Shown here in pieces: positions 1 through 40,168 of a stretch of 40,168 nucleotides of DNA. The notes below the pieces were generated by a model that was not told where the DNA came from, made no database searches, and saw only the letters and a program-made list of their open reading frames with translations. Where the stretch lies: assembly GCA_023954815.1 (NCBI GenBank), contig JAGSHB010000034.1, positions 1 to 40,168 on the forward strand. Reading direction: 5' to 3'. The translations under genes and the position numbers were made by a program. The first letter of the stretch is position 1. Each line of letters starts with the position of its first letter. Source of the stretch: Myxococcales bacterium (GTDB lineage: Bacteria; Myxococcota_A; UBA9042).

Positions 1-681
1 CCCGACGAGCACGACTGGCATTCCCATCTCCCGGCGGTGATTTTTCGGCAGCGCGCCCAGGAGCAACGTCAGCAATACGGCTGCGATCCCAAACGGATAG
101 GGCAGACGATCGGCCGGTGACAGCTCGGCGGTGGCGACGCCGACCCCCCACACCACGAGAACTAGCGCCGCGGCTAGCGCAGCGGCGGTCGCCCCGCTGG
201 GTCGCCAGGCCAGGAGGACCACGAGCGCGGCACAGACCGCCAAGAGGCTGCCAGGGGGCAGAGGAGGGGAACGCTCCGATCGATCGCCCGCGCGATCGAC
301 ACGCCGTATCACAGCGCCAACTGCGGTGAGCAGCGGGGCCGGTGGCCGGGAGGCGCTCGGGGCGACCTCGGCAACAGGCGGCGCACTGCATCGCGCACCG
401 TTGGTCAGCTTCACGTCGATCCGCCCACCGCCTTTGAGGTGCAGCACGATTGCCACGATCTTGGCCGAGATCTGGGCGTCCCAGCGGGCGATCGACTCGC
501 TTGGCCACGCCGCGTGCAGGGCGTTCTCAAGCGCGGCCTCGTCCACATCTCCCAGCCACACGCAGCCGGTCTGGACGGGCGCCGTCGCGGCGGCCTTGCC
601 GCTGACCACGACGCTCAGGACGAGGGTCAGCGCGATCGCGAGCGCAGCGAAACGAGCCTGGTTCCGAGGTGCTGGGCCCAT
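1..681 (-). CDS. Secreted/membrane protein, 3' end beyond window
   Basis: An open frame of 227 codons starts at the ATG at 681 and is still open at base 1, so the C-terminus is missing. An AGGAGG ribosome-binding site at 686-691 lies four bases before the ATG and fixes the start. Residues 1-33 form a signal peptide or anchor (MGPAPRNQARF, then a hydrophobic run ending in SGKAAA). A soluble part of about 110 residues follows, with one pair of cysteines. Three hydrophobic segments come after it (LLAVCAALVVLLAW, then AAALAAALVLVVWGVGV, then FGIAAVLLTLLLGAL), so the protein probably continues as a polytopic membrane protein. The order of signal peptide, small extracytoplasmic domain and membrane segments resembles the N-terminus of the protein at 6061-8406. 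Homology to that protein is inferred from architecture. The function is unknown. Confidence 0.8.
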   Translation of the reverse strand, partial: MGPAPRNQARFAALAIALTLVLSVVVSGKAAATAPVQTGCVWLGDVDEAALENALHAAWPSESIARWDAQISAKIVAIVLHLKGGGRIDVKLTNGARCSAPPVAEVAPSASRPPAPLLTAVGAVIRRVDRAGDRSERSPPLPPGSLLAVCAALVVLLAWRPSGATAAALAAALVLVVWGVGVATAELSPADRLPYPFGIAAVLLTLLLGALPKNHRREMGMPVVLVG

Positions 682-685
682 GGGT

Positions 686-691
686 CCTCCT
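686..691 (-). promoter_or_regulatory. Shine-Dalgarno AGGAGG
   Basis: A perfect AGGAGG lies four bases upstream of the ATG at 681. It is the strongest ribosome-binding site seen in the window and decides the start of the edge-truncated gene. Confidence 0.8.
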
Positions 692-1194
692 GAAAAAGGT
701 CGCGGCGGCCGTTGGCGGCCTCAGCCCGAATGGCGGCCCTCGATGACGACATCGGTCGACGCCCGGTGGCGGGGATAGGCGACATACATGAGCCCGCAGG
801 ACGGATACGCGAGCCGAGAGACCGGGTCTCCATCACTGTCGATATCGAACTCTGAAGGGTCGTGCGCATCCCCAATGGCCCCTCGGTGCGGCAAACCTTG
901 CGCTGGTCACCCAACAAATCAAGCTATTCCGCCATGGCGGTCGCGGCACGGCGGTGTGATTTCCTCTCAATCTACGACGCTGGCGGCGGCAAGCATCGTC
1001 GGTTGGCCGTCGCACCAGCGCCGTCTTCTGGGGGGGCGAGACCGCACCGCGTGCCGAAGCCAGCCGAAACAACATTCACCTCAGGAGCATCCCAGAGGGC
1101 CCGCATGGGCGCGGCCCAGCTCGTATGCCTTTCCCATCCCAAAACCGCCGCAGCGGCCTCCCAGGGCCCTGTCTGGGCATTGTGACGCAAAAAT
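692..1194. other. Non-coding gap with dispersed repeat
   Basis: No frame here looks like a maintained gene. The stretch holds one copy of the dispersed repeat (841-955) and otherwise decayed sequence. It separates a minus-strand gene from the DUF2330 relic. Confidence 0.6.
841..955 (+). repeat. Dispersed intergenic repeat, copy 1
   Basis: The segment aligns by eye with the reverse complements of 36354-36495 and 37910-38040. Shared blocks are ATCGAAC..TGAAGGGT, then GCGGCAA, then TTGCGCTG, then CCAACAAA. Read as protein, the central block gives MAPRCGKPCA.HPTNQ here, MTP.CGK.CA.QPTNQ in copy 3 and MTPQCGKPRADQLTI in copy 4. Boundaries are approximate. Confidence 0.6.
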
Positions 1195-1567
1195 GCGGTC
1201 AAAATTCGTCCCGCGGCGGAGAGAGCGCTGTCCAATCACGTCGGCCCATACGACTACGACATCCTGCGCCAGCAAGGACCCGGCGACGATGCGCCAGTGG
1301 CTGAATGACAACGGCTACGCCGCGCCGCAGTAGGCCCTGCCAATCATCAGGAGCCACCTTGACAAGGGCGATGTCTTTGTCGCGGTGAAGCTGCAGAGCG
1401 GCGCCAGAGTCAACCAGATCAAGCCGATCGTCTTCGAGATGGACGGCGCCGAGCCTCGCGTGCCGCTGCGTCTCATATCGATCGCCGCGACGGACAACAT
1501 GAGCGTGGTGGTGACCCTGGTATGGATGATTCAAGCGGGTCTGCTCGACTGGCTGGTATCCCCATGA
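1195..1567 (+). pseudogene. DUF2330 protein relic (frameshift and amber stop)
   Basis: Three pieces of a DUF2330-type protein follow one another on the plus strand. The first, from about 1201 in one frame, reads NHVGPYDYDILRQQGPGDD, a form of the family's VGPxDxxxLR segment. The frame then shifts by one, and MRQWLNDNGYAAPQ (the WLxxNGY block) runs into a TAG at 1331-1333. The same frame continues with LPIIRSHLDKGDVFVAVKL, QSGARVNQIKPIVFEMDG and EPRVPLRLISIAATDNMSV, which match the core VAVKL, IRPI and PLRL blocks. It ends at a TGA at 1567. The N-terminal signal peptide and Cys-rich part and the C-terminal half are gone. DUF2330 proteins are secreted proteins of unknown function common in Myxococcota. 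The family assignment rests on motif recall and the decay is seen directly. Confidence 0.75.
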
Positions 1568-2134
1568 CAAGGCCCGGCTCATCTGCAGCTCGGCGAGGAC
1601 GTCATAGACTCAGAACTCAAGCGCCTTACGGCGCGTCTACAACGCGACAATGAGGCGGCGGTGATCGGCTGTTGCAGGGACCACCTGCCACGGGTGAGCG
1701 GGACGCTGCTGCTTGCTTGGCGTCGCGGATGACGTGGATGAACTGGGGGGAGCTGACACGATCCTCGCTCCCGACCAACTTCATCAACCCCTCCATAACT
1801 AAACTCTACGCATGGCACGATGTGGAGCGATGTCCTGGTGAAGTCGTCTGGTGGGGGCTGCAAAATCCGGGAGTTTTCAGGCAAATATTGGTTGAGCAGG
1901 GTGTCTTGTGTCGGTCCTGGGAAAGGCTCAACGACCGACAACGAGGATCATGGCAGGAGGGCAGGGGGCCTCAGGCTGACATTGGCTTCATGCCGCCTAT
2001 CCCAATTTATGGCATACTTACGGTCCAGAACGCTTCAAGCCAGCGCAGTCGAATAGAGCCGCGTAGCCCGCCGTTGAACTGTGTCACGCCCGTGAGCAAG
2101 TGGGTCCCGCGCCCCTCATTCCCAGGAGTCCGCC
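1568..2134. other. Non-coding gap before the oxidative cassette
   Basis: No convincing gene is visible. Long frames on both strands overlap one another and have no recognisable motif. The last 150 bases probably carry the promoter of the cassette that starts at 2135. Confidence 0.5.
1982..2010 (+). promoter_or_regulatory. Candidate sigma70 promoter of the cassette
   Basis: TTGGCT (1982-1987) and ATTTAT (2005-2010) are separated by 17 bases and lie about 125 bases upstream of the ATG at 2135. Both boxes are imperfect, so this is only a candidate. Confidence 0.3.
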
Positions 2135-2992
2135 ATGACGTCCTCGTTCTACGCCACGCTACCCGCCCGTGGCGACGGGCTCCTCAGCGACTACACCGCA
2201 CACCTGCTGCAGCGGGACGGCGCGCTGATCGGCCGCGACCGGCTTGAGGTGCGCGAGCAGCAGTGTGATCGACTCGATACCAGCGGCGTGGTGTTCGACG
2301 GGCCCATCGACACCGGCCTCTTCGAGCGCCAGTACCGCAGCTATGACAAGCGCGCGGAGGTCAGCGACGAGCTCCAGGCGCTGCTGGCCTTCGTGAAGAT
2401 CAACGCGGGCGAGGCCTACGGTGTCGAGGTCATGGTCCAGGGCAAGCCGGAGCTCTTTGAAGGCGACGGCGCCAAAGAGAAGACGGAGCGGGTGCTGCTG
2501 GCCGAGGAGCATTACCACACACGCCTGCTGGTGGGCGCGCTGAACCACTTTCCCGGGCTAGGCGAAGGCGAGGCGTGGATCCCGGCGGCGCCGATTCGCA
2601 TCCTAGTGCACGGTTTGCTGCGCTGTCCCGAAGCCGTTTTTTACCCTGTGTTGCTGGCCTCTGAACTTGCAGGCATCCAGGCCTTCACGTGGGTGCTCAA
2701 CCGGCTGCCGTCGCTCTTTCCAGACCACCCGCAGGTGCGTGACTCTCTCGAGGAGCGGCTGTCGGAGGTCATCGTCGACGAGATCGGCCACATCGCCTAC
2801 AACCGCGTGCTCGTTGGCCCTGGCGGCATGCGCTTTGCCCGTTGGCTGGCGCCGCAGATCCTCCGCGGCATCGTCATGAACGCGCCGGAGCTGAAGGCGC
2901 TGGGGCTCGACGCGCGAACGCGCCGGGACCTGCAGTCGCTCGACCTGCAAGACGTCCCAGCGCACATCCGCAGCCGCGCGTGGTTTGTCTGA
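2135..2992 (+). CDS. Ferritin-like di-iron protein (putative oxygenase)
   Basis: This 285-residue protein has the ligand pattern of the ferritin-like di-iron superfamily. E93 lies in the first helix (NAGEAYG), E125xxH128 is in EEHYHTR, E177 is in LASELAG, and E216xxH219 is in DEIGHIAYN. Two Glu-x-x-His pairs on separate helices plus two single Glu residues are what a carboxylate-bridged di-iron site needs. The family includes AurF-type N-oxygenases and other small-molecule oxygenases; the substrate here cannot be read from the sequence. There is no signal peptide, so the protein is probably cytosolic. An AGGAG lies about nine bases before the ATG. The stop overlaps the next start (TGATG at 2990-2994), making this the first gene of a four-gene coupled operon. 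The di-iron fold is fairly secure and the activity is inferred. Confidence 0.8.
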   Translation: MTSSFYATLPARGDGLLSDYTAHLLQRDGALIGRDRLEVREQQCDRLDTSGVVFDGPIDTGLFERQYRSYDKRAEVSDELQALLAFVKINAGEAYGVEVMVQGKPELFEGDGAKEKTERVLLAEEHYHTRLLVGALNHFPGLGEGEAWIPAAPIRILVHGLLRCPEAVFYPVLLASELAGIQAFTWVLNRLPSLFPDHPQVRDSLEERLSEVIVDEIGHIAYNRVLVGPGGMRFARWLAPQILRGIVMNAPELKALGLDARTRRDLQSLDLQDVPAHIRSRAWFV

Positions 2993-3969
2993 TGCTCGCG
3001 TTGGTCACGGGAAGCACCGGACACATCGGCCCCTACGTCGTGCGCGCGCTGCTGGCGGCTGGCCATCAAGTGCGCGCAGGCGTCCATGGCGACGCGACGA
3101 TCCTCGCCGGCCTGGACGTGGAGCGGGTCGCTCTCGACGTGCGGAAGCGCGCCACGCTGGACCGGGCCATGGCGGGGGTCGACGTGGTCTTCCACCTTGC
3201 GGCCTTCATCTCCGTGGAGCCGGACGACGAGGTGACAATGCAAGCGGTGAATGTCGACGGTGTGCGCAACACAGCAGAGGCTGCGCTCGCCGCCGGTGTC
3301 GCCCGCTTCGTACATGTGAGCTCGGTGCACGCCTACGCTACGTGGCGGCTGAGATCGCCGTTGGTCGAGTCCGGCGCGCGCGCACTTGGGCCCGAGCATC
3401 CGACGTACGATCGGTCCAAGGCGCGCGGCGAGCCGGCGCTGCGAGCGGTGATGGCCCAGGGGCTACACGCGACCATCATCAACCCGGTCGGGGTCGTGGG
3501 CCCCGGCGACCACCGGCCCAGCCTCATGGGCGGCACCATGCTGCAGATGTACCGAAAGGAGCTACCGGTCCTGCCCAAAGGCGGATTCTGCTGGGTCGAC
3601 GTTCGCGATGTGGCCGACGCGGCCGTGGCCGCCATGCACCTGGGAGCGCCGGGGGACAACCACCTCCTGAGCAGCGGTACGCTCACGCCCCGAGACTTTC
3701 ATCGGCACGCCTGTGAAGCGGGCGGCGGCGGCGCGGTCCTGTGGCTGCCCAACGCGTTGCTGCGACCGATCCCAACAGTGGCTCAAGCGCTGGGCGCGCG
3801 ACGCATGTTGCCGCCTGGATTTACCTCTGACGCGCTCTATGCCCTGGCCACGCAGCTCGAGGTGGACAGCAGCCACGCACGACTTCGGCTGGGGTTCTCG
3901 CCTCGGCCCATGTCGCGTTCGGTCGCTGACGCTTTTGCTTGGTGGCGCGAGCACGGAGTCCTGACATGA
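2992..3969 (+). CDS. NAD(P)-dependent epimerase/dehydrogenase (extended SDR)
   Basis: This 325-residue Rossmann enzyme begins directly with the cofactor motif TGSTGHIG (residues 6-13). The catalytic Ser lies in VHVSSVHAY (around 110) and Tyr139xxxLys143 in TYDRSKARG. Length and motifs fit the 3-beta-hydroxysteroid dehydrogenase/dihydroflavonol reductase branch of extended SDRs, which oxidise or reduce a hydroxyl or keto group with NAD(P). The ATG at 2992 shares its A with the stop of the di-iron gene. A longer in-frame start at 2842 would lie inside that gene and put about 50 unrelated residues before the nucleotide fold, so it was rejected. The stop overlaps the P450 start by four bases (ATGA). 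Context suggests it acts on the same substrate as the flanking oxygenases. The substrate is unknown. Confidence 0.88.
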   Translation: MLALVTGSTGHIGPYVVRALLAAGHQVRAGVHGDATILAGLDVERVALDVRKRATLDRAMAGVDVVFHLAAFISVEPDDEVTMQAVNVDGVRNTAEAALAAGVARFVHVSSVHAYATWRLRSPLVESGARALGPEHPTYDRSKARGEPALRAVMAQGLHATIINPVGVVGPGDHRPSLMGGTMLQMYRKELPVLPKGGFCWVDVRDVADAAVAAMHLGAPGDNHLLSSGTLTPRDFHRHACEAGGGGAVLWLPNALLRPIPTVAQALGARRMLPPGFTSDALYALATQLEVDSSHARLRLGFSPRPMSRSVADAFAWWREHGVLT

Positions 3970-5354
3970 CCGCCCTGCCTCCCGGTCCCACGGGCTCAGC
4001 GCTGAGCCAGACGCTGCGCTTTTCGAGTGATCCCTACGGTTTCTTGAAGTCGGCGCCACTCGAGATTGGCGACCCCTTCACGTTCACCATGCTCGGAGAG
4101 GGAGCCATGGTGCTCTTCAGCCAGCATGAGCACATTCGCCAGATCTTCGCCCTGCCACGCAAGAACCTGCGAAGCGCCAACGAAACGGTACGATTTCTGC
4201 TCGACGAGCGCAGCATCGTCTTTCTCGAGGGTGAGGAGCACCGTCACGCGCGCAAGGTGATGTCCACGCCTTTTTCGGGTCGGACGCTCGAGGGCTACGC
4301 CCGTTCGATTCATGCCGCGACGGTGCACGAGCTGTCGGGGTTTGCAGACGACGCGCTGGTGCCGCTGCACACTGCCTTTCAACACGTGACCTTCGACGCG
4401 CTGCTCGAGGCCATCGTGGGGGTCGAGGAGGCGGAGCGCTTCGCTGCGCTGCGCGGCCATCTGCTATCCTACGTCGACGGCGCGCTGACCCCGGCTATGT
4501 TTGCCGCCGCGATCACGGTCGGCCCGTGGCTGCAACGCCACACGGCCAAGGCCGTCGCAGCGAAGTCGGCGACCCTGCGAGCGGGGGGGGCGCCAAGCGC
4601 CTGGGGGCCGCTCGGGAGCCGGACGTCGACGCTCGCGCGTTGCGCGGTGCTGCTCCACGAGTTGGTGCAAGAGCGGCGCGAGAGCGACGCCCAGGGCGCG
4701 TCCGTGTTGGACCGCTTCCTCCAGCGCCCAGGGCCCGACGGCAGCCCGGTCGCTGACCACGACATCGTGCAGGAGCTGCTCACCCTCTTCGTCGCGGGCC
4801 ACGACACCACCAGCATCGGTCTCACGTGGGCCATGGTCGCGCTGCTCGACCACCCGGAGGTCGTCGCACGCATCCGCGAGGAGGTCGCGCCCTTCATGGG
4901 GACGGGGCCAGACTTCGCGGGTCTGGCGCGCTGCGCGTATCTCGACGCCGTGATCTCCGAGTCCCTGCGCTTCTACCCTCCTTCGCCGCTGGTGCCGAGG
5001 CGTGCGGAGGTCGACGTAACCATCGGCGGAGTCCAGTTGCCCGCGGGAACCCGCTTCGGGCCGAACATCATCGGTGCCCACTTCTCGGAGGCAGCGTGGG
5101 GGGACCCACATGTCTTCCGGCCCGAGCGCTTCCTCGACGAACACCCATCTAGCGCGTTCGTCCCCTTTGGCGGCGGCCATCGGAAGTGCCTGGGCGCCGC
5201 GTTCACGCGGTTTGAGATGCGGATCGTGCTCGCGCGGCTGCTCACCGACTTCGACGTGACGCCGGGACCCAAGCACAGCCGTGACGCGAGCGTTCACGGC
5301 ATCCTCATTGGCACCAAGAAGCCGCTGAAGGTGCAGGTAAGGAGGCGCACATGA
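3966..5354 (+). CDS. Cytochrome P450
   Basis: A complete 462-residue P450. The oxygen-activation motif AGHDTT is at 277-282 in helix I, ExxR is E332-R335 (ESLRFYPPS), the PERF motif is at 386-389, and the haem loop FGGGHRKCLG is at 401-410 with Cys408 as thiolate ligand. There is no N-terminal membrane anchor, so it is a soluble bacterial type that needs separate redox partners. No ferredoxin or reductase gene lies in the operon. The proline-rich N-terminus (LPPGPTG) is typical of the family. The ATG at 3966 overlaps the preceding TGA by four bases, and its own stop overlaps the SRPBCC gene in the same way. It probably hydroxylates or desaturates the molecule handled by its neighbours. The CYP family cannot be assigned by eye. 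Confidence 0.93.
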   Translation: MTALPPGPTGSALSQTLRFSSDPYGFLKSAPLEIGDPFTFTMLGEGAMVLFSQHEHIRQIFALPRKNLRSANETVRFLLDERSIVFLEGEEHRHARKVMSTPFSGRTLEGYARSIHAATVHELSGFADDALVPLHTAFQHVTFDALLEAIVGVEEAERFAALRGHLLSYVDGALTPAMFAAAITVGPWLQRHTAKAVAAKSATLRAGGAPSAWGPLGSRTSTLARCAVLLHELVQERRESDAQGASVLDRFLQRPGPDGSPVADHDIVQELLTLFVAGHDTTSIGLTWAMVALLDHPEVVARIREEVAPFMGTGPDFAGLARCAYLDAVISESLRFYPPSPLVPRRAEVDVTIGGVQLPAGTRFGPNIIGAHFSEAAWGDPHVFRPERFLDEHPSSAFVPFGGGHRKCLGAAFTRFEMRIVLARLLTDFDVTPGPKHSRDASVHGILIGTKKPLKVQVRRRT

Positions 5355-5866
5355 GCGAGTCGAAGACCGCGCTGCAGGCCGGGTTCACTTGGACCCGTGG
5401 TACCTGGGTCGGTGAGCTTCGTGCCCCGCCCGTCGACATCGCGGCGCAGCCGGAGCGGGTGTGGGACGTGCTGGTCGACTTTGACGCCTACCCCGACTGG
5501 AATCCCTTCAATCGCGGGCTGACCTGCGCGGGCGAGCTGGGTGACTCGGTCGTGCTCGACGTCGCCTGGGCACCCTACGGCGACACGCTCAAGCCCACTG
5601 AGCTCACCATCACCGAGCGGCTCACGGTTTGGGAGTCCGGTCGCTGCCTAGCCTATGGCGAGCGTTATGGCCCCTTCCACGAGACGGAGCGCCGACACCT
5701 GCTCACAGCCACCCCCACCGGGACGCGCTACGAGACGTGGGAAGCGTGGCATGGCTGGCTCACACCCCTGGTGAGTCGCATGTACGGCAGGCGCATCTTG
5801 GCCGGATTCATCGCTGGGGGGCACGCGCTCCGGGACCGTGTGGAGGGGCTGGCGGCGCCGCTCTAG
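5351..5866 (+). CDS. SRPBCC (START/polyketide-cyclase-like) protein
   Basis: A 171-residue protein with the hallmarks of the SRPBCC fold: the N-terminal strand and helix APPVDIAAQPERVWDVLVDFDAYPDWNPF (written here over residues 25-53), then a run of beta strands and a long C-terminal helix around MYGRRILAGFIAGGHALRDRV. These helix-grip proteins bind hydrophobic ligands in a deep cavity, and some act as cyclases or aromatases. The ATG overlaps the P450 stop by four bases (ATGA), so it is co-translated as the last gene of the cassette. It could carry, protect or cyclise the hydrophobic substrate or product of the P450 and di-iron enzymes. That role is inferred from context only. Confidence 0.85.
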   Translation: MSESKTALQAGFTWTRGTWVGELRAPPVDIAAQPERVWDVLVDFDAYPDWNPFNRGLTCAGELGDSVVLDVAWAPYGDTLKPTELTITERLTVWESGRCLAYGERYGPFHETERRHLLTATPTGTRYETWEAWHGWLTPLVSRMYGRRILAGFIAGGHALRDRVEGLAAPL

Positions 5867-6060
5867 GCGAGCGGTTAACAGGGACCCGCGCCGAGCGGCC
5901 GCCCGCGCCGAGTTCACAACGTTTCCGGCAAGCCAGGAGCGAGCCTCATCAATTGCGATCCGCATCACAGGTACGGACAAGGTGGTAGCGCGCCCACAGC
6001 CTCACTTGAGGGACAACGCGACGGTGCCAGTGGCGCGTGAGATCACCGCAGGCAAGGAGC

Positions 6061-8406
6061 TCAGGGATGTCGGCCTGACTGGTCTCCCTCACCGAGGTAG
6101 CGCCACATCCGCAACACAACCGGTTGGCCGTCACGCCGCAGGTGCGAGGCGTAGTTCGTGTCCCACGCCTTCATCGGAAAACGACGCTCAGCGACTAGGC
6201 GCCACTTACCGGTAGCAAGAACGCGGGCACAGAGTGGGTCGCGCTCAGGGCCCGTCGGATTGCGGCTACACTCGATGCCCTCCATGAAGATGGCGCAGCC
6301 CGACCGCAGGGCGTCGTCCACGTGCGGATTCCAACGAGCCGGCGCCTCGGCGAACCGGCGCTTGTTGCGGCCCTGCGCCGTCGTCCATCGGCTCTGCACG
6401 GCAGAGGGGCCTCCGGCACCGAGTGAATCGGCAGCGATCGCCTCTTTCGTTTCGACCGATAGCGGGATAGAGGCCCACGACAGCCCAGCGGTCGACACAT
6501 GGCTGGAGACCCTCGGCGCGCGCGGCGTCGCCATCACCGCCTCCACCGGCCGAAAACGTTCGATCACGGAACATTCGTGTGGTGCGAAGGTCCGCAGCTG
6601 GTCGTAGAACTGCCGCTCCTGTTGCACGAATGCGCTGTCGTCCTCGATGGCTGGCCGATGCAGCCAGGGCGACAGGATCAGCAAGGCGACAAAACCGACC
6701 GCGGCCGACCGAGCCGCAGGCCCGCGCGCCCACAACAGCTCCACGAAGCGCCGGGCGGCGGGGGCGGCCAACAGCGCCATGGGGACGAGCGCATGGAGCT
6801 GATAACGAGCGTTCATCGCTGGATTGCGCGGCACCACCACCCCGTGGGCGACGATAAACCCGCACAGCCAGGCCACCAAGAACCCGGCCCGCTTCGGGCT
6901 CTGACGATAGACCAACCACCCCCCCCACAAGATGAGCGGGGTCCAGACGGGCGGAGTCAGCGCCCAGGCGAGCAGGGGATTGTAGTCCGGTCGAAAGAAC
7001 ACCGTCAGGCCGTTGCTCAACGTCGACCACACCAGCCCGTCGGAGACCGAGTCCATCTGGTGCGTCAGCAGGTCGACGACCCGAGCGACACCCGGGACCA
7101 GCACGCAGAGCCACAGTGGGGCGGTGCGCCTCGACAGCTCGCCATCGGTCGCCATCCAGATGGACATGAACAGCAGGGGGATGAACAGCACGTTGAGCGG
7201 TCGGGCGCCGAGCGCGAGCCAGACAAAAGCCGCCAGGGCGATGAGCGCCAGGCTGCGTCGGCGCGTTGCAGTGGCCGCGGCATAGACGGCGGCGAAAGCC
7301 CCTGAGGACAGAAAAAGCGAGGGGATGAACAGCGCGTCCGTCGCCGCGAATCGAATGTGGTGTGGCGACAGCGCCAGCAGGGCCGAGGCAATCACCGCGG
7401 TGCGGATGTCTTTGAACAAGCCAGCGGCGTGGGCGAACAGGGCGACCGGCGTCAGGCAGGCAAGCACGAGGTGGGTGCGATAGACCAGATCATCGAACCA
7501 CAGAATGCCCGGCAGCTGGTCTGCAAGCAGCGCAGCGATGCGGTCGCCGCTGAGCATCAAAGCGAGCGGGCTCTGGCGCCCCCATGACCAGGCTGTCGCC
7601 GGGATGCTTGGAGACAACCACACGCGCCAGGCCACGCCGATGGCGAGCGCGACGAGCAGCCACCGCATCGCGGGCCCTTCGGCCCGACGCAGCCGGTCCC
7701 GGACGAAGAAGAGCAGCCACGCCAGCAGCACCGACAACCACACCGACGGTCCCGTCGCCAAGGTCCACCAGGGCTCCTCCTCTGTGTACCCGTCATCAGG
7801 GCTGGAGACCTCGTCCGCTGGTCTCGCCTCACCATCTCGTGGTTGATATTTGGGTGATGACGAGGAGCCGTCTTCGCGTGGACGATCGGCCACTTTGCGC
7901 CAAAGCGCGCTCAGGTCCAACTGCCGCTCACGCGCGATGATGAGTTGCGTCAACGCCACGGTCGCGTCGCGTAGCTCCGGCGAGGCGTGTTGCCAAATGG
8001 CCCCGCGATAGGTCAATGAGAACCAGCGAGTCACTCGGTCGGCCTCGGCAAAAGGCGCAGGGCCGGGCGTTTGGGAGACATGTCGCAGATCGATAGAAGC
8101 TCGCTCGGCTCCATGGGCGAGCGTCACCACCAAGGCGTGCTGTTCGATGCGGGTGTCGCCGATTCGCCAGCGGTGACGCCATTCATCTGGCTGGGCCACC
8201 AGCGCGGACACCACCTGCTCTTGACCGGGCGCCGTCACGTGGGTCGCACCGGAAGCGACGTTGGGGAGGAGGACCCAGAGCAGGGTCATGCACACGGGCA
8301 GGCGGATGCACCGTCGAGAGAGCGACCATCGGACAACTCGCGGCTGAGGCGCTATCAAGGTCTTCCTCTGGATGCTGCGGCCAAGAGGGCCGCGCGGACT
8401 TGCCAT
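6061..8406 (-). CDS. Polytopic glycosyltransferase-like membrane protein
   Basis: A large inner-membrane protein of about 780 residues. A signal/anchor segment (CMTLLWVLLPNVASGA) is followed by an extracytoplasmic domain of about 110 residues, a charged linker (SSSSPKYQPRDGEA), about ten hydrophobic helices, and a C-terminal extracytoplasmic domain with three Cys. Helix number and the acidic first loop (LWFDDLVYR) suggest the GT-C fold of lipid-linked sugar transferases such as ArnT/PMT, but no diagnostic motif is certain. The start is unclear. The ATG at 8406 has no good ribosome-binding site. A TTG at 8358 lies six bases after AGAGGAAG and gives an ideal signal peptide. An in-frame start at 8481 also exists. 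The C-terminus resembles that of the protein at 13213-14919. No partner gene adjoins it. Confidence 0.72.
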   Translation of the reverse strand: MASPRGPLGRSIQRKTLIAPQPRVVRWSLSRRCIRLPVCMTLLWVLLPNVASGATHVTAPGQEQVVSALVAQPDEWRHRWRIGDTRIEQHALVVTLAHGAERASIDLRHVSQTPGPAPFAEADRVTRWFSLTYRGAIWQHASPELRDATVALTQLIIARERQLDLSALWRKVADRPREDGSSSSPKYQPRDGEARPADEVSSPDDGYTEEEPWWTLATGPSVWLSVLLAWLLFFVRDRLRRAEGPAMRWLLVALAIGVAWRVWLSPSIPATAWSWGRQSPLALMLSGDRIAALLADQLPGILWFDDLVYRTHLVLACLTPVALFAHAAGLFKDIRTAVIASALLALSPHHIRFAATDALFIPSLFLSSGAFAAVYAAATATRRRSLALIALAAFVWLALGARPLNVLFIPLLFMSIWMATDGELSRRTAPLWLCVLVPGVARVVDLLTHQMDSVSDGLVWSTLSNGLTVFFRPDYNPLLAWALTPPVWTPLILWGGWLVYRQSPKRAGFLVAWLCGFIVAHGVVVPRNPAMNARYQLHALVPMALLAAPAARRFVELLWARGPAARSAAVGFVALLILSPWLHRPAIEDDSAFVQQERQFYDQLRTFAPHECSVIERFRPVEAVMATPRAPRVSSHVSTAGLSWASIPLSVETKEAIAADSLGAGGPSAVQSRWTTAQGRNKRRFAEAPARWNPHVDDALRSGCAIFMEGIECSRNPTGPERDPLCARVLATGKWRLVAERRFPMKAWDTNYASHLRRDGQPVVLRMWRYLGEGDQSGRHP

Positions 8407-8689
8407 CCCGACGGTCGGTCCGTGCCTCACGACCGCTTCCGTCGCTCCGACTACAGTGGCGCTCGGGCGCGCAAATCTCAAGCTGCCTTCGGTGGCTCAC
8501 TGTCGCACGTTCACCTTGTGTCATCTCGGCCCCTCCCATAGATATGGTCGGCCCGCCCAAAGACCGCCGTCCGTGCAGTGAGACGGGGTTGTGGCCAAGG
8601 CGCATCGGTGTGAGTTGACCATGATAGCTGTTACGCTGACACGCGCTCGCTGTGATTGGCCGATCGGCGAGGCACGTGCAGGGGGGCTC

Positions 8690-9601
8690 ATGGAGACGAG
8701 GCTGGAGGCGGTCCCGACCGCTTGGGAACGCGCCATGACCCTTGCAGTGGGGCTGGCCGATTCCCTGGCGCTTCGCGCGCTCCGCGCCCGTGGGTTTCGA
8801 AGCCGGCACGAAGCTTCTTCCCTGGGGCCGCTGCATGTGCTGGAGGGGGAAGGCACCGGCCCAATCCCCATCCTCGTGGTGCTTCACGGCCTGGGTGCCG
8901 CCGCCACGGATATGGGCCCCTTGATGTTGGCGGTGCGATCGTTGGCTGTGCGCATCCTGGTGCCGGACCTTCCCGGCCACGGACTCAACCCCGACGTTCC
9001 GGGTTCTTCGATGGAGCAACAGGAGCAGGCGGTCGTCGAGGTCTTGGATCGGTTGTTGGAAGACCAGCCGGCGGTGGTCTATGGGAACTCGCTCGGCGGC
9101 ATCGTAGCGCTTCGCTACGCGCTGCGCCGACCGGACAGGGTCGCAGGCGTGATGGTCGCCTCGCCTGGTGGCGCGCGCACGACCGAAGAAGAGCATCGCC
9201 TCGTCATGTCCAGCTTTCGCTCCGACACCCTCCGGAACAGTGCTGCGCTCGTAGCGAGGGTGTTCCCGAACTTGTGGTTCCGCCAGCACTTCGTGGTAGG
9301 CATGTCCATTCGGCTGCGCCGTCCGGCCGCCCGAGGATTTCTGCTCGAGGCCCGTTACGACCAGACGTTCCTGCCAGAGGAATTGGCAGCGCTGAGGGCA
9401 CCGATCCTGCTCAGTTGGGGGGCGGACGAGCGCGTTTTTCCTCCATCCCACCTGGCGTTCTTCAAGAGAAGCCTGCCGCCCCACGCGGAGATCCAGGAAC
9501 CGGAAGGGCACGGGCACTCGGCCTTCATCAAGGACGCTCGCGGGGTGGCCGCCCAGCTCCGTAAATTCAGCCATTCCCCCAGCGGAGACCCGCGCCGCTA
9601 G
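8690..9601 (+). CDS. Alpha/beta hydrolase
   Basis: A 303-residue alpha/beta hydrolase. The oxyanion motif HGLG is at 66-69, the nucleophile Ser134 sits in YGNSLGGI, the acid Asp246 is in SWGADERVF, and His274 or His276 is in EGHGHSAF. These form the usual Ser-Asp-His triad of esterases, lipases and related C-C or ester-bond hydrolases. A cap region lies between residues 160 and 230. The ATG at 8690 follows a G-rich stretch (CAGGGGGG). An in-frame ATG at 8591 would add 33 residues that do not look like part of the fold, so the shorter form is preferred. It is monocistronic and divergent from the membrane protein at 6061-8406. The substrate is unknown. Confidence 0.88.
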   Translation: METRLEAVPTAWERAMTLAVGLADSLALRALRARGFRSRHEASSLGPLHVLEGEGTGPIPILVVLHGLGAAATDMGPLMLAVRSLAVRILVPDLPGHGLNPDVPGSSMEQQEQAVVEVLDRLLEDQPAVVYGNSLGGIVALRYALRRPDRVAGVMVASPGGARTTEEEHRLVMSSFRSDTLRNSAALVARVFPNLWFRQHFVVGMSIRLRRPAARGFLLEARYDQTFLPEELAALRAPILLSWGADERVFPPSHLAFFKRSLPPHAEIQEPEGHGHSAFIKDARGVAAQLRKFSHSPSGDPRR

Positions 9602-9978
9602 AAGCTGACGCGACCGGTTCCGACACAGAAAGGCCTCCCGGCGAAACCGACGCGCCATGACCGCGACAGCGAGACGCTGGACACGCAGAAAGCAAAGCCC
9701 CAGCCGCGAGGCCGACGACGGGTGTCCGAGCTGATCGAAGCGAGCGTGACATGCCTCTAGGCCTCGTCCTGCGCGCGACAGCACAACGCCGAGTCGCACG
9801 CGCGACTTCGCTACTCAGAGGCGTGGAGCCAGTATCTGTTGATGTAGTCGCGACGGAGTGCACGCTGGTGGATAGGTACGCCTCGTATCGTCGAGCGAAA
9901 CGTCTATCTCCTCAAGACCGCGGGTAAGTGCAAGTAGCGCGACAGATGACGACAGACCTGACCGGGCGTGACGCGTGA
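9602..9978. other. Non-coding gap
   Basis: No gene is supported between the hydrolase and the convergent minus-strand gene. One minus-strand frame near 9640-9720 has a hydrophobic stretch followed by arginines, but no upstream gene to attach to. Confidence 0.5.
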
Positions 9979-10800
9979 TTAGCCCGGCGAAGACCACGTG
10001 CCTGGGGTGAACCGAACCTTGCATTTGAACCGATCTCCGTCCTTGTTCAACACCCCGACCACACCGTCGTAGGCGAGGACATCGCCGCTGCCCATGTCGA
10101 GGCGAAACCGCATTTCCCCCGCGAAGGCGCGGAGGAGCATGCTGTCCGGCTCGATGACAATGGAGAGCGTGTGCTGACCAGCTTTCTTGCGTTCGGCGAC
10201 CTTCCGCGCGCGAAATCGGTACCATGCCAGACGCGATGGCGCCGCTAGATTGAACTTCACGGTCTTACCCGACGCCAAGGCACCACGCCGGTCTGCCAGG
10301 AAGAAGTCGAGCCCTCCTGAGTTGACCGCCGGCGCAGGAATGCGAAGGGTCTTGCGCTCCACGGTCTCTCCGGCGCCCGAGCGGTGGCTCACGAAGTATT
10401 TAGTGCCTCGTTGCCGAACGCGACTCAATTTGCCCAAAGTCGGGTGCTCGACGTGCACCCTTGGAAAATAGCGTTGTCCGGAAGTCCATGAGACCGAACG
10501 CGTCATCAGCACCCGCCCCTTTGGGGAGCGTGAGACGGCTCGCGATGACACTGGCTTTCCTGCTTGGCGAACGGCACGCACCGTGACGCGATAGGCCACC
10601 TGACCACCTGCTACCGACCGAGCGACTCCATGAGACTTGCGTGAACTTGGAGCCGAGGTGTTGACGGCGTGCGCTTCCAAACCGACGAGGCAGATGCTCA
10701 AGGACACGAGCGAGGCCAGCAGGCCAGCGACAAAGACCGCTGCTTGATGCCGCTCCTCTCCGCCTGGGGTGTCGGTGCTAGACTCTGGCGACGATTGCAT
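9979..10800 (-). CDS. Membrane-anchored periplasmic protein, unknown function
   Basis: A 273-residue protein with one N-terminal membrane segment (residues about 21-43, AVFVAGLLASLVSLSICLVG) and a beta-rich soluble domain outside the membrane. The ATG at 10800 is chosen because AAGGAG lies seven bases upstream; longer in-frame starts lack one. The soluble part alternates short strands rich in Arg/Lys and aromatics, such as GKTVKFNLAAPSRLAWYRFRA and MRFRLDMGSGDVLAYDG. This recalls the barrel-like DUF3108/DUF6134 type of envelope protein, which is a tentative comparison. There are few cysteines and no catalytic motif. It stands alone between gaps. It is probably a real gene, judging from start signal, anchor and coherent composition. 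Confidence 0.7.
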   Translation of the reverse strand: MQSSPESSTDTPGGEERHQAAVFVAGLLASLVSLSICLVGLEAHAVNTSAPSSRKSHGVARSVAGGQVAYRVTVRAVRQAGKPVSSRAVSRSPKGRVLMTRSVSWTSGQRYFPRVHVEHPTLGKLSRVRQRGTKYFVSHRSGAGETVERKTLRIPAPAVNSGGLDFFLADRRGALASGKTVKFNLAAPSRLAWYRFRARKVAERKKAGQHTLSIVIEPDSMLLRAFAGEMRFRLDMGSGDVLAYDGVVGVLNKDGDRFKCKVRFTPGTWSSPG

Positions 10801-11500
10801 TGCCACTCCTTGCTGTTGCTCAAGCTGTGCGGATGCCCCAGTCGCTAAGCCGGCAGTCGACCATGAGGCCAGCGTCAAGCTCAATCGCGCTCAGGCCGCT
10901 GTTGGACGCCGCCGCAAAGGTGATGTCAGCCGGCCTGGCCTGCGAGAGGGTCGTCATCAACGCTCGCTTCATCCTCGAATCCAGTATCTACTGCTCGAAG
11001 GCGCCGAACTTAGAGGGCCGAACACGCCGTGTCACGGCTTTTCTCGTGGTGAGGGCGCCCACGGTCGCACCTGTCGGAGTGCGCTCGACAAGGGCAGGAG
11101 AGCGAGAGCTCACAGCATGGCGCATGTGTCGCCACGTAGGCGACTTCCTTCATCAAGTGGGGGGCTTCTTTACCCTGGATCTTTGTCGTGTGGGTACCGA
11201 GTCCGCAGTTCGGCGGAAAGGCGTCGACCAAAGTGAGCTCGGCGCAGTTGAGTCTGTGGGTCGCTGCCGTCATCGGCTGGGCGAGAGAGAAGGTCGACAA
11301 GCCCCCTCAGAGCACGCTCAGAAAGCGCTCTTCAAGGCAGCGTTTGGCAGGCAAGCAAGCCCATCAATGCGGCTCTCCCGCTCAGTTCCGCTCGGTCTGG
11401 CGGCCCCGGGGAACAAAAATTGCTGCCCGGTTCGCCGTTGCCGAAAATCACTGCGATATCAAAGCGGGTTGGAGTGATAGGTTGGTGCTGCAGTAGCGGT

Positions 11501-11527
11501 GGCGTTGGCGTTGGCGTTGGCGTTGGC
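11501..11527. repeat. GGCGTT hexamer tandem repeat
   Basis: Four and a half perfect copies of GGCGTT. In the minus frame it would encode a Pro-Thr run (PTPTPTP), but no supporting gene surrounds it. The length may vary between strains by slippage. Confidence 0.85.
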
Positions 11528-11597
11528 CCTATAGAGTGTCGATGGTGTTGAAGGTATTGAGTTTTGTCGAGTTGTGGTGCAAGTGGGTGTCTCTTTC

Positions 11598-11620
11598 GGC
11601 GCTGAGAAGGACTCAGCGCC
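11598..11620. repeat. Inverted repeat, 8-bp stem
   Basis: GGCGCTGA (11598-11605) and TCAGCGCC (11613-11620) form a perfect stem with a 7-base loop. No T-run follows on either strand, so a classical terminator is not supported. Confidence 0.5.
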
Positions 11621-11900
11621 CGAGCGGAAGTGGGGGGAAATCTCACGTCTTCAGAGACGGAATCGGCTCTGCGCTCATCTGGCCTAGGCTGACGTGGGCG
11701 GTCGTCCGGCGTGGCCGCGGGCTAGTGGGTCTTCGTCGGCTAGTTCTGCACGCCCGTGACGTTCTACTGCGCAACTGTGGCATCGCCCCAGGCCGCGAGC
11801 CACTTCATGGGATTGCGCCGCGAGGCGAACGTGGGAGAGCATGGTGGTCGTCAGATAGCCGGGTGGCCATTTGCCTCCGTGCGGACCGAGGAGAATTCGG

Positions 11901-12323
11901 ATGATCAAACGCATCAAGTATGTCAGCCGCCACGCACGGCGCCTCACACAGAGCGACATCGACGCGATTGCGGAGGTCTCAGCTAGCAAGAACGCCAAAG
12001 CGGGTATCACCGGCGTGTTCATGTCCACGGGTGAGTTGTTTTTTCAGGTCCTCGAGGGTCCAGCGGAGGCGATCGACGCGCTGATCGTCAAAATCATCAG
12101 CGATGACCGGCACACGGACGTTCTGGTTCTTGGCGCCCCCGAGCTCAGCGAGCGCCGACTGTTCGGTCAGTGGTCGATGCGGAAGTTCCAGCCCGCTTAC
12201 GAGTCGTCAGACCGGCTCGCCCCCCTGCACGCGCTGGTAAAAATCATCGCAGATGCTCAGCGTCAGAACGTGGAATTGAGCAGCATCATCGAGCGCGGCA
12301 TCTGGCGGGAACTCAACGGTTGA
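11901..12323 (+). CDS. Short BLUF-domain blue-light photoreceptor
   Basis: A 140-residue protein that is essentially one BLUF domain (residues 1-95) plus a short helical tail. All key flavin-site residues are present: Tyr7 (AppA Tyr21), Asn31 (Asn45), Gln49 in FFQVLEGP (Gln63), and Trp91 and Met93 in QWSM (Trp104 and Met106). The ITG block (GITGVF) and the DDRH turn are also typical. It should bind FAD and switch hydrogen bonding of Gln49 on blue light. Short BLUF proteins such as PixD signal through partner proteins, and no output domain is fused here. GAGGAG lies eight bases before the ATG at 11901 and fixes the start. Both sides are gene-poor, so the partner is not visible in this window. 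Confidence 0.93.
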   Translation: MIKRIKYVSRHARRLTQSDIDAIAEVSASKNAKAGITGVFMSTGELFFQVLEGPAEAIDALIVKIISDDRHTDVLVLGAPELSERRLFGQWSMRKFQPAYESSDRLAPLHALVKIIADAQRQNVELSSIIERGIWRELNG

Positions 12324-12597
12324 TTGACGGTGGTGCAATATCCACCGAACTCGCCGCCTACCTATCCGCGACTGAGGCTTGTCCCCGGCCTGTGCCAAAT
12401 CTCGGCCGACCCGGTTGTGCGCGCAGATCGCGCATCCATATCAGTAGTCTTCGAGCCGGATCGACCCGCAGCTGATCGCAAAGGCGACGGACGAGCTGTG
12501 CGTGAGCACTCCAAACACGCTTCAGTCGTTCGTTTGGGCACAGCTCGTCGAGGAGCACACTGCGTGTCCAGCTGCACCAGCTCGCCCAGCCTGCCTC

Positions 12598-13095
12598 CGC
12601 AGCGTCGCGGGAGTACAAGTTCAGCATTCCGCCGACTCGCCTACATCACTTCACCTCGCCCGTGCAGAGAATCTGCTTTGGGTCGGGGGCGATCAGCGGG
12701 TTGCCCAATCCCTGGTGGTGGTGCTCAGCACTGTCATGCTCAGCCTATTCTGTGAGCGCCCAGCACAGGTGCCGCTGGCCGAGCCACGCCATCCGGTCGG
12801 TGCACTCCGACTGGATGGGCAAGACGAATCGCTTGGCGTGGGCGTTCAGGTTTGGACTCCTCACTGGTGGCCGCCCCGGCGTCACCCCGCTGTCGTTCAG
12901 CATCCTTCGGCATACGGTAGCGCAAAGCGGGGCCCGATCTAAGATAAGCTGCCGGATACGCCGACCGCCCATCTGCTCGCGCAGGACCGTGTCCTCCTCC
13001 TTCAGGTACGCGACAATGGCCTGCTGCTCGCGGCTGACCCGGCTGACGAGAATGAAAACGAGGAGCCGAGTCGGCGGCGGGTGTTTGTCCACTGG
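12598..13095 (-). pseudogene. Transposase relic (rve/DDE type), internally deleted
   Basis: Read on the minus strand from about 13050 the relic keeps the N-terminal helix of a common integrase-core transposase (REQQAIVAYLKEEDTVLREQ, then MGGRRIR). It jumps directly into LNDSGVTPG, SPNLNAHAKRFVLPIQSEC and DRMAWLGQRHL, which belong to the C-terminal third. After an in-frame TAG it continues with AEHHHQGLGNPLIAPD, a TGA, and CRRVGGMLNLYSRDAAEA, which matches the family's final RLGGMLNYYYREA block. Most of the DDE catalytic core is therefore deleted and at least two stops interrupt the rest. The family is assigned from motif recall; the IS name is not determined. Confidence 0.75.
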
Positions 13096-13212
13096 GCCAG
13101 TTTGGTCCCCCTCTGTGGGCGGGACAAATCACGACCGGTAGCCTGCGCGATCGACGCGCTGCGCGGGCCGCATCTTTGCGTTGGTGTGAAGCTAAATGTC
13201 CTAAAATTCAGG

Positions 13213-14919
13213 CTATTTTGGGGATACGTCGTAGAGGCGAAGGTCGATCCGGCCGTCGTAGACGCCGTGTTCGCCGGGTTCGCTGTACCCTTCATACGGA
13301 AACTTAGACCGCGCGACGATGGGTCCCTTCATCCACGATTTTTCACAGCCCTGGTAGCCGACCTGATGACAGTCCAAACTGACGTGATAGAGCACGCACC
13401 CCTGATTGAGCGACGGGATTTGTGCCTGCAACGCTGCGACCGTCGTGGCTTCGTACTGCTCCGCGGAGGTGCCATCAATCACGATCAACCCACCTGTGAC
13501 GAGGCCGTGAATCTCGGAGTCCGGGCGCTGAACTTGCCGGGCGGTCGGGATGATAATCCGGCATTTCGGGCGCTTCGCGACAGCGGCCGCTAGGAAGCGA
13601 ACCTGCCGCTGCATCTCCATGGAGAGCCAGCCAGCTTGCGTCGATCGGTCGGCGATCTCCACGAAGGTGCGGGTCCGATCGAGGCGTTGCGAAGTGAGCG
13701 TCGCGGGGTTGGTGAACAACCCAGTCATCACCACTGCGGCGAACGTGCGACGAAGTGGGCGGCTCGTCCACGTCTGCTGGACGACGCGCCAGCCGAACAC
13801 AGCCCACAAGGCAAGGACAGGTAGCAAGAAGCTCAGATAGCGGACGAGCTCGTAAGGCGCGCGACCGTCGTGACCGGCGGTGTGGTAGGCGCGATAGAGC
13901 GCCAGCCCTGAGATGGCGACAAATCCTGTGTGGATCGGACGACGGTGACCGCTCACGATCCCCAGCACGATGAGCGCGATGACGCCAGGCGACACGGTGT
14001 CCCAGAGGTTGATGAGCAGCGCCAACGTCGATGTGTCCAGCGGGTTGATTGCGTGGAGGACGGCGCGAAGCTCGTGAAAGCGCGCGTACTCGCCGAGGAG
14101 CTCCACGACCACGGCGGGGCTCACGATGAGTAGGGCACCGCCAGCCAGCAGCATACGGTTTTGGCGCCAGTCGCCGATCTTGTCTTGAATCAGCCGCCAC
14201 AGTCGGTCGGCGCGCCGCGAGAATTGAGTCGGCCCCAGCAGCAGCCGCCAGAACGCTAACGCCGCGGCTGGCAGGGCGACAATGGCGGGCTCCTGTCGGG
14301 TGTTCGCTGAGAACATGACGAGCAGCGCTAGGCCAGCCATGCCGGCCCATCCGGGCCAGTCTGTGCGCGTTTTTGATGAAAATACAGTCTGATAGCACAG
14401 AGTGCCGACCATGCCATAGGTGAAGAGTAGCTGGCTTGGGGTCTCTGCGACGGCAGCGATGTCGAATAGCGGTGTCACCGCCAGCGCGAATGCTGCCGCA
14501 ACAGCGGATGTCCAACTTCCGAGTACGTGTGCAGACAACGTAGCGAAGGCGAACACATTGAACGCGGCCAGGGCCAGGTTCATCCGGTGGATACCCTCAA
14601 GCGGAGGGACAAAGCCGTGCCCGGCCAGCGCTCGAAAGGCGCCGGCGTTCAGGAGCGGATCTCGCAAGTCACCCATTACTGTGCTGGCTGCGACGAGGCT
14701 CCCGCCCTCCGTCAAGGTGGTGCCCAGCTCCCAGACCTCCTGTGCGGGTAGGAATTGAAACACGGCCGCACCAAGGGCGACGCCCGCGCCGATCACGACC
14801 AAACCGATGCGTTCGGCGGCGCCGCCTCGAACGGCGCGGTGGATGCATAGCGCCAGGGTCAGCAGGCCGAGCACCGCGTTGAGTGTGTAGTAGAGCTGCA
14901 AGCTGGCCCCGGTGTCCAC
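13213..14919 (-). CDS. Polytopic membrane protein, GT-C-like
   Basis: A 568-residue membrane protein with about ten to eleven hydrophobic helices starting at residue 8 and a C-terminal extracytoplasmic domain of about 110 residues. The tail carries Cys residues and an FPYEGY...DGRIDLRLYDV segment. The same order (Cys, D/E-Cys, Cys, FP, LR+Y/W) closes the protein at 6061-8406, so the two appear related. A role in transferring sugars or other groups from a lipid carrier would fit the helix arrangement, but no signature residue proves it. The start is the GTG at 14919, which has no clear ribosome-binding site and could be wrong by a few codons. Flanking gaps leave it monocistronic. Confidence 0.75.
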   Translation of the reverse strand: MDTGASLQLYYTLNAVLGLLTLALCIHRAVRGGAAERIGLVVIGAGVALGAAVFQFLPAQEVWELGTTLTEGGSLVAASTVMGDLRDPLLNAGAFRALAGHGFVPPLEGIHRMNLALAAFNVFAFATLSAHVLGSWTSAVAAAFALAVTPLFDIAAVAETPSQLLFTYGMVGTLCYQTVFSSKTRTDWPGWAGMAGLALLVMFSANTRQEPAIVALPAAALAFWRLLLGPTQFSRRADRLWRLIQDKIGDWRQNRMLLAGGALLIVSPAVVVELLGEYARFHELRAVLHAINPLDTSTLALLINLWDTVSPGVIALIVLGIVSGHRRPIHTGFVAISGLALYRAYHTAGHDGRAPYELVRYLSFLLPVLALWAVFGWRVVQQTWTSRPLRRTFAAVVMTGLFTNPATLTSQRLDRTRTFVEIADRSTQAGWLSMEMQRQVRFLAAAVAKRPKCRIIIPTARQVQRPDSEIHGLVTGGLIVIDGTSAEQYEATTVAALQAQIPSLNQGCVLYHVSLDCHQVGYQGCEKSWMKGPIVARSKFPYEGYSEPGEHGVYDGRIDLRLYDVSPK

Positions 14920-15565
14920 GCTGGCAGGACATTGCCAGCAGCAGTGAGTTCGTTGACTTCGTGGCTGCGATGGTGGCGCCGTGGTGAGGAGAACTCAAGA
15001 CGCGGACAATGGGGCATTTGCTTCCCCAAGTCGAAACGAAAACGACTAACGAAACGCGTGCGTCATCGTCCGTGGGGCGACATGCGGCTAGCCGACGCGT
15101 ATGGGCTTTAGAAGGGCGCCAATTTGTCTGGCCAGCTCGTCGAGCGGTACGTTGGCCTCGTGTTCTGGATAGCAGCTGCGCACACGCTCCGCCGCCTTCC
15201 CAAGCCCAAGCCCGATCAACCGGAGGCCGGTGGACGGCTGGGTGAGCACGGTGATGGCGTCCCGCAGGGCCTGGGAGCTGGAACGCCGCCACGCCGGCTC
15301 GCTGACTCGGAACATCCACGGAAAAAGACAGGCAGCGGCTGAGGTCCGCCCACGAACCTCTCGCCCAAGATCTCGCCGGTCGGCTGATTACCGTGGAAAA
15401 AAGCGCAGCATACCCAGGTAGTCCCCCTCGCCGAGAGCTCGCATGAAGCGAGAGCCCCGGCAGTGGTCACGGTAGGCCGGTGACAGCGCCGAACGGTCCG
15501 CACATTCGGCCGGGTTCATGGTCGCAGACATGCGGAAACTGGGCGCGACGGCCTTCCCCACCGCG
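14920..15565. other. Non-coding gap upstream of the RnfD-like gene
   Basis: No gene is certain. A 75-residue minus frame (15088-15315, ending DELARQIGALLKPIRVG) has plausible composition but no recognisable family and no ribosome-binding site. The right end probably holds promoter and leader of the trio that follows. Confidence 0.4.
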
Positions 15566-15602
15566 CCGGTCCCCTCGCCACGATGCCCGGTGAGGGGACC
15601 GG
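15566..15602 (+). promoter_or_regulatory. Leader hairpin covering the ribosome-binding site
   Basis: CCGGTCCCCTC (15566-15576) pairs perfectly with GAGGGGACCGG (15592-15602): an 11-bp GC-rich stem with a 15-base loop. The right arm contains the G-rich ribosome-binding site for the ATG at 15607, so folding would block initiation. No T-run follows, which argues against a terminator. Confidence 0.6.
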
Positions 15603-15606
15603 AGAC

Positions 15607-17022
15607 ATGTGCCGACACGAAGCCCAGTTGAGCCCGAGAATTGAGCTTCCTACGAATCGCCTGGCACTTAGCGAGGCCGGTCACCCCACGGAGGTGCGAG
15701 CGTGCTGGGTTCGCAAGTTCGTGTACCCTCGCGGCATGCTCGCTGCCGCCGTCACCATCGCAGTCGTCATCCTTCCCGCGTTGCTATGGGCAGACGTGGC
15801 CCTGGCGTCTGCGTCTGTCGGACTACACCATCCGCGCTTGAATGTGCCGCTGTACACCATGAGCCAGTGGACGACCGGCTTGGTCGCGCTCGCCGCGCTG
15901 TCACTCACTATCGCCGCCCACCGATCCCGCCACGACGGCGTTCGCCGCCCGGTGCTTCGCGCGCACATCAAGCTCACCCACGCCTTACCCGCCCTGATTC
16001 AATGCGGCATCTACGCGTACTGGGCACTCTATTGGCGACCGCTACCGGGATTGCTGGCGTTCATCGGCTGGCAGTTGATCTGGGCGTTTTCGTTGGACTG
16101 CGCGCTTCGGCTGTGGCGATACGGTCAGTGGACCGTCGGCCTTGGTCCCGCGCCAATCGTCCTGAGCGCGAACCTCATCGCCATGTTTACCCCGACCGAG
16201 TGGCCCATGTCGGTCGCGATCATCACCTTGGCACTCCTGTCCCGGGAGTTCATCCGCATCGACGGTCGGCACATCTTCAACCCCTCGGCCTTTGGTGTCG
16301 CTGCGATAGGCGTCTGCAATCTGATTTGGCCGCACCTGGGCAACGCGGACCGAGCTCACGAGTTCAGTGTGCCCCCGAACATGACCGAGGTTGTCGTCGT
16401 GCTTGCGCTGATCGTCCAAGTCCGCCTGCCGGTCGTGTTGTCGACGCTTGGCGCCGCCGCGGCCTTGTGGCTGCTGGAGGGCATGGGAATGCCGGTCATG
16501 AGCCCGACGTGGGCGCCCGTAACCCTCGTCTTGCTGCTGTTTCTCACGGACCCCGCAACCATCCCCAAGGGGCCAACCGGCCGGCTGCTATTTGGTCTCA
16601 TCGCGGGAACTCTCATGGGTGTGATCGGCGTCGGATTGGAGTCTGCGGGCAACTCCGACTTCTACGCCAAGGCGATACCCATCCCGCTGACCAATCTGCT
16701 CACGCCGGCGATCTCTCGCTGGGCTGACGCGGTCGACCATCGGCTACCCCAACTGGCTGACACCCTGAATCCGCGCCACAATCTGCGGCATGTCGGCCTT
16801 TGGGTCGCGGCCATCGCGTTGCTAGTGAGCAGCGGCGTCAAGTCGAACCAAGTCAGTCGTCACACGCATCGGGTCCACCGCGTCAATCGCACGCCATGTC
16901 TTCAGCTCGATGCAGGAGAGGTCGACTGCGAGCGCAACCCGCTGTTCTGTCAGCCGCTACGCTTCGATCTGGAGGTGCGGTGCTGGTGGCGCAGACTCCA
17001 CGAGCCAGACGAGGCTGGCTAA
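15607..17022 (+). CDS. NQR2/RnfD-like membrane protein
   Basis: A polytopic protein of about 471 residues with roughly ten helices. It carries two blocks typical of the NQR2/RnfD/RnfE family: GRHIFNPSAFGV (residues 220-231) and FLTDPATIPKGPTGRLLFG (about 313-331). In true RnfD/NqrB a Thr in a GAT-type motif near the C-terminal helices carries covalent FMN. No such motif is seen here, and the region instead reads FYAKAIPIPLTNLLTPAIS. The C-terminal tail is extended, with several Cys (PCLQLDAGEVDCERN and FCQPLRF). No other Rnf or Nqr subunit is nearby, so it is not part of a standard complex. The start is uncertain: ATG 15607 has GAGGGG upstream inside a hairpin, while 15583, GTG 15694 and ATG 15736 are alternatives. 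It is the first gene of the trio. Confidence 0.8.
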   Translation: MCRHEAQLSPRIELPTNRLALSEAGHPTEVRACWVRKFVYPRGMLAAAVTIAVVILPALLWADVALASASVGLHHPRLNVPLYTMSQWTTGLVALAALSLTIAAHRSRHDGVRRPVLRAHIKLTHALPALIQCGIYAYWALYWRPLPGLLAFIGWQLIWAFSLDCALRLWRYGQWTVGLGPAPIVLSANLIAMFTPTEWPMSVAIITLALLSREFIRIDGRHIFNPSAFGVAAIGVCNLIWPHLGNADRAHEFSVPPNMTEVVVVLALIVQVRLPVVLSTLGAAAALWLLEGMGMPVMSPTWAPVTLVLLLFLTDPATIPKGPTGRLLFGLIAGTLMGVIGVGLESAGNSDFYAKAIPIPLTNLLTPAISRWADAVDHRLPQLADTLNPRHNLRHVGLWVAAIALLVSSGVKSNQVSRHTHRVHRVNRTPCLQLDAGEVDCERNPLFCQPLRFDLEVRCWWRRLHEPDEAG

Positions 17023-17028
17023 CGGTCT

Positions 17029-17187
17029 ATGCTAGGTGTCGAGCTAAGCGGAGACTTTGTGTTCTGCACCGGTCTGCTGCGATGGGACGACCAGAGGAGC
17101 AACGTGTGGGGGACGGCAACCGAATTCGCGCTCTCGCTCCTAGACCCGAACGGGCGGTTGCGCCATGCTGGCCCGGCAGTGCCGTGA
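17029..17187 (+). CDS. Possible small ORF, 52 aa
   Basis: An ATG frame seven bases after the RnfD-like stop encodes MLGVELSGDFVFCTG and ends in GRLRHAGPAVP. It fills the space before the next gene but has no clear ribosome-binding site. It may be a small protein, or a frameshifted remnant of the tail of the preceding gene. Confidence 0.25.
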   Translation: MLGVELSGDFVFCTGLLRWDDQRSNVWGTATEFALSLLDPNGRLRHAGPAVP

Positions 17188-17203
17188 GCCCAATCGGAGC
17201 GCG

Positions 17204-18211
17204 ATGTCTCCCCCTCAACACCGTCGTTGGCAGCCTTGGTTGTGCGTCTCGCTGGGCGTCGCGATCTTGACCGTTGGCTCGGTGGCGGGGGCCGCGCCTG
17301 TCCTACCGGGCAGCGCGACGAAGCGCATCGAGGCCGCGTTGGAGGGCACCGCAAAACAGACCGGGTTGCCGCTGTCGTCAGGCAAGATCCAGCGCGACCG
17401 TGTGCTGGCGCGCTGGTGTGACGGTCCCGCATGCTTCGACGCGACGTTGACCGCTCCAGGGACTTGCTCCGCTCCGGCGGGTCCCTTCTGTGTGACCTGG
17501 GGCCAAGCCCTGGAGGCGCCAGCTCCACAGCGTCTCGTCACAGCGCTCACGGCCCAACTCAAGACCCTGGGCGGCTCCATTTGGCAGCAGCCGTCAGACG
17601 GTGGCGTGTCCAAGTCTCTTCAACGCGCCCTTCGCCAACGAGGTGCGCCGCCCCCACCCAAGCAGCCCGCGGCACTGCGGCTGCCCAAGACCGACGCTGC
17701 ACCTTTTCAGATCCTGCTGGGGCTGGGTGTACTCGGTGCCCTGGCGTTGGCCATCGGTCTTCGCCGCCCACCGCAGGCGCCTGGATCGGGACCTGCGCCA
17801 AGCGGCGTACGGAGCTTCGCGCTGGCGAGCTCCGTGCTCTTTGGGGTGTTGTCTTTGGGAGTGCACCACGCGTGGCCGCTGTTTGTGATGGACGTCTACA
17901 GCTATGCCTACACGTCTGCGAGTCAGATCATCGCCCTGGACCCCGACGGGCGCGTCCACAATGTTCGAACCATCCGCCAATGGCGCTGTGACGCGCTGCC
18001 TGAGCACGACCTGATCCCGTCTCACGAGGTGTGTGGCCACTACGATGACATTGGCTCACGCGACCTCTTTCGCCTCGCGCACATCCGCAACGCACCGGCG
18101 CCCAGTCAGGGTGCGCGACGATTTAGACTGGTCCGGCGGGTCTGGCGCTTTGAGGGGACGGCGATCGAGCAGACCGATTGCCCGATCACGGTGTGTGAGG
18201 TGCGCCCGTGA
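17204..18211 (+). CDS. Secreted domain plus two helices, family of unknown function
   Basis: A 335-residue protein: signal peptide (residues 1-27, WLCVSLGVAILTVGSVAGA), a Cys-containing extracytoplasmic domain (28-130), a Pro/Gln linker, two membrane helices (about 168-188 and 205-225), and a C-terminal extracytoplasmic part with further Cys (QWRCDAL, HEVCGHYDD and TDCPITVCEV). Domain 28-130 aligns with the minus-strand protein at 20995-21711: LP, IEAA, Cys, Cys, P...C, AGPxCVxW, L..AL and IW fall in the same order. The four Cys probably form disulfides. The ATG at 17204 has GGAG five bases upstream and begins a clean signal peptide; an in-frame ATG at 17165 does not. The stop overlaps the next GTG start (GTGA). 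The function is unknown. The context suggests a membrane complex with its two neighbours. Confidence 0.82.
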   Translation: MSPPQHRRWQPWLCVSLGVAILTVGSVAGAAPVLPGSATKRIEAALEGTAKQTGLPLSSGKIQRDRVLARWCDGPACFDATLTAPGTCSAPAGPFCVTWGQALEAPAPQRLVTALTAQLKTLGGSIWQQPSDGGVSKSLQRALRQRGAPPPPKQPAALRLPKTDAAPFQILLGLGVLGALALAIGLRRPPQAPGSGPAPSGVRSFALASSVLFGVLSLGVHHAWPLFVMDVYSYAYTSASQIIALDPDGRVHNVRTIRQWRCDALPEHDLIPSHEVCGHYDDIGSRDLFRLAHIRNAPAPSQGARRFRLVRRVWRFEGTAIEQTDCPITVCEVRP

Positions 18212-19566
18212 GCGCACTCAGTCCACACGGGCCACACACCCGTCACATCGCGCGAATTGCCGTCGCCACGATGGCTTGCCACGATCTCGTCTTGCTGACT
18301 AACGGCGTGCTCGGGATCCCCTTGGGGGCGCCTGACTGGACGTCCCCCGCCCTCTATCAATGGTTGGCGTTTCATCCCCACGTGTTGCTGGCCACGTCGT
18401 TGGTGGGGCTGCTCGCGGCCGGCATCTTCGCGGCTGGGCGCGCCCCGCTTCGTGCTGGCACCGTGACCCTCATCGCGTTGCATTTGGCCTACGAGACGTT
18501 TGCAGGCGTCATGGCGACGCTCCCTCCCGAGCCCATCCTGACCGGCGCGTGCCTGAGCGGTTGGCTGCTCGGCACGGTGTGGGGACGCGGCGTCGCGCGG
18601 CGCGATGTGGGCGACCCGCGTGCGGTCGAGCAGTGGTTCGCCGAGATGGGGGCTGTCGGCCTCATTGGTATCACCTACTTCATGGCCGGGGCGAGTAAGA
18701 TGATTCGGTCGGGTCTCGAGTGGGATCATCGGGTGATCTGGCACCTCCTGCAGAGCTTGACGGATCTGACCGGCAACGGGCCAGTCGATCGTTTGGTCGC
18801 CTGGCTAATGACCCAGCCGACCATCGCCGTTGGCTTGGCCGCCGGCACCGTCCTCATTCAGGTCGCAGCGCCGCTCATGCTCGTCGGCCGCCGCACACGA
18901 CAAGTCCTGGGCACCCTGTTGCTCGCCATGCACCTGTCCATGCTGGCGCTCGGCACGTTGGTACACGTGCCCATCGCCGCCTTTGCGATCGGGTTCTTAT
19001 TGCCATGGCCGCGACTGCTAGGGCGGCCCTCAACGACCGCAGATCCCCATGCCACAGCGCCCCAGGACGTGGTCGATACGCAGCGACGCCGCGCACTCAC
19101 CCTGCAGTTCGCAGGTGTGGGCGGACTGCTCGTGGTCCTGGCGTGGGCGCTGCCGGTCGATCAGTGGATGGCGCATCGCTCCACGCAGCCGCTCAAGCCC
19201 TGGCGACTGATCCGCGAACTGCCCGATGAGTCAATGCGAACGGAGGCCCTACGCCCAGATGAGTGGCGCGCCATCGCCCCATTGAAGCCGGGCGCGGCAG
19301 TGGCGGGCTGGCGTCTGAAGTCAGCAGGGATCGGTCATGCCCAAGAGATGGTCTCGCTGTGGCGTCGCGGCAACGTGGAGCTGCGGGTCACGGTCTGGCT
19401 AGACGCAACGGACGAGGCGCACCCGCTGCGGCTGAGCTACGACAAGACGGATCCAGCTGCGCGTGCCCCGGGCGCCAAACTCCTCGCGGCGCTCGAGCCG
19501 ATCCTCAACACGCCCCGACAGTGGCCGGCGCGGATGAAGCGCGCGGTCGCCACGCCGTCACCGTAG
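18208..19566 (+). CDS. HTTM/DoxX-like membrane protein with extracytoplasmic tail
   Basis: A 452-residue protein with about eight helices and a C-terminal soluble domain. Blocks typical of HTTM (vitamin-K gamma-carboxylase-like) and related quinone-linked membrane proteins are YFMAGASKMIRSGLEW (157-172) and MHLSMLALGTLVHVPIAAFAI (241-261). In characterised gamma-carboxylases this fold uses reduced vitamin K; whether a quinone is used here is unknown. After the last helix (about 302-317) the tail (residues 320-445) contains GWRLKSAGIG followed by strands and an AKLLAALEPIL helix. This resembles the small domain of the proteins at 17204 and 20995. The GTG start at 18208 overlaps the upstream TGA by four bases, so the two genes are translationally coupled. 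Confidence 0.78.
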   Translation: MSALSPHGPHTRHIARIAVATMACHDLVLLTNGVLGIPLGAPDWTSPALYQWLAFHPHVLLATSLVGLLAAGIFAAGRAPLRAGTVTLIALHLAYETFAGVMATLPPEPILTGACLSGWLLGTVWGRGVARRDVGDPRAVEQWFAEMGAVGLIGITYFMAGASKMIRSGLEWDHRVIWHLLQSLTDLTGNGPVDRLVAWLMTQPTIAVGLAAGTVLIQVAAPLMLVGRRTRQVLGTLLLAMHLSMLALGTLVHVPIAAFAIGFLLPWPRLLGRPSTTADPHATAPQDVVDTQRRRALTLQFAGVGGLLVVLAWALPVDQWMAHRSTQPLKPWRLIRELPDESMRTEALRPDEWRAIAPLKPGAAVAGWRLKSAGIGHAQEMVSLWRRGNVELRVTVWLDATDEAHPLRLSYDKTDPAARAPGAKLLAALEPILNTPRQWPARMKRAVATPSP

Positions 19567-19789
19567 CTCACTTGGGCCGCCATGAGTTCCCTGCCGCACC
19601 TTCGTGGTTCGCGTCGTGTGGGCGAGCGCCCCGAGGTGCCTTCAGTCGACAGCTGGCGGATCCGTCAGTTGGTGGTGCTTTCCGCTCGTCCTATCATCGG
19701 CCGAAGACCCGCCGACCAAGGAGCTTTGGGGGTGGGCGCCGACCAGTTCGTCGGCAAGGGTTATATGGTGGGGGATGAGTGGAATTTGT

Positions 19790-20680
19790 AGTTGTTTTAG
19801 ATTGATGTGGCCGGGCTGGGCGGAGCCTGCGTCAGCGTCAGCAGCGATGAATCCTACCGGCTCACGGGCTGGCAGAAACCGGAGCCGGTCTTTCAGGTTG
19901 CCGACTTCTGAGATCCGAGAAGGGCGACGAACTGACATTCCGGACTCGTGACGTCGATGATCGAGGCCTGCGTGCGCGACCCACTGCTTTGCGCTTATGT
20001 CGGCCGGCAAAACCGCCAACTCAGCAAGCACTTGCACGCCAGCCACCTCCCCGGCTCCGGGGACGCTTTGCAGCAGATTGCAGAGTCGGTCGTGGTCCTT
20101 GTCGTGAGCCATCACCAACAGTGCGGAGCCTTCAGCGCGCTCAACTCGCTTCGTCAGCTCGGCTACCCCAATGGCCACATCCTCACTGACCAGGCGACAG
20201 CAGAGACTGACCGCATCGCACTGCTTCAGCCGAGTCTTCTCCGCAGCTAGCCGCAGTCGCAACGACTTGCAGTGACGGCTCCGCGAGCACGGTTCAAACG
20301 CCGCCCGACTCGGCGGCCGCCAACTCATCCAAGGCATCCGATCACAGAACGCCAACAACACCAGCGCATCCGTCGGATCAGTCTTCTTGCGAGCCAGCAT
20401 GACTTCGCCAAAATGTGCGACACCTTGACATTGACCACCATCACCTCGAAGCCATCGGCCTCATGCAGAAGTACGTCGATATCAGGCTGATAGCCCTCCG
20501 TTGTTTCGACCGCCAAGCGGAGCGGCCGAACGCCACCTAGGTCTCGATTGAGCCTTTGGTAGCCGGCCGATGAGTTCGGGTCGTCCTTCACCCGATCGTG
20601 TTGTCGATTGTCTCGCCGCGCTACACATACAGTCTCAGCGTCGACGTCAATGCCGCCGTACTTCGACCGCCGATGAATGT
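19790..20680 (-). pseudogene. IS110-family transposase, frameshifted
   Basis: The N-terminal part (from about 20660) reads YGGIDVDAETVCVARRD and later RLAVETTEGYQPD, holding the first Asp and the Glu of the DEDD catalytic set. Near 20395 the frame changes, and the second part starts ARKKTDPTDALVLLAF, which carries the remaining Asp residues. It continues with the C-terminal IS110 blocks LLQSVPGAGEVAGVQVLAEL, KQWVAHAGLDHRRHESG and RISEVGN. After that the sequence degenerates before the expected C-terminus. The intact gene would encode about 330-350 residues; here it is split and cannot give a functional enzyme without recoding. IS110 elements lack long inverted repeats, so the ends of the element cannot be placed. 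Confidence 0.85.
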
Positions 20681-20970
20681 CTCGGCAGACTGGCTGCGCG
20701 GCACCAACACCGCCGACATTCGATGCAGCATTGCTCATACAGTTTGGTAGGAGCCGATCTCAGGGGTTTGTTCTAGGCGCAGCGCAGAGATTCTGTCCTA
20801 GCGCGTGGCGAACAGTCATCGCGCTGTGAACAAGACGGTCAGCGGCGTGCGTGTTCGATCTCGCCAGGCCCTCGCGGCTGCCCACTGCCCGCTGACCGGT
20901 CAGCGTTCATCTTCCTCATACTCCGGATCTGGTTCATCCCAGGGCTCCGCCGGGTCGGCTGGGCGCTGCA

Positions 20971-20996
20971 GGATCGGAGGGCTGGATCGGAGGGCT
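20971..20996. repeat. 13-bp perfect tandem duplication
   Basis: GGATCGGAGGGCT occurs twice head to tail (20971-20983 and 20984-20996). The second copy overlaps the stop codon (20995-20997, minus strand) of the gene that follows. Confidence 0.9.
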
Positions 20997-21711
20997 AGGA
21001 GGCGTCTCCGTCCAGGAGCGACGACTCGCTAGGCTCTTCATCGCTCTCTGCGCTTGAGCTCGCCGGGTCGTCGTCAGCGTTCGGCTCTGGAGGGGCCTCG
21101 GCCTCCGGCTCGTCGGTCACTCGAAACAGCGCGAATGTTGCCGCGGCGGCGGCGATCAGCGCGGCGATCAGCAGCATCGTCGAGCTGTCCTCCTCGCGAG
21201 GCTGGTCTTCCGCTCCCGGCTGTGGTTGCGGCGACTCCGCTGTGTGAACCACGTCAGGCTGCTTCGGACGGGCGGCGATGGTGTGCCAGATCGTGGCCGG
21301 CTTGTCCCCACGCAGCGCCGCATACAGCGTGGCCTTGTCCGCTGGCGCTGCTGCTTTCCACACGACACACCAGGGCCCCGCCTTGTCGCCCTTGCAGCCC
21401 TTGTCCGGGTCGGATAGCACAACGTCGTGACAGCTCCCCTCGCTGGCGCACACCTTGGCGCTCACGCTGACCTTAGCGACCCGAGCGCTGTCGAGTCGCC
21501 ACGCGGGGGCTGCGCGCAAGAACGCGGCTTCGATGGTCTTCTCGACACCGGCTGGCAGCACGCGGGCGTCCTGATCAGGGCCTGTGGGCTGCGAGCCATA
21601 CGCGCTGCTGGTCCACATCACGGCAACGAGCACGCACGTCACCGCCCAAGGTCGGGCAGCGACGTCGGTCAAGGGCGGTCGAACAAGCATGGGGTGTACG
21701 AACTGGATCAC
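20995..21711 (-). CDS. Secreted single-helix paralogue of the 17204 protein
   Basis: A 238-residue protein with signal peptide (PWAVTCVLVAVMWTSSAYG), an extracytoplasmic domain (about residues 38-130), a Pro/Gln/Glu linker, one membrane helix (about 165-183, MLLIAALIAAAAATFALF) and an acidic Ser/Asp/Glu-rich cytosolic tail. The domain carries WRLDSARVAKVSVSAKVC, a Cys pair, P..GC, AGPWCVVW, LYAALRG and TIWHTI in the same order as residues 28-130 of the protein at 17204, so the two are paralogues. The GTG at 21711 is chosen because AAGGAG lies six bases upstream; the ATG at 21690 has none. The tail could bind a cytosolic partner. The function is unknown. Confidence 0.8.
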   Translation of the reverse strand: MIQFVHPMLVRPPLTDVAARPWAVTCVLVAVMWTSSAYGSQPTGPDQDARVLPAGVEKTIEAAFLRAAPAWRLDSARVAKVSVSAKVCASEGSCHDVVLSDPDKGCKGDKAGPWCVVWKAAAPADKATLYAALRGDKPATIWHTIAARPKQPDVVHTAESPQPQPGAEDQPREEDSSTMLLIAALIAAAAATFALFRVTDEPEAEAPPEPNADDDPASSSAESDEEPSESSLLDGDAS

Positions 21712-22509
21712 GATGACCGCTCCTTGCGTTGGGAGGCCGCTGCGCGGCATGAGTTACGCGCTGCTAGCATGCCGAGTGGGATCGCGAACGGCTAGTGGTT
21801 GCGAGCTCCCATCTGACGACAAACAGAAGCGTGGCGCCCATATACTCTCCCATTTTGCTCACCCTCGACGAAGACGGAATCGCAAATCTGCGCGGTATTT
21901 CAGCATTTTGTTTTCTCGCCAGATGCCTTAACTGCGCCCTCCGCGGTTGCGGGCCGACGTATGCCTGATCGCTCAACGCGAGTGGGAAGACCGCGCCGGC
22001 GTGGGCCCAGTTTCCAGAGCCAGCGACCCTGTCGACCGGGTTGGCGGAAGCCCAAGCTGACCTGCGGGGACGCGACGTGGTGGAGTCGACGATGCCGGCC
22101 GCGTTTGAAGACGCCGAGGCCGCTGAGGATTTGGTGTCCGTCGGCGCGGCCGGTCCTCGGCGGATTAAAGCCGTCTAACTGGCGTCGATTCGGACCGATG
22201 CGCCACACGCCCTCGCTAATGTCCTGGGGTAGTGTGTTGCGGGTGAGCGACCAATCGATTGCATCTGAGACAGTCGCGCGGTCTGCAATCAATAGACTTA
22301 TGCAGCATGATAGCAACAACGCCATAGACCGGTTATCGGACATTGAAGGGTGTCGCTCGAAAGTACAGGTGTCCGGTTTTACGACTTCTGCGACCGTTAG
22401 CTCGGTGGCGGTGACTGTGTGGGCGACAGCGATCCAGGCGCGTGAGGCTTGGCGGCACCCGTGGAGTGAGCAGCGCGCCGCCGACGCCACGGGGGTAGGG
22501 GAGCTCAAC
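21712..22509. other. Non-coding gap with a repeat fragment
   Basis: No gene is secure. A minus frame (about 21900-22343) starts MSDNRSMALLLSCCIS and could encode a short secreted protein, but it has no ribosome-binding site and its second half is Arg-rich, as in a non-coding frame. A fragment of the dispersed repeat lies at 22322-22385. Confidence 0.45.
22322..22385 (+). repeat. Dispersed intergenic repeat, copy 2 (partial)
   Basis: GACCGGTTATCGGACATTGAAGGGT matches the left end of copy 4 in reverse complement (GACCGTCTATCGGACATTGAGGGG; first 20 bases compared). The following AAAGTA...TGTCCG blocks match copy 3. The distal half is absent or too diverged. Confidence 0.5.
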
Positions 22510-23604
22510 TCAGCCGTCGACCGCGCGCCCGGACGGCGCCGTCGACACCGACTCGCCGCCGTAGCGCCGTCGCCAGTCCGCCACGCGCGGATTCATCACG
22601 GCGAACCACAGGGGGGGCACGAAGGTCAGCACAAACATGGCGCCGTACCCACTTGGCAGCTGAGGCGCGTCTTCGAAGTGTCGCAGCCGCTCCCACGGCC
22701 GCGCCGCGTGCGCATGGTGGTCGCTGTGGCGGGCTAGGTTGATCAACATGTAGTTGCTCACAGCGTGGCTCGAGTTCCATGAGTGGTGCGGCGCGACGCG
22801 TTCGTAGCGCAGGCTGCCCGAGGGACCGACGACCTTCTGTCGGGTAAGCCCGTAGTGCTCCAGGTAGTTGATGCCCTCGAGCATGAGCATCCCGACCACG
22901 CCCATGGCGACGAGCGCGGCCACGCCCGTCACGCCCCAGAGCAGCCCGGCGCAGGCGTAGCCCCCCGCCAACACGACGGACCAACGAACGACACGAGAGC
23001 GCCAGTGCCACAGCGGGCGCCCTCGCTTGGCGAGCTGCTTTTTCTCGAATGACACCGCCGAGCGAAGCCCCCCGAGCACGGTGCGAGGCAGGAAAGCGTA
23101 CAGGCTCTCGCCCAGCCGCGAGGTCGCAGGGTCTTCGGGAGTCGCCACGCGCTTGTGGTGACCATGCACATGCTCCACGCAGAACCACGGATAGCTCACC
23201 GTCGTCATCAACAGCTCGGCGGCGAAGCGCTCGAGCCGCTCGGTTCGATGCATCATTTCGTGCGCGAAGGTGATGCCGGTCGCGCCACCGAGGAGCCCCA
23301 AATCCACCACCAGCACCGCAGCTTCCCAGGCGGCTCGCCCGCCCCCCAGCGCTTCGCTGAGGCCCCAGGCCATCAACGCCAACTGGGTCGGCACCCAGGC
23401 CAACACCATCGCGCGGTAGGGCGCGCGGGGCAGGGGCTCGGCCTCATCGCCCCAGCGCGTCTCCTCGCCACTGAGCGCGTCTGCGATGGGCACCAGGAGG
23501 AAGATCAGTAGCGGCGGCGCAGCGAGCCACCAGCCGCCCCAGACGATCGCGGCGAGCACGGCGAAGGCTGGGACCCAGGCGAGCAGGTAGGGCAGGACTG
23601 GCAT
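22510..23604 (-). CDS. alkB: Alkane 1-monooxygenase (AlkB-type)
   Basis: A 364-residue integral-membrane non-haem di-iron hydroxylase. All AlkB histidine clusters are present: HEMMH (115-119), EHVHGHH (144-150), RHSDHH (292-297), and the AlkB signature NYLEHYG (246-252). Five to six hydrophobic helices lie between them. The enzyme inserts oxygen into the terminal methyl of medium-chain alkanes or similar chains and takes electrons from rubredoxin. No rubredoxin gene is adjacent, so it must use one from elsewhere in the genome. The ATG at 23604 has GAGG upstream. A promoter with a palindromic operator lies 27-55 bases before the start, suggesting a dedicated repressor, but no regulator gene is next to it. 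The substrate could also be another alkyl chain. Confidence 0.93.
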   Translation of the reverse strand: MPVLPYLLAWVPAFAVLAAIVWGGWWLAAPPLLIFLLVPIADALSGEETRWGDEAEPLPRAPYRAMVLAWVPTQLALMAWGLSEALGGGRAAWEAAVLVVDLGLLGGATGITFAHEMMHRTERLERFAAELLMTTVSYPWFCVEHVHGHHKRVATPEDPATSRLGESLYAFLPRTVLGGLRSAVSFEKKQLAKRGRPLWHWRSRVVRWSVVLAGGYACAGLLWGVTGVAALVAMGVVGMLMLEGINYLEHYGLTRQKVVGPSGSLRYERVAPHHSWNSSHAVSNYMLINLARHSDHHAHAARPWERLRHFEDAPQLPSGYGAMFVLTFVPPLWFAVMNPRVADWRRRYGGESVSTAPSGRAVDG

Positions 23605-23630
23605 GGCGACCTCTGAGTTTGTGAGGTCCT

Positions 23631-23659
23631 ATTGAACCAAGTTCAACAGCGGTGGTCAA
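23631..23659 (-). promoter_or_regulatory. alkB promoter
   Basis: On the minus strand a -35 box TTGACC (23659-23654) and a -10 box TTCAAT (23636-23631) are spaced by exactly 17 bases. Transcription would begin near 23624, about 20 bases before the alkB ATG. The -10 box overlaps the palindrome at 23632-23646. Confidence 0.55.
23632..23646. promoter_or_regulatory. Palindromic operator TTGAAC-CAA-GTTCAA
   Basis: A perfect 6-3-6 inverted repeat overlaps the -10 element and spacer of the predicted alkB promoter. The position is right for a repressor that blocks RNA polymerase, for example a TetR-type dimer. The regulator is not encoded beside it. Confidence 0.6.
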
Positions 23660-23739
23660 GTCCGGATCGTTGTGGAGGTGGCGGGGCGAAGCCTGCCGTT
23701 GCCGGCAGGTCCGCCCGCCTCTACCTTGGACGCCATGTC

Positions 23740-23892
23740 ATGGGGAGACGACACGGGAACACGACTCCACGCGTCCCCCAGCGTTGGCGCCGCCGCGCCA
23801 TGGTCACATGCGCCCTCAGCCTAGCGATGTGCACGGCGACCGCTTGCGCCCCGCTGGCACAGAGCGACGGCGATCCGCTGACCCTGCCTTGA
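23740..23892 (+). CDS. Possible short lipoprotein, 50 aa
   Basis: The frame encodes an Arg-rich start (MGRRHGNTTP), a hydrophobic stretch and a lipobox-like ALSLAMCTATAC, then ends after PLAQSDGDPLTLP. It could be a truncated lipoprotein gene or chance. It has no ribosome-binding site and no recognisable family. Confidence 0.3.
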   Translation: MGRRHGNTTPRVPQRWRRRAMVTCALSLAMCTATACAPLAQSDGDPLTLP

Positions 23893-24242
23893 GACCCGGC
23901 GGACGCGGCGTAGGCGCTTTGTGCACAGCGACGCACCGGAGGCCGTGTCGGAGTCGCTCGTAGAATGGTTGCGGCGACCTGACTGAGGGCTCGGCCGGTC
24001 AAGGATCGCGGCGCGAGACCTTATGTGAGGCCGTCACGCGCACGCCGACAGACGCGCGGTGCGACCTGGTCTTGGCGCGCTGGGGGGAGGGCGAAGCGGA
24101 GGGGGCGGCGCACACCCGCAGTACGTTCAAGGCGCTTCCTGTCGTCCGTGCACGATGCCGACAGCATCCGCGCCGCAGCGGGTCGCGCTCGACGGTGCGC
24201 TCTTGAATATGGTTCAATGCGCCGCACTGGAGCCCGCTGACC

Positions 24243-25259
24243 ATGACCCAACACGCCGCAAGCTTGCTATTTGCCTTGTGTCTGCTGTCGACCTGCACGC
24301 TCGGCTGTATCGCAGAGGGGCCGGACGCCGCACCGGAGGTAGACGCTGGTCCGTGGATGGGGCCAGCCTCGCCGACTACCCTCGACTTTCTGGTCACATC
24401 GATGTCGTTCGCTGTCCCGGAAGGCATCCAGGCGAGCAGCAAGACGGTGGCCAACCCCTGCGGGGTGAAGAAGGGCACCGACAACACTCTGTACGAGCCC
24501 TTGGTTCTTGACGGCCTGAAAATCGATGGCTTCGATCTCGACGGCACAGACACGCAGGGTGACGGCATCTGCCCGCACACGGACTACGTCAGCCCGAGCG
24601 GAACCAAGGGCGTCGATTACGGCTTCCTGCACGTCATGGACATGATCCGCCCGGTCCGCCCCGGTCAGACCGTTGAGGTCGTGCTCAAGTCGGCGCCGGC
24701 CCAGGGCTTGATGCGCATCGGCCTGCGACTCAAGGGCGTCGATGACCTGCTCGAGGACGACGACGTCAGCGTTCAGATTGTGACCACCGCAGAGACCCCG
24801 CTGCTGGGAGCCGACGGTCAGATCCTCGCCGGCAGCTCCGTCGCGGTCGACCCGGATCCGGCGTTCCACTCGACGCTGCCAGGGCGCATCGAGGGCGGTG
24901 TCCTCCACGCCGGCCCCGGAGACGTCACCATGGGCAAGATAAACCTGCTCGTCGCCACGGACCGGGTCATTGCCTTCAAGAACGTCCGTATTCGGGCGGC
25001 TCTCAAGGCGCGGCCGACCGGCGGCTACGAGGCCGACGCGATCATCGCTGGTTGGTGGGAGCGTGAGTCGATGAGCCAGGCCATCGGCAAGGCGATCCTG
25101 GCCATTGGCGCCAACCAGGGCGAGTTGCAGTGCGTGCTCGACAAGTACGCCGACCACTCGCTGGACGGCAAGACGTGCAACGCCATGTCGACGATCCTGC
25201 GTGCGAAGGCGGTATCGGGCTTCATCACCGGGCTGCCAGATGGAGCGGGAGAACCATGA
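24243..25259 (+). CDS. Lipoprotein, first gene of the DUF1592/DUF1552 operon
   Basis: A 338-residue lipoprotein. The signal peptide ends in the lipobox LSTCTLGC (Cys22). The mature part is an acidic, beta-rich domain with motifs such as NPCGVKKGTDNTLYE, LDGLKIDGFDLDG and GVDYGFLHVMDMIRP, and a C-terminal stretch with a Cys pair (ELQCVLDKYADHSLDGKTC). No catalytic motif or named family was recognised. The stop overlaps the DUF1592 start by four bases (ATGA), so it is made with the two DUF proteins and likely sits with them in the envelope. GGAG lies about ten bases before the ATG. It may be a substrate-binding or accessory subunit, which is inference from context. Confidence 0.82.
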   Translation: MTQHAASLLFALCLLSTCTLGCIAEGPDAAPEVDAGPWMGPASPTTLDFLVTSMSFAVPEGIQASSKTVANPCGVKKGTDNTLYEPLVLDGLKIDGFDLDGTDTQGDGICPHTDYVSPSGTKGVDYGFLHVMDMIRPVRPGQTVEVVLKSAPAQGLMRIGLRLKGVDDLLEDDDVSVQIVTTAETPLLGADGQILAGSSVAVDPDPAFHSTLPGRIEGGVLHAGPGDVTMGKINLLVATDRVIAFKNVRIRAALKARPTGGYEADAIIAGWWERESMSQAIGKAILAIGANQGELQCVLDKYADHSLDGKTCNAMSTILRAKAVSGFITGLPDGAGEP

Positions 25260-26950
25260 GCGGACGAACACGCCCACAACGCTGGCGGCGAAGGGCCGCG
25301 GCCTGGGTCGCCTTGTCTGTGGCCCTCGGCGCATGCGGTGAAGACGAGCCGAAGGCCGCAGCGACCGAGGTGCTCCCGCCAGCGCAAGAGGTGCGGAACT
25401 TCGCGCCCGGACCGATCGCCATGCGCAGGCTGACCCGCGGGCAGTACGTCGCCAGCCTGCGCGGTGTGTTCGGGCAGGACCTCAAGGTGCTGCCGCCGAC
25501 CGAGGTCGACGTGGCCATGGAGGGGTTGTTGACCGTGGGCGCCAAGGTGGCCTCTGTCACGCCCGCAGGCATGGAGGGCTACCTGCTGTCGGCGCGTCAG
25601 GTCGCGGGGACCGTGCTCGAGGCAGACCGGCGGGATCAGGTGGTGCCGTGCACACCCAAGGATCCCAAGTCCGCCGACGACGCCTGCGCCAAGGCCTTCG
25701 TGCAGGCCGTGGGTCCGCTCCTGCTGCGCCGCGCCCTGCACCCGGACGAGACCCCGACCCTCGTTCAGCGCGCGCGGACCGCGACTGAGAAGCTGGGGGA
25801 CTTCTGGGCGGGGCTCGAGGCGGTGCTGATCGGCTGGCTTATCAGCCCCGACTTCCTCTTCATCCAGGAGCGCTCCGCCGCAGACACGGCCGGCACCGCA
25901 GGGGTCGCGCTCTCTCCGGAGTCCCTCGCGTCGCGCCTCAGCTACTTCTTCTGGGGGCGAGGCCCCGACGCGGCGCTGCTCGCCGCCGCAGCCGACGGTT
26001 CTCTGGCCACCGATGCCGGCTACAAGGCGCAGGTGGTCCGCCTGATCGCTGATGCGCCGAGCCTCGAGCGCGGGGTGCGCGCGCTGTTCTCCGACCTGCT
26101 GAGCCTCGACAAACTGGCCAGCGTCAACAAAGACAACAAGCTCTACCCCGCGTTCACCGCCGCGGCCATCGAGGACGCCCGCGAGCAGACCCTGCGCACC
26201 ATCGTGGATCACCTGCTGGTCCGGCGGGCCGACTACCGTGACCTGTTCACCACGCGCAAGACCTTCATGACCCGGAACCTGGGGCCCATCTACGACGTGC
26301 CGGTGGCCAAAGACTGGTCGCCCTATGAGTTCCCCGCCGACGGCGCACGCGCCGGCTTGCTCAGCCAGGTCAGCTTCCTGGCGCTCAACGCCCGGGCCGT
26401 GCGCTCCTCGCCGGTGCTGCGCGGCGTCTTCGTGCTCGACCGCCTGCTCTGCACGCCGATCCCGCCTCCGCCGCCCGACGTCAGCTTCGACGCGGTCGCG
26501 ACCACCAGCAACAACGCGCCCACCGCCCGCGAACGGCTCGCGGTGCACCGGGTTAACCCGAGCTGCAACGGTTGCCACAAGGTCATGGACAACATCGGTC
26601 TCGCGCTTGAGAACTTCGACGCCGCCGGGCGGTTTCGCACTCACGAGGCGGGCCATGCCATTGACACCAGCGGCGACCTGATGGGCGCGGCCTACGGCGA
26701 TGTCCGCGGCTTCTACAAGGTGCTGCACGACGCCCCGAACCTTGCCAAGTGCATGGTCAAGAAGCTGTTCATGCACAGCGTCGGACGCGAATACACGGGG
26801 GCCGAGGTGGAACTGGTCAACGCGCTGAACGCTGACTTTGCCAAGAGCGGCTTCGACTTTGTCGCGCTTATGCGCGAGATCGCCTTGAGCCACGGGTTTC
26901 GTGCCACGGAGGGCCCCGTGCTCCGTGATGACAAGGAGGTGCGCCCATGA
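25256..26950 (+). CDS. DUF1592 multidomain haem-motif lipoprotein
   Basis: A 564-residue protein with signal peptide and lipobox (LSVALGAC, Cys at about 27). It carries the characteristic domain series of this family: DUF1587-like MRRLTRGQYVASLRGVFG, DUF1595-like FVQAVGPLLLRRALHPDE, DUF1592 around LIGWLISPDFLFIQE and SRLSYFFWGRGPD, DUF1588 around LGPIYDV and SFLALNARAVRSSPVLRG, and DUF1585 at the C-terminus (KLFMHSVGREYTGAEVELV). A CxxCH haem-binding motif, CNGCH (residues 437-441), lies in the DUF1588/1585 junction. The family is abundant in Planctomycetes and Myxococcota and its function is not established. A haem-dependent role outside the cytoplasm is suggested by the motif and signal. 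Starts and stops overlap both neighbours by four bases. Confidence 0.92.
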   Translation: MSGRTRPQRWRRRAAAWVALSVALGACGEDEPKAAATEVLPPAQEVRNFAPGPIAMRRLTRGQYVASLRGVFGQDLKVLPPTEVDVAMEGLLTVGAKVASVTPAGMEGYLLSARQVAGTVLEADRRDQVVPCTPKDPKSADDACAKAFVQAVGPLLLRRALHPDETPTLVQRARTATEKLGDFWAGLEAVLIGWLISPDFLFIQERSAADTAGTAGVALSPESLASRLSYFFWGRGPDAALLAAAADGSLATDAGYKAQVVRLIADAPSLERGVRALFSDLLSLDKLASVNKDNKLYPAFTAAAIEDAREQTLRTIVDHLLVRRADYRDLFTTRKTFMTRNLGPIYDVPVAKDWSPYEFPADGARAGLLSQVSFLALNARAVRSSPVLRGVFVLDRLLCTPIPPPPPDVSFDAVATTSNNAPTARERLAVHRVNPSCNGCHKVMDNIGLALENFDAAGRFRTHEAGHAIDTSGDLMGAAYGDVRGFYKVLHDAPNLAKCMVKKLFMHSVGREYTGAEVELVNALNADFAKSGFDFVALMREIALSHGFRATEGPVLRDDKEVRP

Positions 26951-28281
26951 GCACTAGGTGGAGCCGCAGGCGTTTCTTGCGAGGCCTCGTCGGGGGCGCC
27001 GCGGTCACGGTGGGGTTGCCGCTGTTCGACGCGCTCTTCGACGACAACGGCGAACTGCTGGCCGCGGAGGGCAAGGCGCCCGCCCGGTTCGGAACGTGGT
27101 TCTGGGGTTGCGGCATGAACCCACAGCGCTGGGTCCCGACCAAGGACGGGGCTGGCTACGACCTACCCCCCGAGCTGGCCATGGGCCTCGAGGGGCTGTC
27201 GAACAAGGTCAGCGTGCTCACGGGCTTCGACACGCCGCTCAACGGTCGCAACAACTTCCCCCACTACTCGCCGCTCATGGTCACGTTGACGGGCGACTCG
27301 CCGCTCAGCGACCACCACATCCCGCGCACCACCTTCGACCAGGAGATCGCTGCGGTCATCGGCTCGGAGTCTCGCTTCCAGTCCCTCGACGTGCACGCCG
27401 AGGGCTGGGGCCAGTCTTGGAGCGCCGCGGGACCAGGCGCGCCGATGCCGACCATGGGCTCGCCGCTGAAATTCTACCAGCGTGTGTTCGGTGAGGGGTT
27501 CCAGATCGGCGGTGGTGACTTCAAGCCCGATCCCAAGGTGATGGTCCGCAAGAGCGTGCTGTCGGCGGTTCTCGAAGACAGTAAGCGGCTCAAGAAGGAG
27601 CTCGGCAGCCACGACCGACACCGCCTCGACCAGTACTTCACCGCGGTGCGTCAGCTGGAGAAGCAGCTCGACCTGCTACTGACCGAGCCCCCCGACCTGG
27701 CGGCCTGCAGCAAGCCGGGGAGCACCAGCAAGGGCAAGCCGAACGGCCTCGTCACGCAGGTCGTCGCCAACCACAAGCTGCTGGTTGACCTGATGGTGCT
27801 CGCGCTGGCCTGCGACCAGACCCGCGTGTTCAACATCACCCTGTGGCGCGGCCTGTCGGATGTCCGGTACCCGGGCGAGCAGGTCGGCTACCATCGGCTG
27901 ACCCACGACGAGGCTGTGGACGCCAAGCTGGGCTACCAGCCGCTCAGCCAGCGCTTCATCAAGCAGGCCATGGGGGCATGGCGCCACCTGCTTACGTCGC
28001 TGGACGGCATCCAGGAGGGGGACGGCACGCTGCTCGACCACGTGGCGGTCTTGGCCCACTCCAGCACCGAGTTTCCCAAGGAGCACGGCACGCAGAACAT
28101 CCCGCTGATGCTGGCCGGATCGGCGGCTGGCAAGTTCAAGCCCGGCCAGCACATCCGGGGCAAGGCGTCGCCGAACTCACGGGTCATCCTGACGCTGCAG
28201 CAGGCCATGGGCGTACCTGTGAGCAGCTGGGGTGTCGGCGACAACGAGACCTCCTCGCCGGTTACAGCGCTGCTCGCCTAG
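26947..28281 (+). CDS. DUF1552 Tat-exported protein
   Basis: A 444-residue protein with a twin-arginine signal (RRRFLRGLVGGAAV, residues 7-20). It is exported folded, which usually means a cofactor or metal is bound first. The body shows blocks of the DUF1552 family: FWGCGMNPQRWVP, LTGFDTPLNGR, HYSPLMVTLTGD, QSLDVHAEGWGQSWS, and the C-terminal HSSTEFPKEHG and NIPLMLAGSAAGKFKPG. DUF1552 proteins are distant relatives of DUF1501/sulfatase-like proteins and almost always neighbour DUF1592 genes; the activity is unknown. The ATG overlaps the DUF1592 stop by four bases. The TAG stop is followed at once by the ATG of a decayed desaturase-like gene, so the operon once had a fourth member. Confidence 0.92.
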   Translation: MSTRWSRRRFLRGLVGGAAVTVGLPLFDALFDDNGELLAAEGKAPARFGTWFWGCGMNPQRWVPTKDGAGYDLPPELAMGLEGLSNKVSVLTGFDTPLNGRNNFPHYSPLMVTLTGDSPLSDHHIPRTTFDQEIAAVIGSESRFQSLDVHAEGWGQSWSAAGPGAPMPTMGSPLKFYQRVFGEGFQIGGGDFKPDPKVMVRKSVLSAVLEDSKRLKKELGSHDRHRLDQYFTAVRQLEKQLDLLLTEPPDLAACSKPGSTSKGKPNGLVTQVVANHKLLVDLMVLALACDQTRVFNITLWRGLSDVRYPGEQVGYHRLTHDEAVDAKLGYQPLSQRFIKQAMGAWRHLLTSLDGIQEGDGTLLDHVAVLAHSSTEFPKEHGTQNIPLMLAGSAAGKFKPGQHIRGKASPNSRVILTLQQAMGVPVSSWGVGDNETSSPVTALLA

Positions 28282-28640
28282 ATGTCGCTGGGCGCCCCGG
28301 TCGTACCGTTACTCATCATCCCGCTTGTGATTTGTGCCTCGCACGGTCTCGCCGCCAGCTTCGCGCCCGGAACCGCGCTGCAGTGGGCGCACTGGCCCGG
28401 CTGGGCGATGTTTCTCACCTTTGTGCTCCCGGACGACTTGACCCACTACGCCTAGCATCGCCTGTCGCACAGCTCATGGCGGGAGCCCCTCCACGGGGCC
28501 TACCACTCGGCGCGGTGTCTGTCTGTGCGCGTGGTCTACCGCAATAACCTCGTCTACCACGGGATGATGCCGGGGCGGTCGCTGACGGGCGTGTTCTTGT
28601 TCTGGGGACTGGCACCAGCGCATCCTCGGGGCCAGGGTGG
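28282..28640 (+). pseudogene. Sterol desaturase/fatty acid hydroxylase relic
   Basis: The frame starts with an ATG directly after the DUF1552 stop and encodes hydrophobic helices (VVPLLIIPLVICASHGLAAS and WAMFLTFVLPDD). It then gives the first His cluster as DDLTHYA-stop-HRLSHSSWREPLH. The TAG at 28453-28455 stands where the family has an aromatic residue. The same frame continues intact with GAYHSARCLSVRVVYRNN and LVYHGMMPG, matching the HxxHHS...RN..YH region. Homology fades after about 28620, where a methyltransferase fragment begins on the other strand. Intact members have about 250-300 residues and three His clusters, so this copy has both a nonsense codon and a 3' truncation. The in-frame continuation past the stop suggests recent inactivation. 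Confidence 0.75.
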
Positions 28641-28825
28641 TGCAAGGCGAAGAAGTGGATGACGGTGGCTACGGACCCACTCGCAATGTGGGCCAGGTCG
28701 CGCATATCATCGGTGACGACCTGCGCGCGGTCGTCGGGCCGACCGGCCGCGAGCGCAGCCATCGCCGGACAGAGGTCCACGCTAAGCCGCGCAGATTGCT
28801 CGCGACGAGTGTAGTCTACGTCCAC
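28625..28825 (-). pseudogene. SAM-dependent methyltransferase fragment
   Basis: The minus frame encodes SVDLCPAMAALAAGRPDDR, AQVVTDDMRDLAHIASG and SVATVIHFFALHHPGPED. This matches the middle of class I methyltransferases (the D-x-S-x-x-M segment, the DMRDL acidic loop, and the post-motif ALHH..PED block). The glycine-rich motif I and the C-terminal half are missing. The fragment abuts the desaturase relic tail to tail, so a deletion or recombination probably joined the two. Confidence 0.65.
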
Positions 28826-29038
28826 GGGGCGAACTCAGGGACTCTGCCATCGCAGGGCGCTGCGGTCGCCGCATTGAAAAAGTTACACTGATTGCGCGAC
28901 CATCGCGAAGCGGTTTGGCGAATTCGACATGCTTCAGATAGCGCTGAGGACGCTTGCTCTCGACGAATTTGAACCGTGGGGAAACCCGCTTGCTATCGAA
29001 CCTCAATCTCTCAAACTAGCGAACAACGGAGATCGAAA
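28826..29038. other. Short AT-richer intergenic region
   Basis: No gene is seen. It probably carries the promoter of the dehydrogenase at 29039; no clear box pair was found. Confidence 0.4.
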
Positions 29039-29995
29039 ATGAGCGACAAATCAGCATCTTCCCGACGTCGAGTCTGCCTCACCGGTGCGACGGGGCTCAT
29101 TGGCGGGCAAATTGCTGCCAAACTGGTCGAGCGCAACTTTACCGTCCACTGCATCGTGCGTTCATTGGGCGGCAGAGTGGCGCACCTGCGTCTATTGGCG
29201 CCCCATGCGCGTCTGTTCGAGGCTTCGGACTTGCTCGAGCGAAGCAGCTACTCGGATGCGCTTCACGGATGCGATGCGTTGCTTCACATCGCCAATCCCA
29301 TGTTCGCCGGTGCCACTGTCGAGACGAGCGTGAACCTGACTGCAACGGCTCTGGAGGCCGCGAACGACGCGGGAATTCGACGGGTGATTCTCATGGCCAG
29401 CATGGCCAGCATCTGTGGCACACAGAAACGCGTCGATCCCACCCACCTATGGTGTGAAGATGATTGGAACGACGAGATGGGCAGTGTCTACAGCGAGAGC
29501 AAGACCAAGGCGGAGAAGAGAGCCTGGGAGATTGCCGAGCGAAATGAAATGCGGCTGACCACACTTCACCCAGCCATGGCGATGGGCCCTTTGGTGCCAA
29601 GTCAGGCGCCGACGTCCACTGTTGCGATGCTCCTGGGTCAGTTGCGCGCTGCGGCACAAGAGCGAGGAGCGTACGGTGTCGTCGATGTTCGAGATATCGC
29701 GGAGACCGCCGCCCTATGTTTGCAACGAGGTGAGTCGGCAGGGCATCGATATCTTCTCGCTAGCCGAGACCAGTACAGCGTCAGCGAAGTCATCGAGTTC
29801 GCAAGGCAGGCATGCGAGGCGATGAACGCCGGGGTGAACGTCAACCCAAGCTATTCCGACGGCTCTCGCTCTGTTGGCGCCAAGCCGGCTTCGGACCCGT
29901 CCAAAGTTGAACGCCTGCTCGGACGACCGCTCATCAGCGCCCAGGAGAGTGTACGCTCAACCGTCGCCCATTTTGTGCATGCTGGGTTGCTCTAA
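29039..29995 (+). CDS. NAD(P)-dependent epimerase/dehydratase (extended SDR)
   Basis: A 318-residue Rossmann enzyme. The cofactor motif TGATGLIGG is at 15-23. The substrate-side Ser region is LMASMASICG and the catalytic pair is Tyr151xxxLys155 in VYSESKTKAE. It resembles the dihydroflavonol-reductase/3-beta-HSD branch, like the enzyme at 2992, but the two are not close copies. The ATG at 29039 follows CGGAGA by a few bases; an in-frame ATG at 28976 adds 21 unrelated residues. No neighbour shares its strand within 2 kb, so it is monocistronic and its substrate cannot be inferred. It ends 226 bases before the convergent ABC transporter gene. Confidence 0.88.
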   Translation: MSDKSASSRRRVCLTGATGLIGGQIAAKLVERNFTVHCIVRSLGGRVAHLRLLAPHARLFEASDLLERSSYSDALHGCDALLHIANPMFAGATVETSVNLTATALEAANDAGIRRVILMASMASICGTQKRVDPTHLWCEDDWNDEMGSVYSESKTKAEKRAWEIAERNEMRLTTLHPAMAMGPLVPSQAPTSTVAMLLGQLRAAAQERGAYGVVDVRDIAETAALCLQRGESAGHRYLLASRDQYSVSEVIEFARQACEAMNAGVNVNPSYSDGSRSVGAKPASDPSKVERLLGRPLISAQESVRSTVAHFVHAGLL

Positions 29996-30221
29996 GACGC
30001 TCCTTGAATTGGCGATTTGCTTCCCCTTGCCATCTCCTAGCTTCGCGCAGTCGCGGTCTGACTTGCATCCACAGAGCGTGCTCTGACCCGAGGGAAACGC
30101 ATGAAGCTGACCCGTGGGCCGCGGACGTGGGGCTTTCGCCTGCTTTCCTCCGACGGTTGACTCCATATGGGCCCATTGATGGGTCGACGCACCAGACCAC
30201 CGCATGGGGGCCGAAATCGCT

Positions 30222-30932
30222 TCACTCGGGCCCAAGGACGTCCTGTGGGAGTCCATCACCGACGATCCGACCGTCGACGATGCGAATGACGCGCTCGCAT
30301 CGGCGTGCGAGTGCTCTGTCGTGTGTCACGATTAGGAAGGCGGTGTCGTGCAGCTCGTTGATCTCAACGAGCAGTTCGAACACCCGGTCGCTGCTCTCTG
30401 TATCCAGGTTGCCGGTGGGCTCGTCGGCTAAAACGAGGGCTGGCGCATTCATCAGGGCTCGCGCGACCGCCACACGTTGTTGCATGCCGCCCGAGAGCTG
30501 CTTCGGCCACTTGTCAGCGCACTCTGAGAGCCCCACACGACTCAGGATCTCCCGCGCTCGAACCGTCATTTCGCTCCTGAAACCACCGGCCTGTGCAGCC
30601 TTTGGGAGCATGATGTTCTCCAGCACCGTCAGTGCGGGCAGGAGATGATGAAACTGGAACACAAAGCCTAGAAATCGGCCACGTAGCTCAGTGATGGCCC
30701 CGTCGTCCAGGCCGATGGTGTCTGTTCCATCGACATACAAGCGCCCTGCGCTGGGTCGATCCAAGAGCCCGATTTGATTGAGCAGGGTGCTTTTCCCAGA
30801 GCCCGAAGGCCCGATCAGCGCCACGAGTTCGCCCTGTCGGATTTCGAGGTCGATACCCTTGAGGACCTCTACCGCCACCTCGGCACCAAACGACCTGCGG
30901 ACGCCTTGCAGTCGTAGGATCGGCTGGGTCAC
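30222..30932 (-). CDS. ABC transporter ATP-binding protein (LolD/MacB type)
   Basis: A 236-residue ATPase with all motifs: Walker A GPSGSGKST (41-49), Q-loop FQFHH (about 92-96), signature LSGGMQQ (146-152), Walker B with ADEPTGNLD (169-177), and the H-loop VTHD. The LADEPTGNLD and FQFHHLLP sequences are typical of the LolD/MacB/FtsE group, which powers extraction or export at the periplasmic face. The start is a GTG at 30932 that overlaps the permease stop by four bases (GTGA). Together with the permease and the membrane-fusion protein upstream it forms a three-gene tripartite export system. The cargo is unknown. Confidence 0.95.
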   Translation of the reverse strand: MTQPILRLQGVRRSFGAEVAVEVLKGIDLEIRQGELVALIGPSGSGKSTLLNQIGLLDRPSAGRLYVDGTDTIGLDDGAITELRGRFLGFVFQFHHLLPALTVLENIMLPKAAQAGGFRSEMTVRAREILSRVGLSECADKWPKQLSGGMQQRVAVARALMNAPALVLADEPTGNLDTESSDRVFELLVEINELHDTAFLIVTHDRALARRCERVIRIVDGRIVGDGLPQDVLGPE

Positions 30933-32125
30933 GTGTCACCTCGAATCGCTGCAGCGGGGTCCAGCCGCGAGGCGCGGCGCGCTGGCAGGAACGCTGATAG
31001 CAGGCCAGTCGCCAGCGATACCAACAAAGAGGTCGCGAGGAGTTCCGGTTTGAGCGGGATCGCGAATAGCGCGCTGCTCTCCATACCGCGGACAGCGATT
31101 GCGCCGAGTCCGCATCCCAACGCGGCACCTGCGATGCCAAACACGGCCCCCTGCCAGAGGAAAACGCCAAGAACGACCTGTCGCCTGACGCCGACTGCCC
31201 GCATGATGCCAATCTGCCCGCTGCGTTGGACCACGCTCACGATCAGCACGCTAGCGATGCCCATGGCGACCGCTAGCAGAACGAAGATGCGGATCATTAG
31301 CCCCGACGATGCTTGCGCCCGCAGCGCGACTAGGAGTTCCTGGTTTCGAGCCATCCAACTCTGCACCTTGACCCCCGTGCGGCCACGAATTCGCGCTGCG
31401 ATCTCGTCTGCCTCAAAGGGGGATGCGACCCGTGCATCGATGGCGGTGACGTCGCCAACGCGATCGAGCAGCGTCTGTGCGCTCCGGAGCGAAGTGATCA
31501 CCCAGCCGCCGTCGACGGCCGCGTTGCCCAACCGGAAGATCCCGGCCACACGCAGTGTCACGCTACGCCCCTCGCTAGTGATACGCACCGGCCCGCCGAC
31601 GCCGACGTCGAGGTCGGCCGCGAGCGTCGCGCCAATCAGCACGTCGTCGCTACCCAGCCGGTATACGCCACGGGTCATATTGTCTGGAATGTGGACGATC
31701 CGACGCAGCCGCTGGGGGTCACCCCCTAGCAGCAGTGCGCCTTGTTGCAGCGCACCACGCACAATGAGCACCGAACCGGTGACTTTGGGGCAGGCAGCCA
31801 CCACGCCGTCCGTGGCCTCCACCCTGCGGAGTTGACGTTGCCACTGGTCAAAGGAGGTCCGACGCGGCTCTGTGCCCATCACCCGCCGGAGGAAGACCGT
31901 GTTTGCGGTCTCGAAGAGTGGTCGCGGGGCCGCCTCACGCGGTTCGATCACGATGTGCGCCTGGCTGCCAAGGGTTTTCTGCACCAGATTGACTTGCAGC
32001 GCGTCCATGAGCGCCGCGACGAAAACAAAGGTCGCGACGCCGATCGTGACCCCCAGGAGGATCAAGATAGACTGTGTTTTACCTTCGCGGAGAAAGCGAA
32101 GCGCCAACTGCAGCGACAGTCTCAT
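30929..32125 (-). CDS. ABC transporter permease (FtsX/MacB type)
   Basis: A 398-residue permease of the FtsX/MacB/LolE family. One helix near the N-terminus (LREGKTQSILILLGVTIGVATFVFV at about 13-37) is followed by a large periplasmic domain (about 40-265) and three C-terminal helices (about 280-300, 330-355 and 365-385). The family motif GIMRAVGVRRQVVLGVFLWQG is just before the third helix. The ATG at 32125 overlaps the stop of the membrane-fusion gene by four bases (ATGA). A longer in-frame start at 32308 lies wholly inside that gene and was rejected. It works with the ATPase at 30222 by mechanotransmission rather than classical substrate channelling. The class is known; the cargo is not visible. 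Confidence 0.92.
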   Translation of the reverse strand: MRLSLQLALRFLREGKTQSILILLGVTIGVATFVFVAALMDALQVNLVQKTLGSQAHIVIEPREAAPRPLFETANTVFLRRVMGTEPRRTSFDQWQRQLRRVEATDGVVAACPKVTGSVLIVRGALQQGALLLGGDPQRLRRIVHIPDNMTRGVYRLGSDDVLIGATLAADLDVGVGGPVRITSEGRSVTLRVAGIFRLGNAAVDGGWVITSLRSAQTLLDRVGDVTAIDARVASPFEADEIAARIRGRTGVKVQSWMARNQELLVALRAQASSGLMIRIFVLLAVAMGIASVLIVSVVQRSGQIGIMRAVGVRRQVVLGVFLWQGAVFGIAGAALGCGLGAIAVRGMESSALFAIPLKPELLATSLLVSLATGLLSAFLPARRASRLDPAAAIRGDT

Positions 32126-33348
32126 TTGGTGGCCGCCGGGTCGGCACCCTGAAGGCGGAGGGTGTCGCCGTTGCGCAGCGCTAGGGTGGCTGAGAGCACG
32201 ACGTCGGTGGCTGCAAGCCCGCTCGTGATCTGCACCATCTCGTCGCCGATCAACCCGAGGCTGACTTGACGACGCTCGGCTACACCGTCCACAGCGACGA
32301 GGGCCCACGGCGCGTCGGTGCCGAGGTCTCGCACATAGTTTGCCGGCAGCACCAACGCGCGCGCAGCGCGTTTCACCTCGATCTCGACTGCGACCGTCAT
32401 CGCGGGTCGTAGGTCGGTTTGATTCACGATGCTGAGCTTAACCTCCACCGTGCCGCGTGCCGGATCCACGGATGGCGCGATGAACACAACCTTGGCCGCT
32501 AGTCGTCGGTCGGGAAACGCCTCGGGCGAGACCAGAGCGGTTTGTCCGACCGCTAGTCGCCCCAAGTTCGACTCGTCTGGCTGAATCTGAATCTCTAGGG
32601 GGCCGTCGCCAGCGAAAGTGACGAGCACCTTGCCGGGTTGCACGACCTCGCCCGGCTCGACGTGCCGTAAGAGGACCACGCCGGCGCTTGGCGCTCGAAT
32701 CTGAGCGCGGCGCACGGCGACTTCGGCGGCGTGCAGTCCTGCTTGCGCTCGCGATAGCACGGCCAGTGCCTGTGCGGTGCTGCTACCCTTCGGCGCGGAA
32801 GCAGCCAACTCCACCGTAGCGGCGACGCGCGCATTCCGTGTCGTGTCACGCTGCCTACGCGCTCGTTCGAGATCGGTTTTGGCAATTGTCCTCGCCGCAA
32901 AGAGCTTCGCTTGCCGGGTATACTGAGCTTGTGCATGTGTCGCCGCCTGTCTCGACTCTTTGAGGGACTGCCCCGCAAGTCGCCGGTCCACGGTGTGTAG
33001 CCGTTTGAGGCGCGCCTCCGCTTCTGCCACCGTCGCCTTCGCTTCCTTCAGGCGCGCTTGGGCTTCGTCGTCCGACAACTGGACCAACAGCGCCTTGGCT
33101 TCGACCCGATCTCCTGCGTCGACCAACACCTTGACGACGGTGCCTTGGGCCATCGCCCCGAGGTCAGACTGTCGTCGCTGCGTCACTCGCCCCGTCGTAA
33201 CCAGGGTCTCAACCAGGGGGCGGACCACAGGATGAACCCCTCGCACCTTTGGGCCTTCCTTGTGACGGAATCGTGCAAAGGCAGCCACTGCGACGACGGC
33301 TGCTACAGCTATGAACGTCCATCCGAGCTTGGTTCGGCTGACTGACAT
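32122..33348 (-). CDS. Periplasmic adaptor (HlyD/MacA membrane-fusion protein)
   Basis: A 408-residue adaptor. It has an N-terminal anchor helix (residues 8-24, LGWTFIAVAAVVAVAAF), a first half-lipoyl strand set (GTVVKVLVDAGDRVEAKALLVQL), a long coiled-coil hairpin (about 90-205, rich in Ala/Glu/Arg), the second half-lipoyl motif (IRAPSAGVVLLRHVEPGEVVQPG), a beta-barrel and a membrane-proximal domain. This is the standard MacA/HlyD layout, linking an inner-membrane pump to an outer-membrane channel. It is the first gene of the operon with the permease and ATPase, a MacAB-like arrangement. No TolC gene is present in the window. The ATG at 33348 has AAGGA about 12 bases upstream, a rather long spacing. 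Confidence 0.93.
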   Translation of the reverse strand: MSVSRTKLGWTFIAVAAVVAVAAFARFRHKEGPKVRGVHPVVRPLVETLVTTGRVTQRRQSDLGAMAQGTVVKVLVDAGDRVEAKALLVQLSDDEAQARLKEAKATVAEAEARLKRLHTVDRRLAGQSLKESRQAATHAQAQYTRQAKLFAARTIAKTDLERARRQRDTTRNARVAATVELAASAPKGSSTAQALAVLSRAQAGLHAAEVAVRRAQIRAPSAGVVLLRHVEPGEVVQPGKVLVTFAGDGPLEIQIQPDESNLGRLAVGQTALVSPEAFPDRRLAAKVVFIAPSVDPARGTVEVKLSIVNQTDLRPAMTVAVEIEVKRAARALVLPANYVRDLGTDAPWALVAVDGVAERRQVSLGLIGDEMVQITSGLAATDVVLSATLALRNGDTLRLQGADPAATK

Positions 33349-33893
33349 GTGGGAAGCGAATCCTTGGAGCCGGCATGCGCGAAGGAAGAGGTACCGGTGA
33401 CGGCCCCTTCTCCTCTGACGCTGGCGCCCGTATGGGCCACCCGGACCCGGGCGTAGCCTCCCTGTGGCTACGCGCCGAAAATATCAGACCTCTCCGAGTT
33501 GGAGGTTCCCGGTCCTTCGACCGCTGAATTGTACACACAGCGGTATCGACAGGATAGACATCAGCGTGGCGGTTGAGCGGTTCGATTTGGGCTCAGGCCA
33601 GCGAGAGCGCTTCTTCAAAGCCTCAGGCTCCGTGGCGCCGGCCAAACTTCAACGCACCTGTCCGACGCAGCGAAGTCGTGAACTGAGTTGACGGGGCAGT
33701 CTACTCGACCGCCCCGGAATGCTGAGCGTCAACTGGGGCGCCAGACCTTAAGGTCGTTTCGGTCGAATATTCCAGCCTGCTGCCGAGATATTGCGTTGTT
33801 TAGCCGAATTTATCCTTGCACTCGCTAGAAAAAACGACTAAAACGACTAAAGCGCAGATTGTGCGTCCACGCATCACGCAACGGAGACACGGC
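33349..33893. other. Divergent intergenic region
   Basis: This region separates the export operon (minus) from the SOUL operon (plus). No gene is supported. It contains an A-rich stretch with ACGACTAAA twice (33830-33850) just before the SOUL gene. Promoters for both operons must lie here, but no box pair is convincing. Confidence 0.45.
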
Positions 33894-34634
33894 ATGACTC
33901 GACCCAACGCACCAATTCAGCCACTTCTTTCTATGTCGCACTCAGGCTCCGCAGGGACAGCGAGCCGTCGATTTCCTCTTTGGATCTTGCTGACAGCCAT
34001 CGCGGGTGCGTGTGCAACCACAGACCCACGCGCCCATGTTTCACCCAAACTGGAAACCCCGGACTACCGAGTGCAGATGCACGATGGGCCGCTTGAGATC
34101 CGACGCTACGCGCCACGGGTTGTCGCTACCGTCAAAACTGTTGGAGATCGGGATGCGGCCAGCAGAGCCGGCTTCAAGCGGCTCGCGAGGTACATCTTTG
34201 GTGGCAATGACCAGGGGAACAAGGTGGCAATGACGGCCCCGGTATCGGCCACGCCCAGCGGAGATATCGCTGGTGACGATCCCGGTTTTGCGGACCGAAT
34301 GGGCGCCACAGACAGCTGGCAGGTGATGTTCACGATGCCATCGGCATGGACCCTAAATACACTGCCGGTGCCACTTGATGAAGGCGTTCAACTCATGCGG
34401 CGCCCTGGCGCCTGCTACGCCGCTCACGTGTTTACGGGTCTTACGACCGATCAGACCGTCAGAGAACGTACACAGCAGTTGGTGACGTGGTTGGAGCGTC
34501 GCGATCTGCAGCCCTCAGGCGAGCCGACCTTGGCCCGGTACAATACGCCGTGGACACTTCCGTGGAGACGGCGTAATGAGATTCTCATTCCGTTGACCCA
34601 TGCCACATGCAGCAACCAGTCGAGGTCGCGATGA
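33894..34634 (+). CDS. SOUL-family haem-binding lipoprotein
   Basis: A 246-residue protein. The N-terminus has a signal peptide ending in the lipobox LTAIAGAC, so the protein is probably a lipoprotein. The rest is a SOUL domain: YRVQMHDGPLEIRRYAPRVVA at the start, AFKRLARYIFGGN-like SRAGFKRLARYIFGGN, the KVAMTAPVSA block, VMFTMPSAWTLNTLPVP, and a final YNTPWTLPWRRRNEILIPL. SOUL proteins bind haem or related tetrapyrroles, and homologues occur from plants to bacteria; the physiological role in bacteria is unclear. The ATG at 33894 follows GGAG, while a longer in-frame start at 33816 adds a Lys/Arg-rich extension that would spoil the signal. The stop overlaps the next ATG by four bases. Confidence 0.9.
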   Translation: MTRPNAPIQPLLSMSHSGSAGTASRRFPLWILLTAIAGACATTDPRAHVSPKLETPDYRVQMHDGPLEIRRYAPRVVATVKTVGDRDAASRAGFKRLARYIFGGNDQGNKVAMTAPVSATPSGDIAGDDPGFADRMGATDSWQVMFTMPSAWTLNTLPVPLDEGVQLMRRPGACYAAHVFTGLTTDQTVRERTQQLVTWLERRDLQPSGEPTLARYNTPWTLPWRRRNEILIPLTHATCSNQSRSR

Positions 34635-35605
34635 GCCGGACGCCACCATTGCGCGTGCTACTTACAGGTGCCACAGGCTTCGTCGGGGCTGCGCTAGCGC
34701 CAGCCCTGGTAGCCCGCGGGTTCGACGTGATTCAAGCTTCGCGTCGCCCCGAACGAGCTGCCCAAACCCACGGCGGTGGAAAGTGGATCGCCTACGACGC
34801 GAATGTGAAACGAAGCGTCGAAGCAGCCGTTCGCGACATCGACGTAGTGGTCTACCTGGTTCACGCCATGTCGGATGGAAAGGGCTATGCCGAGCGCGAA
34901 CACGACTCCGCTTTTCTGCTTCGGGAGGCGTGCGCGGCCGCTGGTGTGAAGCGCATCTTGTACCTAGGAGGTGTGGAACCCCGCGCGCATCCGTCCCGCC
35001 ACCTCGCATCAAGACTCGCGACAGGCCGTGTCTTACGGGAGGGCCGGGTACCAACCTGGGAGTTGCGCGCAGGAATGATCGTTGGGGACGGCTCGCAAAG
35101 CTGGCAAATCTGTCGTGATCTCGCCATGCGACTGCCCTTGATGGTGCTGCCGGCTTGGTTGCAGAGTCGTTCTCGACCAGTGGCCATTGAAGACGTCGTA
35201 CGGGCGCTGAGTTTGGCGGTTGACTTGCCAGATCAGGGTCCCCAGTTGTTTGACCTGGGCGGTCCGGACGTCATGAGTGCGGCGAACATACTGTTCGCCA
35301 TCGCAAGGCTGCATGGCATGCGTCCCATCACGGTCCCAGTACCGCTCTTGACGCCTCGTCTGTCCAGCCATTGGTTGCGAATCGTGAGCGGCGCCGACAT
35401 TGCGGTTGCCCGAGAGTTGGTCGACGGCTTGCGCCATGATTTGCTGCCAACACAGCCCAGTTTCTTTGACCATGTCGGTCACACGCCGCGGGGCTTTGAA
35501 GAAGCAGCAAGTGATGCTCTGGCGGCGTATCGGCCAGACCGTAGGACAGCTGCAATCGAAGGGGTTGTGCGATGGCTCGCGCGAAACGCACCCGCGACCA
35601 CGTGA
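34631..35605 (+). CDS. NAD(P)-binding protein (YbjT/NmrA-like atypical SDR)
   Basis: A 324-residue protein with an N-terminal Rossmann motif TGATGFVG (12-19) and the atypical-SDR pattern of the YbjT/NmrA group: VVYLVHAMSDG, then AAGVKRILYLGGVEP in place of the catalytic Ser-Tyr-Lys region, then VPTWELRAGMIVGDGSQSW and RPVAIEDVVRALSLAV. The usual Tyr-x-x-x-Lys is absent, so it may act as an NAD(P)-dependent redox sensor or on an unusual substrate. The ATG at 34631 has GAGG upstream and overlaps the SOUL stop by four bases; an in-frame ATG at 34607 lies inside the SOUL gene. It is co-translated with a haem protein, which suggests a shared redox or tetrapyrrole function by context only. Confidence 0.88.
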   Translation: MSRTPPLRVLLTGATGFVGAALAPALVARGFDVIQASRRPERAAQTHGGGKWIAYDANVKRSVEAAVRDIDVVVYLVHAMSDGKGYAEREHDSAFLLREACAAAGVKRILYLGGVEPRAHPSRHLASRLATGRVLREGRVPTWELRAGMIVGDGSQSWQICRDLAMRLPLMVLPAWLQSRSRPVAIEDVVRALSLAVDLPDQGPQLFDLGGPDVMSAANILFAIARLHGMRPITVPVPLLTPRLSSHWLRIVSGADIAVARELVDGLRHDLLPTQPSFFDHVGHTPRGFEEAASDALAAYRPDRRTAAIEGVVRWLARNAPATT

Positions 35606-36039
35606 CGCGTGCGACACGAGCGAGTGCGCCACAGCGTCACGTCGTTGACGGCCTCGGTCCACTGCGTGGCTGGCGGCTTGCAAGTGTCAGTCGGGACTAC
35701 TTTGACTGGATCGACCAATGCGTACCGTGGGTTGGTGTGCAGTGGCATGGGAGCAAAGTCACCCTGGAGTTGTTTGGTCTGCCGGCGATTCGACTGGGGA
35801 CAGAGCGACGGGATGGCAATCATCTCTGTCGCAGCATCGAAGGCGGCTGGCTAGCCATCGAAGGCGGAGAGCTCGCGTTTGCGGTCGATGGTGATGAAGT
35901 GATGATGATACTGCGAGGTTTCCAGCCGCGCTTGCCGCAGTGGCTGTACCGCTTCACTCAAAAACCGATACACCACTTGGTCGCCGCCCGTTATGCCAGC
36001 GCACGTGCCCGCCGCGAAGAACTCGTCACCGACCACTGA
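35572..36039 (+). CDS. Hypothetical protein, third gene of the SOUL operon
   Basis: A 155-residue protein of unrecognised family. The first 25 residues are basic and low in complexity. The rest is a compact alpha/beta region (GWRLASVSRDYFDWIDQC, then GVQWHGSKVTLELFGLPAIRLG) ending in EGGELAFAVDGDEVMMIL and a C-terminal helix LPQWLYRFTQKPIHHLVAARY. Pro-Tyr-like aromatic spacing recalls ligand-binding domains often placed downstream of YbjT-type proteins, but this is not proof. The start is uncertain: the ATG at 35572 overlaps the previous gene by 34 bases, whereas a GTG at 35602 gives the four-base GTGA overlap seen elsewhere here. There is no signal peptide. Confidence 0.6.
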   Translation: MARAKRTRDHVTRATRASAPQRHVVDGLGPLRGWRLASVSRDYFDWIDQCVPWVGVQWHGSKVTLELFGLPAIRLGTERRDGNHLCRSIEGGWLAIEGGELAFAVDGDEVMMILRGFQPRLPQWLYRFTQKPIHHLVAARYASARARREELVTDH

Positions 36040-36566
36040 CGGGCTCAACAGCGTGTGCCCCGCTACAGGCGTGCCGTTGCGATCCGCGATGATCACGCCG
36101 CAGCAGGTCCGGGTGCGAAGTGCTAGCCGTGCGTCGTGTGGGTAGAAACAGTGAAGCGGAGGGGCCGGCTGAGGCGATAACGAGCCGATGAACCGGGCGC
36201 AAGACGTATTCAACCTCCGTTAGCACCTCGTACCGCACGCGGCCTTGATGTAAGGCCGAGCTTATTCTGAGATCTGGATGCGCCCAGCCTCGCCATGTGA
36301 CTCCTTTCGGGTGGCCACCGCATCGTCGGAGGTCGAGGAAGATCGCCGAGATGGACAGTTGCGTCCTGGCGCCGAAAGTGTCTTGGTTTGTTGGCTGAAC
36401 AGCGCAAATCTTGCCGCAAGAGGGAGTCAAATTTCGGACATTTCTACTTTGGTATTAAACCCTTCAATGTTCGATAATGAGTCTCATCGAAACTCGATGT
36501 TTTTGGCTACGAAGCGGGCTCCTGCGGGCACTTGCTCCTTACCCCCCAAATGTTCATGGGACTACG
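36040..36566. other. Non-coding gap with dispersed repeat
   Basis: A convergent intergenic region, AT-richer than its surroundings near 36400-36550. It holds dispersed-repeat copy 3 and no supported gene. Confidence 0.5.
36354..36495 (-). repeat. Dispersed intergenic repeat, copy 3
   Basis: The segment shares with copy 4 the blocks AGTTGCGTCCTG, CTTGCCGCA, GGAGTCA..TTT.GGA and TCAATGT.CGATA in the same order and spacing. Its reverse complement shares TTGCGCTG.TCA.CCAACAAA.CAAG with copy 1. Confidence 0.65.
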
Positions 36567-37583
36567 CTACGGCTGTTTGCCGCATGCACCTTCGCACGCG
36601 ACCATTGTCTTGAAGATCTTGTCGCAATCTGTGCCGCAGCTGCAGCCAGAGATATGGACACACTTTGTGCCATTCCAACCGACGCCGAGCACCATGTCGC
36701 AGGCGCCGTAGCCGGTGGGATCGAGCTGATGGCACTTCGTCGCGCCTTTGCAGGCGCCCGGGCTGTCGGGCACAAAGCAGCTCTGGCCGCAGGCGCAGAC
36801 CACAGCACCAGCACACGACTGGCCAGAGGCGCACTCACCGGCCGTCCAACATTCCCCGGTCTTGAGGGAGGCGGTGTCCTTGCAGATGTCCGTCGCGCAC
36901 ACGCCTGTGGAGCCACAGCTGCCGGCCTTGGTGCAGCAGCCCGGCTTGAACGGGCCAGCGTCCGCCGACGCGTCACTGCCTGCGGTATCGCTGGACGCTA
37001 TGTCAGTCGCCGCGCCAGTGTCCGTCGCGCCAGTGTCCGTCGCGCCAGTGTCCGTCGCGCCAGTGTCCGTCGCGCCAGAATCCTGGGTCGCCGCGTCCGT
37101 ACCTGTCGCGTCGGCGGAGCCCGCATCGGCGGAGCCTGTCGAGAGTGGTACGTCGACGGTGCCCTGCTTACAGATCGGCTCGCAATTCGGGCCATTGGGG
37201 CGTGATGTGACGTAGACCGGCTTCACTACATGACCGGTGGTGCCGCCAACGTCAGTGACGAGGTCGATTGTAAACTCAGCTTGGTCGGTCATCACCACCA
37301 GTCCGTCTGCGGTGCAACTCACGATAAAGGTGGGCGCCTTCGCCGAGCAATTGAACGCAAACGTACCCTCTTGCAAGGTGATGCTGCCGCTCACGGCCGT
37401 TTGGAGGGCACCTGAGGGGGCGACCGGGCGTAGCAGCACCTGGTTGGCACAGCCGATCTCTGTGCACGCCGCGTTGTTAGTGACACCACATCCCGCGAGC
37501 GCGGCGACACTCAGCAAGGACATGAGCCACAAGGACACTTGGGAATGGCCCCCGAATCGGGATGGCGATGACAGCTGCTTCAT
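36567..37583 (-). CDS. Cys-rich lipoprotein with TDTGA repeat linker
   Basis: A 338-residue lipoprotein with lipobox LAALAGC-like VAALAGC (Cys32). The N-terminal domain (about 33-165) is beta-rich with three Cys pairs. Next comes a low-complexity linker of Asp, Thr, Gly and Ala (about 170-215), including four tandem ATDTG units encoded by 15-bp DNA repeats. The C-terminal domain (about 216-338) has some two dozen cysteines in EGF/trypsin-inhibitor-like spacing (CGSTGVCATDIC, CACGQSCFVPDSPGAC and CSCGTDCDKIF). This build of lipid anchor, flexible linker and disulfide-rich head is frequent among Myxococcota surface lipoproteins. Binding or adhesion outside the cell is possible; no enzyme motif was seen. 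The gene is monocistronic with no close neighbour on its strand. Confidence 0.85.
   Translation of the reverse strand: MKQLSSPSRFGGHSQVSLWLMSLLSVAALAGCGVTNNAACTEIGCANQVLLRPVAPSGALQTAVSGSITLQEGTFAFNCSAKAPTFIVSCTADGLVVMTDQAEFTIDLVTDVGGTTGHVVKPVYVTSRPNGPNCEPICKQGTVDVPLSTGSADAGSADATGTDAATQDSGATDTGATDTGATDTGATDTGAATDIASSDTAGSDASADAGPFKPGCCTKAGSCGSTGVCATDICKDTASLKTGECWTAGECASGQSCAGAVVCACGQSCFVPDSPGACKGATKCHQLDPTGYGACDMVLGVGWNGTKCVHISGCSCGTDCDKIFKTMVACEGACGKQP
37011..37078 (-). repeat. 15-bp tandem repeat in linker
   Basis: Four perfect copies of CGCGCCAGTGTCCGT (37011-37070) plus eight bases of a fifth encode the repeating ATDTG pentapeptide of the lipoprotein linker. The unit is a multiple of three, so changes in copy number keep the frame. 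Confidence 0.92.
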
Positions 37584-38362
37584 GACGTCTCCTTTGCTGT
37601 GGCGTTGCGCTTGATTCGGCAGCGCGGCGACTGTGGTCTGTTAGTCAAGAGTGCAACGCGCGTGCCAGCACCTGCGAAGAACTGTGTGCGTGACGGACAG
37701 AACAAAGACTCGATGGTTCACATGCACAAAATAGGGTTGGCGACGCAACTTTCAGACAATTTGAACGCCGCAATCGAGGGCGTCAGTCGCTGTATTTTTC
37801 AACATAGTCGTTGAAAATTACTACAGCATCCGAATCGATGGCTTCCAAGCGATTTTTGCTTGGCCAGATAGCCAGACTCCAATGCACATTGTGACGAGGC
37901 AACGAGCGACGGTCAGTTGCGTCCTGAGGCCGGAAATACCGTTGATGGTCAGCTGATCGGCGCGTGGCTTGCCGCATTGAGGAGTCATTTTGGATGTGCA
38001 CAGCCCCTCAATGTCCGATAGACGGTCCCGTAAAAACTCGACCGCCGGGCTCGGAAGTCGCTTGCATGGGCCCGTGCTCGTATTCCCGACGACTATGTCA
38101 ACAAGGCCGGGTGACTCCGGGGGGAGCGTGGCCTCGAACTTCTCATTTTCCAGCATCGCAGACCTAGCCGTGGCTCGAACTGCTGGCGCTTGGCATGCGC
38201 ACGACGCCGCGACGTTCTTGTCGGCGCACGGGTGGACCCGCGTGCGCCGCTTGACCTCCTACCTTCGCCGCGCGACCTGCGGTCAAGCGCGGCACGCTGG
38301 TCGACGGCGGACACGCCAGCCGGTGAGCGAGCGTCACTCGGCGTCGGACGTTGCATGGCCAG
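37584..38362. other. Non-coding gap with dispersed repeat
   Basis: No gene is supported. It holds repeat copy 4 (37910-38040), part of a minus frame (LRDRLSDIEG, then MTPQCGKPRADQL) that looks like a decayed coding sequence. Confidence 0.5.
37910..38040 (-). repeat. Dispersed intergenic repeat, copy 4
   Basis: This copy is the least interrupted. In the minus frame it reads FLRDRLSDIEGLCTSKMTPQ, then CGKPRADQLTINGISGLRTQ and LTVARCLV without a stop. Shared blocks tie it to copies 1-3. It may be closest to the ancestral coding form. Confidence 0.65.
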
Positions 38363-39946
38363 CTAGAGCGCGCTTACCGGGACGCCCAGCAGGTGCTCGG
38401 CGTAGCGGTCGACGAGTGAGACGTCCAGCGCCTGACCTAGCGCAGCCACGACCCGGTCCGGGCGCACGACGACGATGTTGGCGTCGCCGAAAGGTGGCGG
38501 AATCTTCCCACCGCGCCGTGCCTGAGCCCCTCGCCATACTTGCGCTTCGACGCCTCGACCCCGCAGCTCAGCGAGGGCCGACGTGAGCTCCGCAGCGTGC
38601 TCGGCAGAACTGTCTCGGGGGATCAGCAGCACTGTGTGGCGGCGCGCTGACAACTGTAGATGCAGCGAGCCGTCGACGCTCGCGAGGTCCGGCATTCGGG
38701 CGCCCACGGTCAGCTTCGACCGTGCCTCTGTCAGTCCCAGCGGGGTATCCGTGTAGGTGACGTCGAGCATACCCACGCCGCGCCCGAGCTGGTTCTGTAC
38801 GCGCTTTAGCTGGAGCGCTCGCTGCGCCACCAGGCTCCGCACCTTACCCAGCAACCCCTCGTGCAGGGTCACCAGCCGCGTCGCGCGGGTCGTGTTGCGC
38901 ACCATGGACGCCGCGACCTTGCGGCGCTCTCCATCGTAGCTGTCGAGCAGCATCGGGGCGGCAGTCGGTACCCGCTTGGCCAGCGCGAGCCGCCACAGGA
39001 GCGCGAATGAGTCTTGCACCCCCGTGTTCAGCCCCTGGCCTCCAACTGGACTGTGCAGGTGAGCCGCGTCCCCGGCGATGAACACGCGTCCGGCGCGATA
39101 GCGGCGAGCCACCCCCTGCTTGAGCGTGAACTGCGAGGTCCAGGACAGGTCCTGTGTGCCAAAATCGAAGCCTAGTCGCGACCGAATCAACGCCTCGACG
39201 AACGGGATGTCGATGTCGATCCGCTCTCCGGCGACCGCGTCGGGCACATGGGCAATGACCCGCCACCGACCGGGTTCTGGCATGGGCACGAAGAAGAGCG
39301 CACCCTCGTCTGACATGCACGATGTGCCGTGATTCTCAGGGATCGGAGCCTCGCCGAGAGCGTCTGCGATGACAAAGGTCTGGTTGGTCTCCTGCCGGTC
39401 GAATGGGATCTCCACCGCTTGGCGTACCGGGCTGCGTCCGCCGTCGCAACCAACGAGCCAGCGGGCCGTGTACGTGCGCTGGTCGCCGTCGCAAAGATCG
39501 ATGTGCACCGCGACATGGTCGTCGTGGGTGGTCAGCCCGGCGAACCCGCAGCCCCAGGCGACTTCGGTACCCTGGGCGTTCAGGTGTTCCTCAAGGCAGC
39601 GCTCGGTCTCGTACTGAGGCAACGAGAGCCAGTAGCCGTAGCGCGTGTCGCCCCAGTCCAGGTTCATCAGGTCGACCGGCAACGCAGCGGCGCCCGTGCC
39701 AGGGATGACCCGCAGCGTTTCGAAGTGGACGCCAGCGGCAATGATCTGCTCTGCGACGCCCATGGCTTCGAAGGCTTCCAGGGTCCTGGCGTGCACGACG
39801 AGGGCCTTGGATACCGTGCTGCGGTTTGGTTTGCGGTCGAAGATGCGCACGGAGAGGCCGTGCCGTCGGGCCTCGTTGGCAGCGGCGAGTCCTGTTGGTC
39901 CGGCGCCCACGATGATGACGTCGGAGTGGGTGGTGTTGGCGAGCAT
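38363..39946 (-). CDS. FAD-dependent aromatic-type monooxygenase
   Basis: A 527-residue class A flavoprotein hydroxylase. It has the N-terminal FAD motif GAGPTG (14-19) with Asp/Arg FDRKPNRS at the end of the second strand, the DG motif CDGGRSPVRQA (about 168-178), and the GD motif FIAGDAAHLHSPVGGQGLNTGVQD (about 288-311). The C-terminal thioredoxin-like domain is degenerate. The layout matches PheA/TfdB/MhpA-type phenol and polyketide hydroxylases, which use NAD(P)H and O2 through C4a-hydroperoxyflavin. The substrate is unknown. AGGA lies about eight bases before the ATG at 39946. A cupin gene ends 55 bases upstream on the same strand, so the two are probably co-transcribed; aromatic-ring cupins and hydroxylases often work together, but that link is inference. 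Confidence 0.92.
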   Translation of the reverse strand: MLANTTHSDVIIVGAGPTGLAAANEARRHGLSVRIFDRKPNRSTVSKALVVHARTLEAFEAMGVAEQIIAAGVHFETLRVIPGTGAAALPVDLMNLDWGDTRYGYWLSLPQYETERCLEEHLNAQGTEVAWGCGFAGLTTHDDHVAVHIDLCDGDQRTYTARWLVGCDGGRSPVRQAVEIPFDRQETNQTFVIADALGEAPIPENHGTSCMSDEGALFFVPMPEPGRWRVIAHVPDAVAGERIDIDIPFVEALIRSRLGFDFGTQDLSWTSQFTLKQGVARRYRAGRVFIAGDAAHLHSPVGGQGLNTGVQDSFALLWRLALAKRVPTAAPMLLDSYDGERRKVAASMVRNTTRATRLVTLHEGLLGKVRSLVAQRALQLKRVQNQLGRGVGMLDVTYTDTPLGLTEARSKLTVGARMPDLASVDGSLHLQLSARRHTVLLIPRDSSAEHAAELTSALAELRGRGVEAQVWRGAQARRGGKIPPPFGDANIVVVRPDRVVAALGQALDVSLVDRYAEHLLGVPVSAL

Positions 39947-40001
39947 GGGAGGGTCCTGTGTCTGGGTTGCGTAGCGCCGGGCGGACTACTGAGCCGCCGA
40001 T

Positions 40002-40168
40002 TCAGCGGGTGGTCTTGAGGTGGTGCACGAGGACCACGAGAGGCGTCTCCCCGGTATTGAACACGGCGTGTGGGATCTGTTTCGGCAGGAAGATGGCGCC
40101 GTGTTGCGGCAGGTCGTGGCGCGTCTGCCCAATAGTCACGCTGCCTGCGCCTGACATAGCGGCCACGG
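40002..40168 (-). CDS. Cupin-domain protein, 5' part beyond window
   Basis: The last 55 codons of a minus-strand gene whose start lies beyond base 40168. The sequence GSVTIGQTRHDLPQHGAIFL, then PKQIPHAVFNTGETPLVVLV, is the second half of a single-domain cupin: a G-rich turn, strand, IP..PH metal-ligand His, and N.G..PL strand. Cupins bind a metal and act as isomerases, dioxygenases or sugar-binding sensors. It ends 55 bases upstream of the FAD monooxygenase on the same strand and is probably its operon partner. Confidence 0.78.
   Translation of the reverse strand, partial: VAAMSGAGSVTIGQTRHDLPQHGAIFLPKQIPHAVFNTGETPLVVLVHHLKTTR

Follow-up and report, generated by a model that had tools for sequence, protein, structure and literature searches.

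An unnamed small domain, probably periplasmic, recurs on diverse membrane proteins of Myxococcota

Introduction

Small accessory extracytoplasmic alpha/beta domains, such as POTRA, PepSY and SPOR, are repeated on unrelated envelope proteins. In the SDP toxin system (SdpA/SdpB), the gene of a small transmembrane (TM) protein immediately precedes that of an HTTM-type protein. We analyzed a stretch of 40,168 nucleotides from a Myxococcales bacterium (contig JAGSHB010000034.1, positions 1 to 40,168; hereafter the window), in which the gene of P0001 lies directly 5' of the HTTM gene P0003 and overlaps it. A preliminary description of the window, made from the letters alone, had proposed that five of its proteins, P0001 and P0003 among them, share one small extracytoplasmic domain placed in different membrane contexts. 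Here, we assessed the homology of the five segments, the range and partners of the domain, and what it may do.

Results

Copies of one domain in the window

The coordinates of the copies and their carriers are given in Table 1. The five segments of the preliminary description were confirmed, least firmly the one at 1-681. The gene given there as 6061-8406 (here 6061-8481) and the gene at 1-681 are both on the minus strand.

Table 1. Positions of the domain copies, their carriers and related features in the window.
Feature	Position	Strand	Description
P0001	17204..18211	+	Signal peptide, four-Cys domain, TM, then TM and C-terminal module
Domain copy 1 (P0001 residues 31-130)	17294..17593	+	Four-Cys subfamily A; HMM 61.7 bits
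P0001 C-terminal module	17810..18202	+	TM and periplasmic part
P0003	18208..19566	+	HTTM-like polytopic protein, putative GGCX (vitamin K-dependent carboxylase) fold
Domain copy 2 (P0003 tail, residues 355-439)	19270..19524	+	Divergent; past the last TM helix
P0002	20995..21711	-	Signal peptide and four-Cys domain, then one TM and an acidic tail
Domain copy 3 (P0002 residues 49-144)	21280..21567	-	Canonical subfamily A; AlphaFold2 pLDDT 92
P0004	6061..8481	-	Signal peptide and domain, then a polytopic GT-C-like core and a periplasmic C-terminal part
Domain copy 4 (P0004 residues 80-197)	7891..8244	-	Cys-free subfamily B
P0005	1..681	-	Polytopic protein truncated at the contig end; N-terminal part only
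Domain copy 5 (P0005 residues 42-136)	274..558	-	Divergent
RnfD/NQR2-like membrane protein	15583..17022	+	Without the domain

The two clear members, P0001 and P0002, contain all of the motifs described for them (LP, IEAA, the Cys pair, the third Cys, AGPxCVxW, L..AL and IW) and matched each other in blastp at E=3e-8 across 160 residues. Both scored significantly with the HMM of the four-Cys subfamily (118.0 bits for P0002), and both have four cysteines and an upstream signal peptide; the superfamily profile found the P0001 copy at 1.8e-22. The N-terminus of P0004, also proposed as a copy, was recovered independently. Its residues 81-172 matched, at E=6e-13, a profile of Cys-free relatives taken from other genomes only, with no window sequence and hence no P0004 in it, and a signal peptide lies upstream.

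The remaining two segments, the P0003 tail and the edge protein P0005, are divergent. The superfamily profile, which includes a row for P0004 and leaves out P0005 and all HTTM tails, matched P0005 residues 48-131 at 1.6e-6 and the P0003 tail (residues 355-430) at 2e-4 in a set of seven proteins. Against 2903 ORFs, these values were 7e-4 and 0.09, respectively, and HTTM tails from five genomes ranged from 1e-3 to 1.1, with an identical C-terminal place in all. Both segments also matched the other-genome profile weakly, yet above all or nearly all shuffles. Such single-sequence values could reflect a compositional coincidence, which would leave just three real copies in the window; the absence of the last Trp from the P0003 tail would fit this, as would the hhalign probability of only 22% for P0005. 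However, all eight tested segments, including every homologue of the P0003 tail and of P0005, outscored the full set of 1000 shuffles when the superfamily profile was used. In hhalign, the HTTM tails reached 40.0, where the null did not exceed 14.1 (E 1.6e-7, probability 94%), and P0005 with its homologue reached 22.0, where the null maximum was 16.0. Moreover, the P0003 tail model has the element order of the canonical domain, and the full-length P0005 homologue (G003; 715 aa) has the usual layout of signal peptide, domain and polytopic core. We regard coincidence as very improbable and conclude that the segments are copies of one domain, P0005 being a probable copy. Profile similarity thus reaches beyond the two clear members. 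A 568-aa polytopic protein at 13213-14919 was considered as a further carrier and rejected, since profile searches detected no domain in it (E>=0.37).

Predicted fold, cysteines and export

The domain is predicted to span about 100 residues, with a core of a helix, three long strands, one or two short strands and a helix. Single-chain AlphaFold2 predictions of the canonical domain and of the HTTM tail had a common order of helix, three long strands, a further strand and helix. In the P0003 tail, pLDDT was about 55-90; its alignment takes in the central part of the domain and leaves out the ends, including the first strand and the last Trp.

A hydrophobic segment lies just upstream of 102 of 106 domain copies, compared with a background of 9.9%, which bears out the proposed extracytoplasmic location. 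Because the domain appears to be exported by a signal peptide or, in the HTTM protein, lies past the last membrane helix, we place it on the periplasmic side of inner-membrane proteins, with the topology of each protein predicted. The cysteines are close to all-or-none among the 110 copies (all four in 42, none in 64, mixed in 4), the pattern to be expected of a pair of disulfides formed in an oxidising environment. Columns conserved in both the four-Cys subfamily (A) and the Cys-free subfamily (B) consist of hydrophobic residues, Pro, Gly or the last Trp; no catalytic or polar residue set common to both was found among them.

Range of the family

We collected 110 copies of the domain, which occurs in 76 of 379 Myxococcota genomes at E<=1e-5, with up to nine copies per genome. 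Loci with stop codons among the lower-ranked matches were ignored. One of the 110 rows of the superfamily profile, a radical-SAM protein (L221, G000:C58), was judged a false positive, having no upstream signal peptide and a very long branch. A contig search with a narrower alignment returned four relatives, each in a MAG titled Myxococcales, Deltaproteobacteria or Proteobacteria.

As the preliminary description had supposed, the domain belongs to no named family. Scanning 103 copies against Pfam, NCBIfam and PHROGs yielded no family, only scattered single matches of no weight. A structure search of the PDB with the domain model gave no match at E<0.001 (best E 0.49, query TM-score below 0.4), and Foldseek found no match among viral models. 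Searching the sequences of solved structures with the domain profile returned only 3p9v (E 0.048), and no description of the domain was found in the literature. The domain appears to be phylum-wide in Myxococcota, the phylum to which sensitive searching was confined. The idea of a lineage-specific module holds at the level of the phylum within the range searched, but not as a local one.

Cores and gene pairs

The different membrane contexts proposed from the window extend to GT-C-like, SGNH hydrolase, TPR, RnfD-like and GGCX-fold (HTTM) cores and a single TM anchor. The SGNH cores occur in 26-28 domain proteins, with Pfam matches down to 2e-9, and L125 and L236 carry tandem copies of the domain. 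Elsewhere in the genome, an RnfD-like protein (G000:C85) that shares 43% identity with the RnfD/NQR2-like protein of the window does have the domain, at its N-terminus. The P0004 core is 29% identical to a phylum-wide family; P0004 itself matched neither Pfam PMT nor PMT_2, and its relatives matched PMT_2 at 4e-5 to 3e-4, those shown singly being below the curated cut-off. The P0003 core matched Pfam HTTM at E=0.036 with 14.1 bits, where 27.7 are needed. Foldseek matched it to GGCX structures with probability 1.00 and E 0.03, at a TM-score of only 0.28-0.41; its Lys164 is invariant in 13 homologues. The fused cores are presumably active enzymes.

At seven loci in five genomes (L118, L120, L122, L123, L240, L245 and G000:C254), a polytopic gene comes immediately after a domain-TPR gene, on the same strand. 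These polytopic genes are homologous to the cores of L236 and L234 (phmmer down to 9e-37), in which domain, TPR and GT-C-like core are joined in one protein. Since gene pairs are fused in other genomes, partners become predictable. Both members of a pair can carry the domain, as do P0001 and P0003 in the window and, with weak scores, the partners at L027 and those at L118. The C-terminal module of P0001 is, in other genomes, a stand-alone small protein adjoining an HTTM gene. Several HTTM gene pairs are wholly without the domain, indicating that it is not essential to them. On the domain tree, at least three changes of core type are forced for GT-C, SGNH and short forms; in total, 20 changes were counted compared with 50.5 with shuffled labels, and most copies keep their core type.

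Discussion

Docking or sensing had been suggested as the role of the domain. The gene pairs and fusions argue for docking, from which we infer that the domain binds a protein partner; sensing gained no support. We propose, at roughly even chances, that this is a non-catalytic docking domain of the periplasm, through which membrane complexes for envelope modification are assembled. The signal peptide would export the domain, or in the HTTM protein the last membrane helix would place it, to the periplasmic side of the inner membrane. There, it would gather GT-C-like transferases, SGNH hydrolases, RnfD-like and HTTM proteins and TPR scaffolds into complexes that modify the envelope. Assembly may proceed through domain-domain contact, given that a copy can be present on each of two proteins encoded side by side. 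A stronger form, in which copies on different inner-membrane proteins pair with each other as homotypic connectors, giving specific complexes and a phylum-specific plug-and-socket system of envelope modification, seems to us unlikely. The homology of all five copies, the export signal, the cysteine pattern, the many unrelated cores, the TPR/GT-C pairs with their fused forms, the pairs in which both partners have a copy, the forced changes of core type and the lack of a conserved polar set support docking. Counting against it, docking domains can resemble ligand-binding ones in sequence, the retention of core type also fits a domain tuned to the substrate of its enzyme, several HTTM pairs do without the domain, and the GT-C assignments come from sub-threshold Pfam matches.

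That retention, and the fact that the commonest cores are transferase- or esterase-like, would suit a module binding the lipid-linked sugar, acceptor glycan or lipid used by the attached membrane enzyme. However, TPR scaffolds, RnfD-like proteins and a single anchor are fused to the same domain with no evident common substrate, and the two subfamilies share no conserved polar pocket signature; we hold this reading to be possible at perhaps half the weight of docking. A role as passive spacer or folding aid, retained because these proteins descend from duplications, is quite doubtful. Low sequence conservation and the partial tracking of domain type with core type would fit a spacer, whereas the forced core-type changes in each of several groups point to a selected module, and the copy past the last TM of HTTM proteins, the tandem copies and the all-or-none cysteines also argue against it. 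Those cysteines, together with an extracytoplasmic position adjoining a membrane helix, might instead point to sensing in the periplasm, with the domain regulating its membrane protein through its disulfides, for instance. The majority of copies without cysteines (64 of 110) speaks against this, as does the absence of a signalling output (such as a kinase or cyclase) from all identified cores, making a sensor the least probable of these roles.

Scattered "hypothetical membrane proteins" of Myxococcota become one set recognisable by profile search, and uncharacterised envelope proteins of the GT-C-like, TPR, SGNH, RnfD-like and HTTM kinds are linked by a common module and by gene pairs. As the domain lacks both a named family and any solved analogue of its structure, a single solved copy would provide a new reference fold.

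Compared with known systems, P0004-type cores share the many TM helices of PMT/GT39 (GT-C) glycosyltransferases (PF02366, PF13231). Several relatives of P0004 match these in Pfam, but below threshold, and the GT-C identity is putative; the P0004 type has, in addition, the new domain at its N-terminus and a periplasmic part at its C-terminus. The P0003 core resembles GGCX/HTTM (PF05090) by Foldseek and, below the cut-off, by Pfam; no counterpart of its domain-like tail was identified in GGCX. As in SdpA/SdpB, P0001 and P0003 place a small TM protein gene directly 5' of an HTTM-type gene, a likeness to be read as a lead only, as P0001 did not match SdpA in Pfam or NCBIfam and no toxin gene was seen. 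Relative to SGNH/GDSL hydrolases (PF13472), the domain-bearing forms, none of which is in the window, have the new domain and 3-5 TM helices before the core. Finally, the domain differs from POTRA, PepSY and SPOR in having no profile match to any Pfam family and no PDB structure at E<0.001, and what it shares with them is a small size, an alpha/beta make-up and recurrence across unrelated envelope proteins.

Four-cysteine and cysteine-free forms of the domain

The preliminary description had proposed that P0001 and P0002 share a small extracytoplasmic domain. The named motifs were present in both translations and the two proteins matched by blastp at E=3e-8, confirming this relationship. When P0002 was used as the query among relatives of the window's genome, we obtained dozens of proteins sharing the N-terminal domain, mostly of 550-800 residues. 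An HMM was built on 45 copies from the loci retrieved; it opens with VLPP, has four cysteines and the motifs G(P/x)WCV and L..AL, and carries a Trp late in the domain. Cysteines were all-or-none across 110 copies (four in 42, none in 64 and mixed in 4), a sequence pattern consistent with two disulfides, one of which probably spans the hairpin joining the second and third strands.

A 30-row profile run through the phylum showed that the four-cysteine form is nearly restricted to the window's class and returned weaker matches across the phylum. Twenty of these form a cysteine-free subfamily with the consensus V-I-P-P-G-x-E ... G-W-x-L ... I ... L-x-H-P ... F-A-V ... W. The subfamilies were linked by hhalign (98.8%, E 4.5e-17) and split in a tree with full SH-aLRT support. 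The weaker copy suspected in P0004 proved genuine, as its N-terminus was matched at 6e-13 by a cysteine-free profile holding no window sequence. With the cysteine-free alignment, a domain match at E<=1e-5 was obtained in 76 of the phylum's 379 genomes, and a single genome can have as many as nine. The sensitive profile searches covered this phylum, taken to be Myxococcota. In the window's own genome about nine copies are credible, and five of these lie inside the window.

Features of the window and of related loci (L, loci in genomes of the phylum; G000, the window's own genome)
Feature	Position	Strand	Description
P0001	17204-18211	+	Clear copy
P0002	20995-21711	-	Clear copy; domain cysteines Cys88, 94, 106, 115
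P0003	18208-19566	+	HTTM-like protein, domain-like C-terminal tail
P0004	6061-8481	-	Cysteine-free copy
P0005	1-681	-	Edge protein, cut by contig end
Polytopic protein	13213-14919		Third GT-C/DUF2079-like protein; no domain, similar C-terminal periplasmic part
One-strand row	15583-19566		RnfD/NQR2-like protein, P0001, HTTM (GGCX-fold) protein; last two overlap by 4 bases
RnfD-like protein	15583-17022		No domain
Two ORFs	19642-20738	-	By eye, resemble a broken IS110-type transposase; between HTTM gene and P0002
Three proteins	24243-28281		Secreted protein, then two resembling by eye the DUF1592/DUF1588 + DUF1552 pair known from Planctomycetes and myxobacteria
L236			Single protein: signal peptide, domain, TPR, domain, TM, core
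L234			Single protein: signal peptide, domain, TPR, TM, core
L131 (other genome)	2586-5001		Short domain-plus-TM gene overlaps VWA/CoxE-looking gene by 4 bases
L229 (other genome)	1-2585		Short domain-plus-TM gene and a polytopic gene overlap by 4 bases; the latter follows a VWA/CoxE-looking gene
L066 (G035:C858)	3-2869		Single contig with a tandem pair of domain-SGNH genes
L259 (G000:C211)	3300-6789		P0002-type gene near thymidylate synthase, dihydrofolate reductase (both beside the copy) and ferritin-like genes
L270 (congener)	5871-9009		As L259; shared neighbourhood conserved, differs from that in the window
G000:C85			Copy on RnfD-like protein
G000:C254			Copy on TPR protein
G000:C137			Copy on short contig

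A divergent copy in the HTTM tail and a probable one in the edge protein

Weaker copies had also been suggested in the HTTM tail and P0005. We used a superfamily profile of 110 rows, with neither P0005 nor any HTTM tail among them and one row (L221) probably wrong. Against 2903 ORFs, P0005 scored 7e-4, directly below the significant matches, and in five HTTM orthologues the C-terminal tail scored 1e-3 to 1.1 at a constant position; here and elsewhere, E-values computed on small sets are not equivalent to database E-values. Each segment exceeded 1000 of 1000 of its own shuffles. In profile-profile comparison the HTTM tails scored 40.0 (column-shuffled null <=14.1) and P0005 with its homologue scored 22.0 (null <=16.0).

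AlphaFold2 modelled the canonical domain at a mean pLDDT of 92.3, with a helix (19-29), strands (34-41, 45-52, 57-63, 72-74 and 77-81), a helix (89-97) and a strand (106-108). The P0003 tail follows the identical order, with a helix (350-355), strands (368-375, 380-387, 390-398 and 407-411) and a helix (416-433); this model shows neither the first nor the last strand that the full domain has. The HTTM tail is accepted into the family as divergent, and P0005 is graded a probable member.

Attached cores and gene pairs

A hydrophobic segment precedes 102 of the 106 copies having upstream sequence (9.9% at random places). In the other genomes, genes were called and TM helices counted by simple computation. 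The attached cores include SGNH/GDSL hydrolases preceded by 3-5 TM helices (one cluster contains 26; Pfam to 2e-9), polytopic cores with weak PMT matches, which we label GT-C-like, TPR cores with a single TM at the C-terminus (a scan of 47 proteins gave TPR matches in 14) and two RnfD/NQR2-like cores; short forms comprise the domain and one TM. P0004 falls in the GT-C-like group; over 550 residues its core shows 29% identity to that of a protein encoded by a 13-Mb genome from another part of the phylum. Tandem domains occur inside one protein in L125 and L236.

At seven loci (L118, L120, L122, L123, L240, L245 and G000:C254), a domain-TPR gene is followed on the same strand by a polytopic gene, overlapping or a few bases apart. 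These polytopic neighbours are homologous to the polytopic cores of L236 and L234, in each of which domain, TPR and core form a single protein. Gene fusions of this sort are classical evidence for the joint working of separate proteins.

Possible role and relation to known systems

Conservation shared by the two subfamilies is confined to hydrophobic, Pro, Gly and Trp columns, and for this reason an enzyme is unlikely. Since the periplasmic domain is common to unrelated membrane proteins, TPR scaffolds and both members of some gene pairs, it may act in docking, bringing envelope-modifying complexes together; this is the best explanation in our judgement, with about even confidence. Substrate handling, the main rival to docking, appears rather improbable. 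Of the earlier proposal of an unnamed docking or sensing module, the first part stands: no named family was found in Pfam, NCBIfam or PHROG, no fold match in the PDB and no published description in a literature search. Docking is our interpretation. The domain constitutes a new family within the known category of accessory extracytoplasmic domains and is widespread within one phylum.

The RnfD-like protein of the window has a relative elsewhere in its genome, 43% identical, that carries the domain, and the window gene next to the RnfD-like gene encodes P0001, with the domain at its start. The C-terminal module of P0001 is a separate small protein in other genomes, and nine of ten such genes lie just upstream of an HTTM gene on the same contig, the tenth being near a contig end. 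The layout of the one-strand row at 15583-19566 is reminiscent of SdpA/SdpB pairs, but a search for a family match found none.
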